Positions 1 through 64,000 of a DNA stretch of 64,000 bases are shown here, one piece after another. The notes under the pieces were generated by a model that saw only the letters and a list, made by a program, of their open reading frames with translations, had not been told where the DNA came from and did no database searches. The stretch is taken from assembly GCF_009712035.1 (NCBI RefSeq), contig NZ_VILB01000013.1, positions 540,426 to 604,425 of the forward strand, in the 5' to 3' direction. The stretch comes from Anabaena sp. UHCC 0187 (GTDB lineage: Bacteria; Cyanobacteriota; Cyanobacteriia; Cyanobacteriales; Nostocaceae). Every line of letters starts with the position of its first letter. Positions within the stretch are counted from its first letter, which is position 1. Both the position numbers and the translations under genes were made by a program.

Positions 1-365
1 ACACTAGCTGTAGGTTTAGCGTCTCTGACAACTTCTGTAGATTCAGCAACACTTTTGCTATTTAGCCTCTTTTTTAGCCTAGCTTGGCGGTCAGAAAAAT
101 CTGGCTGTGGCTTTGGCTTGGCTATTTCTGGAATAATAGTTTCTTTCTGGACTGGATTTGTAACTGCTGTGGGTTGGGCATTCTCAATAGTGGGGACAAT
201 GTTGTCTATTGATGAAGTTTCCGTTTGAGCAGCCACAAACCCGCTACCGAGAAGACTAAAACTACTTAGCAAACAAAGGCTTTGTGCTGGTAGTCTAGAA
301 GCAAAGCGTTTACTTGTACTACCATAATAAAAATTTTTATGGGCAGATTTATGGTGCTGCGTCAT
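1..365 (-). CDS. Exported protein, N-terminal part only (cut by window edge)
   Basis: The reading frame opens with ATG at 365 and stays open to base 1, giving about 121 residues. The first 20 residues are basic (MTQHHKSAHKNFYYGSTSKR). A hydrophobic stretch with FSLLGSGFVAAQ follows, which looks like a signal peptide with cleavage near AAQ. The rest is rich in Pro, Thr and Lys and low in complexity, as in a linker. The catalytic part lies outside the window. In other Nostocales a M23-type peptidoglycan peptidase with this sort of N-terminus is, as far as I remember, found next to birA, but nothing visible here proves that. The gene is transcribed away from birA's 3' end. Confidence 0.65.
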   Translation of the reverse strand, partial: MTQHHKSAHKNFYYGSTSKRFASRLPAQSLCLLSSFSLLGSGFVAAQTETSSIDNIVPTIENAQPTAVTNPVQKETIIPEIAKPKPQPDFSDRQARLKKRLNSKSVAESTEVVRDAKPTAS

Positions 366-589
366 TTTTTCTCTTTTGTTGTGTGTAATAAAACCTAAAG
401 AGTCAATTTTGGATTTTAGATCAACTCTATAGATTAGTTTAATTGCTTTAAAACAATCTGGATGTTTGTTATCCCTGGATAAAGTTGGGAACTGGAAACC
501 CTAATCTCAAATCTCATGTCTCAAATCCAAAATCGTTTCCCTCAGTCGTTTGTTTGCCCAAATAACTAAATTTTTCACAAACTCAATCA

Positions 590-1402
590 TTAAACAGAAG
601 CTTGACGATAACCCAAACTAATTGTACCGGGTTGGCAGGAAATTTCTGGTGTTACCGCTGCTTTTGCATCATCAGTTGTCATTCTTAACCGGAGATTTCC
701 CTCTTGAGTAACTCCAACGACTGTACCTAAAAGATTGTTGACATAAACCTGATCACCTATATTTGTGAGTACATCGAGGTAGTTAGATAAGAGGATGTTT
801 ATTCCTTCTACCTGTAGACACTCTATACCGGACTTAATTCCTAGTAAAACCTGTGAAGTTAGCCTTTCCAAATGCTGGATGATCTGACAATTCTGGGAAT
901 TTTGCCATAATTGCAGATTAATTCCCGTTTCTGGAACTTGATTTGCCCAGTTAATACCAACACCAATAATGGCTTGAGTAATTTGTCCTTTATTGACTTT
1001 GGTTTCAGTCAAAATGCCGCCTAATTTACGACCATCTAATACTAAATCATTTGGCCATTTTATGCCGACGGGTATACCACATTTTCGTAATTGCGCTGTA
1101 ATTCCCCAAGCACTGGCCAAAGTAAGTTGATAACTGCTGGTGGCTTCTAACTTAGGAGCTATTGCCATTGAAAGATATACACCACCAGTAGAAGACTGCC
1201 ATTGACGACCCCATTGCCCCCGTCCGGCGGTTTGCTCGGTGGCAATAACTACACAGCCTGATTTTTCTCCCTGGTCAATTAGTTGCCACAGGGTTTGATT
1301 TGTCGAGGATACAGTGTTAAAAATATGTAGAGAGAATGGTAAATCCTGATGCTTGTATTCTTCCTTGAGGGCATTTACCAAAAGTTGCCGATTAAATTCC
1401 AC
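590..1402 (-). CDS. birA: Biotin--[acetyl-CoA-carboxylase] ligase, catalytic domain only
   Basis: Joins biotin to the biotin carboxyl carrier protein of acetyl-CoA carboxylase through biotinyl-AMP. The 270 residues hold the hallmark biotin/ATP loop TAGRGQWGRQW, the GGVYLSMAI strand, and KWPNDLVLDGRKLGGILTE in the active site. A short C-terminal domain (about residues 220-265, GTVVGVTQEGNLRL) is the usual SH3-like cap. There is no N-terminal helix-turn-helix, so this is the short, non-repressor form of BirA. It stands alone, divergent from pgeF with about 117 bases between starts. Confidence 0.95.
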   Translation of the reverse strand: MEFNRQLLVNALKEEYKHQDLPFSLHIFNTVSSTNQTLWQLIDQGEKSGCVVIATEQTAGRGQWGRQWQSSTGGVYLSMAIAPKLEATSSYQLTLASAWGITAQLRKCGIPVGIKWPNDLVLDGRKLGGILTETKVNKGQITQAIIGVGINWANQVPETGINLQLWQNSQNCQIIQHLERLTSQVLLGIKSGIECLQVEGINILLSNYLDVLTNIGDQVYVNNLLGTVVGVTQEGNLRLRMTTDDAKAAVTPEISCQPGTISLGYRQASV

Positions 1403-1519
1403 CGCAGTTCCCCATAGTTCAGTTCCAGATTTTTTTACTTTTGGGTAAATCTTTTTTGGCTGTTGTTCAAGTTAACATTGATTGAAGATTGTTAATTTTC
1501 TATTGAGGTTTGGTTAAAG

Positions 1520-2296
1520 ATGCACACTTGGCACTGGCACAATTGGGAAGGTCTACCTTATCTGACTTGTAATCTTCTAACACCCTGGCCTCATGGTTTC
1601 TTTACCCAACAGTTTTGGCCACGTCCACCCCATGAGCTAACTCACGCACTACAACCAGAGGCTTTAGCTTATCGCTTACAACAGGTACATGGCAATACTG
1701 TTTTGACTCCCCAAGAGGTTGATAATCATGTCAACGCCAGTGATGATAATTTGGCCTTGGCAGATGGTTTAATAAGTCAGCGACCTTTACAAGCTGTCTG
1801 GGTGGCTTCTGCTGATTGTACACCTGTGTTGATTGGAGATGTTAAAACCGGACAGGTGGCGGCTTTACACGCTGGTTGGCGAGGTACAGCGGCTAAAATT
1901 GTTCCTGAAGCTATTATGAAAATGCAATCTCACGGTAGTAATTTAGCAGATTTGCGTGTGGCCATGGGTCCGGCTATTGCTGGGGAAGTTTACCAAGTTT
2001 CTGTGGAAGTGGCTGCGGAAATTGGCAACAGCATTATATCACATAATGAACCAGAAGAAATTGTTGCTGCTTTACATAATTTACCCAATTCACCTTTACT
2101 CAGAGATCCAGAACCAGGAAAGGTGCGTTTGGATGTGCGGCGGGTAAATGCTTTACAGTTGGAACAATTAGGAATTAGTGGAGAACAAATTGCGATCGCT
2201 CCCTATTGTACTTTCCAAACACCAGAACATTTCTTTTCTTATCGTCGAGAACGGGAGAAAAAGGTGCAATGGTCGGGAATTGTCAGTGGATGTTAA
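1520..2296 (+). CDS. pgeF: Peptidoglycan editing factor PgeF / YfiH-family copper-dependent oxidase
   Basis: Member of the YfiH/LACC1 (DUF152) family. In E. coli the homologue removes wrongly incorporated residues from peptidoglycan precursors; related proteins were also called polyphenol oxidases. The 258 residues show the family metal and active-site segments in order: QVHGNTV, SADCTPVLIG, ALHAGWRGTAAKIV and APYCTFQTPEHFFSYRRE. Cys in ADC and the His of HAGWRGT are the expected ligands. Length is normal. ATG at 1520 is the first start after the divergent birA promoter region. No operon partner is visible. Confidence 0.9.
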   Translation: MHTWHWHNWEGLPYLTCNLLTPWPHGFFTQQFWPRPPHELTHALQPEALAYRLQQVHGNTVLTPQEVDNHVNASDDNLALADGLISQRPLQAVWVASADCTPVLIGDVKTGQVAALHAGWRGTAAKIVPEAIMKMQSHGSNLADLRVAMGPAIAGEVYQVSVEVAAEIGNSIISHNEPEEIVAALHNLPNSPLLRDPEPGKVRLDVRRVNALQLEQLGISGEQIAIAPYCTFQTPEHFFSYRREREKKVQWSGIVSGC

Positions 2297-2841
2297 CAGG
2301 CTTCGTAGTGCAAAGTCAGGATGTCTAGCGATAAAATGTAAAACGTGTAATCCATCATATTTCGCTTTTTCTAGTAGTATTACTGTTGACTATCCCATCC
2401 CTATAAAGGAATGGGGTGTTACGACGTTTTAAATACAGTAAATACTATAATCTACTCCGTTAAATTACTATGTATTCTCGACTGATTAAAAATCTTTATC
2501 TAAAATTTACGTAAAAACACTTGCGTAATTTAACTGAACGTGCAAATATTGATTTTGTGAATTCAAAATAGTTTTTTCCAAAAAGTAGCAGGGTAGTATA
2601 AGTAAGTTTGGTGCTTTTATTATATTAAGTAGTAAAAATGCTACTTATCTATAAGTCCAACCATTGATACTATCAATTCTGCAAAAAAGGGTAAAGTCGG
2701 TATTCGGTAGGGTAAAGTTTGATATTCCTCCAATAATAAAACCCTCAAGTTTTTATCATCTGCATATTATCTTGATTTAGTTATTGATGCAATTGCTGCC
2801 AATGACCCAAATATTCTATGCTCTGATCTAAACAAGCTAGG
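2297..2841. other. Intergenic region, 545 bases, with one small hairpin
   Basis: No convincing gene is seen. An AT-rich stretch follows pgeF. At 2394-2415 a hairpin (CCCATCC / GGAATGGG around CTATAAA) precedes GTGTT. It resembles the end hairpins of IS200/IS605-type elements such as the one at 18305-18325, so it may be a dead element end, or it may serve as a terminator for pgeF. Confidence 0.5.
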
Positions 2842-2907
2842 GTGACAGGGAGGCTGAAAATATGGGCATTATGTTTCCAAATCAACTTCGTAAAAGACAT
2901 TGGAAAA

Positions 2908-4092
2908 ATGACAATCCATTTTTTTCACAACACTTTCAAGCCATTAACAGCTTCTAACTCTGCTTTCCCCACACAGAGGGGATTTCTATATAAAACTCTG
3001 GCTTCAGTCGGTGTGGTTATGACTGCTGTTCTTCACTGGTCTGCAAGTGCAGTAGCAGTTTCATTCACCCCATCTAATTCCCAAGTTGAATACCACAAAT
3101 TACCCAGCATTTTCACAGACTTTATAGACCCATTAATCGTTGCGGGAGATCCTAATGGTACTCCCCCAGATTCACCAAATCAACGGATTGATCCCAATAC
3201 TACCACTTCTCCCTTTGCCGGAGTAGGTAGTCTATTCATGAATTTAGGTAATAATACAGGTTTCCTCTGTTCTGGTGCAGCAATTAGCCCACGGCATATT
3301 CTCAGTGCTGCTCATTGTCTTGATGCTAATGATGATGGCACTATTTATTTTCCACCTAACAACGTTAGCTTTATTCTCAACTACGGGAGGAGCTTTTCCA
3401 ATATTATCACCACAGCGGCACTTAACATCCACCCTAATTTTACTGGTTTCAGCAACCCGACAATTAATGACGACCTTGCTATTTTCACTTTGGGGGAGGA
3501 TTTGCCTACAGGAGTGCCTATTTACGAGCTTTACCGAGAGCCGATGTTAGCAGGTCAGACATTAACTATGGTCGGTTATGGAACAACGGGTGATGGCGTT
3601 AATGGGTACTACCCACAAACTGCCAGCTTTGATATCAAGCGTGTAGGTAAGAACAATGCAGACTTTTTTGAGGAAGATGATGAAGGCAGCGGAGAACCAG
3701 AAATTTTCTATTACGATTTTGATGGACCTGATTCATCTACCAACTTAATGGGAGGTTTAACACTCGGTAACACAGTGGAAACAAATTTAGGTGGTGGAGA
3801 TTCTGGTGGACCGAGCTTTATCGAGAAAGATGGGAAGTTTTTACTAGCAGGTGTCAACACTTTTGGTTTTTGGTTTGATGAGCAACAAACACCTGGTACT
3901 TTTGGTACTGGTGGAGGTGGGATGATTGTTTCTAGCTATACATCTTGGATTGATAGCATTGTTAAGCCAAAATCAGTACCAGAACCATCTAATATCCTGG
4001 GAACTCTCATGATTGGAGTTTTAGGAGCAGGTTATTGGCGAAAACGTCAACAGAAAAAGCCTACTTCTCAATTTTTTGGTAGTTCTAAATAG
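2908..4092 (+). CDS. Secreted trypsin-like serine protease with PEP-CTERM sorting signal
   Basis: An exported S1-family protease. The triad is visible: His in LSAAHCLD, Asp in NDDLAIFTL and Ser in GGGDSGGPSF. The C-terminus has the PEP-CTERM anchor: VPEP, a hydrophobic helix (LGTLMIGVLGAGYW) and a basic tail RKRQQKK. This predicts transient membrane anchoring and processing by an exosortase. I prefer the ATG at 2908 (MTIHFFHNTFKPL), which places the hydrophobic signal segment near residues 25-50. A GTG start at 2842 would add 22 residues that look uncoding. The mature N-terminal part between the signal and the protease domain is Pro-rich. Target and partner exosortase are unknown. Confidence 0.88.
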   Translation: MTIHFFHNTFKPLTASNSAFPTQRGFLYKTLASVGVVMTAVLHWSASAVAVSFTPSNSQVEYHKLPSIFTDFIDPLIVAGDPNGTPPDSPNQRIDPNTTTSPFAGVGSLFMNLGNNTGFLCSGAAISPRHILSAAHCLDANDDGTIYFPPNNVSFILNYGRSFSNIITTAALNIHPNFTGFSNPTINDDLAIFTLGEDLPTGVPIYELYREPMLAGQTLTMVGYGTTGDGVNGYYPQTASFDIKRVGKNNADFFEEDDEGSGEPEIFYYDFDGPDSSTNLMGGLTLGNTVETNLGGGDSGGPSFIEKDGKFLLAGVNTFGFWFDEQQTPGTFGTGGGGMIVSSYTSWIDSIVKPKSVPEPSNILGTLMIGVLGAGYWRKRQQKKPTSQFFGSSK

Positions 4093-4498
4093 GGCAAATT
4101 AATACTTCCCGCGTCTGTAGGCGCGGGGATTGTCAATAAATTCCAGACAAAATGATACATCTATCACATTTTTGGCATAATTACGTTAAAATAAGTTTTT
4201 ATAAGAAATTAATCTTACAAGCAAACATATAGACTAATAATAATTAATTAAAAACTTATAAGCAATATTCCCAATCTGTATCCTATGAAAATCATGTAAG
4301 TTATAGGTATAACAGCTTATCATATTCATGGGATAATACCCTGGATATATCTTGCTCAACGAGCAAAGACCCTATTTGGAAGATACTACCCACCGGAATT
4401 ATCACCAAAGGTGTACAACTAGTTATCTCAGCCAGAAAAAACTGCAATTTTCAAAGTTTTTCTATACTAGTAGAAACAAAACATAAAGAGACACAATC
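4093..4498. other. Intergenic region, 406 bases: hairpin then cp12 upstream region
   Basis: A G+C-rich hairpin lies at 4108-4127 (CCCGCG / CGCGGG, 8-base loop) 16 bases after the protease stop. It could end that transcript, or be an IS200/IS605-type end remnant, since CGGGGATTGTC after it matches the CGGGGATTCTAC after the hairpin at 18305. The remaining AT-rich part up to 4498 must contain the cp12 promoter. No further gene is seen. Confidence 0.5.
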
Positions 4499-4744
4499 AT
4501 GACCAATACCCAAACACAAACTACTGGCGACATTCAAGAAAAAATCCAAGAAGAAGTTGAACAAGCCCGCGCTGTATGCGACATCTCCGGTGGTAACTCC
4601 GCTGAGTGTGCTGCTGCTTGGGATGCTGTAGAAGAATTGCAAGCGGAAGCTTCTCACCAGCGTCAAACCAAGCCCAAAAACGCCCTAGAAAAATACTGCG
4701 ATGATAATCCAGAAGCGGATGAGTGCCGTCTGTACGAAGACTAG
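4499..4744 (+). CDS. cp12: CP12, redox switch of the Calvin cycle
   Basis: CP12 is a small disordered protein that binds phosphoribulokinase and GAPDH into an inactive complex in the dark. All 81 residues fit the family. Two cysteine pairs are intact, C27/C37 in the N-terminal half and C67/C76 near the end, so both disulphide loops can form. The core motif AAAWDAVEEL is at residues 38-47, and the C-terminal PEADECRLYED is the GAPDH-binding end. A strong terminator follows at 4831, so it is monocistronic. Confidence 0.96.
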   Translation: MTNTQTQTTGDIQEKIQEEVEQARAVCDISGGNSAECAAAWDAVEELQAEASHQRQTKPKNALEKYCDDNPEADECRLYED

Positions 4745-4830
4745 AATCAGCCGCTATACTTTTTGTATTAAGTGACAACTGACGGGGATATCAATGGTTT
4801 TAAGCTCCATTACATAGATGGATTTGAACC

Positions 4831-4862
4831 AGACGGGGAGCTTTTCCCCGTCTTTCACTTTT
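4831..4862 (+). terminator. Rho-independent terminator of cp12
   Basis: Inverted repeat AGACGGGGA / TCCCCGTCT around a short loop at 4831-4853, followed by TTTCACTTTTT. It lies 86 bases after the cp12 stop and just before the DUF3177 gene, so it separates the two transcripts. Confidence 0.85.
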
Positions 4863-4908
4863 TGATCAAATATCCATTCACAAATTTTCCTATTTTTTTA
4901 TTGACTTT

Positions 4909-5499
4909 ATGACACAAGTATGGTTTCGCCCTTATGTTTGGATGGACTATAGACTGGCTTTATTATTTACGCTGATTATTCCTTTGATTCTGCTGATTTG
5001 GGCATTTGTGCAAAAAGCAGAAGGAATGCAACGTTTATTAATGATTTATTGGCGAGTAGCTAGTTTATTAGCTATTAGTATGTACTTAATGATTGGCAGT
5101 TTTGGAGTTAGTTTTATCTCTGCTTTAATGGCGCGGATTCTCATCCCAATTGCGCTATGGTTTTGGGTAGATATCAATGATGAAATTGACTATTATCCCC
5201 ATAGTCCCTTAAAACTAATTTTTACCTCTTGGCGTTGGGCGACAACGGTTTATTGTAGTTTAGGAGCAATAGCCCTTTTACCCTTCTTAGGTTGTGCTTT
5301 TTCAGGAACTGCGATTAAAACTCCTTACTGTAGCGTCTGGTTAGAAGCACCATTAATCTTTAAAGACTATTTCCACCACAACAGTAAACCTGCTTTTCTA
5401 GGGTTTCTGGGTATAGTTACTTTAGCAATTTATGTAATTTACTTAAGTTATTTTGTCGCGGTTAAACTCGGTAAACATGGACGTTCAGCTACACACTAA
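4909..5499 (+). CDS. DUF3177 family integral membrane protein
   Basis: A conserved cyanobacterial membrane protein of unknown function. The 196 residues contain about five hydrophobic segments: LALLFTLIIPLILLIWAFV, LLAISMYLMIGSFGVSFISA, ILIPIALWFWV, a segment around YCSLGAIALLPFLGCAF, and a C-terminal helix FLGIVTLAIYVIYLSYFVA. It starts with MTQVWFRPYVWMDYRLA, typical for the family. A 59-base gap separates it from the next small gene, so the two and cbiD may be co-transcribed. Confidence 0.85.
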   Translation: MTQVWFRPYVWMDYRLALLFTLIIPLILLIWAFVQKAEGMQRLLMIYWRVASLLAISMYLMIGSFGVSFISALMARILIPIALWFWVDINDEIDYYPHSPLKLIFTSWRWATTVYCSLGAIALLPFLGCAFSGTAIKTPYCSVWLEAPLIFKDYFHHNSKPAFLGFLGIVTLAIYVIYLSYFVAVKLGKHGRSATH

Positions 5500-5558
5500 G
5501 CAAATAAATCATCTAAATCAAAATAATCACACAAATCATAGTTCCGACTTCTGAATTA

Positions 5559-5858
5559 ATGAATAACTCTGTTGGTAAAAGACTGGAACAATATACAGTC
5601 AAAAAATCCCAAGAAGTTCTCATCGTCACCGTAGAAATTGATGATGAAACCGATGAAATTGCTATATTTAAGGGATTTTCTAGTTCTTTAATGCGTCCAA
5701 CTGCTTATGATCCAGATGTTCCTGTGTTACCAGATACGGCTACAATTATCGCAATTGACAGGATAGCAAGTCCCTATAATCCTGAGTCACCCCGTTATCT
5801 TCAACAAAATATTTCTTGGGAAGATATGCAAGTTTTGTTATCAGAAATTGGGGTATGA
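5559..5858 (+). CDS. Small conserved cyanobacterial protein (DUF7734-like)
   Basis: A soluble acidic protein of 99 residues. VLIVTVEIDDETDEIAIFKGFSSSLMRPT looks like a beta-rich core, followed by the PYNPESPRYLQQNISWEDM segment. I recognise it as a protein conserved in cyanobacteria and plastid lineages but know no assigned function. It lies 34 bases before cbiD on the same strand, so it is probably in one transcript with it. Confidence 0.75.
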   Translation: MNNSVGKRLEQYTVKKSQEVLIVTVEIDDETDEIAIFKGFSSSLMRPTAYDPDVPVLPDTATIIAIDRIASPYNPESPRYLQQNISWEDMQVLLSEIGV

Positions 5859-5892
5859 GATAATTGATAATGAATAACTTTTAATTGTCACT

Positions 5893-7008
5893 ATGTCCCG
5901 TTCTGGATACACTTTGCCGGTTTTCGCTTGTGCTGCTGCGGTTGCGGCTTTGCATTGGTTACGCTATCATCAACCCCTGAATGTGACTTCTATAGATTTG
6001 ATTGAACCTGCTGAAATTGCCGAAATACCCATTGAACAAGTCGCAGGAATATCAGAAAATCAGGCTTTGGCTATGACTCGTAGTGATCCTGGTGATAACC
6101 TAGATTTAACCAAGAATACACCGATTTGGGCTGTGGTGGCATGGTACAAGGGAGATGGAGAAGCGGTAATTATTCAGGGTGGAGAGGGGATTGGGAAGCA
6201 ACTCAATGGTGAGGGGAAAGCCGCAATTTATGGTTATGCTCAAAAGTTATTAAAGGAAAATTTACAGCGATTATTAAAACCGACAGAAAAAATCAAGGTA
6301 ACAATTATTTTACCAGAGGGGCGATCGCTCGCGGTGCGGACTTCTAACCCCGCGTTTGGAGTAGTGGAAGGACTGTCTTTACTAGGAACAACAGGGATTT
6401 CCCAACCTTTAAGTACACCAGATCAATTAGCAGCTTTTCGCGCTGATTTAGCGGATAAAGCCAGTCAATTTACAACTTTGGTCTTTTGTATTGGGGAAAA
6501 TGGCCTAGATTTAGCCCAGAAACTTGGTATCAACCCCGCACAACTGGTAAAAACCGCTAACTGGTTAGGCCCAATGTTAGTTGCGGCTGATGTTTTAGGT
6601 GTAAAAGAAATTTTATTATTTGGTTATCACGGTAAATTGATGAAATTAGCAGGGGGAATCTTTCATACTCATCATCATTTAGCTGATGGTCGGCGCGAAA
6701 TTTTAACAGCCCATTGTGCCATGCTAGGATTAAAGTCTCCAGATGTTCAAACTATTTTTAATAGTCCCACAGCAGAAGCAGCACTAAAACACCTGAAAAT
6801 TCTCGACAGTAATACTGGTAGTAATTGGGTAAATCAAGTATATAGTGCCATTGCGGAAACAATTGATACCCGTTGCCAAGAATATATGAATAGCCACAAT
6901 GAACAAGGTAAAACCATCATAGCTTGCGGTTCTGTGCTTTTTGACCGCGATCGCCAAATCCTCGTTAAAAGTAAAACTGGTTGTATGTTAGTGGAAAAAT
7001 TGTGCTAA
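5893..7008 (+). CDS. cbiD: Cobalt-precorrin-5B (C1)-methyltransferase
   Basis: Methylates C1 of cobalt-precorrin-5B in the early-cobalt-insertion (anaerobic) cobalamin route. The 371 residues start MSRSGYTLPVFACAAAVAAL, the N-terminal pattern of CbiD. GGEGIGKQLNGEGKAAIYGYA lies in the middle, and the KLAGGIFHTHHHLADGRREIL segment is the conserved late region. Length is normal. No cobalamin riboswitch is seen in the short upstream gap. The presence of cbiD agrees with cyanobacterial pseudocobalamin synthesis. Confidence 0.93.
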   Translation: MSRSGYTLPVFACAAAVAALHWLRYHQPLNVTSIDLIEPAEIAEIPIEQVAGISENQALAMTRSDPGDNLDLTKNTPIWAVVAWYKGDGEAVIIQGGEGIGKQLNGEGKAAIYGYAQKLLKENLQRLLKPTEKIKVTIILPEGRSLAVRTSNPAFGVVEGLSLLGTTGISQPLSTPDQLAAFRADLADKASQFTTLVFCIGENGLDLAQKLGINPAQLVKTANWLGPMLVAADVLGVKEILLFGYHGKLMKLAGGIFHTHHHLADGRREILTAHCAMLGLKSPDVQTIFNSPTAEAALKHLKILDSNTGSNWVNQVYSAIAETIDTRCQEYMNSHNEQGKTIIACGSVLFDRDRQILVKSKTGCMLVEKLC

Positions 7009-7045
7009 CTTAAGATGAATTATCGTCAGTATCTCCAATAAATAT

Positions 7046-7120
7046 TTTTAACTATGATTTGCATGATTAATTTTAACTATGATTTGCATGATTAATTTTA
7101 ACTACGATTTATATGATTAA
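7046..7120. repeat. Three tandem copies of a 25-bp unit
   Basis: The units 7046-7070 and 7071-7095 are identical (starting TTTTAACTATGATTTGCATG); 7096-7120 differs at three bases. They lie between cbiD and guaA. Shorter related motifs (CACAAAAAT) recur to 7190. Each unit contains ATGATT...ATGATTAA and could be a binding site array or simple slippage. Confidence 0.9.
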
Positions 7121-7230
7121 TTTGATTTAGATAATTAATTAATCTGTTATCACCATTAATCATAAAAATCACAAAAATCACAAAAATCATAGTTCAGACT
7201 TCTTATCCTTAACAACACATCCTCCATAGC

Positions 7231-8853
7231 ATGAATACAGCGGTGACTCTACCAACAGAACAAGTACCTCAAACACAGGAAAATTTGGGGAAACTTAAAG
7301 GTCAAATAATTGTAATTTTAGACTTTGGCTCTCAATATTCTGAATTAATCGCTCGTCGTATCCGCGAAACTCAAGTATATTCAGAAGTTCTTTCCTATCG
7401 CACCACAGCCGAACAGTTACGTCAAATTAACCCCAAAGGTATTATCCTTTCCGGTGGACCAAATTCCGTATATAGCGACTACGCTCCCCATTGTGACCCA
7501 GAAATTTGGAAATTGGGAATACCCGTTCTCGGTGTTTGCTATGGAATGCAACTCATGGTTAATCAACTGGGGGGAGAAGTTATCAAAGCCGAACGGGGTG
7601 AATACGGTAAAGCATCCCTATACATAGATGACCCCACAGACTTATTAACTAATGTCGAAGAGGGTACAACCATGTGGATGAGTCATGGAGATTCAGTCAC
7701 AATTATGCCTTCAGGCTTTGAGTTACTGGCCCATACCGATAATACCTCTTGTGCAGCGATCGCTGACCATGACAAAAAACTTTATGGTGTCCAGTTTCAC
7801 CCTGAAGTTGTCCATTCTCAGGGTGGTTTAGCCTTAATTCGTAACTTTGTTTACCATATCTGTGACTGTGAACCAACTTGGACAACAGCCGCTTTTGTCG
7901 AAGAATCAATTCGGGAAATTCGCGCCAAGGTCGGAGACAAACGGGTATTATTAGCATTGTCTGGCGGTGTAGACTCTTCTACCCTAGCTTTTCTCCTGTA
8001 TAAAGCCATTGGTGAGCAGCTAACCTGTGTATTTATTGATCAGGGTTTCATGCGGAAATTAGAACCCGAAAGATTAGTAAAGTTATTTAAAGAACAATTT
8101 CATATTCCTGTAGAATATGTCAATGCCCGCGAACGATTTATCTCATCTATAGCTGGAGTAACCGATCCAGAGGAAAAACGTCGCCGCATTGGACATGAAT
8201 TTATCAGTGTTTTTGAGGAGACATCAAAGGAACTTGGTCATTTTGACTACTTAGCTCAAGGTACACTTTATCCAGATGTGATTGAATCTGCTGATACCAA
8301 CGTTGATCCGAAAAGTGGTGAACGGGTAGCAGTGAAAATTAAAAGTCATCACAATGTAGGTGGTTTACCAAAGGACTTGAGATTTAAACTGGTAGAACCA
8401 CTGCGGAAACTATTTAAAGATGAAGTTCGCAAAGTTGGGCGTTCCATTGGTTTACCAGAAGAAATTGTGCAACGTCAACCTTTCCCTGGACCTGGTTTAG
8501 CAATTCGTATTTTAGGTGAAGTCACCTCCGAACGCTTGAATATTTTGCGAGACGCTGATTTAATTGTCCGTCAAGAAATTAACCAACGTGGTTTATATAA
8601 CGAAGTTTGGCAAGCTTTTGCTGTGTTATTACCTATTCGCAGTGTGGGAGTGATGGGTGATAAACGCACCTATGCTTACCCCATTGTTTTGCGGATTGTT
8701 ACCAGCGAAGATGGCATGACCGCAGACTGGGCGCGGATTCCTTACGATGTCCTAGAAGCAATTTCTACTCGCATTGTGAATGAAGTGAAAGGTGTAAACC
8801 GTGTGGTTTATGACATTACCTCCAAGCCACCTGGAACTATTGAATGGGAATAG
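7231..8853 (+). CDS. guaA: GMP synthase (glutamine-hydrolysing)
   Basis: Converts XMP to GMP with glutamine and ATP. The 540 residues have the class I glutamine amidotransferase domain first: catalytic Cys in GVCYGMQL, His/Glu in QFHPEVVHS. The ATP pyrophosphatase domain follows with the P-loop ALSGGVDSS, and the C-terminal dimer domain ends in PPGTIEWE as in other GuaA proteins. The N-terminal 25 residues before [12 protein letters not shown] are a short extension usual in cyanobacteria. No purine riboswitch is visible upstream; tandem repeats occupy that gap. Confidence 0.97.
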
Positions 8854-8866
8854 GTAATTGGGAATA

Positions 8867-8952
8867 GGTGATTGGTGATTGGTGATTGGTGATTGGGAAG
8901 AATTTTTTACCATTACCCATTACCCATTACCCATTACCCATTACCCATTACC
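8867..8952. repeat. STRR heptamer arrays downstream of guaA
   Basis: Four perfect copies of GGTGATT at 8867-8894, then six perfect copies of CATTACC at 8911-8952. Such short tandemly repeated repetitive sequences with 7-bp units are known from heterocystous cyanobacteria. They fill most of the space between guaA and grxC. Confidence 0.93.
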
Positions 8953-9002
8953 ACTAAACTTCCGTCTAAAATTAAGAAGTATTACATTTCTTTGAGAATA
9001 TT

Positions 9003-9263
9003 ATGAGTGCGAAAGTAGAAATTTACACTTGGACTACTTGCCCATTTTGTGTGCGTGCCAAAAGTCTACTCAAAAATAAAAGTGTTGATTTTATCGAATA
9101 CAACATTGATGGAGATGAAATAGCAAGAGATAAAATGTCCCAAAGAGCTAATGGAAAACGTTCTTTACCACAAATTTTTATTAATGATATTCACATTGGT
9201 GGTTGTGACGATATCCATACTTTAGAACGTCAAGGTAAATTAGATCAAATGCTAGTTTCTTAA
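9003..9263 (+). CDS. grxC: Glutaredoxin 3, copy 1
   Basis: A dithiol glutaredoxin of 86 residues with active site CPFC at residues 13-16 (TWTTCPFCVRAK), the SLPQIFIND cis-Pro region and the GGCDDI glutathione-binding end. It reduces protein and glutathione mixed disulphides. The partner gshB lies 117 bases downstream on the same strand, with a 66-bp hairpin repeat between them. A close paralogue is at 30801-31073; in this copy GGCDD replaces the usual GGFDD, adding a third cysteine near the glutathione site. Confidence 0.95.
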   Translation: MSAKVEIYTWTTCPFCVRAKSLLKNKSVDFIEYNIDGDEIARDKMSQRANGKRSLPQIFINDIHIGGCDDIHTLERQGKLDQMLVS

Positions 9264-9276
9264 AATATTGTCTATG

Positions 9277-9342
9277 AGATCCCCGACTTCTGAAATTAAT
9301 TTAGTCATATTAGCGAAAATTTTGGCAAAGAAGTCGGGGATA
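9277..9342. repeat. 66-bp dispersed hairpin repeat, copy 1
   Basis: Ends are inverted repeats AGATCCCCGACTTCT / AGAAGTCGGGGAT around an AT-rich centre. A second copy of the same length with the same ends lies at 24059-24124. It sits between grxC and gshB and could fold as an intercistronic hairpin. Confidence 0.85.
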
Positions 9343-9380
9343 TTTAGTATGAAAATTCCTAGTGAAAAGAGGTATAAAAG

Positions 9381-10343
9381 GTGAAACTGGCTTTTATTAT
9401 TGATCCTATCCATCGGCTTGATCCATGTCATGATACCAGTGTCGCTTTGATGGAAGCAGCGCAAATTCTGGGACACGAAATTTGGATAACTCAAGCAAAT
9501 TTGCTGAGTGTGATTGATGGCAAAGCTTGGGCTGTCTTGCAGCAGGTAGAACTTGTTCCCGTGGAGTTAGTAGAGGGACGTTGGTTAGCAGTTAATTCTT
9601 GGTTTAAATTAAGTCCTAGTGCCTTTACTGCCTTAGAAACAATGGATGCCGTATTTATGCGGACAGATCCACCAATCAATGATGCTTATCTCTATGCTAC
9701 TTATATTCTCGATTACGTTGACCAAAACAAAACTTTGGTGATCAATAATCCGGCTGGGATTCGTAGTGCTAATGAGAAAATGTATGCCCTGCAATTTAGG
9801 GAATGTATTCCCGAAACAATTGTTAGTGCGGATAAACAAGTAATTCGCCAATTTGTCGCAGCCAAAGAAGCAACAATTCTCAAACCCTTGGGGAATAAGG
9901 CTGGGGAAGGAATTTTATTTTTACAATCAGGCGATCGCAATTTTAATTCCATTGTCGAACTTAGCACGCTCCAAGGTCAAGTTCCAGTTATGGTACAAAA
10001 TTATTTACCCCAAGCCAAGGAGGGAGATAAACGGATTATCTTACTCAATGGTGAACCTATAGGTGCGCTAAATCGCCTTTCTAGTGGTAGTGATTTTCGT
10101 AATAATATGGCAACCGGTGGCACAGTGGCTCAAACTACTATTACCCCCAGAGAACAGGAAATTTGTAGCCATTTAGCCGCAAAACTCCGGCAAGATGGCT
10201 TAATTTTCGTGGGTATTGACGTAATTGGTGGCTACTTAACCGAAGTCAATGTCACAAGCCCCACAGGTATTCGTGAAATTGACCGTCTTGATGGTACTCA
10301 TCTTGCTCATCAGGTCATTAAATGGGTAGAAGCCAATAAATAG
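9381..10343 (+). CDS. gshB: Glutathione synthetase
   Basis: ATP-grasp ligase that adds glycine to gamma-glutamylcysteine. The 320 residues start MKLAFIIDPIHRLDPCHDTS, the standard N-terminus of bacterial GshB. Later motifs are FMRTDPPINDAYLYATYIL, KPLGNKAGEGILFL, DKRIILLNGEPIGA and the metal-binding end EVNVTSPTGIREID. Length is normal. It follows grxC, a common cyanobacterial pairing. The stop codon's last base is the first base of a heptamer array. Confidence 0.96.
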   Translation: MKLAFIIDPIHRLDPCHDTSVALMEAAQILGHEIWITQANLLSVIDGKAWAVLQQVELVPVELVEGRWLAVNSWFKLSPSAFTALETMDAVFMRTDPPINDAYLYATYILDYVDQNKTLVINNPAGIRSANEKMYALQFRECIPETIVSADKQVIRQFVAAKEATILKPLGNKAGEGILFLQSGDRNFNSIVELSTLQGQVPVMVQNYLPQAKEGDKRIILLNGEPIGALNRLSSGSDFRNNMATGGTVAQTTITPREQEICSHLAAKLRQDGLIFVGIDVIGGYLTEVNVTSPTGIREIDRLDGTHLAHQVIKWVEANK

Positions 10344-10398
10344 GCAGGGGGCAGGGGGCAGGGGGCAGGGGGCAGGGGGCAGGGGGCAGGGGGCAGGG
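10343..10398. repeat. STRR array of GGCAGGG abutting the gshB stop codon
   Basis: Eight perfect 7-bp units GGCAGGG from 10343 to 10398. The first G is the last base of the gshB TAG. A looser run of ACAACTG/ACAACTA units follows at about 10434-10467. Confidence 0.93.
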
Positions 10399-10532
10399 GA
10401 TAAATTTATTTACTTCCTCCTCCTGAACTCCTGACAACTGACAACTAACAACTGATAACTAACAACTTGTATACAGCAATCAGCCTCAATTGAGACTGAG
10501 AATTTAATCTAAAATCTCATATCCACAATCAT

Positions 10533-11834
10533 TTAATTTCTTGGTGGTGTGCGTCGTCTTTGCAGGAAATCAGGAATATCCAAGGAGGGTTTTTCTTTTG
10601 GTTGTTCTACAACTGGACTGGGGTTATTAACAGGTGGTTGTAGTGGAGTAGGTCTTCTAGTAGTGGTAGTGGGAGTGGGTGTAACAACTCTAGGAGTAAC
10701 TACGGTTTGTGCTGATGGTGGTTGAATTTCACCAGTAAACCCAGTTGCAATTACAGTAATTCTGACTTCTCCTTGCAGTCTGTCATCAATTACCGCTCCA
10801 AAAATAATATTGGCATTAGGATCAACCACTTCATAGATTGTTTCCGCCGCAGCATTAACTTCATGGAGGGTCAGATCACTACCACCAGTAATATTAAAGA
10901 CAACGCCTCTAGCTCCTTCAATGGAACATTCCAATAAAGGTGAAGAAATGGCGGCAATTGCGGCTTCTCTAGCTCTAGATTTACCCGAACTCACCCCAAT
11001 TCCCATCAAAGCTGATCCAGCATCGGCCATGACAGCCCGCACATCGGCAAAGTCAACGTTAACTAATCCGGGAATGGTAATAATATCAGAAATTCCTTGC
11101 ACACCTTGACGCAGCACATCATCGGCATAGCGAAAAGCTTCTTGCACAGGGGTTTGTTCCGGAATGACTTCCAACAACTTATTATTGGGAATAATAATTA
11201 ACGTATCTACCCGACTTTTCAAGCCTTCAATCCCTTGTTCTGCTTGGCTAGTGCGTCTGCGTCCCTCAAAAATAAATGGCCGAGTCACCACACCAACGGT
11301 GAGAGCGCCCATTTCCTTGGCTATTTCTGCCACAATTGGGGCTGCACCTGTACCTGTTCCACCCCCCATGCCAGCAGTAATAAACACCAGGTCAGCACCT
11401 TCCAAAGCCGTGGCAATCTCATCACGAGATTCCTCTGCTGCCTTTTGACCAATAGCAGGATTGCCCCCTGCACCCAATCCTCTAGTTAGTTTCTGCCCAA
11501 TTTGTAATCGGCTAGGAGCGCCCGCTAAAGTCAGAGCCTGAGCATCGGTGTTAATTGACCAAAACTCCACCCCAGATACATCAGATTCAATCATGCGGTT
11601 GACAGCATTACCACCACCACCACCCACACCAATTACTTTGATGTTGGCAACACGACCGGGAACAATTTCACCAATACCGCTATTTTCAGGAGCAATTCTT
11701 TTGCCATCTTTACTTTGAGCAAAGTTCAGCCCAGAATTATTAAAGGGATTGGTGGAGTTAACTGCCAGAGAGAACCCTGGTTGTCCCGCAGATTGAGAGT
11801 TATGGGTAAGCCCTTGGTTATTGTCAAGTGTCAT
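10533..11834 (-). CDS. ftsZ: Cell division protein FtsZ
   Basis: Tubulin-like GTPase that forms the Z-ring. The 433 residues contain the [11 protein letters not shown] nucleotide loop, the tubulin signature [10 protein letters not shown], the synergy region with [11 protein letters not shown], and the conserved C-terminal tail [13 protein letters not shown] that binds FtsA/ZipA-type partners. About 60 residues precede [10 protein letters not shown], a longer N-terminal extension than in enterobacteria and usual for filamentous cyanobacteria. The Pro/Thr-rich linker before the tail is short. It is downstream of ftsQ, but an 826-base gap separates them, so it probably has its own promoters. Confidence 0.98.
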
Positions 11835-12660
11835 TGGATTTGTGAAAGGTAGATAAACGACTTTTCTCGGTGTGATTCACCTAAGAGTCAACTATATTTT
11901 GAAATTGCCAGAATTTATTTTGGCACTGCGTTTTATTGTTTTTACTATTTCCCAGCCTACATGATGACAGGCGAGATCTGGCAATTTGTTACGGAGTCAG
12001 GTATACAGCCCGTGGGCTTTCTGACTTTTTATTGGTGCATTCTTGAGATGATTAGCTGTATAGTTTACGATCACAGCGGCTAATGTTGCTGACTCCCCCC
12101 TATTCTTAAAAAGTATAGTTCCAAAAAGCATAGACATTTATCTTATGCTTGTTATCAGCAGCAGATCACTCCGATAATAATGTTAACTCAACTCCGAAGC
12201 AGACAACACTATAACAACTCTATCCCCAGGTAAAAAGCTTTGGCGACAAATCGAACTCAGATATTTAACTGGTTATTAACTGTTTGATACAGCACTTTGT
12301 GTAACGGTTTGGTAGAAAACAAAATTCTCTAACCCTTGTCCCATAAACCTTTTAGATATTTAGGTGTGTACTTTAAAAAGAAAAGTGCTGTATAGTTGAG
12401 TCTTAGTCGAATTTTTAATGACCTCCTGATATTTTTTAGTTATCAATTTTACAACCTTTAGGATGACTTCTTGACTAATGGCTGAAAAATCCTGTGCATA
12501 TATGTATAATATATACCTAGTTTACCAAAATATAAAATTAGCACCTGATATTATTAATTAAGAGAATTTGTCTATTCAGACAGGTAGAAGCATAGATAGG
12601 TAGCAGTAGAACCAAAATTCTTACCTTCAACGGATTGGTGTTTTGTTTAGTTGTTCTGAT
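11835..12660. other. 826-base ftsQ-ftsZ intergenic region
   Basis: No gene is supported. A nested hairpin lies at 11996-12025 (GTCAG and AGCCC pairing with GGGCT and CTGAC), followed by TTTTT on the plus strand. The rest is AT-rich. Since ftsZ starts at 11834 on the minus strand, this region should hold the ftsZ promoters and a long leader. Confidence 0.55.
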
Positions 12661-13587
12661 TTATTTATCACTAAGCCTACTTTTTTGATTCACTTGTACT
12701 ACTGGAGTAGTAGGATTTTTGAGATCAATATAATCTATATTCCTAAGATTAACTTTAGTTGGTAAATGGCGCATTTGCACAAGTACCTGAATTTGTTCGG
12801 GGATTTTGTTGCTAGGGCTACCTAAATGGACATTTCCTAATTCAGTTTTCAAAATTAAATTTGTAGGATCTTGAAAATCAATTTCTGTCACTTTTAGAGA
12901 ACTTTGGCTGATAGCTTTATACATTTGAGTCCAAAATAGCTTGTACTGTGCAGTTAAACCAATCACTATCATCTGGGGTAATTTTACTTTGGGATTAATA
13001 GATATATACTTGGCCATTGGCATCAACACCCCACTAGCATCAAGTAAACCTAGTTGATTTTCTTGATTAGCCCCATTGCTATTTTGTAAACAAGACTGAA
13101 TATTACTAGGTTTACCCGTAAATGAAGGGGCAAGAATGCAATTAGTTACTGCTTGATCTTTGCGTATTTGGGCTATTGCCACGGGTACTCGTTCTTGGAT
13201 TTCAATAATTAAACCAGGTGGTAACAAACGGCGATTAACAGTGGCTTGGGCAATATGTGGTTGTTTTCTTAAAGAGTCAGCAATTACAGAAGGTTCAATC
13301 CGCCATAAAGACTGGGGAGAGGATAGCCCCAACAGTGAATAAATATCCTTTTGTGTCAAAAGTTGAGTCCTAGGTCGCGCTTCGCTATCACCGGATTTGA
13401 TGACTATTTGCTCTGAATCCTTTAATACCCACATTGGTTGGATTGCCACCCATAACAAAGCTGAGGCAAATCCAGTCACGGCAACTGTTCGCCAAATAGC
13501 TTGAATAACTTTGATTTGTCGCTGCCGCCGCAATTTCTGACGACGTTGAGCTAAATTTATCCGAGAAACTGACAATATCCCAGCCAT
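12661..13587 (-). CDS. ftsQ: Cell division protein FtsQ/DivIB
   Basis: Bitopic divisome protein. The 308 residues begin with a basic cytoplasmic segment (INLAQRRQKLRRQRQIK), then one membrane helix (TVAVTGFASALLWVAIQPMWVL, about residues 35-56). A POTRA domain follows (SLWRIEPSVIADSLRKQPHIAQATVNRRLLPPGLIIEIQERVPVA in pieces), then the FtsQ beta domain to about residue 290. Length fits cyanobacterial FtsQ. It is followed by ftsZ, which supports the call. Transcription probably continues from the 120-residue gene upstream (114-base gap). Confidence 0.9.
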   Translation of the reverse strand: MAGILSVSRINLAQRRQKLRRQRQIKVIQAIWRTVAVTGFASALLWVAIQPMWVLKDSEQIVIKSGDSEARPRTQLLTQKDIYSLLGLSSPQSLWRIEPSVIADSLRKQPHIAQATVNRRLLPPGLIIEIQERVPVAIAQIRKDQAVTNCILAPSFTGKPSNIQSCLQNSNGANQENQLGLLDASGVLMPMAKYISINPKVKLPQMIVIGLTAQYKLFWTQMYKAISQSSLKVTEIDFQDPTNLILKTELGNVHLGSPSNKIPEQIQVLVQMRHLPTKVNLRNIDYIDLKNPTTPVVQVNQKSRLSDK

Positions 13588-13701
13588 TTTTTTCCCCTTG
13601 TGAATATCAGTCCAATGTATTTTGGATATTAAATTCGTCTGATGGTGATAGCATCACCATCCAATCCCAAAATATTTGATTTATTAATGTTAAATGTTGC
13701 A

Positions 13702-14064
13702 CTATTCTGAGGAGTTATCAATCCTGAAAACATCATGAGTGTAGTTGGGAAGAGCATCCTCATCACTAGCTTCCTCTGATAAATTAACTAATAAAGCTTG
13801 TATTCGCATCCGGGCGATATAAGGCCAACCCCCCTCAGACTCAATATCTTTAAGAAGTGAATAGAGTCTTTGGCGATTATCAGGCAAATTTTCCTGAAAT
13901 ACTCCATCTCGAATTTCTTTGTGCAACTCTTCTAAATGCCTTAATAAAGCCAATATCGCAATGACATCCCCACCGCAAGCTTGGGCTACATCTTTAACAG
14001 CCGTAGAAATCGCCTCTAACTGCCAGGATAAATCCCTAGATGCCCAATTTTGATCATGATCCAT
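13702..14064 (-). CDS. Conserved hypothetical protein upstream of ftsQ
   Basis: A soluble, mostly helical, acidic protein of 120 residues. No domain is recognised. The middle (VIAILALLRHLEELHKEIRDGVF) and the segment RQRLYSLLKDIESEGGWPYIARMRIQALL look like amphipathic helices. It is co-directional with ftsQ and ftsZ. I believe homologues sit at this place in other Nostocales, which would suggest a role tied to division, but this is from context only. Confidence 0.7.
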   Translation of the reverse strand: MDHDQNWASRDLSWQLEAISTAVKDVAQACGGDVIAILALLRHLEELHKEIRDGVFQENLPDNRQRLYSLLKDIESEGGWPYIARMRIQALLVNLSEEASDEDALPNYTHDVFRIDNSSE

Positions 14065-14323
14065 AGAAAGCTTTACTCCATAAAACTAATACGATACTGG
14101 AAAAATTACTAAATTGATCAACAAAAGAATCCAAGATAACTTTCTCACTATTCTCAGGTAACAAGAATCCTTGATGGTAAGGTAGAGAAGGCTTTTCCAT
14201 GATCTGTGCTGTATTACAGCAGGATTTAACCACTAGAGTGCTTTGATTTTGAGTTAAAAAAAATTGTATGATCTGGCTAATTTCCCTATCCAAACATTCT
14301 TGATGTCTGTACTGGCAACACAT
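14054..14323 (-). CDS. Possible small protein overlapping the gene at 13702
   Basis: An 89-residue frame whose end overlaps the next gene's start by 11 bases, which would fit translational coupling. It has four or five cysteines near the N-terminal half (MCCQYRHQEC, SCCN) and a hydrophobic end (SSIVLVLWSKAF). No family is recognised. It could equally be an open stretch in the leader of the 120-residue gene. Confidence 0.25.
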   Translation of the reverse strand: MCCQYRHQECLDREISQIIQFFLTQNQSTLVVKSCCNTAQIMEKPSLPYHQGFLLPENSEKVILDSFVDQFSNFSSIVLVLWSKAFYGS

Positions 14324-14458
14324 ACATCATCCAAAATGGATGCGGTTCGCTGCTTAGTCTATGGTTTGAATTCTAGACTCAGAAACACAATGTGTTTAAG
14401 TCCGTTTAGCAAAGCAGTTTGACAACTTAGATATTAATTTTTGACATTGAGGTTGACC

Positions 14459-15289
14459 ATGAGGTATCGCGCTTTAATTGTTGCTTTCTTCGCTCTATGC
14501 TTAGGGCTAATCACCGCGTGCAGTGATGCACCATCTACCAGCGCAGGTGATGTTCTCACCTACGAACAAATTCGTGGCACGGGATTGGCTAACAAATGCC
14601 CCCAACTGGCAGAAACTAGTCGTGGTTCCATTGCCGTTGATTCTAAATTGACATATACCATCAAAGAACTTTGTTTAGAACCAACCAATTTCTTTGTGAA
14701 AGAAGAACCTGCTAACAAACGTCAAGAAGCAGAATTTGTCCCTGGTAAAATTATGACCAGATATACTTCTACTATTGACCAAGTACAAGGTAAGCTCACC
14801 AGCAATCCAGATAATAGCTTGACTTTTACAGAAGAAGATGGTCTTGACTTCCAAGCTATCACTGTTAAACTTCCTGGTGGTGAACTAGTACCCTTCCTGT
14901 TTACCATCAAAAACTTAGTTGCACAAACACAACCTAATTTAACTAGCATCAACACATCCACTGACTTTGAAGGAACTTTTAAAGTCCCTTCCTATCGTGG
15001 TGCAGCTTTCTTAGATCCTAAAGGTCGTGGTGTTGTTAGTGGCTATGATAACGCTGTAGCGTTACCAGCCGGATCTGATAATGAAGATCTAACTCGCACT
15101 AATGTCAAGCGGGCAGAAGTTCTCAGTGGTAAAATTTCCTTGCAAGTAGCCAAAGTGGATAACACTTCTGGTGAAATTGCTGGGACTTTTGAAAGTGAAC
15201 AACCTTCTGATACAGATTTAGGTGCAGGTGAACCTAAAGAAGTGAAGATTCGTGGTTTGTTCTATGGTCGCATTGAGCCTAGCGTTTAA
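14459..15289 (+). CDS. psbO: Photosystem II manganese-stabilising protein PsbO
   Basis: Extrinsic 33-kDa lumenal subunit that stabilises the Mn4CaO5 cluster. Family motifs are LTYEQIRGTGLANKCPQL, KELCLEPTNFFVKEEP, NKRQEAEFVPGK and FLDPKGRGVVSGYDNAVALPA. The two conserved cysteines (NKCPQL and KELCLE) are present. I choose ATG at 14459, since the TTG at 14441 would add six residues before the normal MRYRALIVAFFALC signal start. The signal ends LITAC, a lipobox with Cys at residue 21, so the protein may be lipid-anchored in the lumen. A strong terminator follows at 15481. Confidence 0.97.
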   Translation: MRYRALIVAFFALCLGLITACSDAPSTSAGDVLTYEQIRGTGLANKCPQLAETSRGSIAVDSKLTYTIKELCLEPTNFFVKEEPANKRQEAEFVPGKIMTRYTSTIDQVQGKLTSNPDNSLTFTEEDGLDFQAITVKLPGGELVPFLFTIKNLVAQTQPNLTSINTSTDFEGTFKVPSYRGAAFLDPKGRGVVSGYDNAVALPAGSDNEDLTRTNVKRAEVLSGKISLQVAKVDNTSGEIAGTFESEQPSDTDLGAGEPKEVKIRGLFYGRIEPSV

Positions 15290-16066
15290 ATTTTTATACA
15301 AGTTCATGGGGGCGTAAAAATCCATAAAAATTCTGTTAATTTTTTGTGACCTAATATACCTCTCTGGATTTGAGAATAAAATACTTTTTTGGGTATCCCA
15401 AATCAAACAATCTCTCCAGATAGTTGTTTAACAGGCAAGATGCCTGACTCCGGAAGAATTTATTTGTTGGCATTCCCTTAACCAAGATGCACATTACTGA
15501 TAAAGTGCATCTTGGTTTTTTTTAAGAAAACTGGAGCTTTTATCTACATAAATTTATTGACTTAAAATTTTATTGATTTTTAAATTTAAAGCTGAGATGA
15601 ACTTAATTAATTAGTTACGTAATCTTACTTAGGTAATAGTCGGAGGAAAAAGAGGAGAGGGCAGATAAATAAAAGTAATCGCAGCCTAAACCTTGATAAT
15701 CATCAACTTGATGGAAATTCTCCAGACCTATAAGCAAATCTCATAGTTAATTAGTTAAATATAGGTACAATCCCGGTTTAATATTGGATAGCTAATTGTA
15801 TATTTTAATTCTAGGACAGTTTTTTAATAAACTAGGAAACACTCTCAACTAAGTTGAGTCAAAAAATATCCATCCCATCTTGCTGGTGCTAATTGTACTG
15901 TTTAACCTATTTACGGCAATTTTATACAGCTAAGACTTTTATTTGACATCAGGTTTTATAAATTCCGGCTCTCAACATCTATCTGATGACTAGGACACCC
16001 TTGCTCATTGCCGCTAAGTTTAAAAGCGACTATAAATCCACTTCACTTGTTTAAAAACCAAATATT
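15290..16066. other. Intergenic region of 777 bases between psbO and the sigma factor
   Basis: Apart from the terminator at 15481-15523 no structured feature or gene was found. The sequence after it is very AT-rich with many in-frame stops. It should contain the sigma factor promoter. Confidence 0.5.
15481..15523 (+). terminator. Strong Rho-independent terminator downstream of psbO
   Basis: A perfect 12-bp stem (ACCAAGATGCAC / GTGCATCTTGGT) with a 12-base loop, followed by seven or more T. It lies about 190 bases after the psbO stop, so the psbO mRNA would have a long 3' UTR. Confidence 0.92.
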
Positions 16067-16843
16067 ATGTCTACTACAGCCACAAACGAATTAAAGCATG
16101 AAATTTCACAGTTATTGCGAGAGTACCAACAATCCCGTTCAGAAAGGGTTCGCAATCAACTGGTACAACTCAATTTGGGACTAGTTAGAAAAGAAGCACA
16201 TTATTGGATTAATCAGTGCCATGAGAGCTATGAGGATTTGCTTCAGGTAGGTTGTATAGGCTTGATTAGGGCAATTGAAAAATTTGAACTTTCTAAGGGA
16301 AATGCTTTTAGTTCCTATGCGATGCCCTATATTCGTGGTGAAATTCAACACTATCTGCGAGATAAAGGCGTGACTGTGAGAATACCCAGACGTTGGTTAG
16401 CGCTGCAACAACAAGCTGTGGGAATTTCTCGTTCCCTCCGTGAGCAATATAATCGCCAACCTACAGATGGGGAATTAGCTACAGCATTAGAAATTACTCT
16501 CAGTGAATGGCAAGAAATTAAATTGGCATGGATTAACCGCGCCCCTTTGAGTCTGGATGTTCCCATACAAGATGGAGAAGAAGGTGCTACCTGTTTGGGT
16601 GAATTAGTTCCAGATAGCAACTATCGCAGTTTTCAACTAGCCCAAGAAGACCAAATTCGCTTACAACAAGCCCTGGTTCAGTTAGAACAACGGACTCGTG
16701 AAGTTGTTGAGTGTGTATTTTTGCAAGATCTAACTCAAAAACAAGTAGCAGAACTTTTGGGTATTAGTGTCGTGACAGTTTCTAGACAAGTGAAAAAGGG
16801 ATTAAACTTGTTGAAAAATATTATGGGTGTGGCTGAAGATTAG
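16067..16843 (+). CDS. sigF: RNA polymerase sigma factor, SigF type (group 3)
   Basis: Alternative sigma factor of the SigB/F/G family. In Synechocystis SigF controls type IV pili, motility and stress genes. The 258 residues have region 2 (YEDLLQVGCIGLIRAIEKF, then FSSYAMPYIRGEIQHYLRD), region 3 (VRIPRRWLALQQQA onward) and region 4 with a clear helix-turn-helix (LTQKQVAELLGISVVTVSRQVKKGL). Length is normal. There is no adjacent anti-sigma gene; the neighbour downstream is a proline-rich lipoprotein gene on the same strand. Confidence 0.9.
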   Translation: MSTTATNELKHEISQLLREYQQSRSERVRNQLVQLNLGLVRKEAHYWINQCHESYEDLLQVGCIGLIRAIEKFELSKGNAFSSYAMPYIRGEIQHYLRDKGVTVRIPRRWLALQQQAVGISRSLREQYNRQPTDGELATALEITLSEWQEIKLAWINRAPLSLDVPIQDGEEGATCLGELVPDSNYRSFQLAQEDQIRLQQALVQLEQRTREVVECVFLQDLTQKQVAELLGISVVTVSRQVKKGLNLLKNIMGVAED

Positions 16844-17139
16844 TTATTGATTTTAGGTTCGTAATATTACAAGTAAAGCAACTTCTGAAATGTCAAAATT
16901 TAGACTATAGAGTTACTCAGTAAGTATAAAACTCAGTCACTTTAGGTCTAAGATACAAGGGACACTGCGATATCACTCAGTCATCGCGCTCTTTCTTTTT
17001 TGAACCACATATTTTATGTGATATGATTATCACTAAGTCAAAAATTAAGTATAATTAACACAACGTAAAAACTTAACTAGATTGGTTAAGTGCGTAGTCT
17101 CACCTAACAAAACTTTCCTATAGCATTTGAAAACAGCTA

Positions 17140-18027
17140 ATGGGTACAAATTTACATATTACAGCCGCAGCTATTTTAACAACCTTGGCACTCACTGGAT
17201 GTACAGTCGGTGAACAGCCAACAGCTACTAATACTGCTATTCCTACTGCTAGTCCTCAAGCAACTGCCCAGCCGACGACACAGCCACAATCTGTGGCTCC
17301 ACCTTTTAGTAATCCTATTGTGTCTACCCAACCATCCGTGAATCCTGGTGCTGTTGCCAGCTTGATTCAACCGACCAATAGCACAGAGCGATTGATTGTA
17401 TTACAGAAAGGACGAACAGACCCCTTTGGGCAAATTATCGAGCCGATATTTCCTCAAACTACTCCCCTAAGACCTGGCAACATTTCAGTTCCTAAGTTGC
17501 CCCCTTTGCCTACAACAAGCCAACCGAAACCAACTGGAACAACTGCAATCCCACCAAAACCAATCGGGACAACAGCAATTAAACCAGCAACTGCATTAAC
17601 TAAAAAACCAATGCAGATAGCCCAAAAACCCAAACCCGTTTTACCAATAGTTTTACCTGGATCAGTCACATCTCCCCAACTCACAACTGTATTACCACCA
17701 GCACCACAGCCGGTAACTGCCAGAGCAGTTATTGTTACTGGTGTGGTCTTAATTGGTAAAGTCCCCCAAGCAATTATTAAAGTACCGGATGAGCCAACCA
17801 GTAGATATGTACAACCGGGACAAAGACTGGTTAATGGCGTATTAGTCAAACGGATTGAGATGAATCAAGGAGTCAGTCCTACTGTAATTTTGGAACAGTA
17901 TGGTATTGAAGTTGCTAAACAGGTAGGAGAACAACCTACGCAAGAATCTAAACCAGCAACTACAGCTTCTCTAGGTAATGGGATTTCGGTAGTTAGTCCA
18001 CAGGAAAATCTTGTGGGAGCTTCCTAA
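17140..18027 (+). CDS. Proline-rich lipoprotein, PilP-like domain at the C-terminus
   Basis: A 295-residue exported protein. The signal ends with lipobox LTGC (Cys 21, after AAAILTTLALTGC). Residues 25-195 are Pro/Thr/Gln-rich and low in complexity, with a conserved GRTDPFGQIIEP patch at about 92-105. The C-terminal part (ARAVIVTGVVLIGKVPQAII, YVQPGQRLVNGVLVKRIEM) has the pattern of a PilP/GspC-type domain that binds secretin assemblies. That would suit the SigF gene upstream, but the pilus link is inference. The next small gene starts two bases after the stop, so the two are translationally coupled. Confidence 0.75.
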   Translation: MGTNLHITAAAILTTLALTGCTVGEQPTATNTAIPTASPQATAQPTTQPQSVAPPFSNPIVSTQPSVNPGAVASLIQPTNSTERLIVLQKGRTDPFGQIIEPIFPQTTPLRPGNISVPKLPPLPTTSQPKPTGTTAIPPKPIGTTAIKPATALTKKPMQIAQKPKPVLPIVLPGSVTSPQLTTVLPPAPQPVTARAVIVTGVVLIGKVPQAIIKVPDEPTSRYVQPGQRLVNGVLVKRIEMNQGVSPTVILEQYGIEVAKQVGEQPTQESKPATTASLGNGISVVSPQENLVGAS

Positions 18028-18029
18028 AG

Positions 18030-18296
18030 ATGGAGACACAGGAAAAAATAGAATTCCCTGGTTTACCTTTGGCTGTATATCGAGAAATTGCCGCGCATTT
18101 ACGCCAAGTTGTAGGGGTAGAAGTTGGATTAATACCCCAAACATCTTTAGAGTTTGATTACAGCCAAAGTCAAATTTCTGGCCTATGGATTTCGTGGACA
18201 GCAAATGCTGATGGGGAAAGTAGGGAAATATTTAAGCAGATAGTGTCTTATTATCAAAACCGCTATAGTCTGGGATTGGGTAGAAGTCAGGAGTAA
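18030..18296 (+). CDS. Small conserved protein, coupled to the lipoprotein gene
   Basis: An 88-residue soluble protein without a recognised domain. It starts METQEKIEFPGLPLAVYREIAAHLRQV and has aromatic-rich SGLWISWTANADGE and a C-terminal helix REIFKQIVSYYQNRYSLGLG. The gap to the preceding lipoprotein gene is two bases, so both are made from one mRNA and may act together. IS debris starts immediately after its stop. Confidence 0.75.
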   Translation: METQEKIEFPGLPLAVYREIAAHLRQVVGVEVGLIPQTSLEFDYSQSQISGLWISWTANADGESREIFKQIVSYYQNRYSLGLGRSQE

Positions 18297-18304
18297 TTGA
18301 CACT

Positions 18305-18325
18305 CCCCGGTCTAAATACACGGGG
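18305..18325. repeat. Hairpin of an IS200/IS605-type right end
   Basis: CCCCG / CGGGG stem with an 11-base loop, just beyond the tnpB remnant on its 3' side. The surrounding bases (CACTCCCCGGTCTAAATACA, then CGGGGATTCTAC) look like the subterminal palindrome of IS200/IS605 elements. Similar hairpins without a gene lie at 4108 and 2394. Confidence 0.55.
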
Positions 18326-18363
18326 ATTCTACATTCTACGTCAGAATTTGCTCTCTTCAGTTT

Positions 18364-18516
18364 TCACTCTCTTTGCAACTCACAACCACAACTACATTTG
18401 TAAGTACGAGTTGAAAGAGATTTTTTCACAATTACACCACAATTACTGCATTTTTGTGATGTGTAATGGGGAGCAACAGCAACAACAATACTGTTAAACT
18501 TCACAGCAAAATATTC
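18364..18516 (-). pseudogene. tnpB: TnpB (IS200/IS605 family) C-terminal fragment
   Basis: Fifty residues remain in one frame ending in TGA. They contain the TnpB zinc ribbon: VAPHYTSQKCSNCG, then TYKCSCGCELQRE, with all four cysteines of the two CxxC/CxC knuckles. The usual continuation with the last catalytic Asp (DRDxNAA) is missing. The N-terminal side is cut exactly where an ISL3 terminal repeat begins (18517), so an ISL3 insertion seems to have broken it. Confidence 0.8.
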
Positions 18517-18537
18517 GGCTCTTCCAGACTAGATATG
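18517..18537. repeat. ISL3-type terminal inverted repeat
   Basis: GGCTCTTCCAGACTAGATAT starts here, next to the cut in tnpB and just downstream of the ISL3 transposase remnant. It matches the ends of the MITE at 18743-18929 at 17-18 of 21 positions. Confidence 0.7.
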
Positions 18538-18542
18538 ATAAC

Positions 18543-18743
18543 TTAGTAGCAGAAATACCAGTCTAGTAAAATCCTTCTTCTAAAACTATCAAAGTTAGTT
18601 AAGCCATAAGCTCTTCTTTTAATGAGCTTAATTTTCTGATTAATTCCTTCTACAACTCCTTGAGTGGTTCGGTTATCAAAATAAGCGAGAATCTCATCTA
18701 TCCATCTACTTATCGTTCGACAACTTTTGGGGAAATATTTATG
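18543..18743 (-). pseudogene. ISL3 family transposase C-terminal fragment
   Basis: Sixty-six residues in one open frame up to TAA. They carry the conserved ISL3 end: FPKSCRTISRWIDEIL, AYFDNRTTQGVVEGINQKIK and LIKRRAYGLTNFDSFR. In full transposases this is the last sixth of the protein. Upstream coding sequence is gone; the frame runs into a MITE end at 18743. Confidence 0.85.
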
Positions 18744-18929
18744 GCTCTCCTAGACTTGCTATGTAAAATTAATACTTAATTTCATCTGAAATCCTTAGAT
18801 ACAAAAGGTTTTAATATAAAAAAACAATATTTTTATTAAATCTGTATTTTTGGATTAATAAAATCTTTACCTGGTAAAGATTTTGAGATTTTTTTGTTAT
18901 TAAATAACCATAACTAATCTGGGAGAGCC
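18743..18929. mobile_element. 187-bp MITE with ISL3-type ends
   Basis: Twenty-one-base terminal inverted repeats at 18743-18763 (GGCTCTCCTAGACTTGCTAT...) and 18909-18929 (its inverse) match at 17 of 21 positions. The inside is AT-rich and has no coding potential. The ends resemble the ISL3 end at 18517, so the element could have been mobilised by an ISL3 transposase. No certain target duplication was found. Confidence 0.65.
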
Positions 18930-18998
18930 AGAACAAAAAAACATTTCGTATCTTCAAAAAATTGGTATGTATATAGTACGGGTTTTTACTTTGATAAA

Positions 18999-19092
18999 GT
19001 TTGTTGTCCGCGAAGCACTTCAAAAAGCACAATGAGTTCTCGCTGGTCTTTATGATGGTAATCCTAAGCGAGCTACTGCTCGTCGGGAGCAG
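18999..19092 (+). pseudogene. Probable IS4/IS1634-type transposase fragment
   Basis: One frame reads FVVREALQKAQ, an in-frame TGA, then VLAGLYDGNPKRATARRE. The GLYxGNPKRATARP-type motif is one I know from IS1634/IS4-like transposases. The frame has a stop inside and no further similarity on either side, so it is a short dead fragment. Confidence 0.45.
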
Positions 19093-19155
19093 CGCGATTT
19101 TGTGAGGTCAGGTAAAAAATGTGCTTTTAGCTACTCGCGCTACAGGCATAGCTAA

Positions 19156-19644
19156 AATATTTTTTTAGCCTTTAAGTAAATTAAATCACATTAAACAAAT
19201 AAAATTGCCCAAAAAGGTATCTTCTCAAAATATCTCAAGAAGGTGTTTCTTTAATAATTTGGGGCTGAATTAAAATAAGTTACTTACGCAGTATTTCAAT
19301 GAGTAGGTACTAATTAATACAGAAATGCTTATGAAACTAATCAATCACCCCGTTGGTGTTTCTAGTATACTACTATCATCTAATTCAACCACTGATATTG
19401 TCAATGAGCGTGTATATGCTTTGTAGATAAATACATTGAGCAGAAAAGAATAAATAAAATATAGTTGTCATAAATTCAACTGTCTGAATAATTTCTTTCA
19501 ACTGTGTTGAAAATTAATTATCCAGAGGTTTTGTTTATGACTCGCTTACATCCCCGACCTACTAAGAGTTGAGGAAGGGGAATTGCGCGATGGTGTTAAT
19601 GCAAAATATTAATTGGCTGCTCTTCGGTTTAGGCGTTACTTATA
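19156..19644. other. Non-coding remainder of the 1.3-kb IS-rich gap
   Basis: AT-rich sequence without a recognisable gene or element. It ends at the ATG of the 785-residue protein at 19645. Confidence 0.4.
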
Positions 19645-22002
19645 ATGGAAAACTGGCAATTTCTGATACAGAAACAGGGAGATCACACTTGGCGGACCTT
19701 GGAATCGCCAAATTTAAAAATTTGGGCGGGTAATTACCGAGTTTTGGCTCGCTCTCATCTGAATAATACAGATGTAGAAGTGCGGGTAAGTCATATATCA
19801 ACCCAGGAAGTTCCTCCTAAACGGCGAATTCTCAAGCGATCGCGCCGGACTAATGTTGAAGGACTGATGGCAGTAATTCCTTTTACCAACTTCAAACCAG
19901 GGATTTGGGAATTACGATGCTCTGGGGATGTGATGTCAGATATGCTAGGTAAATCCTGGCAACATACCCTCGTAATCCAAGTATTACCCCAAGAAACCAA
20001 TTCACAATCTTCTCCTCAACTGACTGAAGAATCTGACATTGCTTCCGAGGCGGATACTGAAGTAAGCATTGTGATGAATCATGCTACTTCTACCTGGTTT
20101 AAGGGTGAAACAACAGAGCAGATTTTACAAAATTTATTAGATCTAGCTTTACCCCAAGATGAACCCTTATTAGAGGAGGAAACTATTGAGAATGCTCCTA
20201 CCTTGCCGCCACCTCTAGCACTGAATTTGAGTCTAGATCAAGATACTTATGTTGCTCGTTGGGGAGATAATTTTATCATTCATGGCTATGTGGAAGTAAA
20301 TGAAATAGAGAATTTGGAAAATGAGGGATTTTCTCCAGATGAAATCAGTCAGCTAAGACTAGAAATTGCACTGCGATCTCCTTTAGAGTCAAAAATCCTC
20401 AACCAAATCAAGCAGCCATTAACAGATCAAGTCTTACCTTTTGCCTTTAGTACCCTGATTGATATCCCCCCTAAGTGTGAATCAAAGTTACTTTTAGCAG
20501 ATATTAATTTATATGGTGCATTAGCGGATGTTGGTGAAATTATACTTTTGGCTAGTCATACATTTACAATTACAGCCGATGTTACTGAATTATTAGCACT
20601 GCAAACTTTTTCATCGGATTCCCAAGACTTTTTACCAGAAAGTTACCAACCAACGAAGCTAAAGCCTTCTATAAATGTGGGGTTAGAACTTTTTAATTTG
20701 GCTAAGACTCCCAAACTAGCTCAGTTTCACATTTTAAAGCCATCCCCTAACCAACCTTTACCACCTCGAATTAAACCCCTGGTATCTTGGGAAGGTTTTT
20801 CACCACAACTGCCAAATTTACCTCACCATCCTACGCCAAGGATTACTACTAATTCAGGAAAAGATTCCTTGGACAAAACTCTAATTATTCCGCCAATTGA
20901 TTTGAAAAAGCTGGTAATTAAACCAATTAACAATTCTTTGCCGTACTTAAAACGGTTAAAAGTTAAGCCAACTAAAGAGGAACCAATTAATAATAAGTTA
21001 GATGTGGGAGATTTACCAACTCTCGATTACTCCCCACAGTTACCAACCGTAGTAAATTTATCAGAAAACATACCAGAATTACCAGGAGATAATTTCCCGC
21101 AGAGCAATGAGCCTGTGATAGATGACACATCCTACGCAGAATTAATAGCGGAAATTGTGGCGGGGGTGATCCAACGTGAAGAACTAGTTGTGGTTGATAC
21201 TCAGGAAAATTCCCTAATTCTCAATGGTGAGGAATTAGATGTGGTTGATACTCAAAACAATTCTCCGCTGTTGCAACAATGGATACAAAGCCAAGGATAC
21301 TTATTAACGGAAGTTGTTTCTGAAGAATCCCCAGACAATAATGCTGAGGAAGAAACTCAAGCTGTAGATGTGCCAATGCTGTTAAATGGGGACATGGAAA
21401 GCCAAGAAAATCCTGTTGCTGACGAGAATCTTTCTTTAGAACTTCAGGAAGCGGAAATAGTCAATCTAATCACTCCAATACTAACCCAACCTGTATGGTT
21501 GTCTCAAGAAATAGTTATAGATGATCTCGTGATTGAACTGGATTTGGATAGCTTGAGTGGTGAGACTATAGAAGATAACAATTATTCCCCTTCGCTGGAG
21601 GAGGAAACTGCGGCAGATTTCTCTCCTGTGATAATGGAGTCTTTAGCAACTCCCCAATTGCATTTACCAGAGGGTGAACTTGTCGCGGGTACATCCATAA
21701 TGGTGCGTGTAGAATTACCTGAAGTCTCATCTTCAGTAGCAGTCAAGTTATGGGTGGAAGATTACCAAACTCGTAGTTTACTAGATGGACCACATATTCT
21801 GCCAGATTTACGTTCTAACGCCTGGGGAGGAGGGGAAACGGCAATTTATCTGAAAATTCCCTTTGGCTGCCTAGAAATTCGCTTGGCCGCGATCGCTCTC
21901 AATCAGGCTACTCAGCAAGAAAGTAACAAATTTACCATCATCAAAACAGTAATTCCCCCTGATTTACCCAGGATAGAATTGGATGAAATGTTGGGACTTT
22001 GA
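19645..22002 (+). CDS. Large acidic conserved protein of unknown function
   Basis: A 785-residue cytoplasmic protein with no signal peptide. Residues 1-115 form a compact beta-rich part (MENWQFLIQKQGDHTWRTLE, NYRVLARSHLNNTDVEVRVSH, FKPGIWELRCSGDVM), perhaps an Ig-like fold. A second beta-rich segment at about 190-310 begins LNLSLDQDTYVARWGDNFIIHGYV. Residues 350-680 are long, acidic and poorly structured, with a duplicated EELVVVDTQENS / EELDVVDTQNNS at about 510-535. A last beta-rich domain covers about 670-780 (LVAGTSIMVRVELPEVSSSVAVKLWVEDYQTRSL). I know it only as a cyanobacterial conserved protein; a scaffold role is a guess from the architecture. Confidence 0.75.
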   Translation: MENWQFLIQKQGDHTWRTLESPNLKIWAGNYRVLARSHLNNTDVEVRVSHISTQEVPPKRRILKRSRRTNVEGLMAVIPFTNFKPGIWELRCSGDVMSDMLGKSWQHTLVIQVLPQETNSQSSPQLTEESDIASEADTEVSIVMNHATSTWFKGETTEQILQNLLDLALPQDEPLLEEETIENAPTLPPPLALNLSLDQDTYVARWGDNFIIHGYVEVNEIENLENEGFSPDEISQLRLEIALRSPLESKILNQIKQPLTDQVLPFAFSTLIDIPPKCESKLLLADINLYGALADVGEIILLASHTFTITADVTELLALQTFSSDSQDFLPESYQPTKLKPSINVGLELFNLAKTPKLAQFHILKPSPNQPLPPRIKPLVSWEGFSPQLPNLPHHPTPRITTNSGKDSLDKTLIIPPIDLKKLVIKPINNSLPYLKRLKVKPTKEEPINNKLDVGDLPTLDYSPQLPTVVNLSENIPELPGDNFPQSNEPVIDDTSYAELIAEIVAGVIQREELVVVDTQENSLILNGEELDVVDTQNNSPLLQQWIQSQGYLLTEVVSEESPDNNAEEETQAVDVPMLLNGDMESQENPVADENLSLELQEAEIVNLITPILTQPVWLSQEIVIDDLVIELDLDSLSGETIEDNNYSPSLEEETAADFSPVIMESLATPQLHLPEGELVAGTSIMVRVELPEVSSSVAVKLWVEDYQTRSLLDGPHILPDLRSNAWGGGETAIYLKIPFGCLEIRLAAIALNQATQQESNKFTIIKTVIPPDLPRIELDEMLGL

Positions 22003-22119
22003 CACTATTCTTACCTCCTTCTAATTCTTCCTCCTGACTCCTGACTCCTAGCCCATGACTTACGTCACGCTGCGCTATCACGAAAAGACTTTTATGGCTT
22101 ACGCCACGCCCCGCTATCA

Positions 22120-22145
22120 GCAAGCCCTATTTAAATAGGGTTTGC
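22120..22145. other. 26-bp near-perfect palindrome
   Basis: GCAAGCCCTATTT / AAATAGGGTTTGC, with one G-T type mismatch, between the 785-residue gene and the acyl-AMP ligase gene. It could be a terminator stem without a T run, or an operator for the downstream cassette. The 100 bases before it are low-copy repeat debris with ACGCCACGCCCCGCTATC-like motifs. Confidence 0.6.
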
Positions 22146-22262
22146 TCACCGCCAAACCAAACGCAGATGTTACAAATTGTCATAATCAGAATGGGGAATG
22201 TAGTTTAAAATCATCACGGTTGCAGTAAATTAATCCTATCTATTCTATTTATTAATGTTGGT

Positions 22263-24032
22263 ATGAGGAATCCAGAAAAGCAATATTCAACTTTAGTACA
22301 AATGCTACGGCATCAGGCATTCCATCAACCTAACCAAATAGTATTTAGGTTTCTTCACAATGGAGAACAAGAAACAGATAAATTAACATATCAAGAGTTA
22401 GACCAAAAAGCCAGAGCCATTGCATATCAACTACGTCAAACTATTAATCGGGGTGAAAGGGTATTATTGCTATATCCGCCTGGTTTAGAATTTATTAGCG
22501 CCTTCTTTGGATGTTTATATGCTGATGCGATCGCCGTTCCCGTGAATCCCCCACGACCAAACAGACCAGCGAATCGACTTTTAGCAATCAAATCCGATTC
22601 ACAAGCGACATTAGCAATCACTACAACCTCTCTATTAAACAAACTACAACTCAAACTAACTAATTATTTAGAATTAGCAACTTTACCTTTAATAACTACC
22701 GATGACATTAATCTTAACCTAGCTTCAGAATGGCAGCCATCAACAGCAAACATAGACTCTTTAGCCTTTCTCCAATACACATCAGGATCTACAGGTACAC
22801 CTAAAGGAGTAATGGTCACTCATGGTAATCTACTGCATAATTCAGAGTATATAAAACAAGCATTTGAACTCACACCAGAAAGCGTGTCTGTCAGTTGGCT
22901 ACCCAGTTTTCATGATATGGGTCTAATTGATGGGATTATTCAACCCTTGTACACCGGATTTCTGACAGTTTTGATGGGACCTGAATTTTTTATCCAGTCC
23001 CCTGGGCGATGGCTACAGGCGATTACAAACTATAAAGCTACTCACTGCGGTGGACCCAACTTTGCCTATGATATTTGCACTCAAAAGATTACACCTCAAC
23101 AAATGGAATCCCTGGATCTAAGTAGCTGGGAAAGTGCTTACAGTGGTTCAGAACCGGTGAGAAGGGATACTTTAGAGAATTTTACTGCTAAATTTGCCCC
23201 TTATGGTTTCCGTGCCAACTGTTTCTACCCCTGCTATGGTATGGCTGAATCTACGTTAATGATTTCCGGCGGACGAATTCAAGAAAAACCAATTTACTGC
23301 ACAGTTGCAGCAGAAGCATTAGAACAAAAATTGGTGATAGAAACATCTGAAGACAGCCAAAATATCAGACATATAGTTGGATGTGGACGAGCTTGGCTGA
23401 ATACAGAAATCGTTATAGTTGAACCAGAATCGCTTCAGCAGTGTACTTCCGAACAAATAGGAGAAATATGGGTATCAGGTGAAAGTGTTGCCCAAGGCTA
23501 TTGGAACCAACCAGAACTTTCAGAAACAGCCTTTGGTGCTTATTTAGCAAATACTAATGAAGGTCCGTTTCTCCGCACTGGGGATCTGGGATTTTTGCGA
23601 GATGGTGAGTTGTTCATTACTGGACGGATGAAGGATCTGATTATTATCAGAGGTCGCAATTATTATCCCCAAGATATCGAACTCACAGCAGAAAGCAGCC
23701 ATCCAGCTTTGCGTGCTAATTGTTGTGCAACTTTTGCCATAGAACAAGACAATATAGAGCAGTTGATAGTTGTGGTTGAAGTTGAACGTACACACCTGCG
23801 GCATCTGAATGTCAAAGATGTAGTAGCAGCAATCTCCGAAGCAATCATGCAGCAACATGAAATCCATGCTTATGGTATGGTGCTGATTAAAACTGGCAGT
23901 ATTCCTAAAACTTCCAGTGGCAAAATTCAACGGCGTATTTGCAAAGAAAAGTTTCTTGACCAAACTCTGAATATTGTAGGAGGAAAAATTGGCAACTCAG
24001 AGTTATCAAGTCCTTTAATTTTAACTGCATAA
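22263..24032 (+). CDS. Fatty acyl-AMP ligase (FAAL)
   Basis: Activates a free fatty acid as acyl-adenylate and passes it to an acyl carrier protein instead of CoA. The 589 residues are typical of FAALs. Motifs are the P-loop LQYTSGSTGTPKGVMVTHGNL, SWLPSFHDMGLIDG (typical of FAALs), NCFYPCYGMAEST, FLRTGDLGFL and ITGRMKDLIIIRGRNYYPQDIE. The C-terminal GKIQRRICKEKFL carries the catalytic lysine region. It heads a co-directional cassette: four desaturases, ACP and DUF302 follow. The only interruption is a 66-bp hairpin repeat in the 144-base gap before the first desaturase. Confidence 0.93.
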   Translation: MRNPEKQYSTLVQMLRHQAFHQPNQIVFRFLHNGEQETDKLTYQELDQKARAIAYQLRQTINRGERVLLLYPPGLEFISAFFGCLYADAIAVPVNPPRPNRPANRLLAIKSDSQATLAITTTSLLNKLQLKLTNYLELATLPLITTDDINLNLASEWQPSTANIDSLAFLQYTSGSTGTPKGVMVTHGNLLHNSEYIKQAFELTPESVSVSWLPSFHDMGLIDGIIQPLYTGFLTVLMGPEFFIQSPGRWLQAITNYKATHCGGPNFAYDICTQKITPQQMESLDLSSWESAYSGSEPVRRDTLENFTAKFAPYGFRANCFYPCYGMAESTLMISGGRIQEKPIYCTVAAEALEQKLVIETSEDSQNIRHIVGCGRAWLNTEIVIVEPESLQQCTSEQIGEIWVSGESVAQGYWNQPELSETAFGAYLANTNEGPFLRTGDLGFLRDGELFITGRMKDLIIIRGRNYYPQDIELTAESSHPALRANCCATFAIEQDNIEQLIVVVEVERTHLRHLNVKDVVAAISEAIMQQHEIHAYGMVLIKTGSIPKTSSGKIQRRICKEKFLDQTLNIVGGKIGNSELSSPLILTA

Positions 24033-24058
24033 ATTGTCAGAATTCAGGTGAGGCGATA

Positions 24059-24124
24059 AGATCCCCGACTTCTTTTATGATTGTGTCCATAAATTATAAA
24101 TTGATCTGGTGAAGTCGGGGATCT
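24059..24124. repeat. 66-bp dispersed hairpin repeat, copy 2
   Basis: Ends AGATCCCCGACTTC / GAAGTCGGGGATCT, perfect over 14 bases. Same length and ends as the copy at 9277-9342; the inside is different. It lies between the FAAL gene and the first desaturase and may act as an mRNA processing or attenuation hairpin. Confidence 0.88.
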
Positions 24125-24176
24125 GGATATGAATGATTTCTATAGCTGAATACTTACCATAAATTGAGGAAATACA

Positions 24177-25163
24177 ATGTCCATACCATTGGATAGCCCC
24201 GCACAACATCAAGGACCAAAGATAACCATAGAAAATGATTATCTCAAATCCCTGCAACAGCGTTACGCCTTTGCTACTATCTTGATTCCTTTTTTTGGGT
24301 TAGTAATAGCCATCTATACAACTTTTAAGTTTGGTATCAGTCCAGTAGAAATTGAACTATTCCTGGTAATGTATACCTTGACAATGTTGGGAATAACAGT
24401 GGGTTTTCATCGACATTTTGCCCACTGTGCTTTTGCATCCAATACATTCATTAGAGTCCTATTGGCGATATTGGGGTCTATGTCCGCTCAAGGACCAGTC
24501 ATCCAATGGGCAAGTATTCACCGTAGGCATCACAAATATAGCGATCGCCCCGGTGATCCCCATTCACCCCTAATCTACCAAGGAGAAAAATGGGGAACTT
24601 TGCGGGGATTGTGGCATGGGCAAGTTGCCTGGATGTTGAACAGTGACGTTACAAATACGGCTGTTTTTGCCAAAGACTTGCTCAGAGATCCAATTATCAG
24701 CAAAGTCAATCGTTTGTATCTGACTTGGGTTGTTCTTGGTTTAGCCATTCCTGCTATCTTAGACGGACTTTTTACCTGGACTTGGACAGGCATTTTACAG
24801 GGATTTCTTTGGGGAGGATTGGTGCGAATCTTTTGCGTCAATCATGCCTTTTGGACGATTAATTCCATTGCCCATTATTATGGACAGCGCCCTTTTGAGA
24901 CAGAAGAACACAGCCATAACACATTCTGGCTATCCCTAGCCAACTTTGGCGAAGCTTGGCACAACAATCATCATGCCTTTCCCCACTCAGCCCTCTTGGG
25001 TTTGAAATGGTGGCAAATTGATATTGGTGGTTGGGTGATTCTTGCTCTAAAAAAAGTAGGTTTAGTTTGGGATCTCAAAACCCCCACAGCAGGGATGATC
25101 ACAGAAAAATTGAATGTTCACAAACAGTCTGAATATTCAAAATTAGATGTCAACAACTTCTAG
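24177..25163 (+). CDS. Membrane fatty acyl desaturase 1 of 4 (DesC-like)
   Basis: A di-iron membrane desaturase of the delta-9/stearoyl type, 328 residues. All three histidine boxes are intact: HRHFAH (78-83), HRRHH (115-119) and HNNHH (262-266), plus the accessory NSIAH (229-233). Four hydrophobic segments flank them (for example ATILIPFFGLVIAIYTTF). It is the first of four adjacent, clearly divergent paralogues downstream of a FAAL. That place suggests an acyl-ACP-bound substrate rather than a membrane lipid, by analogy with JamB. Position of the double bond cannot be read from the sequence. Confidence 0.93.
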   Translation: MSIPLDSPAQHQGPKITIENDYLKSLQQRYAFATILIPFFGLVIAIYTTFKFGISPVEIELFLVMYTLTMLGITVGFHRHFAHCAFASNTFIRVLLAILGSMSAQGPVIQWASIHRRHHKYSDRPGDPHSPLIYQGEKWGTLRGLWHGQVAWMLNSDVTNTAVFAKDLLRDPIISKVNRLYLTWVVLGLAIPAILDGLFTWTWTGILQGFLWGGLVRIFCVNHAFWTINSIAHYYGQRPFETEEHSHNTFWLSLANFGEAWHNNHHAFPHSALLGLKWWQIDIGGWVILALKKVGLVWDLKTPTAGMITEKLNVHKQSEYSKLDVNNF

Positions 25164-25236
25164 CCAACTTGACTAGAATCCAGATTGTTGTGTACTGACA
25201 AATTTTTCTATTGCCAAATATTAGAGGATTTAGAAA

Positions 25237-26190
25237 ATGACAACACATTTCGATAGTACAATACCAAATCAAAAAACAAAAGTTATCATCAATGACTACA
25301 TCAAAGGATTGCAATATAAGCATTTTTGGTGGTACAACTTCATTCCCTTTTTAGGAACAATTGTGGCGCTAATTTCCCTCTGGTGGCTACCCATTGGACC
25401 CATCGAGATCGGGATGCTGATTGCCATGTGGGCTTTGACCATGACCGGCGTAAGTGTAGGTTTTCATCGCTACTATACCCATCGTTCTTTTAAAACTCAC
25501 CAGGTAATGCGGGTAATATTCGCCATCCTTGGTTCTATAGCTGGGCAAGGTCCATTAATTTCCTGGGTAGCCGTCCATCGTCGTCATCATGAATGTAGTG
25601 ACCTACCCGGAGATCCCCATTCTCCAAATCTTCACGGTCAGGGATTTTTGGGAACTATCAAAGGATTATGGCATTCCCATGTCGGCTGGTTAATTGATCA
25701 TGATTATCCTAATCCCACATATTATGCTCCCGAACTCCTGCGAGATCAAACCATATCCAAAATTAGCCGATTTTATCTAGTTTGGATACTTCTTGGTCTA
25801 GCTATTCCCACTGTGATCGGCGGACTACTTCATTGGTCATTGATAGGAGCATTGCAAGGCTTTCTTTGGGCTGGTATCGTGCGAATTTTTCTTGTAGATA
25901 ACATTATCTTGAGTGTTAATTCTGTATCTCATGTCTATGGGACTCATCCTTATGAAACAGGAGATCAAAGTAAGAATAACCCTTGGATAGCAATCCCCAC
26001 TTTTGGAGAGTCTTGGCAAAACAATCACCATGCCTTTGAAAGCTCCGCTGCTATTGGTTTGAAATGGTGGCAAGTTGACTTTGGTTATGCAGTGGTTTGG
26101 ATATTAGCAAAATTAGGCTTGGTCTGGGATGTAAATCTACCCACAGTCAAGATGATGGCAGCGAAAAGAATTACCATAGCTCAGGACTAA
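25237..26190 (+). CDS. Membrane fatty acyl desaturase 2 of 4, altered third histidine box
   Basis: 317 residues, same family. Box 1 is HRYYTH (77-82) and box 2 HRRHH (114-118). The third box reads QNNHH (261-265): the first His found in the other three paralogues is Gln here. NSVSH (228-232) is kept. The downstream motif is DQSKNN where others have DHSRNN or similar. The substitution removes an expected iron ligand, so the enzyme may be inactive, may use another ligand, or may have changed chemistry such as acetylenase or hydroxylase activity; which one is not decidable here. The gap to the previous gene is 73 bases. Confidence 0.92.
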   Translation: MTTHFDSTIPNQKTKVIINDYIKGLQYKHFWWYNFIPFLGTIVALISLWWLPIGPIEIGMLIAMWALTMTGVSVGFHRYYTHRSFKTHQVMRVIFAILGSIAGQGPLISWVAVHRRHHECSDLPGDPHSPNLHGQGFLGTIKGLWHSHVGWLIDHDYPNPTYYAPELLRDQTISKISRFYLVWILLGLAIPTVIGGLLHWSLIGALQGFLWAGIVRIFLVDNIILSVNSVSHVYGTHPYETGDQSKNNPWIAIPTFGESWQNNHHAFESSAAIGLKWWQVDFGYAVVWILAKLGLVWDVNLPTVKMMAAKRITIAQD

Positions 26191-26227
26191 ATTCCCGACT
26201 ACAAAATCAATGTAGGTTGAGCAAACA

Positions 26228-27160
26228 ATGCAAGTAATAACAATCAAAAGCGATCGCCTGAAAAGACAACAGGAAATTCACGGCATCACTAATCTCATTA
26301 TTCCCTTTCTCGGCTCTGTTGCCGCAGTCATCCTAGCTGTTCAGATCGGTGTGAGTGCCGTAGACATCTGGCTGCTGCTGATTATGTATTTTTTAACAGC
26401 GATTGGCGTAACAGTAGGACTACATAGACACTTTGCTCACTGCTCCTTTCAAGCTCATCAAACTGTCAAAATTATCCTTGCTGTCCTGGGTTCTATGGCC
26501 GCAGAAGGACCCCTAAATTATTGGGTAGCTACCCATCGTCGTCACCACAAATACAGCGATACCCCCGGAGATCCCCATTCCCCCTTTATCAAAGAAGACA
26601 AAAAATTGGGTTTTCTCGAAGGACTATGGCATTCTCATGTCGGTTGGACATTCAATCATGAACTCACTAACACTTTTATCTTTGCCAAAGACATGGTGCG
26701 AGATCCGATCATGAACAAAATTAGCCAACTCTATTATTTATGGTTGTTTTTAGGGGTAGCTATTCCCGGTGTTATTGGTGGCATCATCTCAGGAACTTGG
26801 ATGGGTGCGTTAACAGGAACATTATGGGGTGGCTTTCTCCGCATCTTCCTCCAACACCATTTAGGCTTCTGGACCGTTGGCTCTCTTGCCCATCTATTAG
26901 GAAATCGTCCTTTTCATACTGACGACTATAGCCGTAATAACCTATGGGTGGCTTTGTTTACCTGTGGAGAATGGCACAACAACCATCACGCTTTTCCTAA
27001 TGCAGCAATTCATAGTTTCCAATGGTGGCAATTAGATATGGGTGGCTTAGTGATTCAACTACTAGAAAAGCTCGGTTTGGTTTGGGATCTGAAAATGCCC
27101 ACAAATGAGATGATCGCCGCTAAAAAAAGAAAGGTTAGTGCTACTGAAGCCATCAATTAA
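26228..27160 (+). CDS. Membrane fatty acyl desaturase 3 of 4, Asn ligand replaced by Gly
   Basis: 310 residues, the shortest paralogue. Boxes are HRHFAH (66-71), HRRHH (103-107) and HNNHH (250-254). The accessory motif reads GSLAH (218-222) instead of NSxxH; in stearoyl-CoA desaturase structures this Asn takes part in metal coordination. One residue is also missing just before the third box (CGEWHNNHH against FGEAWHNNHH). Gap to the previous gene is 37 bases, with the start at ATG 26228. Confidence 0.92.
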   Translation: MQVITIKSDRLKRQQEIHGITNLIIPFLGSVAAVILAVQIGVSAVDIWLLLIMYFLTAIGVTVGLHRHFAHCSFQAHQTVKIILAVLGSMAAEGPLNYWVATHRRHHKYSDTPGDPHSPFIKEDKKLGFLEGLWHSHVGWTFNHELTNTFIFAKDMVRDPIMNKISQLYYLWLFLGVAIPGVIGGIISGTWMGALTGTLWGGFLRIFLQHHLGFWTVGSLAHLLGNRPFHTDDYSRNNLWVALFTCGEWHNNHHAFPNAAIHSFQWWQLDMGGLVIQLLEKLGLVWDLKMPTNEMIAAKKRKVSATEAIN

Positions 27161-27208
27161 CCTTCAAGTCAGGCATGAAATACACCAAAGCAATCATCAA
27201 GAGCAACA

Positions 27209-28189
27209 ATGGATTTAACTTCTCAAGTAATTACAGAACCTCTTGTCAATCCAGATAAGAGACAAAAAACTGTAACAGCCCCTCATCTGACAGTTCCTCA
27301 AACCATTCACTTCATCTTGTTTGAAGTTGTACCTTTTTTGGGATTCATCACCGCCATTGTTTTACTGTGGTGGATTCCCCTTAATTGGGTGAACTTAGGA
27401 CTGTTTATCAGTCTATGGTTTCTCACTCAAATTGGATTTACTGTGGGTTGGCATCGACTTTTTAGCCACAATGCTTTTAAGGCCAATGTCGTCGTTCGGG
27501 TAACTTTGGCAATTCTTGGCTCTATGGCTGCCCCCGGTCCTTTGCTTTTGGCAGTAGCCGCCCATCGTCGTCATCATGAATATGCTGATCAACCAGGAGA
27601 TCCCCATTCTCCCCATCTCTTTGGAGCAGGATTTGGTGGTCAGATCAAAGGCTTTTGGCACGCTCATGACGGCTGGTTAGCTACCAATAGAGAACACCCC
27701 AATACCATCCACTATGTCCCGGACTTACTGCGCGATCAAGCACTTACAACAGTCAGCCGATATTATTTGCTGTGGGTGACTTTAGGACTGGTAATTCCTG
27801 CTATTGTAGGCGGAGTTTTCACAAACTCATGGCTGGGAGCATTCCAAGGCTTTCTTTGGGGAGGATTGGTGCGGATGTTCTTCGTTAATAACCTGATCAA
27901 TGGTGTCAACTCTTTCTCTCACGTCCTTGGAGGTCGCTCCTTTAATACCCCAGATCACAGCCGAAACAATCTCTGGCTGGCTCTCCCTTCCTTGGGTGAA
28001 GGATGGCACAATAGTCACCATGCTTTTCCTCAATCAGCCATTTTCGGTTTCGACTGGTGGCAAATTGATATCGGTGGCTGGGTCGTCCTGCTTTTAGAAA
28101 AGCTGGGTTTAATTTCCGATGTCAAGATTCCTACAGCCGATACTATCAAAGCTAAAAAAGCCTTTTTAGCAGCTAGAAAGGCCACATAG
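27209..28189 (+). CDS. Membrane fatty acyl desaturase 4 of 4
   Basis: 326 residues, all boxes complete: HRLFSH (82-87), HRRHH (119-123) and HNSHH near residue 271, with NSFSH. The N-terminus is about 10-25 residues longer than in the other paralogues. HRLFSHNAF in place of HRHFAH and WHNSHHAF in place of WHNNHHAF mark it as the most diverged copy with complete ligands. Forty-eight bases after desaturase 3. Confidence 0.93.
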   Translation: MDLTSQVITEPLVNPDKRQKTVTAPHLTVPQTIHFILFEVVPFLGFITAIVLLWWIPLNWVNLGLFISLWFLTQIGFTVGWHRLFSHNAFKANVVVRVTLAILGSMAAPGPLLLAVAAHRRHHEYADQPGDPHSPHLFGAGFGGQIKGFWHAHDGWLATNREHPNTIHYVPDLLRDQALTTVSRYYLLWVTLGLVIPAIVGGVFTNSWLGAFQGFLWGGLVRMFFVNNLINGVNSFSHVLGGRSFNTPDHSRNNLWLALPSLGEGWHNSHHAFPQSAIFGFDWWQIDIGGWVVLLLEKLGLISDVKIPTADTIKAKKAFLAARKAT

Positions 28190-28254
28190 CCGGATTGCAC
28201 TTTTAACCACCTAATCAAAGTTTTTATCTCAGATCAATTCAGGAGAAAATACCG

Positions 28255-28527
28255 ATGAAAATGCCAAATCAAGAGATTATTGCCGAAAAACAGCAAACTG
28301 TGACCGCTATTCAAGCCTGGTTAGTTTCCTATTTATCCCAACTTTTGGAAATTGATCAAAATGAAGTCAATGTGACAACTTCTTTTGACCGCTATGGTTT
28401 GGATTCCTCTGCAACTATTGGATTAACTACCGATTTAGGTGATTGGTTGGGACGTTCTATTGATCCAACTATCACCTATGATTACCCCTCAATTGAGTCT
28501 CTATCAGAACATCTATCTGGATCATAA
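28255..28527 (+). CDS. Acyl carrier protein of the FAAL-desaturase cassette
   Basis: A free-standing ACP of 90 residues. The phosphopantetheine serine lies in RYGLDSSATIGLTTDLGDWLG. The N-terminal helix EKQQTVTAIQAWLVSYLSQLL and the end YDYPSIESLSEHLSGS are typical of ACPs paired with FAALs in cyanobacterial natural product clusters, and unlike the fatty acid synthase AcpP. It is 65 bases after desaturase 4 and in the same orientation, so it is the likely acyl acceptor. Confidence 0.93.
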   Translation: MKMPNQEIIAEKQQTVTAIQAWLVSYLSQLLEIDQNEVNVTTSFDRYGLDSSATIGLTTDLGDWLGRSIDPTITYDYPSIESLSEHLSGS

Positions 28528-28625
28528 GCTAATTCAGGTCTGAGAAAATATTAACCCCCTTGCTATTAGCTGGGGGGCTAAAAATTAGATATTTAGAATA
28601 TTTGTCAAATCAGAAATCAAGAGAT

Positions 28626-29117
28626 ATGGAAATTATTAATTTCACAGTAACTCATGTAAAAGTTTGTTCAGAAAAATCTTATACCCAAGTTACCACTGCT
28701 ATAGAGTCATTAGTTGGTAAAGCTAATAATCTAATTTTTCAAAAGCTGATAGATGCAAATGCCTCTTTTACAGATGTAGAAAATGCAGTTAAATCAATGG
28801 TTGGTAAAAATGATCTGATGATTTTTACACACCTGGAATCTGGTAAAGTGCTTTCCTTATGTGGCAAATTTAAACAAGCAAAACTCTATATTATTGGCAA
28901 CCCGCTCATAGCTAATCGAATGTTTGAAGAAGATCCGTCCGTCGGGCTTTATGTTCCCCTGCGACTTTTTGTGTATGATGAATATAATGGTAAAACTTGC
29001 ATTATCTATGACAAACCTTCATCTCTCTTAGCTAGATTTGAAAATCAGAAAATTTTGAGGGTTGCAGAAATGCTCGATCAAAAGTTGGCAGAATTAGTGA
29101 CAATGGCTGTCCAATAG
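28626..29117 (+). CDS. DUF302 domain protein
   Basis: 163 residues from ATG 28626 (MEIINFTVTHVKVCSEKSYT); the TTG at 28560 would add 22 unlikely residues. The DUF302 pattern covers most of the protein: TAIESLVGK, a second SMVGKNDLMIFTHLESGKVLSLCG, AKLYIIGNPLIANRMFEEDPSVGLYVPLRLFVYDE in pieces, and a C-terminal helix. No enzymatic function is established for the family. It is the last gene of the cassette, 98 bases after the ACP, so a role in binding the hydrophobic product or substrate is conceivable. Confidence 0.82.
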   Translation: MEIINFTVTHVKVCSEKSYTQVTTAIESLVGKANNLIFQKLIDANASFTDVENAVKSMVGKNDLMIFTHLESGKVLSLCGKFKQAKLYIIGNPLIANRMFEEDPSVGLYVPLRLFVYDEYNGKTCIIYDKPSSLLARFENQKILRVAEMLDQKLAELVTMAVQ

Positions 29118-29119
29118 TA

Positions 29120-29215
29120 TTAGGACTTACGCACAAGTTACGGAATAACGAACCGCAGAGGACGCAGAGAACACAGAGGAATGAGGGTTTGAGAGAGATT
29201 TTGCGTAAGTCCTAA
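29120..29215. repeat. 96-bp inverted-repeat element (MITE-like)
   Basis: Perfect 14-base ends TTAGGACTTACGCA / TGCGTAAGTCCTAA. The inside has the CGCAGAGGACGCAGAGAACA motif that I know as widely scattered in Nostocales genomes. It starts three bases after the DUF302 stop and closes the FAAL-desaturase cassette. A related run (CGCAAAGGCGCAAAGG) lies at 29250-29265. Confidence 0.85.
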
Positions 29216-29272
29216 GTATATCAGGAGTCAAAGTTAATAAAAGTTTCGCGCAAAGGCGCAAAGGAATAAAGA

Positions 29273-30760
29273 CTAAAATACTTCTAAGCCCGGAAACTGT
29301 CCCATTTTTTGAGCTTGTGCAGCTTCTCCACAAGTATGAGGTGTAGGGAATATCTTACCAGGATTTGCTAAACCTTGAGGATTAAAAGCTAGGCGTAACA
29401 GTTGCATTGTCTCTAAGTCAGCATCATTGAACATTTCCGGCATTAAACATTTTTTATCAGCACCAATACCATGTTCTCCAGAAATACTTCCACCCACTCT
29501 TACACAAAGTTTGAGAATTTCGCCACTTAATTCTTCCACCTGTTTAAAAGCACCAGAAACAGAATGATTATAAAGAATGACTGGATGTAAGTTACCATCA
29601 CCAGCATGAAGGGTGTTAGCAATACGATACCCATATTTATTTCCCAACGCGGCAATTTCTTTGAGGACAGATGCTAATTGAGTCCGCGGGATAACTCCAT
29701 CTTGGAGAAAATAATTACTCTGATATCCTAAAGCAATTAGGGCAGTTTTACGCCCTTGCCATAGTTTCACGCGCATTTGTTGGTCACTAGCAATAATTAC
29801 ATTCCTGGCTCCGTTTTGTTGACAAATTTTAGCAACCTGCTGTTTATTGCTTTCCACTTCTACTGCTAAACCATCAAGCTCTATCAATAAAACCGCCGCC
29901 GCATCTCTAGGATAACATCCTGTATTAATAACATCTTCTATGGCATTAATTGTCATATTATCCATTAGTTCCATCGCCGCCGGCATAATTCCAGCACTAA
30001 TAATATTAGTGACGGCATTTCCTGCGTCTTCAATAGTGGCAAAGTCTGCTAGAAGTGTACCAATGGCTTCAGGTGTCTTAATAATGCGTAAAGTGATTTC
30101 TGTAGCAATGCCTAAAGTGCCTTCTGAACCAACAAATAAGCCTGTGAGGTCATAACCAGGCATTTCTGGAATCATTCCCCCAACATCGACCACAGAACCA
30201 TCAGTAATTACCAATTTTAATCCCAAAACATGATTGGTTGTCACACCATATTTCAAGCAATGAATACCACCAGCATTCTCCGCAATGTTGCCTCCAATTG
30301 TGCAAACAGTTTGACTGGAAGGATCTGGCGCATAGTAAAATCCACTACCACTAATGGCTTGAGTTACCCAATTATTGATGACCCCTGCTTGGACAATAAT
30401 CAGTTGATTTTCTAGGTCAACTTTCAATATTTGCTTCATCAATGTGGTGACAATTAAAACACAATTTTCAACTGGTAGCGCACCTCCAGATATACCTGTC
30501 CCCGCACCCCGTGTCACCCAAGGAATTTGTTTTTGATGGCAAATTTTGACTACTTCTGCTACTTGTTCTGTGGTGCGTGGTAGTACAACTAATGCTGGAC
30601 GTTGACGATAGCTAGTTAAACTATCACATTCATAGGTGAGTAATTCTTCTCGGCGTTGAATAACACTTTTTTTGCCCACTATTGCCTCAAATTTTTGGGC
30701 AATTTTTCGCCATTCAGTTGGTTTTGTTTGTAGATGAGGGAGAATATTTTTAGGAATCAT
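29273..30760 (-). CDS. glcD: Glycolate dehydrogenase / FAD-linked oxidase GlcD
   Basis: Oxidises glycolate (or D-lactate) to the keto acid; in cyanobacteria it takes part in photorespiratory glycolate recycling. The 495 residues have the FAD_binding_4 domain first (RGAGTGISGGALPVENCVL, NIAENAGGIHCLKYGVT, GSEGTLGIATEITLR) and the FAD-oxidase C-terminal domain after it (LHAGDGNLHPVILY, SGEHGIGADKK). The next repeated element has replaced any partner gene: no glcE/glcF lies here. Its ATG overlaps the CATG shared with the opposite strand, and grxC copy 2 starts 41 bases away in the other direction. Confidence 0.92.
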   Translation of the reverse strand: MIPKNILPHLQTKPTEWRKIAQKFEAIVGKKSVIQRREELLTYECDSLTSYRQRPALVVLPRTTEQVAEVVKICHQKQIPWVTRGAGTGISGGALPVENCVLIVTTLMKQILKVDLENQLIIVQAGVINNWVTQAISGSGFYYAPDPSSQTVCTIGGNIAENAGGIHCLKYGVTTNHVLGLKLVITDGSVVDVGGMIPEMPGYDLTGLFVGSEGTLGIATEITLRIIKTPEAIGTLLADFATIEDAGNAVTNIISAGIMPAAMELMDNMTINAIEDVINTGCYPRDAAAVLLIELDGLAVEVESNKQQVAKICQQNGARNVIIASDQQMRVKLWQGRKTALIALGYQSNYFLQDGVIPRTQLASVLKEIAALGNKYGYRIANTLHAGDGNLHPVILYNHSVSGAFKQVEELSGEILKLCVRVGGSISGEHGIGADKKCLMPEMFNDADLETMQLLRLAFNPQGLANPGKIFPTPHTCGEAAQAQKMGQFPGLEVF

Positions 30761-30800
30761 GGCTACAATAGAAACACTATTACTCTACATTAAAAATTCC

Positions 30801-31073
30801 ATGACTGCTAAAGTAGAAATTTACACTTGGACTTATTGTCCTTTCTGCCCTAGAGCCAAAGCCTTATTGAAAAACAAAGGTGTTGAATTTACGGAATACT
30901 CTATTGATGGGGATGAGGTTGCTAGAGCGAAGATGGCTGAACGGGCTAATGGCAGACGTAGTGTACCTCAAATTTTCATCAACGATCAACATATTGGTGG
31001 TTTTGACGACATTTCCGCATTAGACAAGCAGGGTAAGCTAGACGAACTTTTAAATACCAAACTGAGTGGCTAA
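30801..31073 (+). CDS. grxC: Glutaredoxin 3, copy 2
   Basis: Paralogue of the gene at 9003. From ATG 30801 (MTAKVEIYTWTYCPFCPRAK) it has 90 residues; an upstream ATG at 30759 would add 14 unrelated residues. Active site CPFC, SVPQIFIND cis-Pro region and GGFDDISALD are canonical. Its 3' end overlaps the convergent gshA gene by 24 bases, so the two glutathione genes are physically locked together. The C-terminus NTKLSG is encoded inside the overlap. Confidence 0.94.
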   Translation: MTAKVEIYTWTYCPFCPRAKALLKNKGVEFTEYSIDGDEVARAKMAERANGRRSVPQIFINDQHIGGFDDISALDKQGKLDELLNTKLSG

Positions 31074-32189
31074 GTCAATTTCTTGCTTGGCCATCTCTTG
31101 AATGGCTTTGGTAATAATTGAACGAATATCAGCACCTTGAGCATACATTTTTAACCATTTTTGTGCGGTATTACCTTCCTGTAAGATTGTTTGCACAGGC
31201 AAAATAAAATGCTCAAAGCCTTGTTGTTTAACTAATGGCAAAACATCATTATAAATCTCATTGATCCAATTACGAGCTAGAATTTTTCTGCCGTCTTGCC
31301 AATGTCTTAACTCAGCATCTAAACTTAATACCTTGACGGCGGCTTCATTAGCTTTTGTTAAATCAATTAAGTCTTGTTTTCTAGTTGTTGCTGGTAATTT
31401 ACTCATTTCTAAAGGGTCGAGGTTAGGATCATTAACCAATTGCCAAAGACGGGCTTCTAACAAAGCAGTAATAGCTAGTAAAGAAGTAGGATCAGTAACT
31501 AAGTCACAGATTCTCAGTTCTAGCCGATTAATATCATAAGGACGGCGATCGCCATTCGGTCGCACATTATCCCAATGATGACGAACATTAAACATTGTCC
31601 CTGCGGCTAAATGTCCTTCTACCCATTCAATATATTCGCCGTGGTTTTCAAATAGGGGAATGTGATATTGGGAATGGGGTAAAATATGCCAGCGTGTAGA
31701 GTGATAACCTGTAGTTTGATTATCCAGAAATGGAGAGGAAGCACTTAAAGCTAAATATAGGGGTGCTTCCATTTTAATGAGACGACAAGCTCGGATTAAT
31801 AATTCTGGGTCACTAAAACCAATGTTGATATGAACACTAGCAGTAACAACATTAGTGCCGTGGTTGCGTTCAATGTATTCTAAATAAGGACTTGTATCTC
31901 CTGAACGATAAAAGCGATCGCTTCTTCCTAATGATAATGTACTGCCAGGAATTACTGTATAATCTCCTAAAGTTTTTAGATATTCTCTGAGTTGAATTCG
32001 CGGTAATATTAATTGACTTAAAAGCTGTTCGTAGCTGTGCAGAGGTTCCGTTGTATATTCTATATGCCGTTCGTCTGTTTCTTGCATAAACCTATCCACT
32101 TTCCCCACAACTTTTTCAGCAAAGGGAATGGGATCACCTTGGGGAGTACCCAAAAACATTTCTAATTCAAAACCTTTAGTTAATAGCAT
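31050..32189 (-). CDS. gshA: Glutamate--cysteine ligase, cyanobacterial type
   Basis: First enzyme of glutathione synthesis. The 379 residues match the cyanobacterial GCS2-like family: MLLTKGFELEMFLGTPQGDPIP, ERHIEYTTEPLHSYEQLL, STLSLGRSDRFYRSGDTSPYLEYIE, HGTNVVTASVHINIGFSDPELL and VRHHWDNVRPNGDRRPYDINRLELRICD in pieces. It overlaps grxC copy 2 tail to tail. gshB lies 20 kb away at 9381. Confidence 0.92.
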   Translation of the reverse strand: MLLTKGFELEMFLGTPQGDPIPFAEKVVGKVDRFMQETDERHIEYTTEPLHSYEQLLSQLILPRIQLREYLKTLGDYTVIPGSTLSLGRSDRFYRSGDTSPYLEYIERNHGTNVVTASVHINIGFSDPELLIRACRLIKMEAPLYLALSASSPFLDNQTTGYHSTRWHILPHSQYHIPLFENHGEYIEWVEGHLAAGTMFNVRHHWDNVRPNGDRRPYDINRLELRICDLVTDPTSLLAITALLEARLWQLVNDPNLDPLEMSKLPATTRKQDLIDLTKANEAAVKVLSLDAELRHWQDGRKILARNWINEIYNDVLPLVKQQGFEHFILPVQTILQEGNTAQKWLKMYAQGADIRSIITKAIQEMAKQEIDLATQFGI

Positions 32190-32208
32190 AGAATTTAATT
32201 CAATTTGA

Positions 32209-33231
32209 TCATTTTAATTCTACTTTCTCCAGGTATTTGGCAATTAGTAGACGGACTGCATTCACTACCGGATCTAAATAAGCCTTGGTTAAATTCGGAT
32301 AAGGCTGTGGCTGGTTTTTGCCAATACCAAACTCTAGTTTCTCCTCTTTTTCTGGTATATATAAAGTGCCAAATATCCAATCCCAAATTCCCAAAAATTC
32401 CCCATAGTTCTTGTTAACGTGTTCGGGTGCTATACTGTGATGAATTTGGTGTAGCACTGGACTCATAAAAATGTGGTTCAATGTCTTTCCATAGGAAAGC
32501 CAGATGTGGGAATGGGCGAGATTACCACCTGCCATATAATATATAGCGACCAAAAAATTCAGACCAAACATGGTCATGAGATGGATTTTACCAAAAAACA
32601 GATAAATTAGTACCGCTTGTAAAGGGGCGCTGATGGCTGTAGTAATCAGCTTTTTATTGAGTTCATATAACGGGTGAGAACGATACAGAGTGATGGGGGT
32701 CAAGACTTCGCTGGAATGATGTAGACTATGAAATTGCCACAGGATAGGATTTTGGTGATGCCAAGCATGATTAAGGTAAGATGCAAAGTCAAAGACTACG
32801 ATAAATAAGATGGTAAAAATCATTAGCGATAACCAATTTTCGGTTATAAATCCGCCGAAATCACCAAAGGTTTCTTGTAGCCAATTATTGACTAGGGATG
32901 CTACCAATGATGTCTCTAACCATGCTAGACGTAAACCACCCGGTGCAAGCATATTATTGATGATAAATAGCTGATAATCAAGCTTTGCTGAAGGATGAAG
33001 ATAGATTTCTTTTGGGAAGCAAAAACTAATAAACCTTTTCAGATTAAGTTCAGACTGAGGTCGTAAACGCCAGTAAACGAATCCGGCTAACAATAAAGAT
33101 GTTAATAAATATACCCAATAAAGGCGACGGCTACCATTAAGGTGATTGGATATCTGACTGCGGAAGTATTCAAGAATCTGCCATAACAATCTTTCTAAAT
33201 CTGCTACCCAACGTGGTAATTCTGCTGTCAT
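32209..33231 (-). CDS. Sterol desaturase / fatty acid hydroxylase superfamily membrane protein
   Basis: 340 residues with several hydrophobic segments (YLLTSLLLAGFVYW, FTILFIVVFDFASYL). Histidine clusters of the superfamily are HAWHH, HSLHH and, near the C-terminus, HQIHHS followed by NYGEFLGIWDWIFGTLY. These predict a non-haem di-iron hydroxylase or desaturase. The substrate is unknown; carotenoid, sterol-like or fatty alcohol substrates are possible. The gap to gshA is 19 bases, same strand, so they may share a message. It lies between the FAAL cassette and the PKS and could modify a lipid product, but this is inference from place only. Confidence 0.85.
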   Translation of the reverse strand: MTAELPRWVADLERLLWQILEYFRSQISNHLNGSRRLYWVYLLTSLLLAGFVYWRLRPQSELNLKRFISFCFPKEIYLHPSAKLDYQLFIINNMLAPGGLRLAWLETSLVASLVNNWLQETFGDFGGFITENWLSLMIFTILFIVVFDFASYLNHAWHHQNPILWQFHSLHHSSEVLTPITLYRSHPLYELNKKLITTAISAPLQAVLIYLFFGKIHLMTMFGLNFLVAIYYMAGGNLAHSHIWLSYGKTLNHIFMSPVLHQIHHSIAPEHVNKNYGEFLGIWDWIFGTLYIPEKEEKLEFGIGKNQPQPYPNLTKAYLDPVVNAVRLLIAKYLEKVELK

Positions 33232-33280
33232 ACTTCTTTGTGATTAGATGTACTAGAAGTGAAAATAGACTAAACAATAT

Positions 33281-34264
33281 TTAGGCTTGTTGATCAAGTG
33301 AAATTTCTCTATCCGTTACTTTCTGAGAGCCTTGACCAGATTTAGCTAAATATATACCAGCCAACACTGTGAAAAAAGCGAACCAGTTGACAATACTTAA
33401 CTTTTCCGCAAATATTACCCAGGCTAATATGGCAGTAATGATTGGATCAAGCAATAGGAACAAAGATACAAAACCTGATGAAAACTTTTTCAAGTTATGG
33501 AACATAATTACTGTAGCCAGCACTTGACAGAAAAGTGCTAAAGAAATCACCGCTAACCATCCGTTTACGGAAACGGGGAAAACTTGCTTATCAAAAATCA
33601 AAGTTATTGGTAACAGCCAAAGAGTTCTGAAAAAACAACTCCAGAGGATGATGGTTGTTGCAGAAAACTTGGCTCTTAGTTTTTCTGCACAGAGAGCATT
33701 TCCAGCATAAAACACAGCCGAGAGTAAAGCTATAGCATCACCTGTAAAGTGAGTGCTGGTCAAGTTAAAATCTTCAAAACCAATGGCGATCGCCCCGACT
33801 GAAGCTAAAATCAAACCCATAATAAATTTGCTGTCAAAACTGTGCTTTAAAAATAGCCACCCCCCTAAAGTGGCGAAAAATGGGGTGAAATTATGCAATA
33901 AATTAGAGTTAGCGATGTTGGTTTGAGTTAAAGACCAAGCCCAAGCAGTTAAGTTGGCTGCACCGAAGCCCGCAGCTAGTACAAACAGTCCTATATCCTG
34001 AAGAGTCCAAGACTCTGGTTGTTCAGGGGATTTCTGGGATACTTTACTACTGATAATTGTGATTACTTCCCACAGCCCAAGGATGACAGTAGAAATCCAA
34101 AAGCGATTAAAGACTGTAGCATTAGGACTAATTTCCAGTTCGCTGACCCTGATAAATATTGGCGCTAGAGATAACATAAACACTGCTATAGGAATTAGCA
34201 GTAGAGTATTCAAGGTTGGTTTTTTTTCAGTCTGTACTTCTGGAACATTGACTGTGGTGGTCAT
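33281..34264 (-). CDS. EamA/DMT-family transporter
   Basis: An integral membrane protein of 327 residues with about ten hydrophobic segments in two EamA repeats (LLLIPIAVFMLSLAPIFIRV at the start; FVSLFLLLDPIITAILAWVIFAE in the second repeat). Drug/metabolite transporters export small metabolites. It is divergent from the PKS gene with a 219-base shared upstream region, and 49 bases separate it from the hydroxylase gene downstream. Export of the PKS product is a natural guess; no direct evidence. Confidence 0.88.
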   Translation of the reverse strand: MTTTVNVPEVQTEKKPTLNTLLLIPIAVFMLSLAPIFIRVSELEISPNATVFNRFWISTVILGLWEVITIISSKVSQKSPEQPESWTLQDIGLFVLAAGFGAANLTAWAWSLTQTNIANSNLLHNFTPFFATLGGWLFLKHSFDSKFIMGLILASVGAIAIGFEDFNLTSTHFTGDAIALLSAVFYAGNALCAEKLRAKFSATTIILWSCFFRTLWLLPITLIFDKQVFPVSVNGWLAVISLALFCQVLATVIMFHNLKKFSSGFVSLFLLLDPIITAILAWVIFAEKLSIVNWFAFFTVLAGIYLAKSGQGSQKVTDREISLDQQA

Positions 34265-34483
34265 AATTTTTTTAGGAATGTTGATTGAACTGCACGTATA
34301 TACTTACCCATGCTTCTACTACGTGGTTGTAGGTAATTCTACAATCAATATACTTGTTATCTGGAGATTTTTTGAACTCGATAGATAAAATGAGTGGTAA
34401 AATCCTAATTTAGCTATTCTTATAGTTGGCACTATCGTCATTATTACGAATTTTCTAGGAATAAATATACAAAGAATATCTTT

Positions 34484-37400
34484 ATGGAAGCTATAGCAAT
34501 AATTGGCATGGGTTGTCGTTTCCCAAAAGCTCAAGATATAGAATCTTTCTGGAAGCTACTCAGGGAAGGAGTAGATGCAATTACAGAGATACCTTTAGAA
34601 CGATGGGATATTAATGATTTATATACTCCCACAGCAGGTACACCAGGAAAAACTGTCTCCCGCTGGGGAGGCTTCTTAGACAAGATAGATCATTTCGAGC
34701 CTGATTTTTTCGACATTTCCGCTAGTAATGCCCAACGTATTGATCCTCATCATAGACTGGTACTAGAGGTAGCTTGGGAATCTTTAGAAAATGCCGGTAT
34801 CGTCCCCAAAACTCTAGCGGGTAGTAAAACTGGGGTATTCATTGGCATGAGCCAAAGCGATCATAATCGGCTCATTTATAAGGATATATCTACCATAGAT
34901 GCCGAAGACGGACCCCATACTTTTCTTTGCTTTGTAGCTAATCGCTTATCTTATTTTTTAAATCTGCAAGGTCCAAGTTTAGCTATTGATACCGCTTGTT
35001 CTTCATCCTTGGTTGCAGTACATTTAGCCTGTCAGAGTTTACGTAGTGGTGAATCTAACTTGGCTATAACTGGAGGAGTATCCCTACGTTTATCCCCGGA
35101 GGAATCAATCGCTCTTTCTCTTAAAGGTATGCTATCACCTCAAGGTCGTTGCCAAACCTTCGATGCTGGAGCTAATGGTTTTGTCAGGGGTGAAGGTTGC
35201 GGTATTATTATACTTAAACGCCTTGACGATGCCCTCAAAGATCAAGACAATATTCTCGCCATCATTAGAGGTTCGGCCGTTAACCAAAATGGTCTTAGTC
35301 ATGGCATTACATCACCTAATGGCATAGCTCAACAAACACTTCTCAGTCAAGCCCTGGAAAATGCGGGAGTAGAACCAACGGAAATTAGTTATGTGGAAAC
35401 CCACGGAACTGCCTCCGGTTTAGGAGATGCTATCGAGTATAAAGCTTTAAAAGCAGTATTGATGCAAAATAGAGAATCACATCAACCTTGTTGGCTTGGC
35501 TCTGTCAAAACTAATATTGGTCATTTAGAAGCAGCCGCCGGTATAGCAGGACTGATCAAGACAACGCTATCATTACAACATCAGCAGATTTTTCCTAATC
35601 TACACTTTAAACAACTAAATCCTTATATTTCTTTAGCAGGAACCACCTTTTCTATCCCCACTGCTTTACAGTCTTGGCATTCTATCACACAGACAAGATT
35701 TGCCGGAGTTAGTTCTTTTGGTTTTGGTGGTACTAACTGTCATATCATTCTGGAAGCAGCCCCTTTATCGTCTCAGCAAAATATCGCCACAAGGGAACGC
35801 CCCCTACATATTCTGACTTTATCAGCTAAAACGGAAAAGGCACTATTAGACTTGGCAAATCTTTATCTAGAAAAGTTGCAGAACCGTGATCTCAATTTTT
35901 CACTGGCAGATTTATGCTTCACTGCTAATACTAGCAGAACTCATTTTCATCATCGTCTGGCTGTAGTAGCAGAATCACGAGAAATATTGATAGAGAAGTT
36001 AGCAGCTATTGTATCAGCAACAAATACTTTCGGAAAAGATCAGAAGCGATCGCTCAATGGTAAACAACCCAAAATAGTATTTTTATTTCCAGATCAAAGT
36101 AGTCAATATCTCAACTCATGTCGTCAACTTTATGAAACTCAACCTACCTTTCGGGCTATTCTAGAACGCTGTCAAGAAATTATTCGCCCTTATTTAGATC
36201 AGCCACTACTAGAAATTTTATATCCAGACAATCAACCAACAACAACTAATCTCCTCAATCAAACAGTCTATACCCAATTTGCCTTATTTGCCCTGGAATA
36301 TGCCCTAGCTGAGTTATGGAAATCCTGGGGCATCATCCCAGATGCAGTTATGGGTTATAGTATGGGCGAATATGTGGCCGCTTGCGTGGCTGGGGTATTT
36401 AGTTTAGAAGATGCCTTTGAGTTAATTGCCCAACGGGAAAATTTAAGATCATCATTGTCCCATGAGGAAGCAACTGTAACTTATTCATCCCCAAAAATTA
36501 GGATCATTTCTCCAGTTACCGCACAACCAATTACAGCAGAAATTGCAACTCCAGAGTATTGGTGTCATCATATCAAGCAGCCAGTTCAATTCGCTGATAG
36601 TATCAAAACACTTCATAATCAAGGTTATCAAGTATTTATAGAGGTAAGTCCTGAGTCTTTACTTCTAGAAATGGGTTCTCAATTCCTAGATCATGGGGTA
36701 GGAATTTGGTTAACAGGTCTGAATGCAAACCAGGAAGACTGGCCACAACTGCTGCAAAATTTAGAAACGCTATATTTACAGGGAGTTTCTATAAATTGGC
36801 ATGGCTTTGATCAGGATTATCCTCGACGGAGGGTGAAAATACCAACTTATCCATTTCAAAGACAACGGTACTGGTTTGATCAGAATGCAAATAGTTTTTA
36901 CCAAACCACTCCATCATCAAATCATACTTCTAATACTTCAACTCCAGAAATAACTTGTGCAAATAGTCTGGAAACTTTATCAAACACAGAGTTACAAACT
37001 GCCACAAATAATGATTCTCCTGAATCAGCACCAGTTATTTTAACTCATACAGCCGCATCAATCGAGAATTGGATAGTCAACTGGCTGCATAAAAATTTAG
37101 AAGTACCAACCAAATTAACCGAGAATAGTAAATCTGAGCAATCTTTTCTAGATTATGGACTCAAATCCATAGAAGCAGTAAAATTAGCCAAAGATTTAGA
37201 AAAATTGCTAGGACGTTCCTTAGAAGCCATCATTGTTTGGAACTTTCCCACTGTGGAAACTTTAGCTCTTCACTTAGCTGGTGAACTAGAAAACCCAGTC
37301 TCAACCCCAAAAGAGGAGCAGAGAAGCTTAATAAAGCAATTACCAATCACCAATTATCAATCACCAAAAAAAGCCATGCAATTTAGTCTGTTATACTTTG

Positions 37401-39256
37401 CCAGTAACGAGGCTGAGTTTAACAGCGACAAGTATAGATTATTGATTGAGGGGTCAAAATTTGCCGATAAATACGGCTTAACCGCAGTTTGGATACCAGA
37501 ACGGCATTTTCACGCCTTTGGTGGACTCTACCCCAATCCTGCCGTCTTAGGTTCTGCCCTAGCGATGGTAACTGATCGCATTCGTATCCGTGCTGGTAGC
37601 GTGGTTTTACCCCTACATAACCCCATCCGAGTAGCTGAAGAATGGGCGGTAGTAGATAATCTCTCCCAAGGACGAGTAGACATTGCTTTTGCCCGTGGTT
37701 GGAACCCGAATGATTTTGTGTTCGCACCTGATAATTTTGCCAATAGTGCAGAAGTGATGTTTTCAGGCATTAAAACAGTACAGAAACTCTGGCAAGGTGA
37801 ATCAATCTCCTTACAGAATGGTATTGGTAAAGAAACCCAAACCAGAATTTACCCCCTACCCAAACAAAAGGAAATAGACATTTGGATTACTTGTACGGGG
37901 GGAAAAGAGAGATTTATGGAAGCTGGTGCTATGGGGGCGAATGTCTTAACAGCCCTTCTGTTTCAACCCATTGAAGAATTAGCTGAAAAAATCGCCTCTT
38001 ATCGAGAGTCACGGGCAAAAAATGGTCATGATCCCGAAGCTGGTCAAGTTACCCTCATGCTGCATACTTTTATTGGCGAAGATATGAACTTAGTGCGCCA
38101 TAAAGTCAGGAAGCCATTTACTAACTATCTAGAAAGTTCAGTCAATTTGTGGAGACATGGTATCACAAGTTTGGATGGTTTGGATGAGAAAGACAAAGAA
38201 CATTTATTGGCTTATGCCTTTGAACGTTATTTTCAAAGTAGTGCCTTAATTGGTACACCAGAAAGCTGTCAGTTAATGGTTGAAAAACTACAAGCAATTG
38301 GCGTTGATGAAATCGCCTGTTTAATTGACTTCGGAATTGATGCAGATGCAGTCATGGCTTCTCTCTATTCCCTCAAAAAACTTAAAGAACAATCTGAGTT
38401 AATGATTGTAACCGATGAAGATAATATCAATCAATCGCTAACAGTAAAAGACAAACAGAGCGTCAATTTACAAACATCACAAACATTACAAATATCAGCA
38501 AAATGGATAATTAACCCCCAACGAAAAGCGAATGCTAAGTTACGTCTTTTCTGTTTACCTTATGCGGGAGGAGATATTTCTGTATTTAAAAATTGGTCTA
38601 ATAATCTACCAGCAGATATTGAAGTTTATCCTCTCCAGCTTGCTTCTCAGAAATCCCCTGGAAGTAAACAACATTTTGATTGTTTGACTTCATTAGTAGC
38701 AGATTTGGCAGAATTTTTGTTGCCCCATCTTGATCAGAAATTTGCTTTTTATGGTCATAGTTTAGGAGCATTAATTAATTTTGAATTGTGTCGTTATTTG
38801 CGTCGTCACCATCATTTGCAACCGATTCATTTCTTTGTCGGCGCTCAACACGCGCCCCAACTTCCTTATCCTTATCCTTCCTTAGAAAATCTTTCTCGCT
38901 CCGAATTACTCAATTTTGTCAAAGATTTAACGAATCTAGAACTATCTGCATCAGTTGGGGAAGATGATACATTTTTGCAGTTGTTACTAAATTCTTTGAA
39001 AGCAGCATCTGTGATTCAAAAAGATAACTATTCTTATACAGAAGAAGTACCGCTAGATTTTCCCATTACTAGCTTTTTTGGTAGCGAGGATAAATTTTTG
39101 AACCAAGAACATCTTTCTGCTTGGAGCGTTCATACTAATAGTTCATTTAGGCTACATAAACTTGATGGTAAACATCTGTTTTTGGAGAGTCATCGAGAGC
39201 AAATTTTACAATTGATATCCCAAGATTTAAGGTTATTTGGTGAAAAGAGCGGTTAG
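34484..39256 (+). CDS. Single-module type I PKS: KS - degenerate AT - ACP - luciferase-like monooxygenase - thioesterase
   Basis: 1590 residues. KS (1-430) has all catalytic residues: C172 in DTACSSS, H307 in ETHGTAS, H347 in NIGHLEA. The AT region (about 528-795) has S626 in GYSMGEY, but the sequence jumps from LIAQRENLRSSLSHEEA to TYSSPKIRIISPVT; the roughly 90-100 residues that normally carry the specificity loop and catalytic His (HAFHSPL type) are gone, and FTGQGSQ is FPDQSSQ. ACP at about 855-935 with S895 (YGLKSIEAV). A MupA/Atu3671-type FMN luciferase-like monooxygenase covers about 964-1295 (MQFSLLYFASNEAEF, VWIPERHFHAFGG, FARGWNPNDF). The thioesterase (about 1325-1590) has YGHSLGAL. 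No KR, DH or ER is present. It needs malonyl loading by another AT, or none. Confidence 0.9.
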   Translation: MEAIAIIGMGCRFPKAQDIESFWKLLREGVDAITEIPLERWDINDLYTPTAGTPGKTVSRWGGFLDKIDHFEPDFFDISASNAQRIDPHHRLVLEVAWESLENAGIVPKTLAGSKTGVFIGMSQSDHNRLIYKDISTIDAEDGPHTFLCFVANRLSYFLNLQGPSLAIDTACSSSLVAVHLACQSLRSGESNLAITGGVSLRLSPEESIALSLKGMLSPQGRCQTFDAGANGFVRGEGCGIIILKRLDDALKDQDNILAIIRGSAVNQNGLSHGITSPNGIAQQTLLSQALENAGVEPTEISYVETHGTASGLGDAIEYKALKAVLMQNRESHQPCWLGSVKTNIGHLEAAAGIAGLIKTTLSLQHQQIFPNLHFKQLNPYISLAGTTFSIPTALQSWHSITQTRFAGVSSFGFGGTNCHIILEAAPLSSQQNIATRERPLHILTLSAKTEKALLDLANLYLEKLQNRDLNFSLADLCFTANTSRTHFHHRLAVVAESREILIEKLAAIVSATNTFGKDQKRSLNGKQPKIVFLFPDQSSQYLNSCRQLYETQPTFRAILERCQEIIRPYLDQPLLEILYPDNQPTTTNLLNQTVYTQFALFALEYALAELWKSWGIIPDAVMGYSMGEYVAACVAGVFSLEDAFELIAQRENLRSSLSHEEATVTYSSPKIRIISPVTAQPITAEIATPEYWCHHIKQPVQFADSIKTLHNQGYQVFIEVSPESLLLEMGSQFLDHGVGIWLTGLNANQEDWPQLLQNLETLYLQGVSINWHGFDQDYPRRRVKIPTYPFQRQRYWFDQNANSFYQTTPSSNHTSNTSTPEITCANSLETLSNTELQTATNNDSPESAPVILTHTAASIENWIVNWLHKNLEVPTKLTENSKSEQSFLDYGLKSIEAVKLAKDLEKLLGRSLEAIIVWNFPTVETLALHLAGELENPVSTPKEEQRSLIKQLPITNYQSPKKAMQFSLLYFASNEAEFNSDKYRLLIEGSKFADKYGLTAVWIPERHFHAFGGLYPNPAVLGSALAMVTDRIRIRAGSVVLPLHNPIRVAEEWAVVDNLSQGRVDIAFARGWNPNDFVFAPDNFANSAEVMFSGIKTVQKLWQGESISLQNGIGKETQTRIYPLPKQKEIDIWITCTGGKERFMEAGAMGANVLTALLFQPIEELAEKIASYRESRAKNGHDPEAGQVTLMLHTFIGEDMNLVRHKVRKPFTNYLESSVNLWRHGITSLDGLDEKDKEHLLAYAFERYFQSSALIGTPESCQLMVEKLQAIGVDEIACLIDFGIDADAVMASLYSLKKLKEQSELMIVTDEDNINQSLTVKDKQSVNLQTSQTLQISAKWIINPQRKANAKLRLFCLPYAGGDISVFKNWSNNLPADIEVYPLQLASQKSPGSKQHFDCLTSLVADLAEFLLPHLDQKFAFYGHSLGALINFELCRYLRRHHHLQPIHFFVGAQHAPQLPYPYPSLENLSRSELLNFVKDLTNLELSASVGEDDTFLQLLLNSLKAASVIQKDNYSYTEEVPLDFPITSFFGSEDKFLNQEHLSAWSVHTNSSFRLHKLDGKHLFLESHREQILQLISQDLRLFGEKSG

Positions 39257-39263
39257 AAACCGC
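39249..39263. other. Hairpin across the PKS stop codon
   Basis: GCGGTT / AACCGC with a three-base loop; the TAG stop (39254-39256) lies in the stem and loop. There is no T run after it, so it is not a classic terminator. Confidence 0.5.
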
Positions 39264-39320
39264 ACGAGATGCTTATATTTCAGCACGCTTTGTAATGCAA
39301 GTGAGCGGTTCGGTCTTGTG

Positions 39321-39340
39321 GTTCGCGTAGCGTCCCGCAG
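39321..39340. repeat. Dispersed GTTCGCGTAGC repeat, copy 1
   Basis: GTTCGCGTAGCGTCCCGCAG here; GTTCGCGTAGC also occurs at 57055 and 61250. All three lie in non-coding DNA near GC-rich imperfect palindromes. Confidence 0.7.
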
Positions 39341-39476
39341 GAAAGGACTGAGCTTTACGGTTAACAGAAAACTTGTAATAAGCTGTGTTAAAAATCTTGA
39401 TAATTTCGCAAATTAGGGAGGATTTTGCAGTAAGCTCAATTTGAATTGTAGTAAGACTTTACAGGACTTTAATTCT

Positions 39477-39617
39477 ATGTCAAGTTCATTTTTGCCTACT
39501 GTTTTGGCTTATTCCTCCTTTTTGCCTTCTATCTTCGTTCCCCTAACTGGCTTGGTTTTACCAGCAGTAATTTTCGCGTTTTTGTTTTCATACATTGAAC
39601 GTGAAGATATTGCTTAA
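39477..39617 (+). CDS. psaI: Photosystem I subunit VIII (PsaI)
   Basis: A 46-residue membrane peptide, read directly: it starts [15 protein letters not shown], continues [20 protein letters not shown] and ends [11 protein letters not shown]. [16 protein letters not shown] and the end YIExE are the PsaI signature; one membrane helix. PsaI helps bind PsaL in PSI trimers or tetramers. It has about 8 more N-terminal residues than the shortest homologues; a later start is not available as ATG. psaL is not in the window next to it. A terminator follows at 39676. Confidence 0.88.
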
Positions 39618-39675
39618 TTAAGGCTAGGTAATTGGTCACTTAATTTTTTCACCGATTACTTATTTGAAAACAAAC

Positions 39676-39710
39676 AAAACCGCCTATCTCACAGAGTTAG
39701 GCGGTTTTTA
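39676..39710 (+). terminator. Rho-independent terminator of psaI
   Basis: AAAACCGCCTA / TAGGCGGTTTTT, 11-base stem with an 11-base loop, ending in T5. It lies 59 bases after the psaI stop. Because A runs flank the other side, it may also serve the convergent psbJ transcript. Confidence 0.9.
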
Positions 39711-39799
39711 TGGTGATGTTTGAAGCAGTAGTTCAGAAATGATAATCAAACAAAAATCTAGTCTTTTGTATTTCTAACTACTATCTTCTTCCTGTAGCA

Positions 39800-39919
39800 T
39801 TACATTGAAGAACCAATGCCTGCGTAAGATCCATAAAAGAAAATACCTACAACAGTAATTACACCTAAACCTGCAATCGTAGCGACGACCCACAGGGGAA
39901 TTCTTCCACTTCCAGACAC
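39800..39919 (-). CDS. psbJ: Photosystem II protein J
   Basis: A 39-residue membrane peptide: it starts (GTG)[18 protein letters not shown], continues [20 protein letters not shown] and stops. This is the PsbJ signature. The start is GTG at 39919, preceded by a GAGG ribosome binding site eight bases away; no in-frame ATG exists before an upstream stop. It is the last gene of the psbE-F-L-J operon, but 221 bases, mostly heptamer repeats, separate it from psbL. Confidence 0.93.
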
Positions 39920-39942
39920 AGTTTTTTCCTCACTTATAAAAA

Positions 39943-40109
39943 TTGTCAGTTGTCAGTTGTCAGTTGTCAGTTGTCAGTTGTCGGTTGTCGGTTGTCAGTT
40001 GTCAGTTGTCGGTTGTCGGTTGTCGGTTGTCGGTTGTCAGTTGTCAGTTGTCGGTTGTTAGTTGTGACCTATTACCTATTACCTATTACCTATTACCTAT
40101 CACCTATCA
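39943..40109. repeat. STRR arrays between psbL and psbJ
   Basis: Seventeen consecutive 7-bp units of TTGTC(A/G)G or close variants at 39943-40061, then six units CCTATTA/CCTATCA at 40068-40109. They fill nearly all of the psbL-psbJ gap inside one operon. Confidence 0.95.
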
Positions 40110-40140
40110 CCTAACTAGCAACTGACGTTAAAAAGACCAG

Positions 40141-40260
40141 TTAGTTAAAGAAGTAACTGGAAAATAGAATTCCCAAAACAAAGACTAATAGTAGTCCTAG
40201 ATAGAGAGAGGTACGGTTTAATTCAACCGGTTGTTGATTAGGATTAGGGCTTCTTTCCAT
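40141..40260 (-). CDS. psbL: Photosystem II protein L
   Basis: 39 residues: [20 protein letters not shown] followed by [19 protein letters not shown]. This is a perfect PsbL pattern with one membrane helix and a conserved FFN end. It starts nine bases after the psbF stop. It contributes to QA function and PSII dimer stability. Confidence 0.97.
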
Positions 40261-40269
40261 GATTAACTC

Positions 40270-40407
40270 CTAGCGTTGAATAAACTGCATTGAGGCGATC
40301 GCGCCCAAAAAGAATACAGTGGGGACAGCTAAGGTATGAACCGCGATCCATCTGACTGTAAAAATAGGATAGGTAACTGGTTGATTGATGTTATTACCGC
40401 TAGTCAT
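40270..40407 (-). CDS. psbF: Cytochrome b559 beta subunit
   Basis: 45 residues: [20 protein letters not shown], then [20 protein letters not shown] and QFIQR. The haem-ligating His lies in [12 protein letters not shown]. It starts nine bases after the psbE stop. With PsbE it binds the b559 haem in the PSII core. Confidence 0.97.
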
Positions 40408-40416
40408 GATCTCAAA

Positions 40417-40665
40417 TTACTTTCCAATAAAGGTTTCTACTTGTTTTTTGGCTTCAAAACGATTTTTCACAATTGGCACTTCTTGACGGACTTGAGTAAA
40501 ATACTCATTAGGACGAGGTGTGCCAAACGCATCATAAGCTAAACCAGTGCTGACAAATAACCAACCTGCAACAAATAATGCGGGAATGGTGATGCTGTGA
40601 ATTACCCAGTAACGAATACTAGTGACAATGTCAGAAAACGGACGTTCTCCAGTGGTACCTGCCAT
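40417..40665 (-). CDS. psbE: Cytochrome b559 alpha subunit
   Basis: 82 residues. The haem-ligating His is in [20 protein letters not shown], and the lumenal part [16 protein letters not shown] is strictly conserved in the family. First of psbE-F-L-J; ycf48 and rubA lie upstream in the same direction with gaps of 112 and 74 bases, the conserved cyanobacterial order. Confidence 0.98.
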
Positions 40666-40777
40666 TTATTTCACTCCCTTATCAAAAACTATTATTGAGT
40701 TTATTATCCTACAAAGTTTAGACAGAGTTACAACTTACAACTTTACTTATGGTGAATACATCCATAGTTGGGTGTAA

Positions 40778-41797
40778 TTACGCCGCTGGGGCTGCTGTTG
40801 CTTCTGTTTTGGGGTTATATTTCAGCAAAACGCCGCGATCTCCAATGATAAAGCCTTGATCAGGGCTAAAAAATACAATTTTGTAAAGATTAGCTGCAAC
40901 TGTTTCGACATCACGGTCTTTTTCCCAAGTTTTACCACCATCAGCGCTGCGGAGTAAATTACCGCTACCACCACCGACCCAAATTTCATCAGGTGTCCGA
41001 TAAGCTAAATCCAGTAAACCCCAACTTGTGGATAACTCTGGGTATTCTGCCTCTAACCACTCTTCAGGTTTAGTCGGATCACTAAACTGAACTTGGCCAC
41101 CCCGTGCTAACAACCACAGTTGTCCATCGTTAGTAAAACCCATATTTTCTAAACGTCGGGAACTATTGCGATTATGGGGTTGCCAAGCATTTTGACCCGG
41201 TTCCCAAGTCGAGTAAAAACTACCTTTAGCAGAAACAGCGATATACTTACCATCAGGCGATCGCTCCAGGTTGCGAACTACACCAACGGCTGCTTCCAAA
41301 TTAGCTTTCCAGTTTTGACCACCATCTGTGGTTTGATAAATTGCCCCCACATCAGTGGCCATTTCCGCCGTATTCTTAGCTATTGCGGTAATTGCAATGG
41401 GATTACCAGGTAACTTTTCGCTTAAAGCAATCCGTGACCAAGACTTACCCTCATCAGTAGTATGGAGTAGCAGAGAAGGTTCTCCCGCAATCCAACCTTC
41501 CTGTCCAGAAAAACTGACAGAGTTAAAACGGTATCGAGGATCATCCAATTCTAATTTTAGCGGTTGCCAAGTCACACCACCATCATTAGTTTCCAACAGA
41601 GTGGCATTACCACCCACTAAATAACCATGTTGGGAGTTATTGGTAAAGCCAATATCTAGCAATTTCGCCTTTGTTGGCACATTAATCACCTGCCAAGGAT
41701 TGTTGCTGATAGAAGGAACACTACTACACCCTATACAGGCGATAACTACTATTAACGCGGCAACAAAACTTTGCCACTTTTTCAAAATTGATTGCAT
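40778..41797 (-). CDS. ycf48: Photosystem II assembly factor Ycf48/Hcf136
   Basis: A seven-bladed beta-propeller that binds pre-D1 and the D1-D2 intermediate during PSII assembly. The 339 residues open with a signal ending in lipobox IACIGCSS, so it is a lumenal lipoprotein. BNR-type repeats recur (TNDGGVTWQPL, TTDEGKSWSRI, TTDGGQNWKANL, SADGGKTWEKD). Length is normal. Between rubA and psbE, as in other cyanobacteria. Confidence 0.95.
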   Translation of the reverse strand: MQSILKKWQSFVAALIVVIACIGCSSVPSISNNPWQVINVPTKAKLLDIGFTNNSQHGYLVGGNATLLETNDGGVTWQPLKLELDDPRYRFNSVSFSGQEGWIAGEPSLLLHTTDEGKSWSRIALSEKLPGNPIAITAIAKNTAEMATDVGAIYQTTDGGQNWKANLEAAVGVVRNLERSPDGKYIAVSAKGSFYSTWEPGQNAWQPHNRNSSRRLENMGFTNDGQLWLLARGGQVQFSDPTKPEEWLEAEYPELSTSWGLLDLAYRTPDEIWVGGGSGNLLRSADGGKTWEKDRDVETVAANLYKIVFFSPDQGFIIGDRGVLLKYNPKTEATAAPAA

Positions 41798-41871
41798 CAG
41801 TATTACTGAGGGTTTCCAGTTCAGGTTTAATGAGATTTTCGCCGAATTGCGGTAAATAAAGATAACGGTTT

Positions 41872-42216
41872 TTACTGTAGTCCGTAAAGACTAATAAAAA
41901 ACAAAAAGCCCAGAGCTAAAGCCCCAAAAATCAAAATGTTCTTTTGGGTTGGTGTCAGGGTATTCACACCCAAACCGTAACCTAAGTTTTCTTTGAAACC
42001 AGACGCAGTACCCGCTGGTCCAATGTTCGCAAAAACAGTTTTCTTAGCTACACAAACTGGACAACGCCAATTTGTAGGTAGTTCGGCAAAAAGTGTTCCT
42101 GCGGGAACATCACTCTTGTCGTCTCCCTTCTCAGGTTCATAAACGTAACCGCAAGAGCGACACTCATAGCGGTCTAACACTGGAGTTTCCACAGCTTGTT
42201 CAGCTTGTTCACTCAT
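41872..42216 (-). CDS. rubA: Membrane-anchored rubredoxin (RubA)
   Basis: 114 residues. Iron-binding cysteines are in YECRSCGYVYEP and WRCPVCVAKK (two CxxC). A C-terminal helix (NILIFGALALGFLFFISLYGL) anchors it in the thylakoid membrane. RubA is required for photosystem assembly (PSI in Synechococcus, PSII D1-D2 in Synechocystis, according to published studies). First gene of the rubA-ycf48-psbEFLJ cluster. Confidence 0.95.
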   Translation of the reverse strand: MSEQAEQAVETPVLDRYECRSCGYVYEPEKGDDKSDVPAGTLFAELPTNWRCPVCVAKKTVFANIGPAGTASGFKENLGYGLGVNTLTPTQKNILIFGALALGFLFFISLYGLQ

Positions 42217-42392
42217 AGCTCGTAGTCTCGCAGAGGGGAATTATTAAATATACGTTACAAATTATGACATAATTGTTAGACTTTTCGATCATTGATCGCA
42301 AAGTCACGCCCAGGGGAATTAAAAATTAAAAATAGCAAAGGACACTGTACAGGCTGTTTAGGAATTTTTAATTATTTATCTCACTTTTACAC

Positions 42393-42421
42393 GTAGAGAT
42401 GTTCGAGGGGAACGTCTCTAC
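42393..42421 (-). terminator. Hairpin between gcvH and rubA
   Basis: GTAGAGATGTT / AACGTCTCTAC with a 7-base loop. On the minus strand it follows gcvH and is succeeded by GTGTAAAAGTG, without a good T run. The GTAGAGACGTT stem also belongs to a repeat family common in Nostoc-type genomes. Confidence 0.55.
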
Positions 42422-42449
42422 ATTTTGAGTGATCTGAAAGTTAAATTAT

Positions 42450-42839
42450 TTATTCACCGTCTACTAAAGCCCGATATTCATCTGCTGTCATGGCTTCCTC
42501 AATTTCACCAGCGTCATTAATACGCACTTTAATAAACCAACCTTCGCCATAGGGGTCATCAGCTACCAGTTCAGGGGAGTTTACTAAAGTATCATTTCGT
42601 TCTATGACAGTACCAGTAATTGGTGAATTCAGTTCTTCCACGGCTTTTACTGATTCAATTGCGCCAAATCGCTCTCCTAGAGTGATAACCTCACCAATGT
42701 CTGGCAGTTCCAAAAAAACAATATCACCTAATTGATCAACAGCAAATTCAGAAATACCGATAGTAGCAATTTCGCCATCTAGACGAGCATATTCATGAGA
42801 ATCTAAGTATCGCAAATCCTGGGGATATTCAAAAGACAT
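42450..42839 (-). CDS. gcvH: Glycine cleavage system H protein
   Basis: Carries the lipoyl arm that shuttles the aminomethyl group between P, T and L proteins. 129 residues; the lipoylated Lys is in IESVKAVEELNSPITG. SHEYARLDGEIATIGISEFA at the start and NDPYGEGW-like WFIKVRI near the end are normal. It lies 81 bases after gcvT on the same strand; gcvP does not follow. Confidence 0.96.
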   Translation of the reverse strand: MSFEYPQDLRYLDSHEYARLDGEIATIGISEFAVDQLGDIVFLELPDIGEVITLGERFGAIESVKAVEELNSPITGTVIERNDTLVNSPELVADDPYGEGWFIKVRINDAGEIEEAMTADEYRALVDGE

Positions 42840-42920
42840 ATCACTTTCTCTTCCACGTTAAAAAAATAGTGTTACCAGAGTAACCTAAAACACATTATTC
42901 CTCAAAAACCTTAAAAGTTA

Positions 42921-44057
42921 TCAATTATTGACACGATTTTTGGAACGATAAAATGGGCGTTTCACAACTACAGCCGGATAGGCTTTGCCACGAATTTCCA
43001 CTTCTAGCTGCTGTTTAAGGCTTGCTAACTGGGTGGGAACGTAAGCTAAAGCGATGGGATAACCAAGTGTAGGGGAAAGAGTACCACTTGTTACTTCTCC
43101 TACAATTTTATCCGATGATAATACGGAGTAACCATGGCGAGCAATATTCCGTCCTTGTGTTTGTAAACCTACTAGTTTACGGGACATTCCTTGGGCTTTC
43201 TGCTGTGTTAAAACTTCCCGCCCCATAAAATCACCTTTGGTATCCAAATGTACCAGCCAACCTAAACCAGCCTCTAGAGGCGTAGTGGTATCGTCAATGT
43301 CTTGCCCGTAAAGTGCCATTGCTGCTTCTAAACGCAGGGTATCTCTACAACCAAGTCCGCAAGGAATCACACCAACATTATATAAACTTTGCCACAAGTC
43401 TATACCTACTGAATAATCTACCATGACTTCAAAACCATCTTCGCCAGTGTAGCCTGTACGGGCGAGGAAGGCGGATTTTCCAAAAATAGGTGTTTCTAAA
43501 TGCCCAAAAGCCTTGATTGATGATAAATCTGCTGTAACTAAGGATTGCAGATGACTAGTTGCTGTTGGGCCTTGAATAGCAATTAAGATTTTATCTCGTG
43601 AAAGGTCTTGAAATTGAACTACATCAGGATCAAGATGTGCCAATATCCATGTTTTATCTTTATCGGTAGTAGAGGCGTTGACGATGATTACTAACTTTTG
43701 CGTACCAGTGCTGTCTGTACCTTGGTAGTAAATAATAATGTCGTCAATAATTCCGCCCTGGGGGTTCAATAATACAGTGTATTGCGCCTGTCCAGGTTGT
43801 AAACGACTCAAATCTGAAGGAACTAAATACTCAAGTTGGGAAATCAGGTTTTTACCCTGGAGGGTAAATTTGCCCATGTGAGAAATATCAAACATCCCCG
43901 CAGTATTTCTGACGGCGTGGTGTTCTTGGGTGATACCGCTGTATTGTATGGGCATTTCCCAGCCCCCAAAGCTGGTGAATCTGGCTTTGAGTTCTACACC
44001 CATTTGATATAAAGGGGTTCGCGCCAGAGAATGGGAAGTATTTTCTTGATTAGCCAC
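42921..44057 (-). CDS. gcvT: Glycine cleavage system T protein (aminomethyltransferase)
   Basis: 378 residues. Folate-binding and active-site motifs are FTSFGGWEMPIQYSGI, GMFDISHMGKF, ARTGYTGEDGFEV, CGLGCRDTLRLEAAMALYGQ and TSGTLSPTLGYPIALAYV. It releases ammonia and transfers the methylene group to tetrahydrofolate in photorespiratory glycine use. No glycine riboswitch was found upstream. Confidence 0.96.
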   Translation of the reverse strand: MANQENTSHSLARTPLYQMGVELKARFTSFGGWEMPIQYSGITQEHHAVRNTAGMFDISHMGKFTLQGKNLISQLEYLVPSDLSRLQPGQAQYTVLLNPQGGIIDDIIIYYQGTDSTGTQKLVIIVNASTTDKDKTWILAHLDPDVVQFQDLSRDKILIAIQGPTATSHLQSLVTADLSSIKAFGHLETPIFGKSAFLARTGYTGEDGFEVMVDYSVGIDLWQSLYNVGVIPCGLGCRDTLRLEAAMALYGQDIDDTTTPLEAGLGWLVHLDTKGDFMGREVLTQQKAQGMSRKLVGLQTQGRNIARHGYSVLSSDKIVGEVTSGTLSPTLGYPIALAYVPTQLASLKQQLEVEIRGKAYPAVVVKRPFYRSKNRVNN

Positions 44058-44198
44058 TGTTATTTATATTTACGGGGGATAGCACCTCAACATTTATCCA
44101 TCCTACGAGATCACTGCTAATTTAGCAGAGAATTACTTCTGAGTCCCTCCTGCGGTTTAATGATTAATAGTGGAATTGTTGAGATTTATTAAGCAAAG

Positions 44199-44699
44199 AT
44201 GATGAAGTATCGCCTAATATTGGCTAGTCTGATTTTAGCCCTAGTGTTGTTTGTTTTCCCCTTATCAGCACAAGCCGCAAGTTCTTCTAGTGTTACAAAT
44301 TCTCTGATTAACAAAGGAGAGAGTGGGAAGGACTTTTCTGGTCAAAGTTTAATTGGAACTGAATTTACAAGTTTGAAGTTAGAGAATACTAACTTTAGTA
44401 ATGCTGACTTGCGAGGTGCGGTGTTTAATGGTTCTTTGTTAGAAGGTGTAAATCTACATGGTATAGATTTTAGTCAGGGAATTGCCTATTTAACAAGATT
44501 TAAGAACGCTGATTTAAGTGATGCAGTTTTTATAGATGCAATGATGCTGCGTTCCACCTTTGATCAGGTTAATGTCACTGATGCGGATTTTACTAATGCA
44601 ATTTTAGATATGATCCAGGTAAAAAAACTCTGTATTAATGCCAGTGGTGTAAATTCTAAAACTGGCGTAGATACCCGTCAATCCTTAGGATGTAAGTAA
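44199..44699 (+). CDS. Exported pentapeptide-repeat protein
   Basis: 166 residues. A signal peptide (MKYRLILASLILALVLFVFPLSAQAA) ends at AQAA, so the protein is lumenal or periplasmic. Residues 45-145 are pentapeptide repeats of the A(D/N)LxX type (NTNFSNADLRGAVFNGSLLE, FKNADLSDAVFIDA, VNVTDADFTNAIL). Two cysteines near the C-terminus (KKLCINAS and SLGCK) may pair. Similar small lumenal pentapeptide proteins exist in cyanobacteria and thylakoids (TL-type), function unknown. A second start codon (ATG 44202) is equally possible. Confidence 0.85.
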   Translation: MMKYRLILASLILALVLFVFPLSAQAASSSSVTNSLINKGESGKDFSGQSLIGTEFTSLKLENTNFSNADLRGAVFNGSLLEGVNLHGIDFSQGIAYLTRFKNADLSDAVFIDAMMLRSTFDQVNVTDADFTNAILDMIQVKKLCINASGVNSKTGVDTRQSLGCK

Positions 44700-44833
44700 A
44701 AACCCTTACCCCCTTCCCTAATTAGAAGGGGCGTTAAGAATAATTTAGTAATTCTTAAATTGTTACATCTTCCCATAGACATAATTTATAATTTTTATAC
44801 TTTTTGCTCTGTGGATAATCCACATAAAATTCT

Positions 44834-46186
44834 ATGTCTAAAAAAGCTGTATTATCTTATGTCGTAGATCGGAATACAGGTTTATGGAAAGCATTAAGTG
44901 GTTGCAGTGCTTCCCAACAAGAAATATACGGTTCTGAAGTCTACAATACGGAACGATTTACAGAAGAAGAATTACCTCCACAAGTTGATCTCCGTCCTTT
45001 TATGACTCCTGTAGAAAATCAAGCAGGTGCAAATAGTTGTACAGCAAATGCCGTTGTCGGCGGGTACGAGTACGTTATGAATCGTGTCGGGCAAGAAGTT
45101 GATTTTAGTCGTCTTTTTGTCTATTACAATGCCCGATTACTAGGACTAGAACATTTTGGTCAAGATAAAATTCAAGACCAAGGAAGTAGCATTACTTTAG
45201 CATTAATGAGCTTAGAGAAAAAGGGCATTTGTCACGAATCAACTTGGGCTTATGAAGTTACAGAAAATGGTAAAGTTAAAAATGTCAACACTCAACCAAT
45301 TCCTCATGCCTATAATGAGGCTTATGAACTCCTAAATATTCCCGATTTTCAATGGGAAACACCAGAACAAGTTCCTGTTGATCTCCATGCCATGAAACAT
45401 TGTTTAGCAGAAGGCTATCCTTTTGTTTTCGGACTCACTTTATTTAAATCTTTTGATCGCGTTACTGGCAAAGGAAGAGTTCCCATGCCAGATTTAAACA
45501 GCGATGAAGGTAGAGAAGAACATGGTAAACACGCTATGCTTTGCGTAGGTTATAAAGATAGTGCTGAAGTCTTTATTGTTCGTAATTCGTGGGGTGAAGA
45601 ATGGGGAGAGGAAGGCTATTGCTACATTCCCTATGAGTATATGACCAACCCAGATTTATGTTTTGAATGCTGGAAAATTAAAGGCACAACTGACTTTGAT
45701 TTAACTGCGGATATTTGGGTTGAAGAAGACGAAGATTTTGATGAAGAATTCTATGATGAAGAAGACGAAGAAGCAACAGATAATTGTTATTTAACTCTAG
45801 TAGAATCCATTGCGGTAATTTGTTTGTATGGTGCGGCTGTAGATGGTTTATCTGATGAAGAGTCAGAGTTATTAACTGGACTTTATGAAAGCTATGAAAT
45901 TGATACCGAACTTCTTGCCGAAAAAATCAATAGTTTGATGGAAATTGGGGGATTTGAACTTCTTTATAATGCGGCTGTGCAAATTATTCTGGCTGAAGAT
46001 GCAGCAGAGGAAACTTTCCAAATGTCTGTTGAATTTGCTCTCGCTGATGAATGTTTTAGTGATGAAGAATACGAATACTGGACTAAGTTATCACAAGACT
46101 TAGAACTTGATCAGGATAGAGCGACAGAACTCTTTAATGAGGTTTTGGAAGAATATGATTATGAACCCTTTGATAGTCTTTTTTAA
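44834..46186 (+). CDS. Papain-like C1 cysteine protease with C-terminal TerB-like domain
   Basis: 450 residues, no signal peptide. The papain domain (about 45-285) has the complete active site: Q63 and C69 in ENQAGANSCTAN, H233 in GKHAMLCVGY and N251 in VRNSWGEEWG. An acidic linker (EEDEDFDEEFYDEEDEE) covers about 293-312. The last 135 residues are helical and acidic with two similar halves (DGLSDEESELLTGLYESYEID; DECFSDEEYEYWTKLSQDLEL), the pattern of TerB/DUF533-like domains. Thus a cytoplasmic protease fused to a possible metal- or membrane-stress sensing module. The next gene is 341 bases away after a terminator. Confidence 0.85.
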   Translation: MSKKAVLSYVVDRNTGLWKALSGCSASQQEIYGSEVYNTERFTEEELPPQVDLRPFMTPVENQAGANSCTANAVVGGYEYVMNRVGQEVDFSRLFVYYNARLLGLEHFGQDKIQDQGSSITLALMSLEKKGICHESTWAYEVTENGKVKNVNTQPIPHAYNEAYELLNIPDFQWETPEQVPVDLHAMKHCLAEGYPFVFGLTLFKSFDRVTGKGRVPMPDLNSDEGREEHGKHAMLCVGYKDSAEVFIVRNSWGEEWGEEGYCYIPYEYMTNPDLCFECWKIKGTTDFDLTADIWVEEDEDFDEEFYDEEDEEATDNCYLTLVESIAVICLYGAAVDGLSDEESELLTGLYESYEIDTELLAEKINSLMEIGGFELLYNAAVQIILAEDAAEETFQMSVEFALADECFSDEEYEYWTKLSQDLELDQDRATELFNEVLEEYDYEPFDSLF

Positions 46187-46527
46187 TCTGGTTATCGAAG
46201 TATTAACCATGCTTTAATCACGAAAACACTGATTTATTAAATAAGTCGGTGTTTTCATTATTTCTAGTTAGGAAAAAAGGGAACACATATTGAAGAAGGA
46301 GTCAGGAGTCAGAATGAAGAAGAAATAGAATATCCTTATTCACTCTATAATTACATATTGTAAGTATAAAAAATAACATAATAACCTTTTGTGACTGTTC
46401 CTCGTTGCCAATTTTACAGATAGATTAAATTTTTTTTTCTTGCTTATTGACTTTTTTTCTTAAAAAGCTTACAGTCTTTTACGGTAATAGTTGCGAGTAA
46501 TTTGCAAAAACAGTTAAAAATATCCTA
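46187..46527. other. Intergenic region of 341 bases with terminator and phnD upstream region
   Basis: A terminator-like hairpin at 46222-46256 (GAAAACAC ... GTGTTTTC, with an AT-rich upper stem) ends the protease gene. GAGTCAGGAGTCAG at about 46298 is a short heptamer run. The rest is AT-rich, presumably the phnD promoter. Confidence 0.6.
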
Positions 46528-47517
46528 ATGGGAGTCACAAAAATGATAGTGAATAAAAAAAGCTTACGGGGAATTAGTGGAGGCTTATTAGCCTTATCAG
46601 GAATGGTTTTCAGCAGTTTTGCTCCTGTGCAACTAGCTATGGCTAACTCTCCCAAGAATCAACCAGCACCACGCTTAGTTGCTCAGAAAATGAGAACTTT
46701 AACTATAGTTTTTCCTACTCGTTCTGATTCTACTGACTTACAAAATAAAGCTAATAATGTAGCGGCTTTTTTATCTAAAGAGTTAGGTATGCCTGTCAAA
46801 GCGCAACTAGGTGATGAAACAGCCGCAGTAGAATCATTAAGAGCAAATCGCGCTGATGTAGCGTTTCTAAGCAGTCGTCCCGCTTTAAAAGCTGAACAAT
46901 TAGCAAATGCTCGTTTATATTTAGCTGAAGTTCGTAAAAATTACTCTGGTAGATACACTTACAATTCTATTTTTGTTGTTCCTAGTAATAGCGCATTAAA
47001 AAGCAAAAATTCTCCAAAAGCAACCTTAGAACAACTCCGAGGAAAAACTATTGCTTTTACTTCTCCAACATCTGGTTCTGGGTTTATGTTTCCAGTCAGT
47101 GAGTTAGTAAAACTGGGTTTTGTTCCTAACAGTGATCGTTTAGATAACTTCTTTGGTAAAGTCAATTATGGTGGGAATTATAGTAAAGCCTTAGATGCTG
47201 TAGTTAGAGGTCAAGCTGATGTGGCTGTAGTCTCAGAATACGCGCTTTTTCCTCCCTATCTTGCGGCTGAAAATAGAGATAAAGTTAGGATATTACATAA
47301 AATTTCTGGGGTTCCGGCTCATGGAATTGCTATTGATGATGATGTCCCCGTTGTAATCAGAGAAAAGCTAATTAATGCTTTATTAAAGTTAAATAAATCA
47401 CAAAATAACCAATTACTAACTAGTTTATATAATTCTACAGAATTGGTAAGAATTGATCATAATCGTCATCTCAGACCCGTGAAGGAAGCTTTGAAAAATG
47501 TGGGTATAGATCCATAA
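46528..47517 (+). CDS. phnD: Phosphate/phosphite/phosphonate-type ABC transporter, binding protein
   Basis: Periplasmic binding protein of the PhnD family, 329 residues. A signal peptide (RGISGGLLALSGMVFSSFAPVQLAMANS) precedes TLTIVFPTRSDSTDLQNKA. Family motifs are VAFLSSRPAL, YNSIFVVPSNSALKS, TIAFTSPTSGSGFMFPVSEL and GGNYSKALDAVVRGQADVAVVSE. The start ATG 46528 or 46543 cannot be separated; the first adds MGVTK. It heads phnD-phnC-phnE. No C-P lyase or ptxD is in the window, so the substrate could be phosphonate or phosphite. Confidence 0.92.
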   Translation: MGVTKMIVNKKSLRGISGGLLALSGMVFSSFAPVQLAMANSPKNQPAPRLVAQKMRTLTIVFPTRSDSTDLQNKANNVAAFLSKELGMPVKAQLGDETAAVESLRANRADVAFLSSRPALKAEQLANARLYLAEVRKNYSGRYTYNSIFVVPSNSALKSKNSPKATLEQLRGKTIAFTSPTSGSGFMFPVSELVKLGFVPNSDRLDNFFGKVNYGGNYSKALDAVVRGQADVAVVSEYALFPPYLAAENRDKVRILHKISGVPAHGIAIDDDVPVVIREKLINALLKLNKSQNNQLLTSLYNSTELVRIDHNRHLRPVKEALKNVGIDP

Positions 47518-47534
47518 TTTTCAACCAACAAGTT

Positions 47535-47573
47535 AGAATAGAGAATTTTAAAAAGCAGAAAACTCTCTATTCT
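47535..47573 (+). other. Intercistronic hairpin between phnD and phnC
   Basis: AGAATAGAGA / TCTCTATTCT with further A/T pairing toward the loop. It lies 18 bases after phnD and may protect the phnD mRNA end or attenuate expression of the ATPase and permease. Confidence 0.75.
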
Positions 47574-47616
47574 GACAAGATTGTGATATGTAGATTAGTT
47601 TTTGATACAATTAGCT

Positions 47617-48405
47617 ATGACTGTTTACTCTCAAACAAGTACCAATTCCTATTTATCTCAAAGTAACGTGAATTTTATTGAATGTTGTCATCTACAGACA
47701 GATTATATTTCATCTCTACAGCGTCCGATATTAAATGGTATTAATTGCCAAATTAATCAAGGTGAATTTGTAGTATTATTAGGATTAAATGGGGCAGGTA
47801 AATCAACATTATTAAAATCCCTTGTCGGTTTAGTACCCTTGGTTAAGGGAGAAATTCAAATTAATGGTGTTTCCGTAAATAATCAAAACTTACCGCAAAT
47901 TCGTCGAGATGTGGGAATGTTATTTCAAGGAGGGGGATTAATTCGGCAATTATCGGCAATTGATAATGTATTATGTGGAAGATTAGCTGTTAGAAAAACA
48001 GGGCAAACTTTATTTGGATTTCCCCAACGTGATCGGATATTAGCCGGGGAATTATTAACACAATTAGGACTCAAAGAACAAGCATATCAAAAAATTAGTA
48101 AATTGAGTGGTGGACAACAGCAAAGAGTAGCAATTGCTCGCGCATTAATTCAATCTCCACAAATACTTTTAGCTGATGAACCCACAACAGGTTTAGATGT
48201 AATAGCCTCACAACAAGTAATGGCAACTTTAGCCGAATTACATCAACAAGGCTTAACTATCATTACCGTTTTACATGATCTAGCACTAGCTACAGAATAC
48301 GCCCAAAGAGCTATTATTTTAGATAATGGCAAAGTAGTTTATGATGGCAAATGTGAAAATTTACCAGCTAAATTTTCTGATATGAGAGAACAGAATTTAA
48401 ATTAG
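47617..48405 (+). CDS. phnC: Phosphonate-type ABC transporter, ATPase
   Basis: ATP-binding subunit, 262 residues from ATG 47617 (MTVYSQTSTNSYLSQ); the TTG at 47602 adds five residues. Walker A GLNGAGKST, signature LSGGQQQRVAIARAL, Walker B ILLADEPTTGLD and the switch His in TVLHDLALA are all present. The N-terminal 30 residues before the ABC fold are longer than usual. Next gene 55 bases on. Confidence 0.93.
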   Translation: MTVYSQTSTNSYLSQSNVNFIECCHLQTDYISSLQRPILNGINCQINQGEFVVLLGLNGAGKSTLLKSLVGLVPLVKGEIQINGVSVNNQNLPQIRRDVGMLFQGGGLIRQLSAIDNVLCGRLAVRKTGQTLFGFPQRDRILAGELLTQLGLKEQAYQKISKLSGGQQQRVAIARALIQSPQILLADEPTTGLDVIASQQVMATLAELHQQGLTIITVLHDLALATEYAQRAIILDNGKVVYDGKCENLPAKFSDMREQNLN

Positions 48406-48460
48406 ACGTTGAAAATATCAAACGTTCTTATATTTATTGAATACCTGAGTAATTTAACAA

Positions 48461-49255
48461 ATGAAAAACATTTCTAATCTGCAAATTTTCCATCGTTATC
48501 CTTGGATTATTCCTTCCCTTATTTTCCTATTGATGATAGGAGTTTATATGTGGGCATTACAAGGATTAAAAGTTGATTTTGAATTATTAAAAGATAGCTT
48601 GCCTTTTATCACAGATTTTATTTCTCGGTTATTTCCTCCCAATTTGCAAGTTTTAGACATTGCTATTAAAGGATTGATTGAAACTATACAAATGTCTGTA
48701 TGGGGAACATCTATAGGGGCAATTTTATCATTACCAATTGCCATCGCTAGTGCCAATAATATCGCCCCTTTGTGGTTAAGATGGATCGCAAACTTACTGC
48801 AAAATGCTGTTCGTTCCGTACCTTCAATTATTTTAGGTTTAATTTTTGTAGCTGCAACAGGTTTAGGCGCACCTGCGGGTACATTAGCATTATCAATATA
48901 TACCATTGGTTATCTGGCGAAATTTTATCAACAAGCTATAGAATCAGTAGATAATAGTTCCTTAGAATCTTTACAAGTTATTGGTGCATCAAGAATTCAA
49001 ATTGCCCAATATGGTATATTCCCACAAATATTACCTTTAGGATTAGGTTATACCCTGTGGATGTTTGAATATAACATTCGTGCTGCTTCCGTATTAGGAG
49101 TAGTTGGTGCTGGAGGAATAGGTTTTCAATTAAAAAGCTATATAGATGGCTTTGAATATACCAAAGCCACAACTATGATGTTAGTGCTATTAGTAGTAGT
49201 CACAGTTATTGATTGGTTTAGTAGTAAGTTGCGTCGTTATTTAGAGTCAATGTAG
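48461..49255 (+). CDS. phnE: Phosphonate-type ABC transporter, permease
   Basis: Membrane subunit, 264 residues with about six helices. The loop that contacts the ATPase is SLQVIGASRIQIAQYGIFPQILP (EAA-like), and QNAVRSVPSIILGLIFVAATGLGAPAGTLAL is the typical PhnE middle, given here in part. Same strand as phnD and phnC. A terminator hairpin follows directly at 49259. Confidence 0.93.
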   Translation: MKNISNLQIFHRYPWIIPSLIFLLMIGVYMWALQGLKVDFELLKDSLPFITDFISRLFPPNLQVLDIAIKGLIETIQMSVWGTSIGAILSLPIAIASANNIAPLWLRWIANLLQNAVRSVPSIILGLIFVAATGLGAPAGTLALSIYTIGYLAKFYQQAIESVDNSSLESLQVIGASRIQIAQYGIFPQILPLGLGYTLWMFEYNIRAASVLGVVGAGGIGFQLKSYIDGFEYTKATTMMLVLLVVVTVIDWFSSKLRRYLESM

Positions 49256-49258
49256 TTT

Positions 49259-49288
49259 GATGAAATTAAGATTTCATCATATTTTCTA
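49259..49288. terminator. Terminator hairpin between phnE and the hydrolase
   Basis: GATGAAAT / ATTTCATC with a 4-base loop, followed by ATATTTTC. It is placed to serve both convergent transcripts. Confidence 0.65.
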
Positions 49289-49293
49289 ACTAA

Positions 49294-50103
49294 CTAATTA
49301 CTGATAAAATCCCGAATAGCTTCAGCGACAACCCCAGTGCAAGATTCTGGTAAATTACTTTCCCCATGGGCAATGATATTTAACTTAATATCAGGAATTA
49401 GTCGAGCATAAGTATTGCTTCTCGATATAGCAACTGCGGTATCTTGTCCACCTTGCAAAAGTAAACAGGGAACCTTAATTTCCGGTAAGTGTTTATCTAA
49501 TAATTCTGCTTCTATTTCTGGTTTTTTACGGTTAAATAGTAAATGACAAGCTGTAGAGGATTGTAACAATGTTTTTCTTAATTCTAAATCTCTAGTAATT
49601 TTTTCTTCCCAACCAATTAACTTAAGTATAGGAGTAATTAAGCGTAAAAATTTAATTATTAATGGTGAATAATTAAATAAGCGTCGTCTTTTTTGCCAAT
49701 ACTTTTCTTGTCCTTCCGCTGTTACTCCTTCTGGTGCTAACAGGATCAAACCATATATTTGCTCTGGATATTTTAAAGCATAACTAGCCGCAATCCAACC
49801 TCCTAGAGAATTACCAACTAAATAGACTTTTTCTAATTTTAAAGCTTCTAAAAAATTAGCTAAACACTCCACCTGCAAATCTATGGAATGGTGAATATTA
49901 GGATTTGCTGATTCACCAAAACCTAATAAGTCTGGTGTAAAACAATGGATATTTCCGGTCATTAATTTCATTGTTGATACCCATTCACTGCCATCATTCC
50001 ATGCACCATGTAAAAAAACTATGGGGATTCCTGCACCAACTTCACGCCAAAACAATACCCCTTGAGAAAGCTTTCTTCGGGAGTTGCGAAATAAAATATT
50101 CAT
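49294..50103 (-). CDS. Alpha/beta hydrolase
   Basis: 269 residues of the alpha/beta hydrolase fold. Oxyanion loop IVFLHGAWNDGSEW; nucleophile Ser in GNSLGGWIAA; acid residue in LLQGGQDTAVA; His in IAHGESNLPESC. The cap domain (about 135-205) is helical. No signal peptide. Substrate unknown; similar proteins include esterases and C-C bond hydrolases. Confidence 0.9.
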   Translation of the reverse strand: MNILFRNSRRKLSQGVLFWREVGAGIPIVFLHGAWNDGSEWVSTMKLMTGNIHCFTPDLLGFGESANPNIHHSIDLQVECLANFLEALKLEKVYLVGNSLGGWIAASYALKYPEQIYGLILLAPEGVTAEGQEKYWQKRRRLFNYSPLIIKFLRLITPILKLIGWEEKITRDLELRKTLLQSSTACHLLFNRKKPEIEAELLDKHLPEIKVPCLLLQGGQDTAVAISRSNTYARLIPDIKLNIIAHGESNLPESCTGVVAEAIRDFISN

Positions 50104-50198
50104 CTTCAGTTTACTAATTTACTGGTCTAAGTTTTGCAATTCCCAATTATAGATTTTGGATTTAATTTAAAAACCCAAAATCCTAAATTTTAAATCTT

Positions 50199-50693
50199 TT
50201 ATGCCAGGGTTGTTAAGCCATTTAAGTAGTCTTTTAACTGACGAAAATGATCATGAGACATATCTGGTTTTGGCAAAGAACTAGGAGGGAAAGCTTGAAT
50301 TTCTATAACTTCCAAAGGATCTTTGACAACCATTTGTCCTTGGACTTCAGCTTCAACAACAATACAGATAGAATGAATACGAGGATCACGGTTTGGTGAA
50401 GAGTAAACTCCTACTAAACGGCGAATTGTGACTAATTCTAGCCCTGTTTCCTCCATCAATTCTCGACGGACTGCATGAGGAACATCTTCTCCCCAATCAA
50501 CCATACCACCAGGTAGTGACCAACGACCATCATCCTTTCTTCTAATTAGCACTATCTGACCATCAGGTAAAATAGGGATAATACTTGTACCAGTAATGGG
50601 ATGGCGGAAGATAATACCCAGTACTGCTTGTCCAAAGTGCCATAAGCTACGTGTGGACTGAATCATTGGTGTAAAAAAAGCAAGAATTTTCAA
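50199..50693 (-). CDS. NUDIX hydrolase
   Basis: 164 residues. The full NUDIX box GGMVDWGEDVPHAVRRELME followed by ETGLE is present at about 75-100, so Mg-dependent pyrophosphohydrolase activity on a nucleoside diphosphate derivative is likely. The N-terminal 35 residues (STRSLWHFGQAVLGIIFRHP) are an unusual hydrophobic lead that may touch a membrane. Substrate unknown. Gap of 95 bases to the hydrolase gene, same strand. Confidence 0.9.
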   Translation of the reverse strand: MKILAFFTPMIQSTRSLWHFGQAVLGIIFRHPITGTSIIPILPDGQIVLIRRKDDGRWSLPGGMVDWGEDVPHAVRRELMEETGLELVTIRRLVGVYSSPNRDPRIHSICIVVEAEVQGQMVVKDPLEVIEIQAFPPSSLPKPDMSHDHFRQLKDYLNGLTTLA

Positions 50694-51216
50694 GTTTCAA
50701 ATTGCTTTGTTGTATTCTATATTTTCTTAACACTTGTATAGACTCAATTACTAAAATGATAATCAAGTTTTTATTTATACAAATATTTTTGTTTTGTTGA
50801 TAATCCTAGAAATTTTTCTAGAATAAACCAATTTTAGCATCTGCTTTAAATAACGGCATTATTAGGATTAAAAGCAGCTTATATGGTGATGTAAATAATA
50901 TTATCTCCGTTATTATCAATTATAAATACTAGAGTACGGACATAGATTCAGGAAACTTTTACTAATGATCTAAACTGGTAAGATGTATTACTGATATGTT
51001 AAAAAGGCAATAGGTAACAGAGAATAGGCAATAAATACGGATTGTCAACCTAAATTTAGGTTGACATTAAACTTTTTAGTACGATATAATGGTATGCTGT
51101 TTGAAGTGTATTGATTGCTGCACTAGGCTAAAAAAGTATATCTATAATATCGGTAGCTGATATGGCCTAAGTCATGCCTAGATGCCAATTTTTTGTTGTT
51201 TATTAATGAGGTAAGT
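50694..51216. other. Intergenic region of 523 bases with a perfect palindrome
   Basis: No gene is seen. A 24-bp perfect palindrome lies at 51043-51066. The rest is AT-rich, and GAGGTAAGT just before 51217 is the ribosome binding site of the next small gene. Confidence 0.6.
51043..51066. promoter_or_regulatory. 24-bp perfect palindrome, possible operator
   Basis: Half site TGTCAACCTAAA followed by its exact inverse. It lies 151 bases upstream of the small basic gene and is not next to a T run. A dimeric regulator could bind it. It does not match the NtcA site (GTA-N8-TAC). Confidence 0.5.
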
Positions 51217-51390
51217 ATGGCAAAGCGCCGTAACCCGAAAAAAGAAAAGGCGCTACGGAACCAGGCTTATGCCCGGAAGTTTCGTAAACGGACCACCACA
51301 GGTAGAATGGGCAGACGATTCCAACAAAGACCGCCCAAGAGTGAAGAGGAAGAATCCACAGGGGCAGCAGCAATGGACGCTGCTGATTAA
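51217..51390 (+). CDS. Small very basic conserved protein
   Basis: 57 residues: MAKRRNPKKEKALRNQAYAR, then KFRKRTTTGRMGRRFQQRPP and an acidic tail KSEEEESTGAAAMDAAD. I prefer ATG 51217 with GAGG seven bases upstream to the ATG 24 bases before. The basic part suggests RNA or ribosome binding; the family is conserved in cyanobacteria and has no known function. A hairpin follows at 51432-51453 (AGGGTGTAC / GTACACCCT). Confidence 0.8.
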   Translation: MAKRRNPKKEKALRNQAYARKFRKRTTTGRMGRRFQQRPPKSEEEESTGAAAMDAAD

Positions 51391-51431
51391 TGTATCTGGT
51401 TAAATTTTACTCTTTCATATTCTGAATTTTT

Positions 51432-51453
51432 AGGGTGTACTCATGTACACCCT
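51432..51453 (+). terminator. Hairpin after the small basic gene
   Basis: AGGGTGTAC / GTACACCCT, 9-bp perfect stem with a 4-base loop, followed by TTACTTGTGT. The T run is weak, so termination is probable but not certain. Confidence 0.55.
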
Positions 51454-51520
51454 TACTTGTGTCAGTTGTCAGTTGGAAGAAAGAATGGAATTTCTCCCCT
51501 GTTCCCTGTTCCCTGCCCCT

Positions 51521-52909
51521 TTAATTGACATTGAGTCGAGTCCGGGCATTAACAATAGCTTGTCTAACTTGTACAAATCCTGTACCTCCGTAGCTGTTGC
51601 GGGCTGCAACTACTTGACGGGGAGATATTGCTTCATAAATATCGGCTGCAAATGCAGGATGAATTTCTTGCCATTCTTCTATCTGCAAATCTTTGAGGAG
51701 TTTACCAGCAGCAATACTGGTTTTGACGACTTTGCCCACAATGTTATAAGCTTCGCGGAAGGGTACACCCCGCGCGGCAAGATAGTCTGCGACATCAGTA
51801 GCGTTAGCAAAATCTTCTGTAACCGCTGTGGCTAATCGCTGATGACGAAATTCTAAACCTTCTTGCAGCAAAATTGTCATTGCTTCTAAACAGCCTTTGA
51901 CGGTGTTTACGCTGTCAAATATGCCTTCTTTGTCTTCTTGGAGGTCTTTGTTATAAGCCAGAGGTAAACCCTTCATAATTACTAACATGGCTTGCAAATG
52001 ACCAAATACTCGCCCTGTTTTGCCGCGGACTAATTCTGGTACGTCGGGGTTTTTCTTTTGGGGCATAATGCTAGAACCTGTGGCACAGCTATCTTTGAGG
52101 GTGATGAACCGAAATTCTTCTGATGCCCACAAAATTACTTCTTCAGAAAGACGGCTGAGGTGAACCATGATAATACTAGCAGCACAGAGAAATTCTATGG
52201 CAAAATCCCGATCGCTTACGCCATCCAAGCTATTATCATAAACATTGTCAAAATGCAATAAATTGGCTGCATAGTGGCGGTCAATGGGAAAAGTTGTTCC
52301 CGCTAAAGCACCACAACCCAAAGGGGAGATATTGACTCGGCTATAAACGTCTTCCAAGCGTTCCCAATCCCGTTGTGCCATCTGAAAGTATGCCAGCAAA
52401 TGGTGGGCTAAACTCACCGGTTGGGCGCGTTGGAGGTGGGTATAGCCGGGAATTAGGGTTTCTACATTCTTTTCAGCTATATCAACTAAGACTGTCTGAA
52501 AACCCCGTAATAGCTGGCGGATTTGTTGAATTTGATCCCGGAGGTATAACCTCGTATCAGTCCCTACTTGGTCATTGCGAGAACGGGCTGTGTGTAGCTT
52601 TTTACCTACATCCCCGACAATTTCCGTAAGTCGTTTTTCTACGGCAAAATGGACATCTTCGGCATCAATACCCGGTTGAAATTGCCCTTGGCGGTATTCT
52701 TGTCGAACTTGTTCTAAACCTGTAGATAATGCTTCCCCTTCTGCATGGGAAATTATCCCCGTGTGAGCCAGCATTTTGGCATGGGCTTGAGAACCAGTAA
52801 TGTCATATTCGATAAGTTCAATGTCAAAACTTATACTGGCATTAAAACGAGCGATAGCTGGATGCAGCGCGGACTCAAACCGCTGACTCCAAGTTTGTTT
52901 TTCGGTCAT
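51521..52909 (-). CDS. argH: Argininosuccinate lyase
   Basis: Splits argininosuccinate to arginine and fumarate. From ATG 52909 ([20 protein letters not shown]) there are 462 residues, the normal length; the ATG at 52978 would add 23 residues that do not belong. The family signature [12 protein letters not shown] is intact, as are [20 protein letters not shown] and [20 protein letters not shown]. Upstream gene on the same strand is the 90-residue membrane protein. Confidence 0.97.
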
Positions 52910-52979
52910 AAATCTGAAGGAAGAGGCAAAAATTATTTTTAGATTTTGAATCATTATCAATCCAAAATCTAAAATCACT

Positions 52980-53252
52980 TTAACTGTAACTAGTTAAACT
53001 TTTGAACATATAGCCAAGAACTACACCAATCAACAACGCCCAAATTTGCCCAGTTTTGACAAAATTATTCCAAGCAGCCTGCATTTGACCCACAACATCT
53101 GTTTCTGTTACCTGACCATATAAAAAGTAGTCGGTGTGATTACTAACAGTAAAATTGATATGAAAGTCTAAATTTCCTAAGACGAGGAATAGTGAATCGT
53201 TAAGGTGTTCCATGGGATAAATATCGTAATTATACGCAGTTCTTACTGTCAT
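52980..53252 (-). CDS. Small protein with C-terminal membrane helix
   Basis: 90 residues, start ATG 53252, three bases after the larB stop, so translation is probably coupled. The first 65 residues are soluble ([34 protein letters not shown]), followed by one helix ([17 protein letters not shown]). No known family comes to mind. It sits in a larB - this gene - argH run. Confidence 0.7.
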
Positions 53253-53255
53253 ACT

Positions 53256-54044
53256 TTAATATTTTTCTGCTGCCAAGCGTAATTTTTCTGAAGTTCGTAA
53301 AATTTGTCCTGCTAAAACCGCTGCACCAAAGCCATTATCTATATTTACCACACCTATACCAGCCGCACAAGAGTTAAGCATTGTTAATAGAGGTGCTAAA
53401 CCGGAGAAACTTGCACCATAACCAATGCTAGTAGGAACAGCAATCACGGGACAATCAGCCAAACCTGCTACTACACTGGGCAATGCTCCTTCCATACCCG
53501 CTACGACGATTAATACCGATGCTGATTCCAATAGGTGAAGGTTATTTAGTAACCGGTGTATTCCTGCCACACCCACATCCCAGAGCCGCTGTACAGAGAA
53601 ACCAGACAGTTCAGCCGTAACAGCGGCTTCTTCAGCAACAGCTAAATCAGCAGTACCAGCGGAAAGAATGGTAATTGTACCCGGAAATCTGACTTCAATC
53701 ACAGGGGGAACAATGGCACAAATTCGGGCTTGTTCGTAATATTGGATACCTCTAACTTTTTTTTGCAGTGCTGAATATACTTTTGCTTCAATACGAGTAG
53801 CCATAACCACAGAGGTACGGTGGCGCATGACTTCCATAATTTGAGCAATTTGTTCAGGTGTTTTACCTGGGCCCCAAATTACTTCCGGGAAACCTGTTCT
53901 TAATTGACGGTGGTTGTCTATTTTGGCAAACTCACCTACAGATTCATATTGTAGGTTTTTGAGGGAGTCAAAGGCTATCTCTGGGCTAATTTTACCATTG
54001 GCGACGGATTCTAAGAGCGATCGCAAAGCTTCGGGTTGTGTCAC
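53256..54044 (-). CDS. larB: Nickel pincer cofactor biosynthesis protein LarB
   Basis: 262 residues. LarB carboxylates and hydrolyses nicotinic acid adenine dinucleotide, the first step to the nickel-pincer cofactor of lactate racemase. The N-terminal part has LLESVANGKISPEIAFDSL; the PurE-like part has ILSAGTADLAVAEEAAVTAE, VVAGMEGALPSVVAGL and NIDNGFGAAVLA. larC, larE and larA are not in the window, and cyanobacteria often keep larB with larC elsewhere. Confidence 0.93.
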   Translation of the reverse strand: MTQPEALRSLLESVANGKISPEIAFDSLKNLQYESVGEFAKIDNHRQLRTGFPEVIWGPGKTPEQIAQIMEVMRHRTSVVMATRIEAKVYSALQKKVRGIQYYEQARICAIVPPVIEVRFPGTITILSAGTADLAVAEEAAVTAELSGFSVQRLWDVGVAGIHRLLNNLHLLESASVLIVVAGMEGALPSVVAGLADCPVIAVPTSIGYGASFSGLAPLLTMLNSCAAGIGVVNIDNGFGAAVLAGQILRTSEKLRLAAEKY

Positions 54045-54245
54045 AGCAATTTTAGATTTTAAATTAACTATGGATAATTATCTTTGATATGTGCTTTATG
54101 TATGAAAGCATTAATTTGGACTATAAATCTATTCTAAATAAAAATTGTTCAAAATATTATCTCTGCTTTTATGGTGATGATCTTTCTAAGCCTAATGATA
54201 CTATATCAAGGATAGTTTCTCGAATTTAATAAATACAATAAAACC

Positions 54246-56006
54246 ATGAAAAACCAGCCCAAAAAACATAAATATCTCCATATTTGGCATGAATTTATTA
54301 TTATTAGCTTGATATGTTTTATTTTTATAATTAATATACCTATCAGCTATTCTCAAGATAAAACTCTAACTGTTCCAGAGAAAACAACACCTGTTGCTCA
54401 AAATTCAGAAATTGTGAATAAAATAGATGGAACTCCTGTATTGTTAGGAGATACCACACTATTTGTAATTCAAAAGAATGTGGGTTCATTTTCTCCCCAA
54501 GAGAGAGCAAAAGCCGTAATCAATAGACTGGAAACAATTGCTAATGATCCATCAATATCTCTAGATAAAATCCAAGTTGTAGATGAATCAGATACAACTA
54601 ATATTATTATGGAAGATAAACTGTTATTTACACTTACAGATAAAGATGGTAAGGCTGCAAATAAAACTAGACAAATATTAGGTAAGGAATATGCAGAAAT
54701 AATTAAAAAGACTATGATTCAATATCGGAAAGAGCGTACTATAGAAAATATTTCAAAAGGAATACTGTATAGTTTTATTTCGACTCTGATTTTATTAATA
54801 GTTTTGAAAGTATTTAATCAAGTTTATCCGAGAGTTATTATTAGGCTACAAGCTTGGAGAGGAATTAGAATTCCTGAATTAAGGATTCAGAACATAGAAC
54901 TTTTACCCGCAGCTAGAGTTAGTAATATTATAACTAGGATAGTTAAAATTATTCGCACAATTATAGTAATTAGTATTTTCTATATTTATATTTCTTTAGT
55001 GTTAGGATTTTTTCCTTGGACAAGAGAAATCAGTTCTAAATTAGTTAGTTACTTTTTACAAGCAATTTATAAAATTTGGTTAGCATTTGCTGCTTATTTA
55101 CCAAGCTTTTTTGCCTTGGCTTTAATTTTCTTTATCAGCTATTATAGTCTTAAATTTATTCGCTATCTGTTCATAGAATTAGGTAATGGAAATCTCTCTA
55201 TTCCCGGCTTTTATGATGACTGGGCAGAACCAACTTATAACCTGGTATTCTTAATTATCGTGGCTTTGTCATTAGTCTTAGCATTTCCTTATTTACCAGG
55301 ATTTGGTTCACCAGCATTTCAAGGTATATCAGTATTCTTAGGGATTTTATTTTCCTTAGGTTCAACGGCTGTTGTTGCTAACGTTGTCGCTGGAACTATT
55401 CTTATTTATACCCGTGCTTTCCAAATGGGCGATCGCATTAAAATTGGTGATGCTATTGGTGATATAGTAGAAAAAACCCTGCTAGTTACCCGCATTCGTA
55501 CCATCAAAAATGTCATCATTACTATTCCTAATGGATCTGTATTAACTAGCCAAATTATTAACTATACTGCTCTATCCCAAGACCCTAATTATTATCTAAT
55601 ATTACATACAACAATCACACTTGGGTATGATGTGCCTTGGCGAAAAATTCATCAAGTTTTAATTGATGCAGCAATAGCGACAAATCACATTTTAGCCGAA
55701 CCTGTTCCCTTTGTATTCCAAACCAGTTTGGATGATTTTTATGTCAGCTATGAATTAAATGCTTACACCAATAAACCCATGCTTATGGCAAGTATTTATT
55801 CAGAACTCCACCAAAACATTCAAGATAAATGTAATGAAGCAGAAATTGAAATTCTGTCTCCCCATTACTCTGCTGTCAGAGACGGTAATCAGACGACTAT
55901 ACCAGAACATTATTTGCCTCAAGATTACAAAGCACCAGGATTTCGGCTATCTTCTTTAAATAATTTGTTCAACAGTGATAACAGTAAAAATACACCAGAT
56001 TCATGA
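54246..56006 (+). CDS. Mechanosensitive ion channel, MscS family (long form)
   Basis: 586 residues. A signal-like helix (FIIISLICFIFIINIPISYS) leads a periplasmic region of about 120 residues. Hydrophobic helices follow at about 175-195, 235-260, 280-310 and 340-390, and the MscS pore helix GSTAVVANVVAGTILIYTRA then QMGDRIKIGD. The C-terminal cytoplasmic domain is of the usual type. It opens on membrane tension. The second MscS gene lies 36 bases on, so the two form an operon. Confidence 0.9.
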   Translation: MKNQPKKHKYLHIWHEFIIISLICFIFIINIPISYSQDKTLTVPEKTTPVAQNSEIVNKIDGTPVLLGDTTLFVIQKNVGSFSPQERAKAVINRLETIANDPSISLDKIQVVDESDTTNIIMEDKLLFTLTDKDGKAANKTRQILGKEYAEIIKKTMIQYRKERTIENISKGILYSFISTLILLIVLKVFNQVYPRVIIRLQAWRGIRIPELRIQNIELLPAARVSNIITRIVKIIRTIIVISIFYIYISLVLGFFPWTREISSKLVSYFLQAIYKIWLAFAAYLPSFFALALIFFISYYSLKFIRYLFIELGNGNLSIPGFYDDWAEPTYNLVFLIIVALSLVLAFPYLPGFGSPAFQGISVFLGILFSLGSTAVVANVVAGTILIYTRAFQMGDRIKIGDAIGDIVEKTLLVTRIRTIKNVIITIPNGSVLTSQIINYTALSQDPNYYLILHTTITLGYDVPWRKIHQVLIDAAIATNHILAEPVPFVFQTSLDDFYVSYELNAYTNKPMLMASIYSELHQNIQDKCNEAEIEILSPHYSAVRDGNQTTIPEHYLPQDYKAPGFRLSSLNNLFNSDNSKNTPDS

Positions 56007-56042
56007 ATGTAAATTAACTGTTTATTTGATAAGGAGTAACTT

Positions 56043-56957
56043 GTGGAAAATGCTTTAAAGACAATTCAAAAATTATTAGATGATGCTATAGTTATCAAAT
56101 TGATTGAAGTAACTTCAGGAATTATTATAGTTGCCATTATTTTCCGAATTTTAGCTCAAGTTTTACCGCGTCAGGTTCAAGACACTGATTTGCGCTATCA
56201 TATCCGCAAAGCCATTACCTTTGTTGGCTATGCAATTATGGCTTTATTAATTGTTTTGATATTTAGTGATAGCCTGGGAAAACTGACAGTAATTTTTGGG
56301 GTAATTGGTGCTGGTATCGCCTTTGCATTACAAGAAGTAATTGGGAGTTTTGCCGGTTGGGTAGCTATTTCCTTCGGTCAATATTACAAACCAGGAGATA
56401 GAGTATTACTGGGTGGGATAATGGGAGATGTTATAGATATTAGTATTTTACGGACTACCTTAATGGAGTGCGGTGCTTGGGTAAAAGCTGATCTTTATAA
56501 TGGCAGAATTGTCAGAATTGCGAATAGCTTTGTATTTAAAACACCCGTATTTAATTATTCGGCAGATTTTCCCTTTGTCTGGGATGAAATCACTGTACCA
56601 ATAAAATACGGGAGCGATCGCTCTTTAACCAGAGAAATTCTGCAACAGGTAGCCAACGAAGTCGTCGGGGAATATATGCTTCAAGCCAAGGCAAAATGGC
56701 AACACATGGTACACAAATACTTAATTGAAGATGCCAGCATCGAACCTGCTGTCACCCTAGCAGCTAACGATAATTGGCTAGAATTTACCCTGCGTTATGT
56801 AGTGGACTACAAACAACGTCGAGGTAAAAAAGATATCATCTTTAGCCGTATTCTTGACAAATTCGACAACACAAACGGAAGTATAAGCATTGCCTCCACC
56901 ACCATTCATATAGTAGAAACACCCGCATTTAACGTCAAACTGACGGACAACACATAA
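56043..56957 (+). CDS. Mechanosensitive ion channel, MscS family (short form)
   Basis: 304 residues, GTG start at 56043. Three membrane helices (about 20-40, 58-80, 85-115), the pore helix with GAGIAFALQEVIGSFAGWVA and the beta domain YYKPGDRVLLGGIMGDVIDI. Close to E. coli MscS in size. TTGTGG precedes the start and no ATG fits better. Second gene of a two-channel operon. Confidence 0.9.
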   Translation: MENALKTIQKLLDDAIVIKLIEVTSGIIIVAIIFRILAQVLPRQVQDTDLRYHIRKAITFVGYAIMALLIVLIFSDSLGKLTVIFGVIGAGIAFALQEVIGSFAGWVAISFGQYYKPGDRVLLGGIMGDVIDISILRTTLMECGAWVKADLYNGRIVRIANSFVFKTPVFNYSADFPFVWDEITVPIKYGSDRSLTREILQQVANEVVGEYMLQAKAKWQHMVHKYLIEDASIEPAVTLAANDNWLEFTLRYVVDYKQRRGKKDIIFSRILDKFDNTNGSISIASTTIHIVETPAFNVKLTDNT

Positions 56958-57054
56958 AAAAGTTCTCAAACTTTTGTAGTCGTTAAATCATAGCCCCCTC
57001 CTCGCTTGCGGTGAACCAGCGCTGTAGGCGGGTTTCCCACCGTAGGCGACTGGT

Positions 57055-57075
57055 GTTCGCGTAGCGTGCCGGAGG
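57055..57075. repeat. Dispersed GTTCGCGTAGC repeat, copy 2
   Basis: GTTCGCGTAGCGTGCCGGAG inside a GC-rich stretch (56995-57110) that also contains GCGCTGTAGGCGGGTTTCCC and GGGGGAGGGGGTTGGGGG. The whole stretch between the MscS pair and the binding-protein gene is repeat debris typical of Nostocales. Confidence 0.7.
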
Positions 57076-57188
57076 CATTCACCCGAAGGGGGAGGGGGTT
57101 GGGGGTGGGGTTTTTGTATCTCACTTAACCGATAACCGCTATAAAAATTCCTAACTTCCCAGAAGAATATGTGCCAATATCCATTTCC

Positions 57189-58973
57189 CTACTTCGTAAT
57201 TTTAATTTCATGAATATTCCAGAAAGTACCACCAAGGGCAGAATATTGAATACCTTCAAACCGATTTCTAATTGCAGACATAGCATAGGAATTAACCAAG
57301 TAAATAAAAGGTAAATACTCCTGGGTTAATTGTTGACTTTCCCCATAAATTTCCTTTAATTTAGCCTCATCAAATTCCTGTGCGCCTTGAATATAAAGTT
57401 GATTAATTTTCTTTTCCCAGTCGGAAACTTCCCAACCTTCAATCGGTTTTTGTCCCGCTTGAGGTTTTTGATTAAACATATGTAATCCCCCTTCAGGCGA
57501 CCAAACATTTGCACCATCATTAGGTTCTAAACCACCAGTTAAACCTATTAAACAAGCATCCCAGTCTAAGGTATTAGAAAGTTTATCTATAAAGGTATTC
57601 CAAGCTAAAGGTGTAAAATCTACTTGAATACCGATTTTTTTTAAATCCTGTTTAATTTGCGAACCCATTGATTCCCGAATTTTATTCCCAGCATTAGTTA
57701 ATAATGCAAATCTCACCTCATTACCTTGATCATCTACTAAAAGATTTTTATCATTATATTTAAATCCGGCAGCTATTAGCAATTCTTTAGCTTTTTCAGG
57801 ATTGTGATTGTAAACTTTCAAGCCTTTTTCCGGTGATAAAAAATAAGGACTTTGGACAGAAATAGGAGAATCTTGGGGTGTACCCAAACCACGAAAAGTA
57901 TTATTCAACATGGTTTGTCTATCAATAGCATAAGCTACCGCTTGACGAAATTGGACATTATTAAACCATTTAGACTTAATAGGATCAACTAGTGGTTGAT
58001 TATTTCTTTTTCCCTTATTTAAATTAAAAGAAATAAAGGAAGTGCTAGAACTCGGACCACCATTATATATTGTAAAATTACCTTGTTTTTCCTGGACTTT
58101 TAACAGAGAAAAATAATCAGGAGAAACACCAATAGAATCTAAATCTCCAGAGCGAAATTGCAGTAAAGAAGTATCAGTTGATTCGACAATTTGCCAAATT
58201 ATGCGTTCAATATAAGGTTGTGGTTTACCTTGAGCATCTTTACGCCAATAATAGGGGTTACGACGAAAAATTACCCGTTGACTCGTATCATATCTTTCCA
58301 GCTTATAAGGTCCATTAACAATTAATTCTGCGGGAGGAGTATCAACACCCCATTTACTTAAAAATTCCAATTTACCATCTTGATTTTTTGTTTTGACTGA
58401 TTTTTCTAAAATATGAGCAGGTAAAATAGATGCTCCTGTATTCAGTAAAAAAGGTCTAAATGGTTCAGGAACACTAAATTCTACTCTTCGAGTATCTATT
58501 TTTTTGACAGTTGGTAATTTGCGATCTTTACCGATTCTCAAAACATCTCTAATGTCTGTGGGGATATTTTCATTAAGATAAATATCATTATAGGTAAATA
58601 CGACATCATCAACTGTTAATGGTTGTCCGTCTGACCATTTTAAACCTTCGCGCATGGTAAAGGTAATTTTAGTTTTATCTGGTGATATTTCCCATGATTC
58701 GGCTAATGCTCCTTCTATTTTACCGTCAATAGGATTTTGAGTTAATAATCCTTCATAAGTGTAACCAAAAATATTTGGTGATTCGGAACTCAGCGCAGCA
58801 TTAAATGTTTTTGGATCACTGAGAATACTCGTTACTAATTGGGGTACTTGAGCCGCATTGGTTTTTAAGTTAGTTGGGCTACAAGCGGTAATTGTTATTG
58901 CTGTGAAAGCAATGATTGTGATTAATAAGAGAAAGCGTTTTGTAAGATTGAGTATTTTTTTAGTTAATGTCAT
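57189..58973 (-). CDS. ABC transporter substrate-binding protein, family 5 (peptide/nickel type)
   Basis: 594 residues. Lipoprotein signal ending in TITACSPTN. Family 5 motifs are YTYEGLLTQNPIDGKIEGAL, FTMREGLKWSDGQPLTVDDVVFTYN in part, FRRNPYYWRKDAQGKPQPYI and FRQAVAYAIDRQTML. It binds oligopeptides or similar solutes in the periplasm. No permease or ATPase gene is next to it, so it is an orphan binding protein. Confidence 0.92.
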   Translation of the reverse strand: MTLTKKILNLTKRFLLLITIIAFTAITITACSPTNLKTNAAQVPQLVTSILSDPKTFNAALSSESPNIFGYTYEGLLTQNPIDGKIEGALAESWEISPDKTKITFTMREGLKWSDGQPLTVDDVVFTYNDIYLNENIPTDIRDVLRIGKDRKLPTVKKIDTRRVEFSVPEPFRPFLLNTGASILPAHILEKSVKTKNQDGKLEFLSKWGVDTPPAELIVNGPYKLERYDTSQRVIFRRNPYYWRKDAQGKPQPYIERIIWQIVESTDTSLLQFRSGDLDSIGVSPDYFSLLKVQEKQGNFTIYNGGPSSSTSFISFNLNKGKRNNQPLVDPIKSKWFNNVQFRQAVAYAIDRQTMLNNTFRGLGTPQDSPISVQSPYFLSPEKGLKVYNHNPEKAKELLIAAGFKYNDKNLLVDDQGNEVRFALLTNAGNKIRESMGSQIKQDLKKIGIQVDFTPLAWNTFIDKLSNTLDWDACLIGLTGGLEPNDGANVWSPEGGLHMFNQKPQAGQKPIEGWEVSDWEKKINQLYIQGAQEFDEAKLKEIYGESQQLTQEYLPFIYLVNSYAMSAIRNRFEGIQYSALGGTFWNIHEIKITK

Positions 58974-59022
58974 AGTTTTAATATTTTGATATTCCTGGTA
59001 CTGGTAATTAAATATAAATTAT

Positions 59023-59574
59023 CTACTCTTGTTCATAGTTTTGTGAATATGTTTCTCCATTTTTTATCTTTGCTAATAAACCTATTTTTTCAAATTTTTC
59101 AGAGGCAGGTGGTATTTCTGATTTCCAGTGATAAGTCAAATCTCTTAACCAAGATACTATGAGGGTTTTCAAATAGAAATTAAATATTTTTTTCTCACAA
59201 AATTCTGAATCATAATGGCTGAGAATTTTTCCTGTATTTAATGATATCTCTGGTTTATAAAATACACCATTAGTAGATTTAAAAACATTAATTTCTGTTA
59301 AATTTGCTAAAATAACAAATCGCGGGTTTTCCTGAGAGTTTTGTAAATATAGTTTGCTGACTTTTGATAAACTATTTTCATGATTTTTCAGAATTCCTTG
59401 CGCTTTGACATCTACTAATAATGCAATTTGCTGATTTTGATCTAAGACGATAATATCTGGAGAAGACAGTTGAAATAAACTTTCCATTTTCTCTGGTGAA
59501 TCAAATTGATTATTCCAAATACTAGAAATAAGTCTGATTTTAATTAGTTCTTCTGGTTTATCTAAACTAAACAT
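59023..59574 (-). CDS. Hypothetical protein with PD-(D/E)XK nuclease-like core
   Basis: 183 residues. SPDIIVLDQNQQIALLVDVKAQ at about residues 38-59 fits the PD-x(n)-(D/E)xK pattern (PD then DVK), the metal-binding core of the restriction-endonuclease-like fold. No other domain is recognised; no methyltransferase or toxin partner is adjacent. Similar PD-DVK proteins are common in Nostocales and annotated as Uma2-like or hypothetical. Confidence 0.75.
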   Translation of the reverse strand: MFSLDKPEELIKIRLISSIWNNQFDSPEKMESLFQLSSPDIIVLDQNQQIALLVDVKAQGILKNHENSLSKVSKLYLQNSQENPRFVILANLTEINVFKSTNGVFYKPEISLNTGKILSHYDSEFCEKKIFNFYLKTLIVSWLRDLTYHWKSEIPPASEKFEKIGLLAKIKNGETYSQNYEQE

Positions 59575-59600
59575 TCTGTGATTCTCCTATTAGTTATGAA

Positions 59601-60083
59601 TTAATCACCAGCCACCAACAAAACCACAGCATAGGCACAAATCCCTTCTTCTCTCCCCGTTGGTCCTAATTTTTCGTTAGTAGTAGCTTTAACACCAATT
59701 TGATTTGGTTCTACTTCTAAAACTGCGGCTAACTTATCCCGCATTTTGTGAATATGGGGTTTTAATTTGGGACGTTCAGCCACAACTACAGAATCAATAT
59801 TGCCAATTTTCCAACCTTGGTCACGAATTAGTTGATGGACTTGATCTAATAATACTAAACTATCAGCCCCAGCCCATTGGGGATCTGTAGGGGGGAAATA
59901 ATGACCAATATCTCCTAAAGATAAAGCTCCTAGCATTGCGTCCATGATGGCATGAGTAAGAACATCAGCGTCACTATGCCCTAACAAGCCGAGTTCATGA
60001 GGAATGTGAATACCGCCTAAAATTAATTTGCGATCGCTCACCAATCTGTGTATATCGTAGCCGTTACCAATTCTGATGTTCAT
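59601..60083 (-). CDS. ispF: 2-C-methyl-D-erythritol 2,4-cyclodiphosphate synthase
   Basis: MEP-pathway enzyme for isoprenoids. 160 residues; metal ligands in GYDIHRL and [19 protein letters not shown], and the family end [25 protein letters not shown] is present in pieces. Normal length. Downstream of trmD with a 66-base gap filled by short repeats. Confidence 0.97.
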
Positions 60084-60115
60084 AGTTTGTCAGTTGTCAG
60101 TTACAAAAGAATATT

Positions 60116-60188
60116 ACTTCCCCTACTTCCCCTACTTCCCCTACTTCCCCTACTCCCCCTGTTCCCTGTTCCCTGTTCCCTGTTCCCT
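60116..60188. repeat. STRR arrays between ispF and trmD, reaching into trmD
   Basis: Four 9-bp units ACTTCCCCT at 60116-60151, then four 7-bp units GTTCCCT at 60161-60188. The trmD stop codon is at 60150-60152, so both arrays overlap or enter the trmD 3' end. Confidence 0.93.
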
Positions 60189-60872
60189 TTCCTCTTGCCA
60201 TTGTTTGAGCAAATCGGGACGACGGATACCTGTGCGCTCAATTTGTTGATGATAGCGCCAACGGGCTATTGCCGCATGATTACCACTTAGTAGCACATCT
60301 GGGACTTGCCAACCACGAAAATTAGCAGGACGAGTGTATTGGGGAAAATCTAATAAACCTGCTTCAAAACTTTCCGTTTTGAGAGATTCCTCCTTACCCA
60401 CAGTACCTGGGAGGAGACGCACCACACCATTAATCAAGGCCATCGAAGGAATTTCTCCTCCAGTCAGGATAAAATCGCCCAAGGATACCTCACGAGTGAC
60501 TAAATTTAGTACCCGATCATCTACCCCTTCATAATGACCACAGATAACAATTAATTGGTCGTAATTCGTGGCTAATTCGCGCAGCAAGGGCTGGTTCATC
60601 GGTTGTCCTTGGGGACTCATTAAAATCACATCCCGGCGGGGTAGAATCGGCAAAGACTCCACAGCCGCAAAAATCGGTTCTGGCTTCATTAGCATTCCCA
60701 CACCACCACCATAGGGTTCATCATCTACCTTGTGATGCTTGTCCGTGGTAAAGTCTCTGGGATTAGTCAGATGCACTTGAGCAATCTGTTTGGCTAAGGC
60801 TTTAGCTAGTAAGCCAGAATTGAGAATTGACGTAAAACAGTCAGGAAAAAGTGTAACTATATCAAAACGCAC
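60150..60872 (-). CDS. trmD: tRNA (guanine-N1)-methyltransferase TrmD, repeat-encoded tail
   Basis: Methylates G37 of tRNAs. 240 residues; knot motifs are EPYGGGVGMLMKPEP, VICGHYEGVDDRV and LGDFILTGGEIPSMALING. The last residues EREQGTGNREQGE are encoded by GTTCCCT repeats, so the natural end is probably near KQWQEE and the tail is a repeat-derived addition. It lies 520 bases from cphB on the other strand. Confidence 0.96.
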   Translation of the reverse strand: MRFDIVTLFPDCFTSILNSGLLAKALAKQIAQVHLTNPRDFTTDKHHKVDDEPYGGGVGMLMKPEPIFAAVESLPILPRRDVILMSPQGQPMNQPLLRELATNYDQLIVICGHYEGVDDRVLNLVTREVSLGDFILTGGEIPSMALINGVVRLLPGTVGKEESLKTESFEAGLLDFPQYTRPANFRGWQVPDVLLSGNHAAIARWRYHQQIERTGIRRPDLLKQWQEEREQGTGNREQGE

Positions 60873-61074
60873 AGTAATTCGTATTGGATAGAACTAATCT
60901 TAAGGGTAGATACTTAGCAAATATAATAACTAAAAAAACACTAGCAATAGAGAAAGAATCTACCAATAGTATCTAAAAGTACCAGAACTTCTAGTTTTTT
61001 GGTTGGATCAAAAGTTTTTCTAATTACTGAATTTATGTTTAAATATTGTCACCACTAAATTTAAATTAATAATC

Positions 61075-61245
61075 CCACGAAAGTTCACAACTTCCGGGAT
61101 ACATCCAGCCAGCCTTAGAAGTAAGAGTGTCAAGACCTGCTAAACTCTAAGTCCAGAAGGGAATCCTAGTTCCCCCAGCACTATGAAATCCCATGCAAAA
61201 GTGGATAGGTAAAAAACAAAGCGCTGGCTATGAGAACGATGGACA
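61075..61245 (+). ncRNA. Candidate structured RNA, perhaps HEARO/omegaRNA-like
   Basis: The segment has a G+C content above its surroundings and small paired blocks, such as GGGAA / TTCCC around TCCTAG at 61159-61174, followed by CCCAGCACTATGAAATCCCA. The block GAAGGGAATCCTAGTTCCCC resembles, from memory, HEARO-type (IscB-associated omega) RNAs. No iscB gene is nearby, so it would be a stand-alone copy. Low confidence; a long 5' UTR of cphB is an alternative. Confidence 0.25.
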
Positions 61246-61249
61246 TGAT

Positions 61250-61260
61250 GTTCGCGTAGC
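61250..61260. repeat. Dispersed GTTCGCGTAGC repeat, copy 3
   Basis: GTTCGCGTAGC followed by ATGGCGTAAGCCATAG, itself an inverted repeat (ATGGC / GCCAT). Same 11 bases as at 39321 and 57055. Confidence 0.7.
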
Positions 61261-61392
61261 ATGGCGTAAGCCATAGTTGAGGCATCCTGTGCGTCAAGCA
61301 GTGTCCACTCACAGAAAGCTTAGGGCCAAAATAAACAGGTAAAAACCTTGTTCAATTAACCTGAAGTTGTTGACTCCCAGAGCAGAAATACA

Positions 61393-62256
61393 ATGCCGCA
61401 GTTAGAAGTTAAATCGCTGGAAATGAGGACACCCCAAGCAACTAAAACCGCCGTTCTGGTTATCGGAGGCGCAGAAGATAAGGTTCATGGACGAGAAATC
61501 CTGAGAACTTTTTTTGTTCGTGCTGGTGGTAACAAGGCGTATATTACAATAATCCCATCAGCCTCCCGCGAGCCTGCCATCATCGGTGGTAGGTATATTC
61601 GCATTTTTGAAGAAATGGGTGCGGAAAAGGTGGAAATTTTAGACATTCGTGAACGGGAACAATGCGAAAATCCTGAGATTAAAGCATCCCTCGAAGCCTG
61701 TACTGGTGTCTTCTTGACAGGGGGAGACCAACTACGCCTTTGTGGAGTCTTATCCGACACACCAGCAATGGAAATTATCCGCCAACGGGTGAGAGCCGGA
61801 CAACTGACTTTGGCAGGAACAAGTGCTGGAGCAGCAGTCATGGGACATCACATGATTGCAGGCGGCGGGAGTGGTGAAACACCCAATCGTTCCCTAGTAG
61901 ACATGGCAACGGGCTTAGGATTCATTCCTGAAGTTGTCGTTGACCAACATTTCCATAACCGGAATCGCATGGGAAGACTTGTCAGTGCGATCGCCGCTCA
62001 CCCTGATAGATTAGGCATTGGTATTGACGAAGATACTTGTGCTGTGTTTGAACGAGATGGTTGGCTACAAGTCATGGGTAAAGGCAGTGTCACAATTGTT
62101 GATCCCACAGAACTTACCCACACCAATGAACCCAACGTTAGTGCTAACGAACCCTTAACCGTACATAATTTACGACTACATATCCTCAGTTACGGAGATC
62201 GCTTCCATCTTTACCAACGTACTGTTTTACCTGCTGTGCATCGCATCTCTAGCTGA
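61393..62256 (+). CDS. cphB: Cyanophycinase
   Basis: Serine exopeptidase that cleaves cyanophycin to beta-Asp-Arg dipeptides. 287 residues; nucleophile Ser in GTSAGAAVMG; VLVIGGAEDKVHG near the start, FLTGGDQLRL and GLGFIPEVVVDQHFHNRNRMGR in the middle are family motifs. Length is normal. The substrate-making gene cphA starts 165 bases downstream on the same strand, the common cphBA arrangement. Confidence 0.97.
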   Translation: MPQLEVKSLEMRTPQATKTAVLVIGGAEDKVHGREILRTFFVRAGGNKAYITIIPSASREPAIIGGRYIRIFEEMGAEKVEILDIREREQCENPEIKASLEACTGVFLTGGDQLRLCGVLSDTPAMEIIRQRVRAGQLTLAGTSAGAAVMGHHMIAGGGSGETPNRSLVDMATGLGFIPEVVVDQHFHNRNRMGRLVSAIAAHPDRLGIGIDEDTCAVFERDGWLQVMGKGSVTIVDPTELTHTNEPNVSANEPLTVHNLRLHILSYGDRFHLYQRTVLPAVHRISS

Positions 62257-62421
62257 TGGTATAGAGTATCTCAGATGACAATGATTTGACCGCGCTTTGA
62301 TTTCTTCTAGATTTAGATAAATACTATCTAAGAAGAAGAAACTGGTTTAAATACACAGTTTAGCGGTCAATCTCAGTAAGAAACTAGAATTTTGGTTCCG
62401 AATCTCCATCTACCTATTCCC

Positions 62422-64000
62422 ATGAGAATCCTCAAGATCCAAACCTTACGCGGCCCAAACTATTGGAGTATTCGACGGCACAAACTAATTGTTATGCGCC
62501 TCGACCTGGAAAACCTTGCTGAAACGCCCTCCAATGAAATACCTGGCTTTTATGAAGGATTAGTAGAGGCACTCCCAAGTTTGGAGGGTCACTATTGCTC
62601 CCCTGGCTGTCGTGGTGGGTTTCTAATGCGGGTGCGAGAAGGCACTATGATGGGTCATATAGTGGAACACGTAGCCTTGGAACTCCAGGAATTAGCTGGA
62701 ATGCACGTAGGTTTTGGTCGCACCCGTGAAACTGCTACATCTGGAATTTACCAGATAGTGCTTGAGTACCTAAACGAAGAAGCGGGTCGCTACGCAGCCA
62801 GAGCAGCAGTCAGGCTATGTCAAAGTATTATTGACCGTAATCGTTATCCCAAAGCCGAACTAGAGCAAGACGTTCAAGACCTCAAAGATTTTTGGCGTGA
62901 TGCTTCCCTGGGACCTTCAACAGAAGCGATTATCAAAGAAGCCGAAAAGAAAGGTATTCCTTGGATGCCTTTACCAGCTAGATTCTTAATTCAATTGGGC
63001 TATGGTATCCATCAAAAACGGATTCAGGCCACAATGACCAATAACACAGGCATTCTTGGTGTCGAACTAGCTGGTGACAAAGAAGCAACTAAACGGATTC
63101 TTGATGCCAACGGTGTCCCAGTTCCGAGAGGGACAGTCATCAATTTCTTTGACGACTTGGAAGAAGCCGTTGAATATGTTGGTGGTTATCCTATTGTGAT
63201 TAAACCCTCAGATGGTAATCATGGCCGGGGTATCACCATTGATATCCGCAACTGGGAAGACGCAGAAGCCGCTTATGAAATGGCTAGACAGGTTTCTCGT
63301 TCAGTTATCGTGGAAAGATATTATGCGGGACGAGATCATCGGGTATTGGTAGTTAATGGCAAGGTAGTTGCTGTAGCGGAGAGAATCCCCGCCCATGTCG
63401 TGGGTAATGGCAAATCTACGATTACAGAACTAATTGAAGAAACAAACCAAGATCCCAATCGCGGTGAAGGTCATGATAATATCCTCACGAAGATTGAACT
63501 AGACCGTACCAGCTATCAACTGCTAGATAGACAAGGGTACACCATCAATAGTGTGCCACCCCAGGGAGCAATTTGTTATCTGCGGGCCACAGCCAACTTG
63601 AGTACAGGTGGTAGTGCTGTAGATCGCACAGACGAAATTCACCCGGAAAACATTTGGTTGGCACAACGGGTAGTGAGAATAATTGGGTTAGATATTGCTG
63701 GTATAGATATTGTAACTTCCGATATTAGCCGTCCTCTACGAGAAGTAGATGCGGTAATTGTCGAAGTCAATGCTGCCCCTGGGTTCCGAATGCACGTCGC
63801 CCCCAGCATTGGTATCCCCCGCAATGTGGCTGGTGCGGTCATGGATATGTTGTTCCCCAATGAACAATCTAGCCGAATTCCGCTGCTCTCGATTACAGGT
63901 ACAAACGGCAAAACCACCACTACCCGCTTGTTAGCACATATATATAAACAAACAGGTAAAGTCGTCGGTTATACAACTACAGATGGTACTTATATCGGTG
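62422..64000 (+). CDS. cphA: Cyanophycin synthetase, N-terminal 526 residues (cut by window edge)
   Basis: Makes the Asp-Arg storage polymer. Start MRILKIQTLRGPNYWSIRRH, the standard N-terminal. The N-terminal domain carries EGHYCSPGCRGGFLMRVREG and HIVEHVALELQELAGM. The ATP-grasp domain has GVELAGDKEATKRILDANGV, YPIVIKPSDGNHGRGI and EVNAAPGFRMH. The Mur-ligase-like domain begins with the P-loop ITGTNGKTTTTRLLAHI just before the edge. Frame open to base 64000; the product continues beyond. Confidence 0.97.
   Translation, partial: MRILKIQTLRGPNYWSIRRHKLIVMRLDLENLAETPSNEIPGFYEGLVEALPSLEGHYCSPGCRGGFLMRVREGTMMGHIVEHVALELQELAGMHVGFGRTRETATSGIYQIVLEYLNEEAGRYAARAAVRLCQSIIDRNRYPKAELEQDVQDLKDFWRDASLGPSTEAIIKEAEKKGIPWMPLPARFLIQLGYGIHQKRIQATMTNNTGILGVELAGDKEATKRILDANGVPVPRGTVINFFDDLEEAVEYVGGYPIVIKPSDGNHGRGITIDIRNWEDAEAAYEMARQVSRSVIVERYYAGRDHRVLVVNGKVVAVAERIPAHVVGNGKSTITELIEETNQDPNRGEGHDNILTKIELDRTSYQLLDRQGYTINSVPPQGAICYLRATANLSTGGSAVDRTDEIHPENIWLAQRVVRIIGLDIAGIDIVTSDISRPLREVDAVIVEVNAAPGFRMHVAPSIGIPRNVAGAVMDMLFPNEQSSRIPLLSITGTNGKTTTTRLLAHIYKQTGKVVGYTTTDGTYIG

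Follow-up and report, generated by a model that had tools for sequence, protein, structure and literature searches.

Thirteen genes spanning ~17 kb (22263-39256) were delineated as a cluster in the window, that is, in the whole stretch of 64,000 nucleotides of Anabaena sp. UHCC 0187 that was analyzed. The cluster probably (at a probability of about 0.6) specifies a JamABC-type starter cassette in which four desaturases would produce an acyl-ACP of enyne or polyene type to feed a single PKS module. Its product would probably be an undescribed lipid-type natural product with a high degree of unsaturation and perhaps an alkyne. Combining four different desaturases, of which one is JamB-type, with a single ACP and a single PKS module, the cluster would offer a compact system for the division of labour among desaturases on one acyl-ACP.

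We infer the order of the reactions, the number and type of the unsaturations, the coupling to the PKS and the roles of the GlcD, glutaredoxin (Grx), gamma-glutamylcysteine ligase (GshA) and DUF302 proteins. The fatty acyl-AMP ligase (FAAL) would activate a fatty acid as acyl-AMP and load the stand-alone ACP, and four membrane di-iron desaturases (D1 to D4) would dehydrogenate the ACP-bound chain in succession. D2, of JamB type, would most likely make or complete a triple bond, perhaps a terminal one, and D1, D3 and D4 would add more double or triple bonds. The resulting enyne- or polyene-type chain would prime the KS of the PKS and gain one malonyl unit; hydroxylation, probably adjacent to the carbonyl, would be the task of the luciferase-like monooxygenase domain, and the TE would release the finished chain. 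GlcD and a hydroxylase-family protein may tailor the product, and an EamA transporter may export it. The extra GshA and Grx, a candidate self-protection set, may protect the producer against a thiol-reactive product.

Gene content and extent of the cluster

Seven open reading frames, all on the + strand (22263-29117), encode the FAAL, the four desaturases, the ACP and a DUF302 protein, and each gave a Pfam match above the curated cut-off (AMP-binding, FA_desaturase for the four desaturases, PP-binding and DUF302). The intergenic gaps, from FAAL to DUF302, are 144, 73, 37, 48, 65 and 98 bases, with the DUF302 start placed at ATG 28626, which is conserved among relatives and was chosen over TTG 28560. 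The open reading frames and matches agree with the initial annotation, which had described seven co-directional genes separated by 37-144 bases. The seven genes stand, but not as the whole unit: the cluster runs to ~39256 and also comprises a GlcD-type oxidase, a glutaredoxin, a gamma-glutamylcysteine ligase, a fatty-acid-hydroxylase-family protein, an EamA exporter and a PKS (Table 1). None of these linked genes had been included earlier, nor had the deletion in the PKS acyltransferase (described below).

Table 1. Features of the cluster and of the adjoining repeats (window positions).
Feature	Position	Strand	Basis or remark
FAAL (fatty acyl-AMP ligase)	22263..24032	+	Pfam AMP-binding and FAAL-type NCBIfam models
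MITE-like inverted repeat, FAAL/D1 gap	24059..24124		14-nt perfect arms
Desaturase D1	24177..25163	+	FA_desaturase; lineage of its own in tree
Desaturase D2, JamB-type	25237..26190	+	Tree clade, identity, QNNHH box
Desaturase D3	26228..27160	+	FA_desaturase; tree clade with second desaturase of two-desaturase cassettes
Desaturase D4	27209..28189	+	FA_desaturase; separate lineage
Stand-alone ACP	28255..28527	+	PP-binding; GLDSS motif
DUF302 protein	28626..29117	+	PF03625
MITE-like inverted repeat, boundary of inverted FAAL operon	29120..29215		17-nt arms
GlcD-type FAD oxidase, second copy	29273..30760	-	69% identity to the other genomic copy
Glutaredoxin 3, extra copy	30759..31073	+	Conserved start ~30801
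Second gamma-glutamylcysteine ligase (gshA_cyano)	31050..32189	-	556 bits against a cut-off of 249
Fatty-acid-hydroxylase superfamily protein	32209..33231	-	PF04116
EamA-family transporter	33281..34264	-	PF00892
PKS (KS-AT-ACP-luciferase-like monooxygenase-TE)	34484..39256	+	Domain matches

The gene-neighbourhood search proposed with the initial annotation recovered the set of FAAL, desaturases and ACP in three other genomes (Dolichospermum sp. LEGE 00240, i.e. G004, and G283 and G258). The same seven genes are present in the same order in all three, so the order is not due to chance, and the FAAL is 81-90% identical to its counterparts in these clusters. G283 and G258, which belong to another family, also have the PKS and all five intervening genes, as does LEGE 00240 apart from the hydroxylase-family gene (see below). 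The FAAL operon of the window is inverted relative to G283 and G258, and one MITE-like repeat lies at that boundary. The other lies within the gap between FAAL and D1 (only 60 bases long in G283) and has a second copy at 9278-9342; read-through from FAAL to D1 is therefore not certain. A promoter scan gave 28 hits versus 34 in shuffles, i.e. no excess.

The additional copies of GshA, GlcD and Grx are tied to the cluster, and the second GshA copy was found only in cluster carriers. The three genes were rejected as mere housekeeping neighbours, because the housekeeping GshA of congeners lies elsewhere, without an adjoining GlcD or Grx. Within the genus, the DUF302 protein is likewise restricted to cluster carriers, and the EamA orthologue (94-96%) to LEGE 00240. 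The predicted model of the DUF302 protein (pLDDT 66) matches the DUF302 structure 1q9u, which confirms the fold and gives no indication of function; the protein is a candidate pathway component from a family without an assigned function. The hydroxylase-family gene, whose product is weakly like the ornithine lipid hydroxylase OlsE, is kept in G283 and G258.

Desaturase lineages and known pathways

D1 to D4 are all SCD/DesC-type FA_desaturase proteins, and their pairwise identities of 46-52% accord with the mutual divergence noted initially. Recent tandem duplication was ruled out by trees and an AU test (p = 5e-8), as the four do not form one clade. Their common family might suggest amplified housekeeping DesC paralogues serving cold adaptation, with FAAL and ACP nearby by chance; the initial annotation had itself considered that all four might be DesC paralogues and that FAAL and ACP might be absent from homologous loci. 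Both points were checked: the four share ~36% identity with the DesC-type enzyme of the genome and are separated from it in the tree (100/100), which rules out DesC paralogy, and their relatives adjoin FAAL and ACP throughout. DesC amplification is thus an extremely improbable explanation, refuted both by the tree and by the conservation of linkage.

Only D2 belongs to the JamB clade, D1, D3 and D4 lying outside. D2 shares 66% identity with the desaturase (JamB) of L148, a locus called jamaicamide-type from its architecture and not from a deposited JamB sequence; the two enzymes group in one clade (support 98/95) and have the QNNHH box and a VDN signature in common. The tunnel-cap positions of D2 are Met/Trp, as in the L148 enzyme (SCD1 numbering), and are not decisive because DesC has the same Trp. 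D3, which has G at the N265-equivalent position, groups at 100/98 support with the second of the two desaturases encoded in certain other cassettes. D4 is 93% identical in G283.

As in JamABC (jamaicamide, Moorena/Lyngbya), a FAAL, a membrane desaturase and a stand-alone ACP are adjacent in the window. The ACP is 56% identical to that of the jamaicamide-type locus, and both have the GLDSS motif; the FAAL is only 50% identical. JamABC has one desaturase versus four in the window, and the window differs further from the jamaicamide assembly line in its DUF302, GshA, Grx and GlcD genes and in a PKS with a luciferase-like monooxygenase and a TE. The dedicated starter pathway of JamABC type put forward initially is upheld by the gene set and by the kinship of D2.

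The same set could instead yield a polyunsaturated, possibly conjugated acyl unit, PKS-extended and released, with double bonds only. Three of the four desaturases lie outside the JamB clade, and one double bond for each of the four enzymes would be the most parsimonious count. Moreover, close relatives in Actinobacteria and Proteobacteria adjoin cyclopropane synthase, which acts on alkenes; these relatives more likely make plain double bonds, and membership in this desaturase family therefore does not imply triple bonds. Certain loci of Pseudomonas, Nocardia and Gordonia at first resembled polyyne clusters but were rejected as such, since they carry cyclopropane synthase and P450 genes. Against a chain with double bonds only, D2 shares clade, identity and Q box with a JamB-type enzyme, and terminal acetylenase activity has been demonstrated for JamB (PMC4356899); we regard this alternative as unlikely, and an enyne- or polyene-type chain is preferred.

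Bacterial polyyne clusters (cepacin, caryoynencin, collimonin, protegencin) have the composition FAAL-two desaturases-ACP-desaturase-TE-rubredoxin (PMC8406139, PMC9098870). They share with the window a FAAL, an ACP and several desaturases for one chain, but have a desaturase triad where the window has four desaturases and a PKS module. In a quick tree with long branches, the one reference triad (Streptomyces, L199) fell outside the clades of D1 to D4. No clustered rubredoxin was found, the only one in the vicinity (41872-42216) being next to the gene for Ycf48 and not part of the conserved block, and no dedicated electron donor, rubredoxin or other, is encoded in the cluster. Nor was a stand-alone thioesterase or hydrolase found there, TE being present only as the last PKS domain. 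On these grounds the cluster was not assigned to the known polyyne clusters of bacteria, with which the set had been compared initially. That the window holds a cyanobacterial polyyne or enyne pathway of separate origin from that clade, formed by bringing four separate JamB-family desaturases together on one ACP, with GshA and Grx for self-protection and DUF302 as a new component, is suggested tentatively.

Three undescribed two-desaturase FAAL cassettes (G030, G336 and Amazonocrinis nigriterrae CENA67) have, like the window, the D2 and D3 pair with FAAL and ACP. They are without D1, D4, DUF302 and the GlcD-Grx-GshA block, and in place of these, two of the three carry an AurF/CylC-like gene (Pfam-weak in one). 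According to a paper of 2021 (PMC8406139), just two polyynes had been described from cyanobacteria, with gene clusters not yet known, that of fischerellins A and B included. Fischerellins A and B must need several desaturations, as would the proposed product. A literature search for fischerellin, anabaenolysin and Dolichospermum clusters found none described with this make-up.

Transfer, selection and state of the pathway

Cluster proteins are 72-96% identical to those of G283 and G258, versus only 59-63% for the housekeeping proteins GcvT and Ycf48, which indicates horizontal movement; judged by this comparison, the cluster is mobile and has been transferred horizontally. Desaturases and a hydroxylase-family protein weakly like OlsE are lipid enzymes, and could point to the making or modification of a special membrane or envelope lipid and not to a secreted metabolite. 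Against this, the FAAL, the stand-alone ACP, the transporter and the PKS with its monooxygenase and TE domains belong to natural-product biosynthesis, and sporadic occurrence with horizontal transfer is ill-suited to a core lipid; such a role is improbable, and a natural product remains the preferred reading.

All open reading frames of the cluster are open in the window, and all 12 cluster genes tested were under purifying selection (NG86 dN/dS against G283 of 0.09-0.33 for the seven genes and 0.18 for the PKS). The AT of the window PKS has an in-frame deletion of 82 residues after residue 661, by which the catalytic His (AFHS motif) is lost, so that the window copy does not hold complete KS, AT and ACP in one module; the AT is whole in LEGE 00240, G283 and G258. 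The cluster of LEGE 00240 is split over two contigs, with D4 truncated and the hydroxylase-family gene reduced to a 37-residue remnant. Given the AT deletion in one strain and the D4 truncation in the other, it may be that neither strain has a working pathway. It is quite possible, and compatible with the main reading of the cluster, that the pathway is decaying in the window strain, the genes being real and the defective acyltransferase leaving no product; the lesions in LEGE 00240 and the IS605-type transposase genes inside the clusters of G283 and G258 are in keeping with decay. The open frames and low dN/dS, that of the PKS included, argue against it, and the missing AT residues may reflect misassembly, or another acyltransferase may compensate for them.

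Dolichospermum sp. LEGE 00240, the carrier with the truncated D4 and the mostly lost hydroxylase gene, is part of a public culture collection and is named in PMC5982461. The host of the window cluster is a bloom-forming cyanobacterium.

Gene content of the FAAL operon and its neighbours

The initial annotation had proposed genes for a fatty acyl-AMP ligase (FAAL), four mutually divergent desaturases (here D1–D4), a dedicated ACP and a DUF302 protein. All seven are real and lie where proposed (see the table), and pairwise identities among D1–D4 were 46–52%. A gene for a 785-aa protein (19645–22002) lies directly upstream of the FAAL gene, outside the conserved block; a Pfam search with it at E <= 0.001 returned no match.

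Coordinates of the operon, of inverted repeats and of related cassettes (operon and repeats, window numbering; cassettes, locus numbering)
Feature	Position	Remark
FAAL	22263–24032	
Desaturase D1	24177–25163	
Desaturase D2	25237–26190	
Desaturase D3	26228–27160	
Desaturase D4	27209–28189	
ACP	28255–28527	
DUF302 protein	28626–29117	start codon position common to relatives
MITE-like inverted repeat	24059–24124	between FAAL and D1; same kind again at 9278–9342
MITE-like inverted repeat	29120–29215	at inversion boundary
Desaturase-ACP-cyclopropane synthase cassette	L082:9923–15790	
Desaturase-ACP-cyclopropane synthase cassette	L088:9947–15069	
Desaturase-ACP-cyclopropane synthase cassette	L196:7995–13874	
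Desaturase-ACP-cyclopropane synthase cassette	L198:7935–14103	

The neighbouring genes for GshA, GlcD, Grx and EamA belong to the cluster. GshA (gshA_cyano model, 556 bits; cut-off 249) is a second copy, and within the genus two copies were found only in the two carriers; the single GshA of congeners is about 55–59% identical and adjoins neither GlcD nor Grx. GlcD is likewise a second copy in the window genome (69% identical to the other) and Grx an extra one. Within the genus, an EamA orthologue of >90% identity and DUF302 proteins of any kind were confined to carriers.

Desaturase relationships and proposed function

The three histidine boxes are kept throughout D1–D4, except that in D2 the third box has Q in place of its first His. 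In the alignments D3 has G at the position of SCD1 N265. A single clade uniting D1–D4 was rejected (p = 5e-8). In a tree of 50 rows, D2 grouped with the desaturase of a jamaicamide-type locus, L148 (support 98/95), and D3 with the second desaturase of two-desaturase cassettes from G030, G336 and Amazonocrinis (100/98), the same cassettes that hold the D2 kin; D1 and D4 each formed a separate lineage.

The L148 desaturase is 66% identical to D2, and both have the QNNHH and VDN signatures. The locus itself belongs to a Moorena genome (the genus of Moorena sp. SS36440bin_2) and encodes, in order, FAAL, desaturase, ACP, a 683-aa protein, PKS (KS-AT-PhyH-type domain-three ACPs), KS and an HMG-CoA-synthase-like protein, in agreement with the jamaicamide cluster. 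The PKS of the window has a luciferase-like monooxygenase domain (TIGR04020, 505 bits), which, judging from microginin- and puwainaphycin-type modules, would catalyse alpha-hydroxylation. Terminal acetylenase activity has been proven for JamB (PMC4356899), and JamE is named as a non-haem iron/2OG-type halogenase (PMC8406957).

The cluster has the testable features of the JamABC starter cassette, but in expanded form, and the sequences suggest that the FAAL operon works like that cassette. Because D2 is kin to JamB, a triple bond would be the more likely outcome; D1, D3 and D4 would most plausibly add further unsaturation, the position, number and type of which are not readable from sequence. 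D1–D4 relatives in other bacteria adjoin cyclopropane synthases, a warning that not every family member need make alkynes. Polyynes inhibit an acetyl-CoA acetyltransferase covalently, and one producer carries a resistance gene inside its own cluster (PMC9098870); by analogy, GshA and Grx may protect the producer. The features tested do not place the cluster among known bacterial polyyne clusters. A search of open-licence papers found no published description of such a cluster.

Distribution, probable transfer and lesions

Within the genus the four-desaturase operon was found in the window genome and in Dolichospermum sp. LEGE 00240, and was absent from all 14 other congeners searched; one of these (G010) has a single desaturase of a different kind. 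The same operon occurs in two genomes from another family (G283 and G258), inverted relative to the window and adjoined, as there, by GlcD-type oxidase, glutaredoxin, gamma-glutamylcysteine ligase, FA_hydroxylase-family protein, EamA transporter and PKS genes. In LEGE 00240 the GlcD-to-PKS genes are on a second contig; the hydroxylase is missing from this set apart from a 37-residue remnant. In G283 and G258 the genes flanking the cluster are different. Between the window and these two genomes, cluster proteins are 72–96% identical, against 63% for GcvT and 59–61% for Ycf48; horizontal transfer of the cluster is therefore most likely. dN/dS (NG86, window against G283) was 0.09–0.33 across the 12 genes tested.

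The acyltransferase (AT) domain of the window PKS has an 82-residue in-frame deletion at 36467, removing the AFHS motif, whereas the domain is whole there in the other three carriers; either the gene is truly damaged, or the assembly is wrong, or the PKS depends on another acyltransferase. D4 of LEGE 00240 lacks residues 18–70, with a changed frame, and IS605-type OrfB genes lie within the cluster of G283 and G258. Given the MITE-like repeats between FAAL and D1 and at the inversion boundary, a single transcript is not assured.

Related cassettes

An order-wide search (391 genomes, E <= 1e-55) found D1 relatives in 60, mostly as one copy, sometimes as two or three together, and four together in this cluster only. 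Their commonest context was FAAL-desaturase(s)-ACP, in many cases followed by a PKS. The locus of Aff. Roholtiella sp. LEGE 12411 (L142:2056–13480) combines FAAL, three desaturases, ACP, a cyclopropane-synthase family protein, PKS and a GMC oxidoreductase; related three-desaturase loci (L065–L067) occur in Nostoc and Komarekiella.

A desaturase-ACP-cyclopropane synthase/methyltransferase-P450-thioesterase-FAAL cassette recurs in Pseudomonas, Nocardia, Pseudonocardia and Thalassospira; its product is probably an acyl unit on the ACP that carries a cyclopropane or a methyl branch. Two-desaturase cassettes with D2 and D3 kin encode a 443–457-aa protein behind the ACP (L141:6234–7565, L071:13432–14805); that of L141 shows a weak resemblance to AurF and may be a halogenase of the CylC type, which suggests halogenated unsaturated acyl chains as products of these cassettes. 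Westiellopsis prolifica IICB1 (Hapalosiphonaceae; L074:6704–18107) encodes FAAL, two desaturases, one of them D3 kin, ACP, PKS and a TIGR04020 monooxygenase-domain protein, and is worth comparing with fischerellin producers.

Follow-up and report, generated by a model that had tools for sequence, protein, structure and literature searches.

An in-frame loss within the AT domain of a mono-modular cyanobacterial PKS with conserved KS, ACP, LLM and TE domains

The window, that is, the whole stretch of 64,000 nucleotides from Anabaena sp. UHCC 0187 that was analysed here, carries a mono-modular PKS gene whose AT domain has lost an internal segment in frame and, judged from its sequence, is almost certainly catalytically dead. 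The host is a bloom-forming cyanobacterium of the Dolichospermum group, and an orthologue with a complete AT was found in Dolichospermum sp. LEGE 00240, a strain of the same genus. We prefer the reading that a dead AT has been drifting while KS, ACP, LLM and TE have been kept, and that the protein still works as an AT-less module fed by FabD, although we give this combination slightly less than even chances. The features of the gene and of the island around it are collected in Table 1.

Table 1. Positions of the PKS, its domains and the surrounding island genes in the window
Feature	Position	Strand	Remarks
Accessory island with PKS, about 17.4 kb	21997..39373	.	Clean empty site in three congeners
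Fatty acyl-AMP ligase (FAAL), 589 aa	22263..24032	+	
Four tandem fatty-acid desaturases	24177-25163, 25237-26190, 26228-27160, 27209-28189	+	
Discrete acyl carrier protein (ACP), 90 aa	28255..28527	+	
Second glcD-type FAD oxidase	29273..30760	-	69% to the copy found in all congeners
Glutaredoxin-like ORF	30759..31073	+	Recognised from sequence alone
Second gshA-type glutamate-cysteine ligase	31050..32189	-	56-59% to the copy found in all congeners
Fatty-acid hydroxylase superfamily gene	32209..33231	-	Deleted in LEGE 00240
EamA-type transporter	33281..34264	-	
Mono-modular PKS gene, 1590 aa	34484..39256	+	KS-AT remnant-ACP-LLM-TE, single open frame (Pfam and NCBIfam)
KS domain	34484..35755	+	Cys172, His307, His347 present (DTACSSS, THGTAS, NIGHLE)
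AT remnant	36068..36793	+	FPDQSSQ (36086), GYSMGE with Ser626 (36353), Arg651 in QRE, EVSP (36641)
Deletion junction	36467..36472 (about 36469/36470, ambiguous by a few bases)	+	Lacks 246 bp / 82 aa that LEGE 00240 has
ACP domain	37070..37303	+	Phosphopantetheine Ser in DYGLKS (37151); PF00550
MupA/Atu3671-type FMN-dependent luciferase-like monooxygenase (LLM) domain	37382..38386	+	TIGR04020
Thioesterase (TE) domain	38540..39229	+	Ser in GHSLGA, Asp in FGSEDK, His in GKHLF present

The window protein keeps intact catalytic motifs in KS, ACP and TE, including the Cys-His-His set of the KS, whose motifs start at residues 169, 306 and 344. The LLM scored 504.7 bits against the NCBIfam profile TIGR04020, for which the curated cut-off is 244.45, and is thus a member of that family. 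The best KS relatives found were cyanobacterial modules with their own AT. The nearest relatives of the TE (52% and 50%) both lie within PKSs of 2824 residues, of which the annotated one is of the reducing type and differs in architecture from the window PKS.

The Pfam Acyl_transf_1 profile matched the window AT in two pieces, positions 1-125 and 195-280, and about 70 profile positions are missing from contiguous window DNA. Alignment with the LEGE 00240 orthologue showed a gap of 246 bp, or 82 residues, which is in frame, and the missing segment includes AFHSPL with the catalytic His (LEGE His729). The lost part is presumably most of the small ferredoxin-like subdomain together with the catalytic His, as we take it from FabD-type ATs. 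By sequence alignment it corresponds roughly to residues 718-800 of CurL of curacin (PDB 4MZ0), the solved KS-AT structure nearest to the LEGE AT in AT sequence (418.8 bits), whose AT is complete, unlike that of the window. An earlier note, made from the sequence alone, had described an AT that kept its catalytic Ser and lacked the specificity region and the catalytic His, and this description was confirmed (Ser626 is kept, the FHSPL segment is gone), whereas its size for the loss, 90-100 residues or 270-300 bases, proved too large. The same note had called the GQGSQ motif degenerate, and FPDQSSQ is indeed specific to the window. In LEGE 00240 the AT is complete, with FPGQGSQ, GYSMGE, AFHSPL and EVGP. 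Since this intact orthologue carries the same Tyr in GYSMGE, Tyr for His at that position was dismissed as a sign of AT damage. The window AT has neither the Ser-His dyad nor the full fold of a complete AT, and the module lacks a functional cis-AT by that measure. In PksD, an AT relative, mutation of the His in the Ser-His dyad abolished activity (PMC11775670). An AlphaFold2 model of the AT remnant, built from an alignment of two rows, had a mean pLDDT of 41 and was set aside.

LEGE 00240 was the sole source of a PKS orthologue returned by the genome-collection scan (L021, which is contig 8 of G004; 1674 aa, same domains), and no plasmid record searched by tblastn covered 80% of the PKS protein. 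The orthologue lies in a syntenic island, where EamA, gshA and glcD adjoin it too. PF00698 had 74 matches in 16 congeneric genomes, and the window AT was the single one that is internally split; the same deletion was not seen in a second strain among them. An orthologue with an intact AT had also been named beforehand as grounds for rejecting the loss. Such a copy does exist, but the loss stays real and the copy marks it as probably derived. Because the LEGE 00240 copy and ATs elsewhere are intact, the loss most simply appears to have arisen in the window strain, a polarity drawn from two copies and from intact ATs being the rule elsewhere. A few other congener ATs among the 74 matches are merely shortened at an end. 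Two congeners have AT profile matches in short frames that end before the profile does, G001:C1:313044-313853 (783 aa frame, profile 2-254) and G011:C45:102761-103423 (778 aa frame, profile 2-206).

In order to compare the AT with the other domains, KS, AT, LLM and TE of the window and of LEGE 00240 were aligned with homologues taken from further genomes. Losses confined to one of the two strains were then counted over those columns that both strains have and that show at least 90% conservation among the homologues. The AT had 10 window-only and 2 LEGE-only losses in 96 conserved columns. Corresponding counts were 0 and 0 of 102 for the LLM, 1 and 0 of 97 for the KS, and 1 and 2 of 69 for the TE. 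Window-only losses were thus more frequent in the AT than in the LLM (p=0.0006), KS (p=0.005) and TE (p=0.026), and within the AT they exceeded LEGE losses (p=0.039). Most of them fall in motifs: G537D and G539S in GQGSQ, G652E, M655R and Q656S in RGxLMQ, and G722S in EVGP. When the conservation threshold was relaxed, AT losses came to 16 against 12 and 11 against 7 (window against LEGE). The AT-specific decay in these alignments is therefore real but modest, since the LEGE AT also changes fairly fast at looser thresholds. Between the two strains dN/dS was 0.08 for the LLM, 0.20 for the ACP and 0.28 for the TE, and for the AT it ranged from 0.27 (NG86) to 0.41 (YN00) with a dS similar to that of the LLM. 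The KS and the KS-AT linker (34484-36070) had a dS of 0.03-0.16, compared with mostly 0.26-0.44 from AT to TE, which suggests a recombination event whose boundary lies close to where the AT begins and makes the conservation of the KS a weak witness. We infer that the AT has probably been dead for some time and that the remainder of the protein was under selection during that time. This agrees with the earlier view of a stable in-frame loss, given the open frame, the conserved flanking domains and the decay specific to the AT.

Three congeners (G006, G015 and G005) match the window up to 21996 and then from 39374 within 1-2 bases, and these empty sites define the PKS-bearing stretch as an accessory island that the three congeners lack. 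Its ends showed no terminal repeats. It was considered that glcD and gshA might be housekeeping genes dividing two unrelated loci, but every congener has one copy of each and only the window genome and G004 have two, so that the island genes are second copies and the stretch forms a single island. Orthologues of FAAL and of the PKS with high identity occurred in the same 2 of 16 congeneric genomes, and FAAL relatives at 60-64% adjoin KS-AT PKSs without desaturases or LLM. In G004, the downstream neighbour gene ycf48 is on a separate contig, and at the end of the contig that carries the LEGE cassette there is a frame that looks transposase-like by eye.

This patchy distribution is also what one might see if the module had been put out of action by the AT lesion and both gene and pathway were heading for loss, the open frames meaning only that little time has elapsed. 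In LEGE 00240 the island is damaged at other genes: a deletion of 157 bp, which is not divisible by three, takes the start of the fourth desaturase (L077 1233-1979, minus strand, against window 27209-28189), and the hydroxylase is deleted with its last part fused to the EamA frame (L021 3332-4444, minus strand, against window 32209-34264). These lesions make decay of the pathway credible, and the window strain has acquired no dedicated trans-AT. However, if the whole gene were neutral, about 8 losses in the LLM and about 6 in the TE would be expected by scaling from the AT, and 0 and 1 were seen. Stop mutations are available at 6.8 per 100 nonsynonymous ones, and several stops should have arisen in the PKS under early decay, but there is none across its 1590 codons. 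FAAL, desaturases and ACP of the island also have a dN/dS of 0.12-0.25, which argues against a pathway in decay. We consider early decay a strong rival account of the window PKS, and the main one, though well short of even chances.

If the module is active, its ACP would have to be charged by another enzyme. The AT profile detected four other PKS proteins and FabD in the window genome; FabD (294 aa, intact) lies about 231 kb from the PKS on the same contig, is the only stand-alone AT genome-wide, and no discrete AT was detected within the PKS cluster. The earlier suggestion of a trans-acting AT is plausible, and the search for a stand-alone enzyme that went with it did return FabD, but a dedicated trans-AT is missing, leaving just FabD and the ATs of the other PKSs. 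MupA hydroxylates beta-keto, not beta-hydroxy, acyl-ACP (PMC10952193), so a working LLM would imply extension by the KS, and malonyl would be required on the ACP. An AT-null DEBS module 6 works with the malonyl-CoA:ACP transacylase of S. coelicolor, and FabD acts as a trans-AT for the AT-less barnesin PKS (PMC6164871; PMC13096860). Since FabD-type enzymes can charge AT-less modules, supply by FabD would be the simplest route to an active module, and by analogy with these systems it is our leading explanation for the source of malonyl.

Under the FabD-fed reading, the starting point would be an ordinary cis-AT single-module PKS (KS-AT-ACP-LLM-TE) within a lipid-type biosynthetic island. In this strain the 82 AT residues with the catalytic His would have been lost, leaving the AT to drift and KS, ACP, LLM and TE to be retained. 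FAAL and the desaturases may load the discrete ACP with an unsaturated acyl chain, which the KS would accept, and the FabD of fatty-acid synthesis would charge the predicted PKS ACP with malonyl in trans. The KS would then extend the chain, the LLM would hydroxylate the resulting beta-ketoacyl chain at its alpha carbon, and release would fall to the TE. It is also conceivable, though we hold this well below even chances, that the gene represents an early step of a natural transition from cis-AT to trans-AT, in which the AT rest serves as a scaffold between KS and ACP, FabD feeds the module, and the related strain has the ancestral cis-AT.

The need for malonyl would disappear if the KS merely passed on the fatty acyl chain, or if FAAL loaded it directly, and LLM and TE acted on the unextended chain. 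FAAL and ACP are close by, and in trans-AT systems a non-elongating KS0 goes together with alpha-hydroxylation bimodules (PMC10952193). The KS nevertheless retains its complete Cys-His-His set and the studied MupA requires a beta-keto substrate, which implies an extended chain; the earlier proposal of a KS working without extension is accordingly weakened, and we regard it as unlikely. An assembly error that removed 246 bp, conceivable for a draft genome of 57 contigs, is very improbable, because the junction has no direct repeat on its flanks, the contig extends over 781 kb, and the independent window-only losses of conserved AT residues (such as G537D, G539S, G652E, M655R and G722S) would not be created by a collapsed assembly; the gap is also in frame, and the junction codons diverge from the LEGE 00240 orthologue.

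Truncated or inactive ATs in natural PKS modules have already been reported, and the window PKS is another case. AT-null DEBS module 6 (PMC6164871) is likewise a cis-AT module with a non-functional AT and with KS and ACP remaining, but it was engineered and complemented in trans, whereas the loss in the window PKS is natural, partial and in frame. PepC of pepstatin biosynthesis is a PKS with a 'truncated AT domain' (PMC12081711) and, like the window PKS, a natural small one; the two are likened by description, leaving sequences and extent of truncation aside. Clusters related to that of PepC have cis-AT or AT-less versions, and its pathway differs from that of the window PKS and has a known product. 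Module 12 of irumamycin is a further case of a truncated or inactive AT (PMC11672594). BrnF of barnesin (PMC13096860) shares with the window PKS a single module with TE, no working AT and no dedicated trans-AT in the cluster, but in BrnF the AT is wholly absent and KR-DH is present, whereas the window PKS has an AT remnant and an LLM after the ACP. In the alpha-hydroxylation bimodule of mupirocin (PMC10952193), a MupA-family LLM also occurs with KS and ACP; there MupA is a separate protein of a trans-AT system, and in the window the LLM is fused behind the ACP. Because the cluster encodes no AT and an AT remnant is still in place, we would not class the window PKS among the trans-AT PKSs.

What is unusual here is that a single gene in a single island is intact in one strain of a pair and broken in the other. 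Such a pair, in which one PKS has a working AT and its counterpart does not, amounts to a natural experiment on AT loss, which bears on the origin of trans-AT systems and on the tolerance of an AT remnant as scaffold. In addition, the FAAL-desaturase-ACP cassette beside a PKS with an LLM makes the island a candidate for producing an oxidised unsaturated lipid, as yet undescribed, in bloom cyanobacteria. The row of FAAL, desaturases and discrete ACP in the island recalls the JamABC cassette for alkynes and the polyyne clusters of bacteria (PMC8406139), a likeness of domain content and order only. Polyyne clusters also have two further desaturases, a thioesterase gene and a rubredoxin gene. Compared with those clusters, the island has four desaturases and is without a rubredoxin or a discrete TE: the rubredoxin at 41872-42216 falls outside the island, and a TE occurs only as a domain of the PKS. 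In the second desaturase (25237-26190), the third histidine box reads QNNHH, not HNNHH, in both strains.
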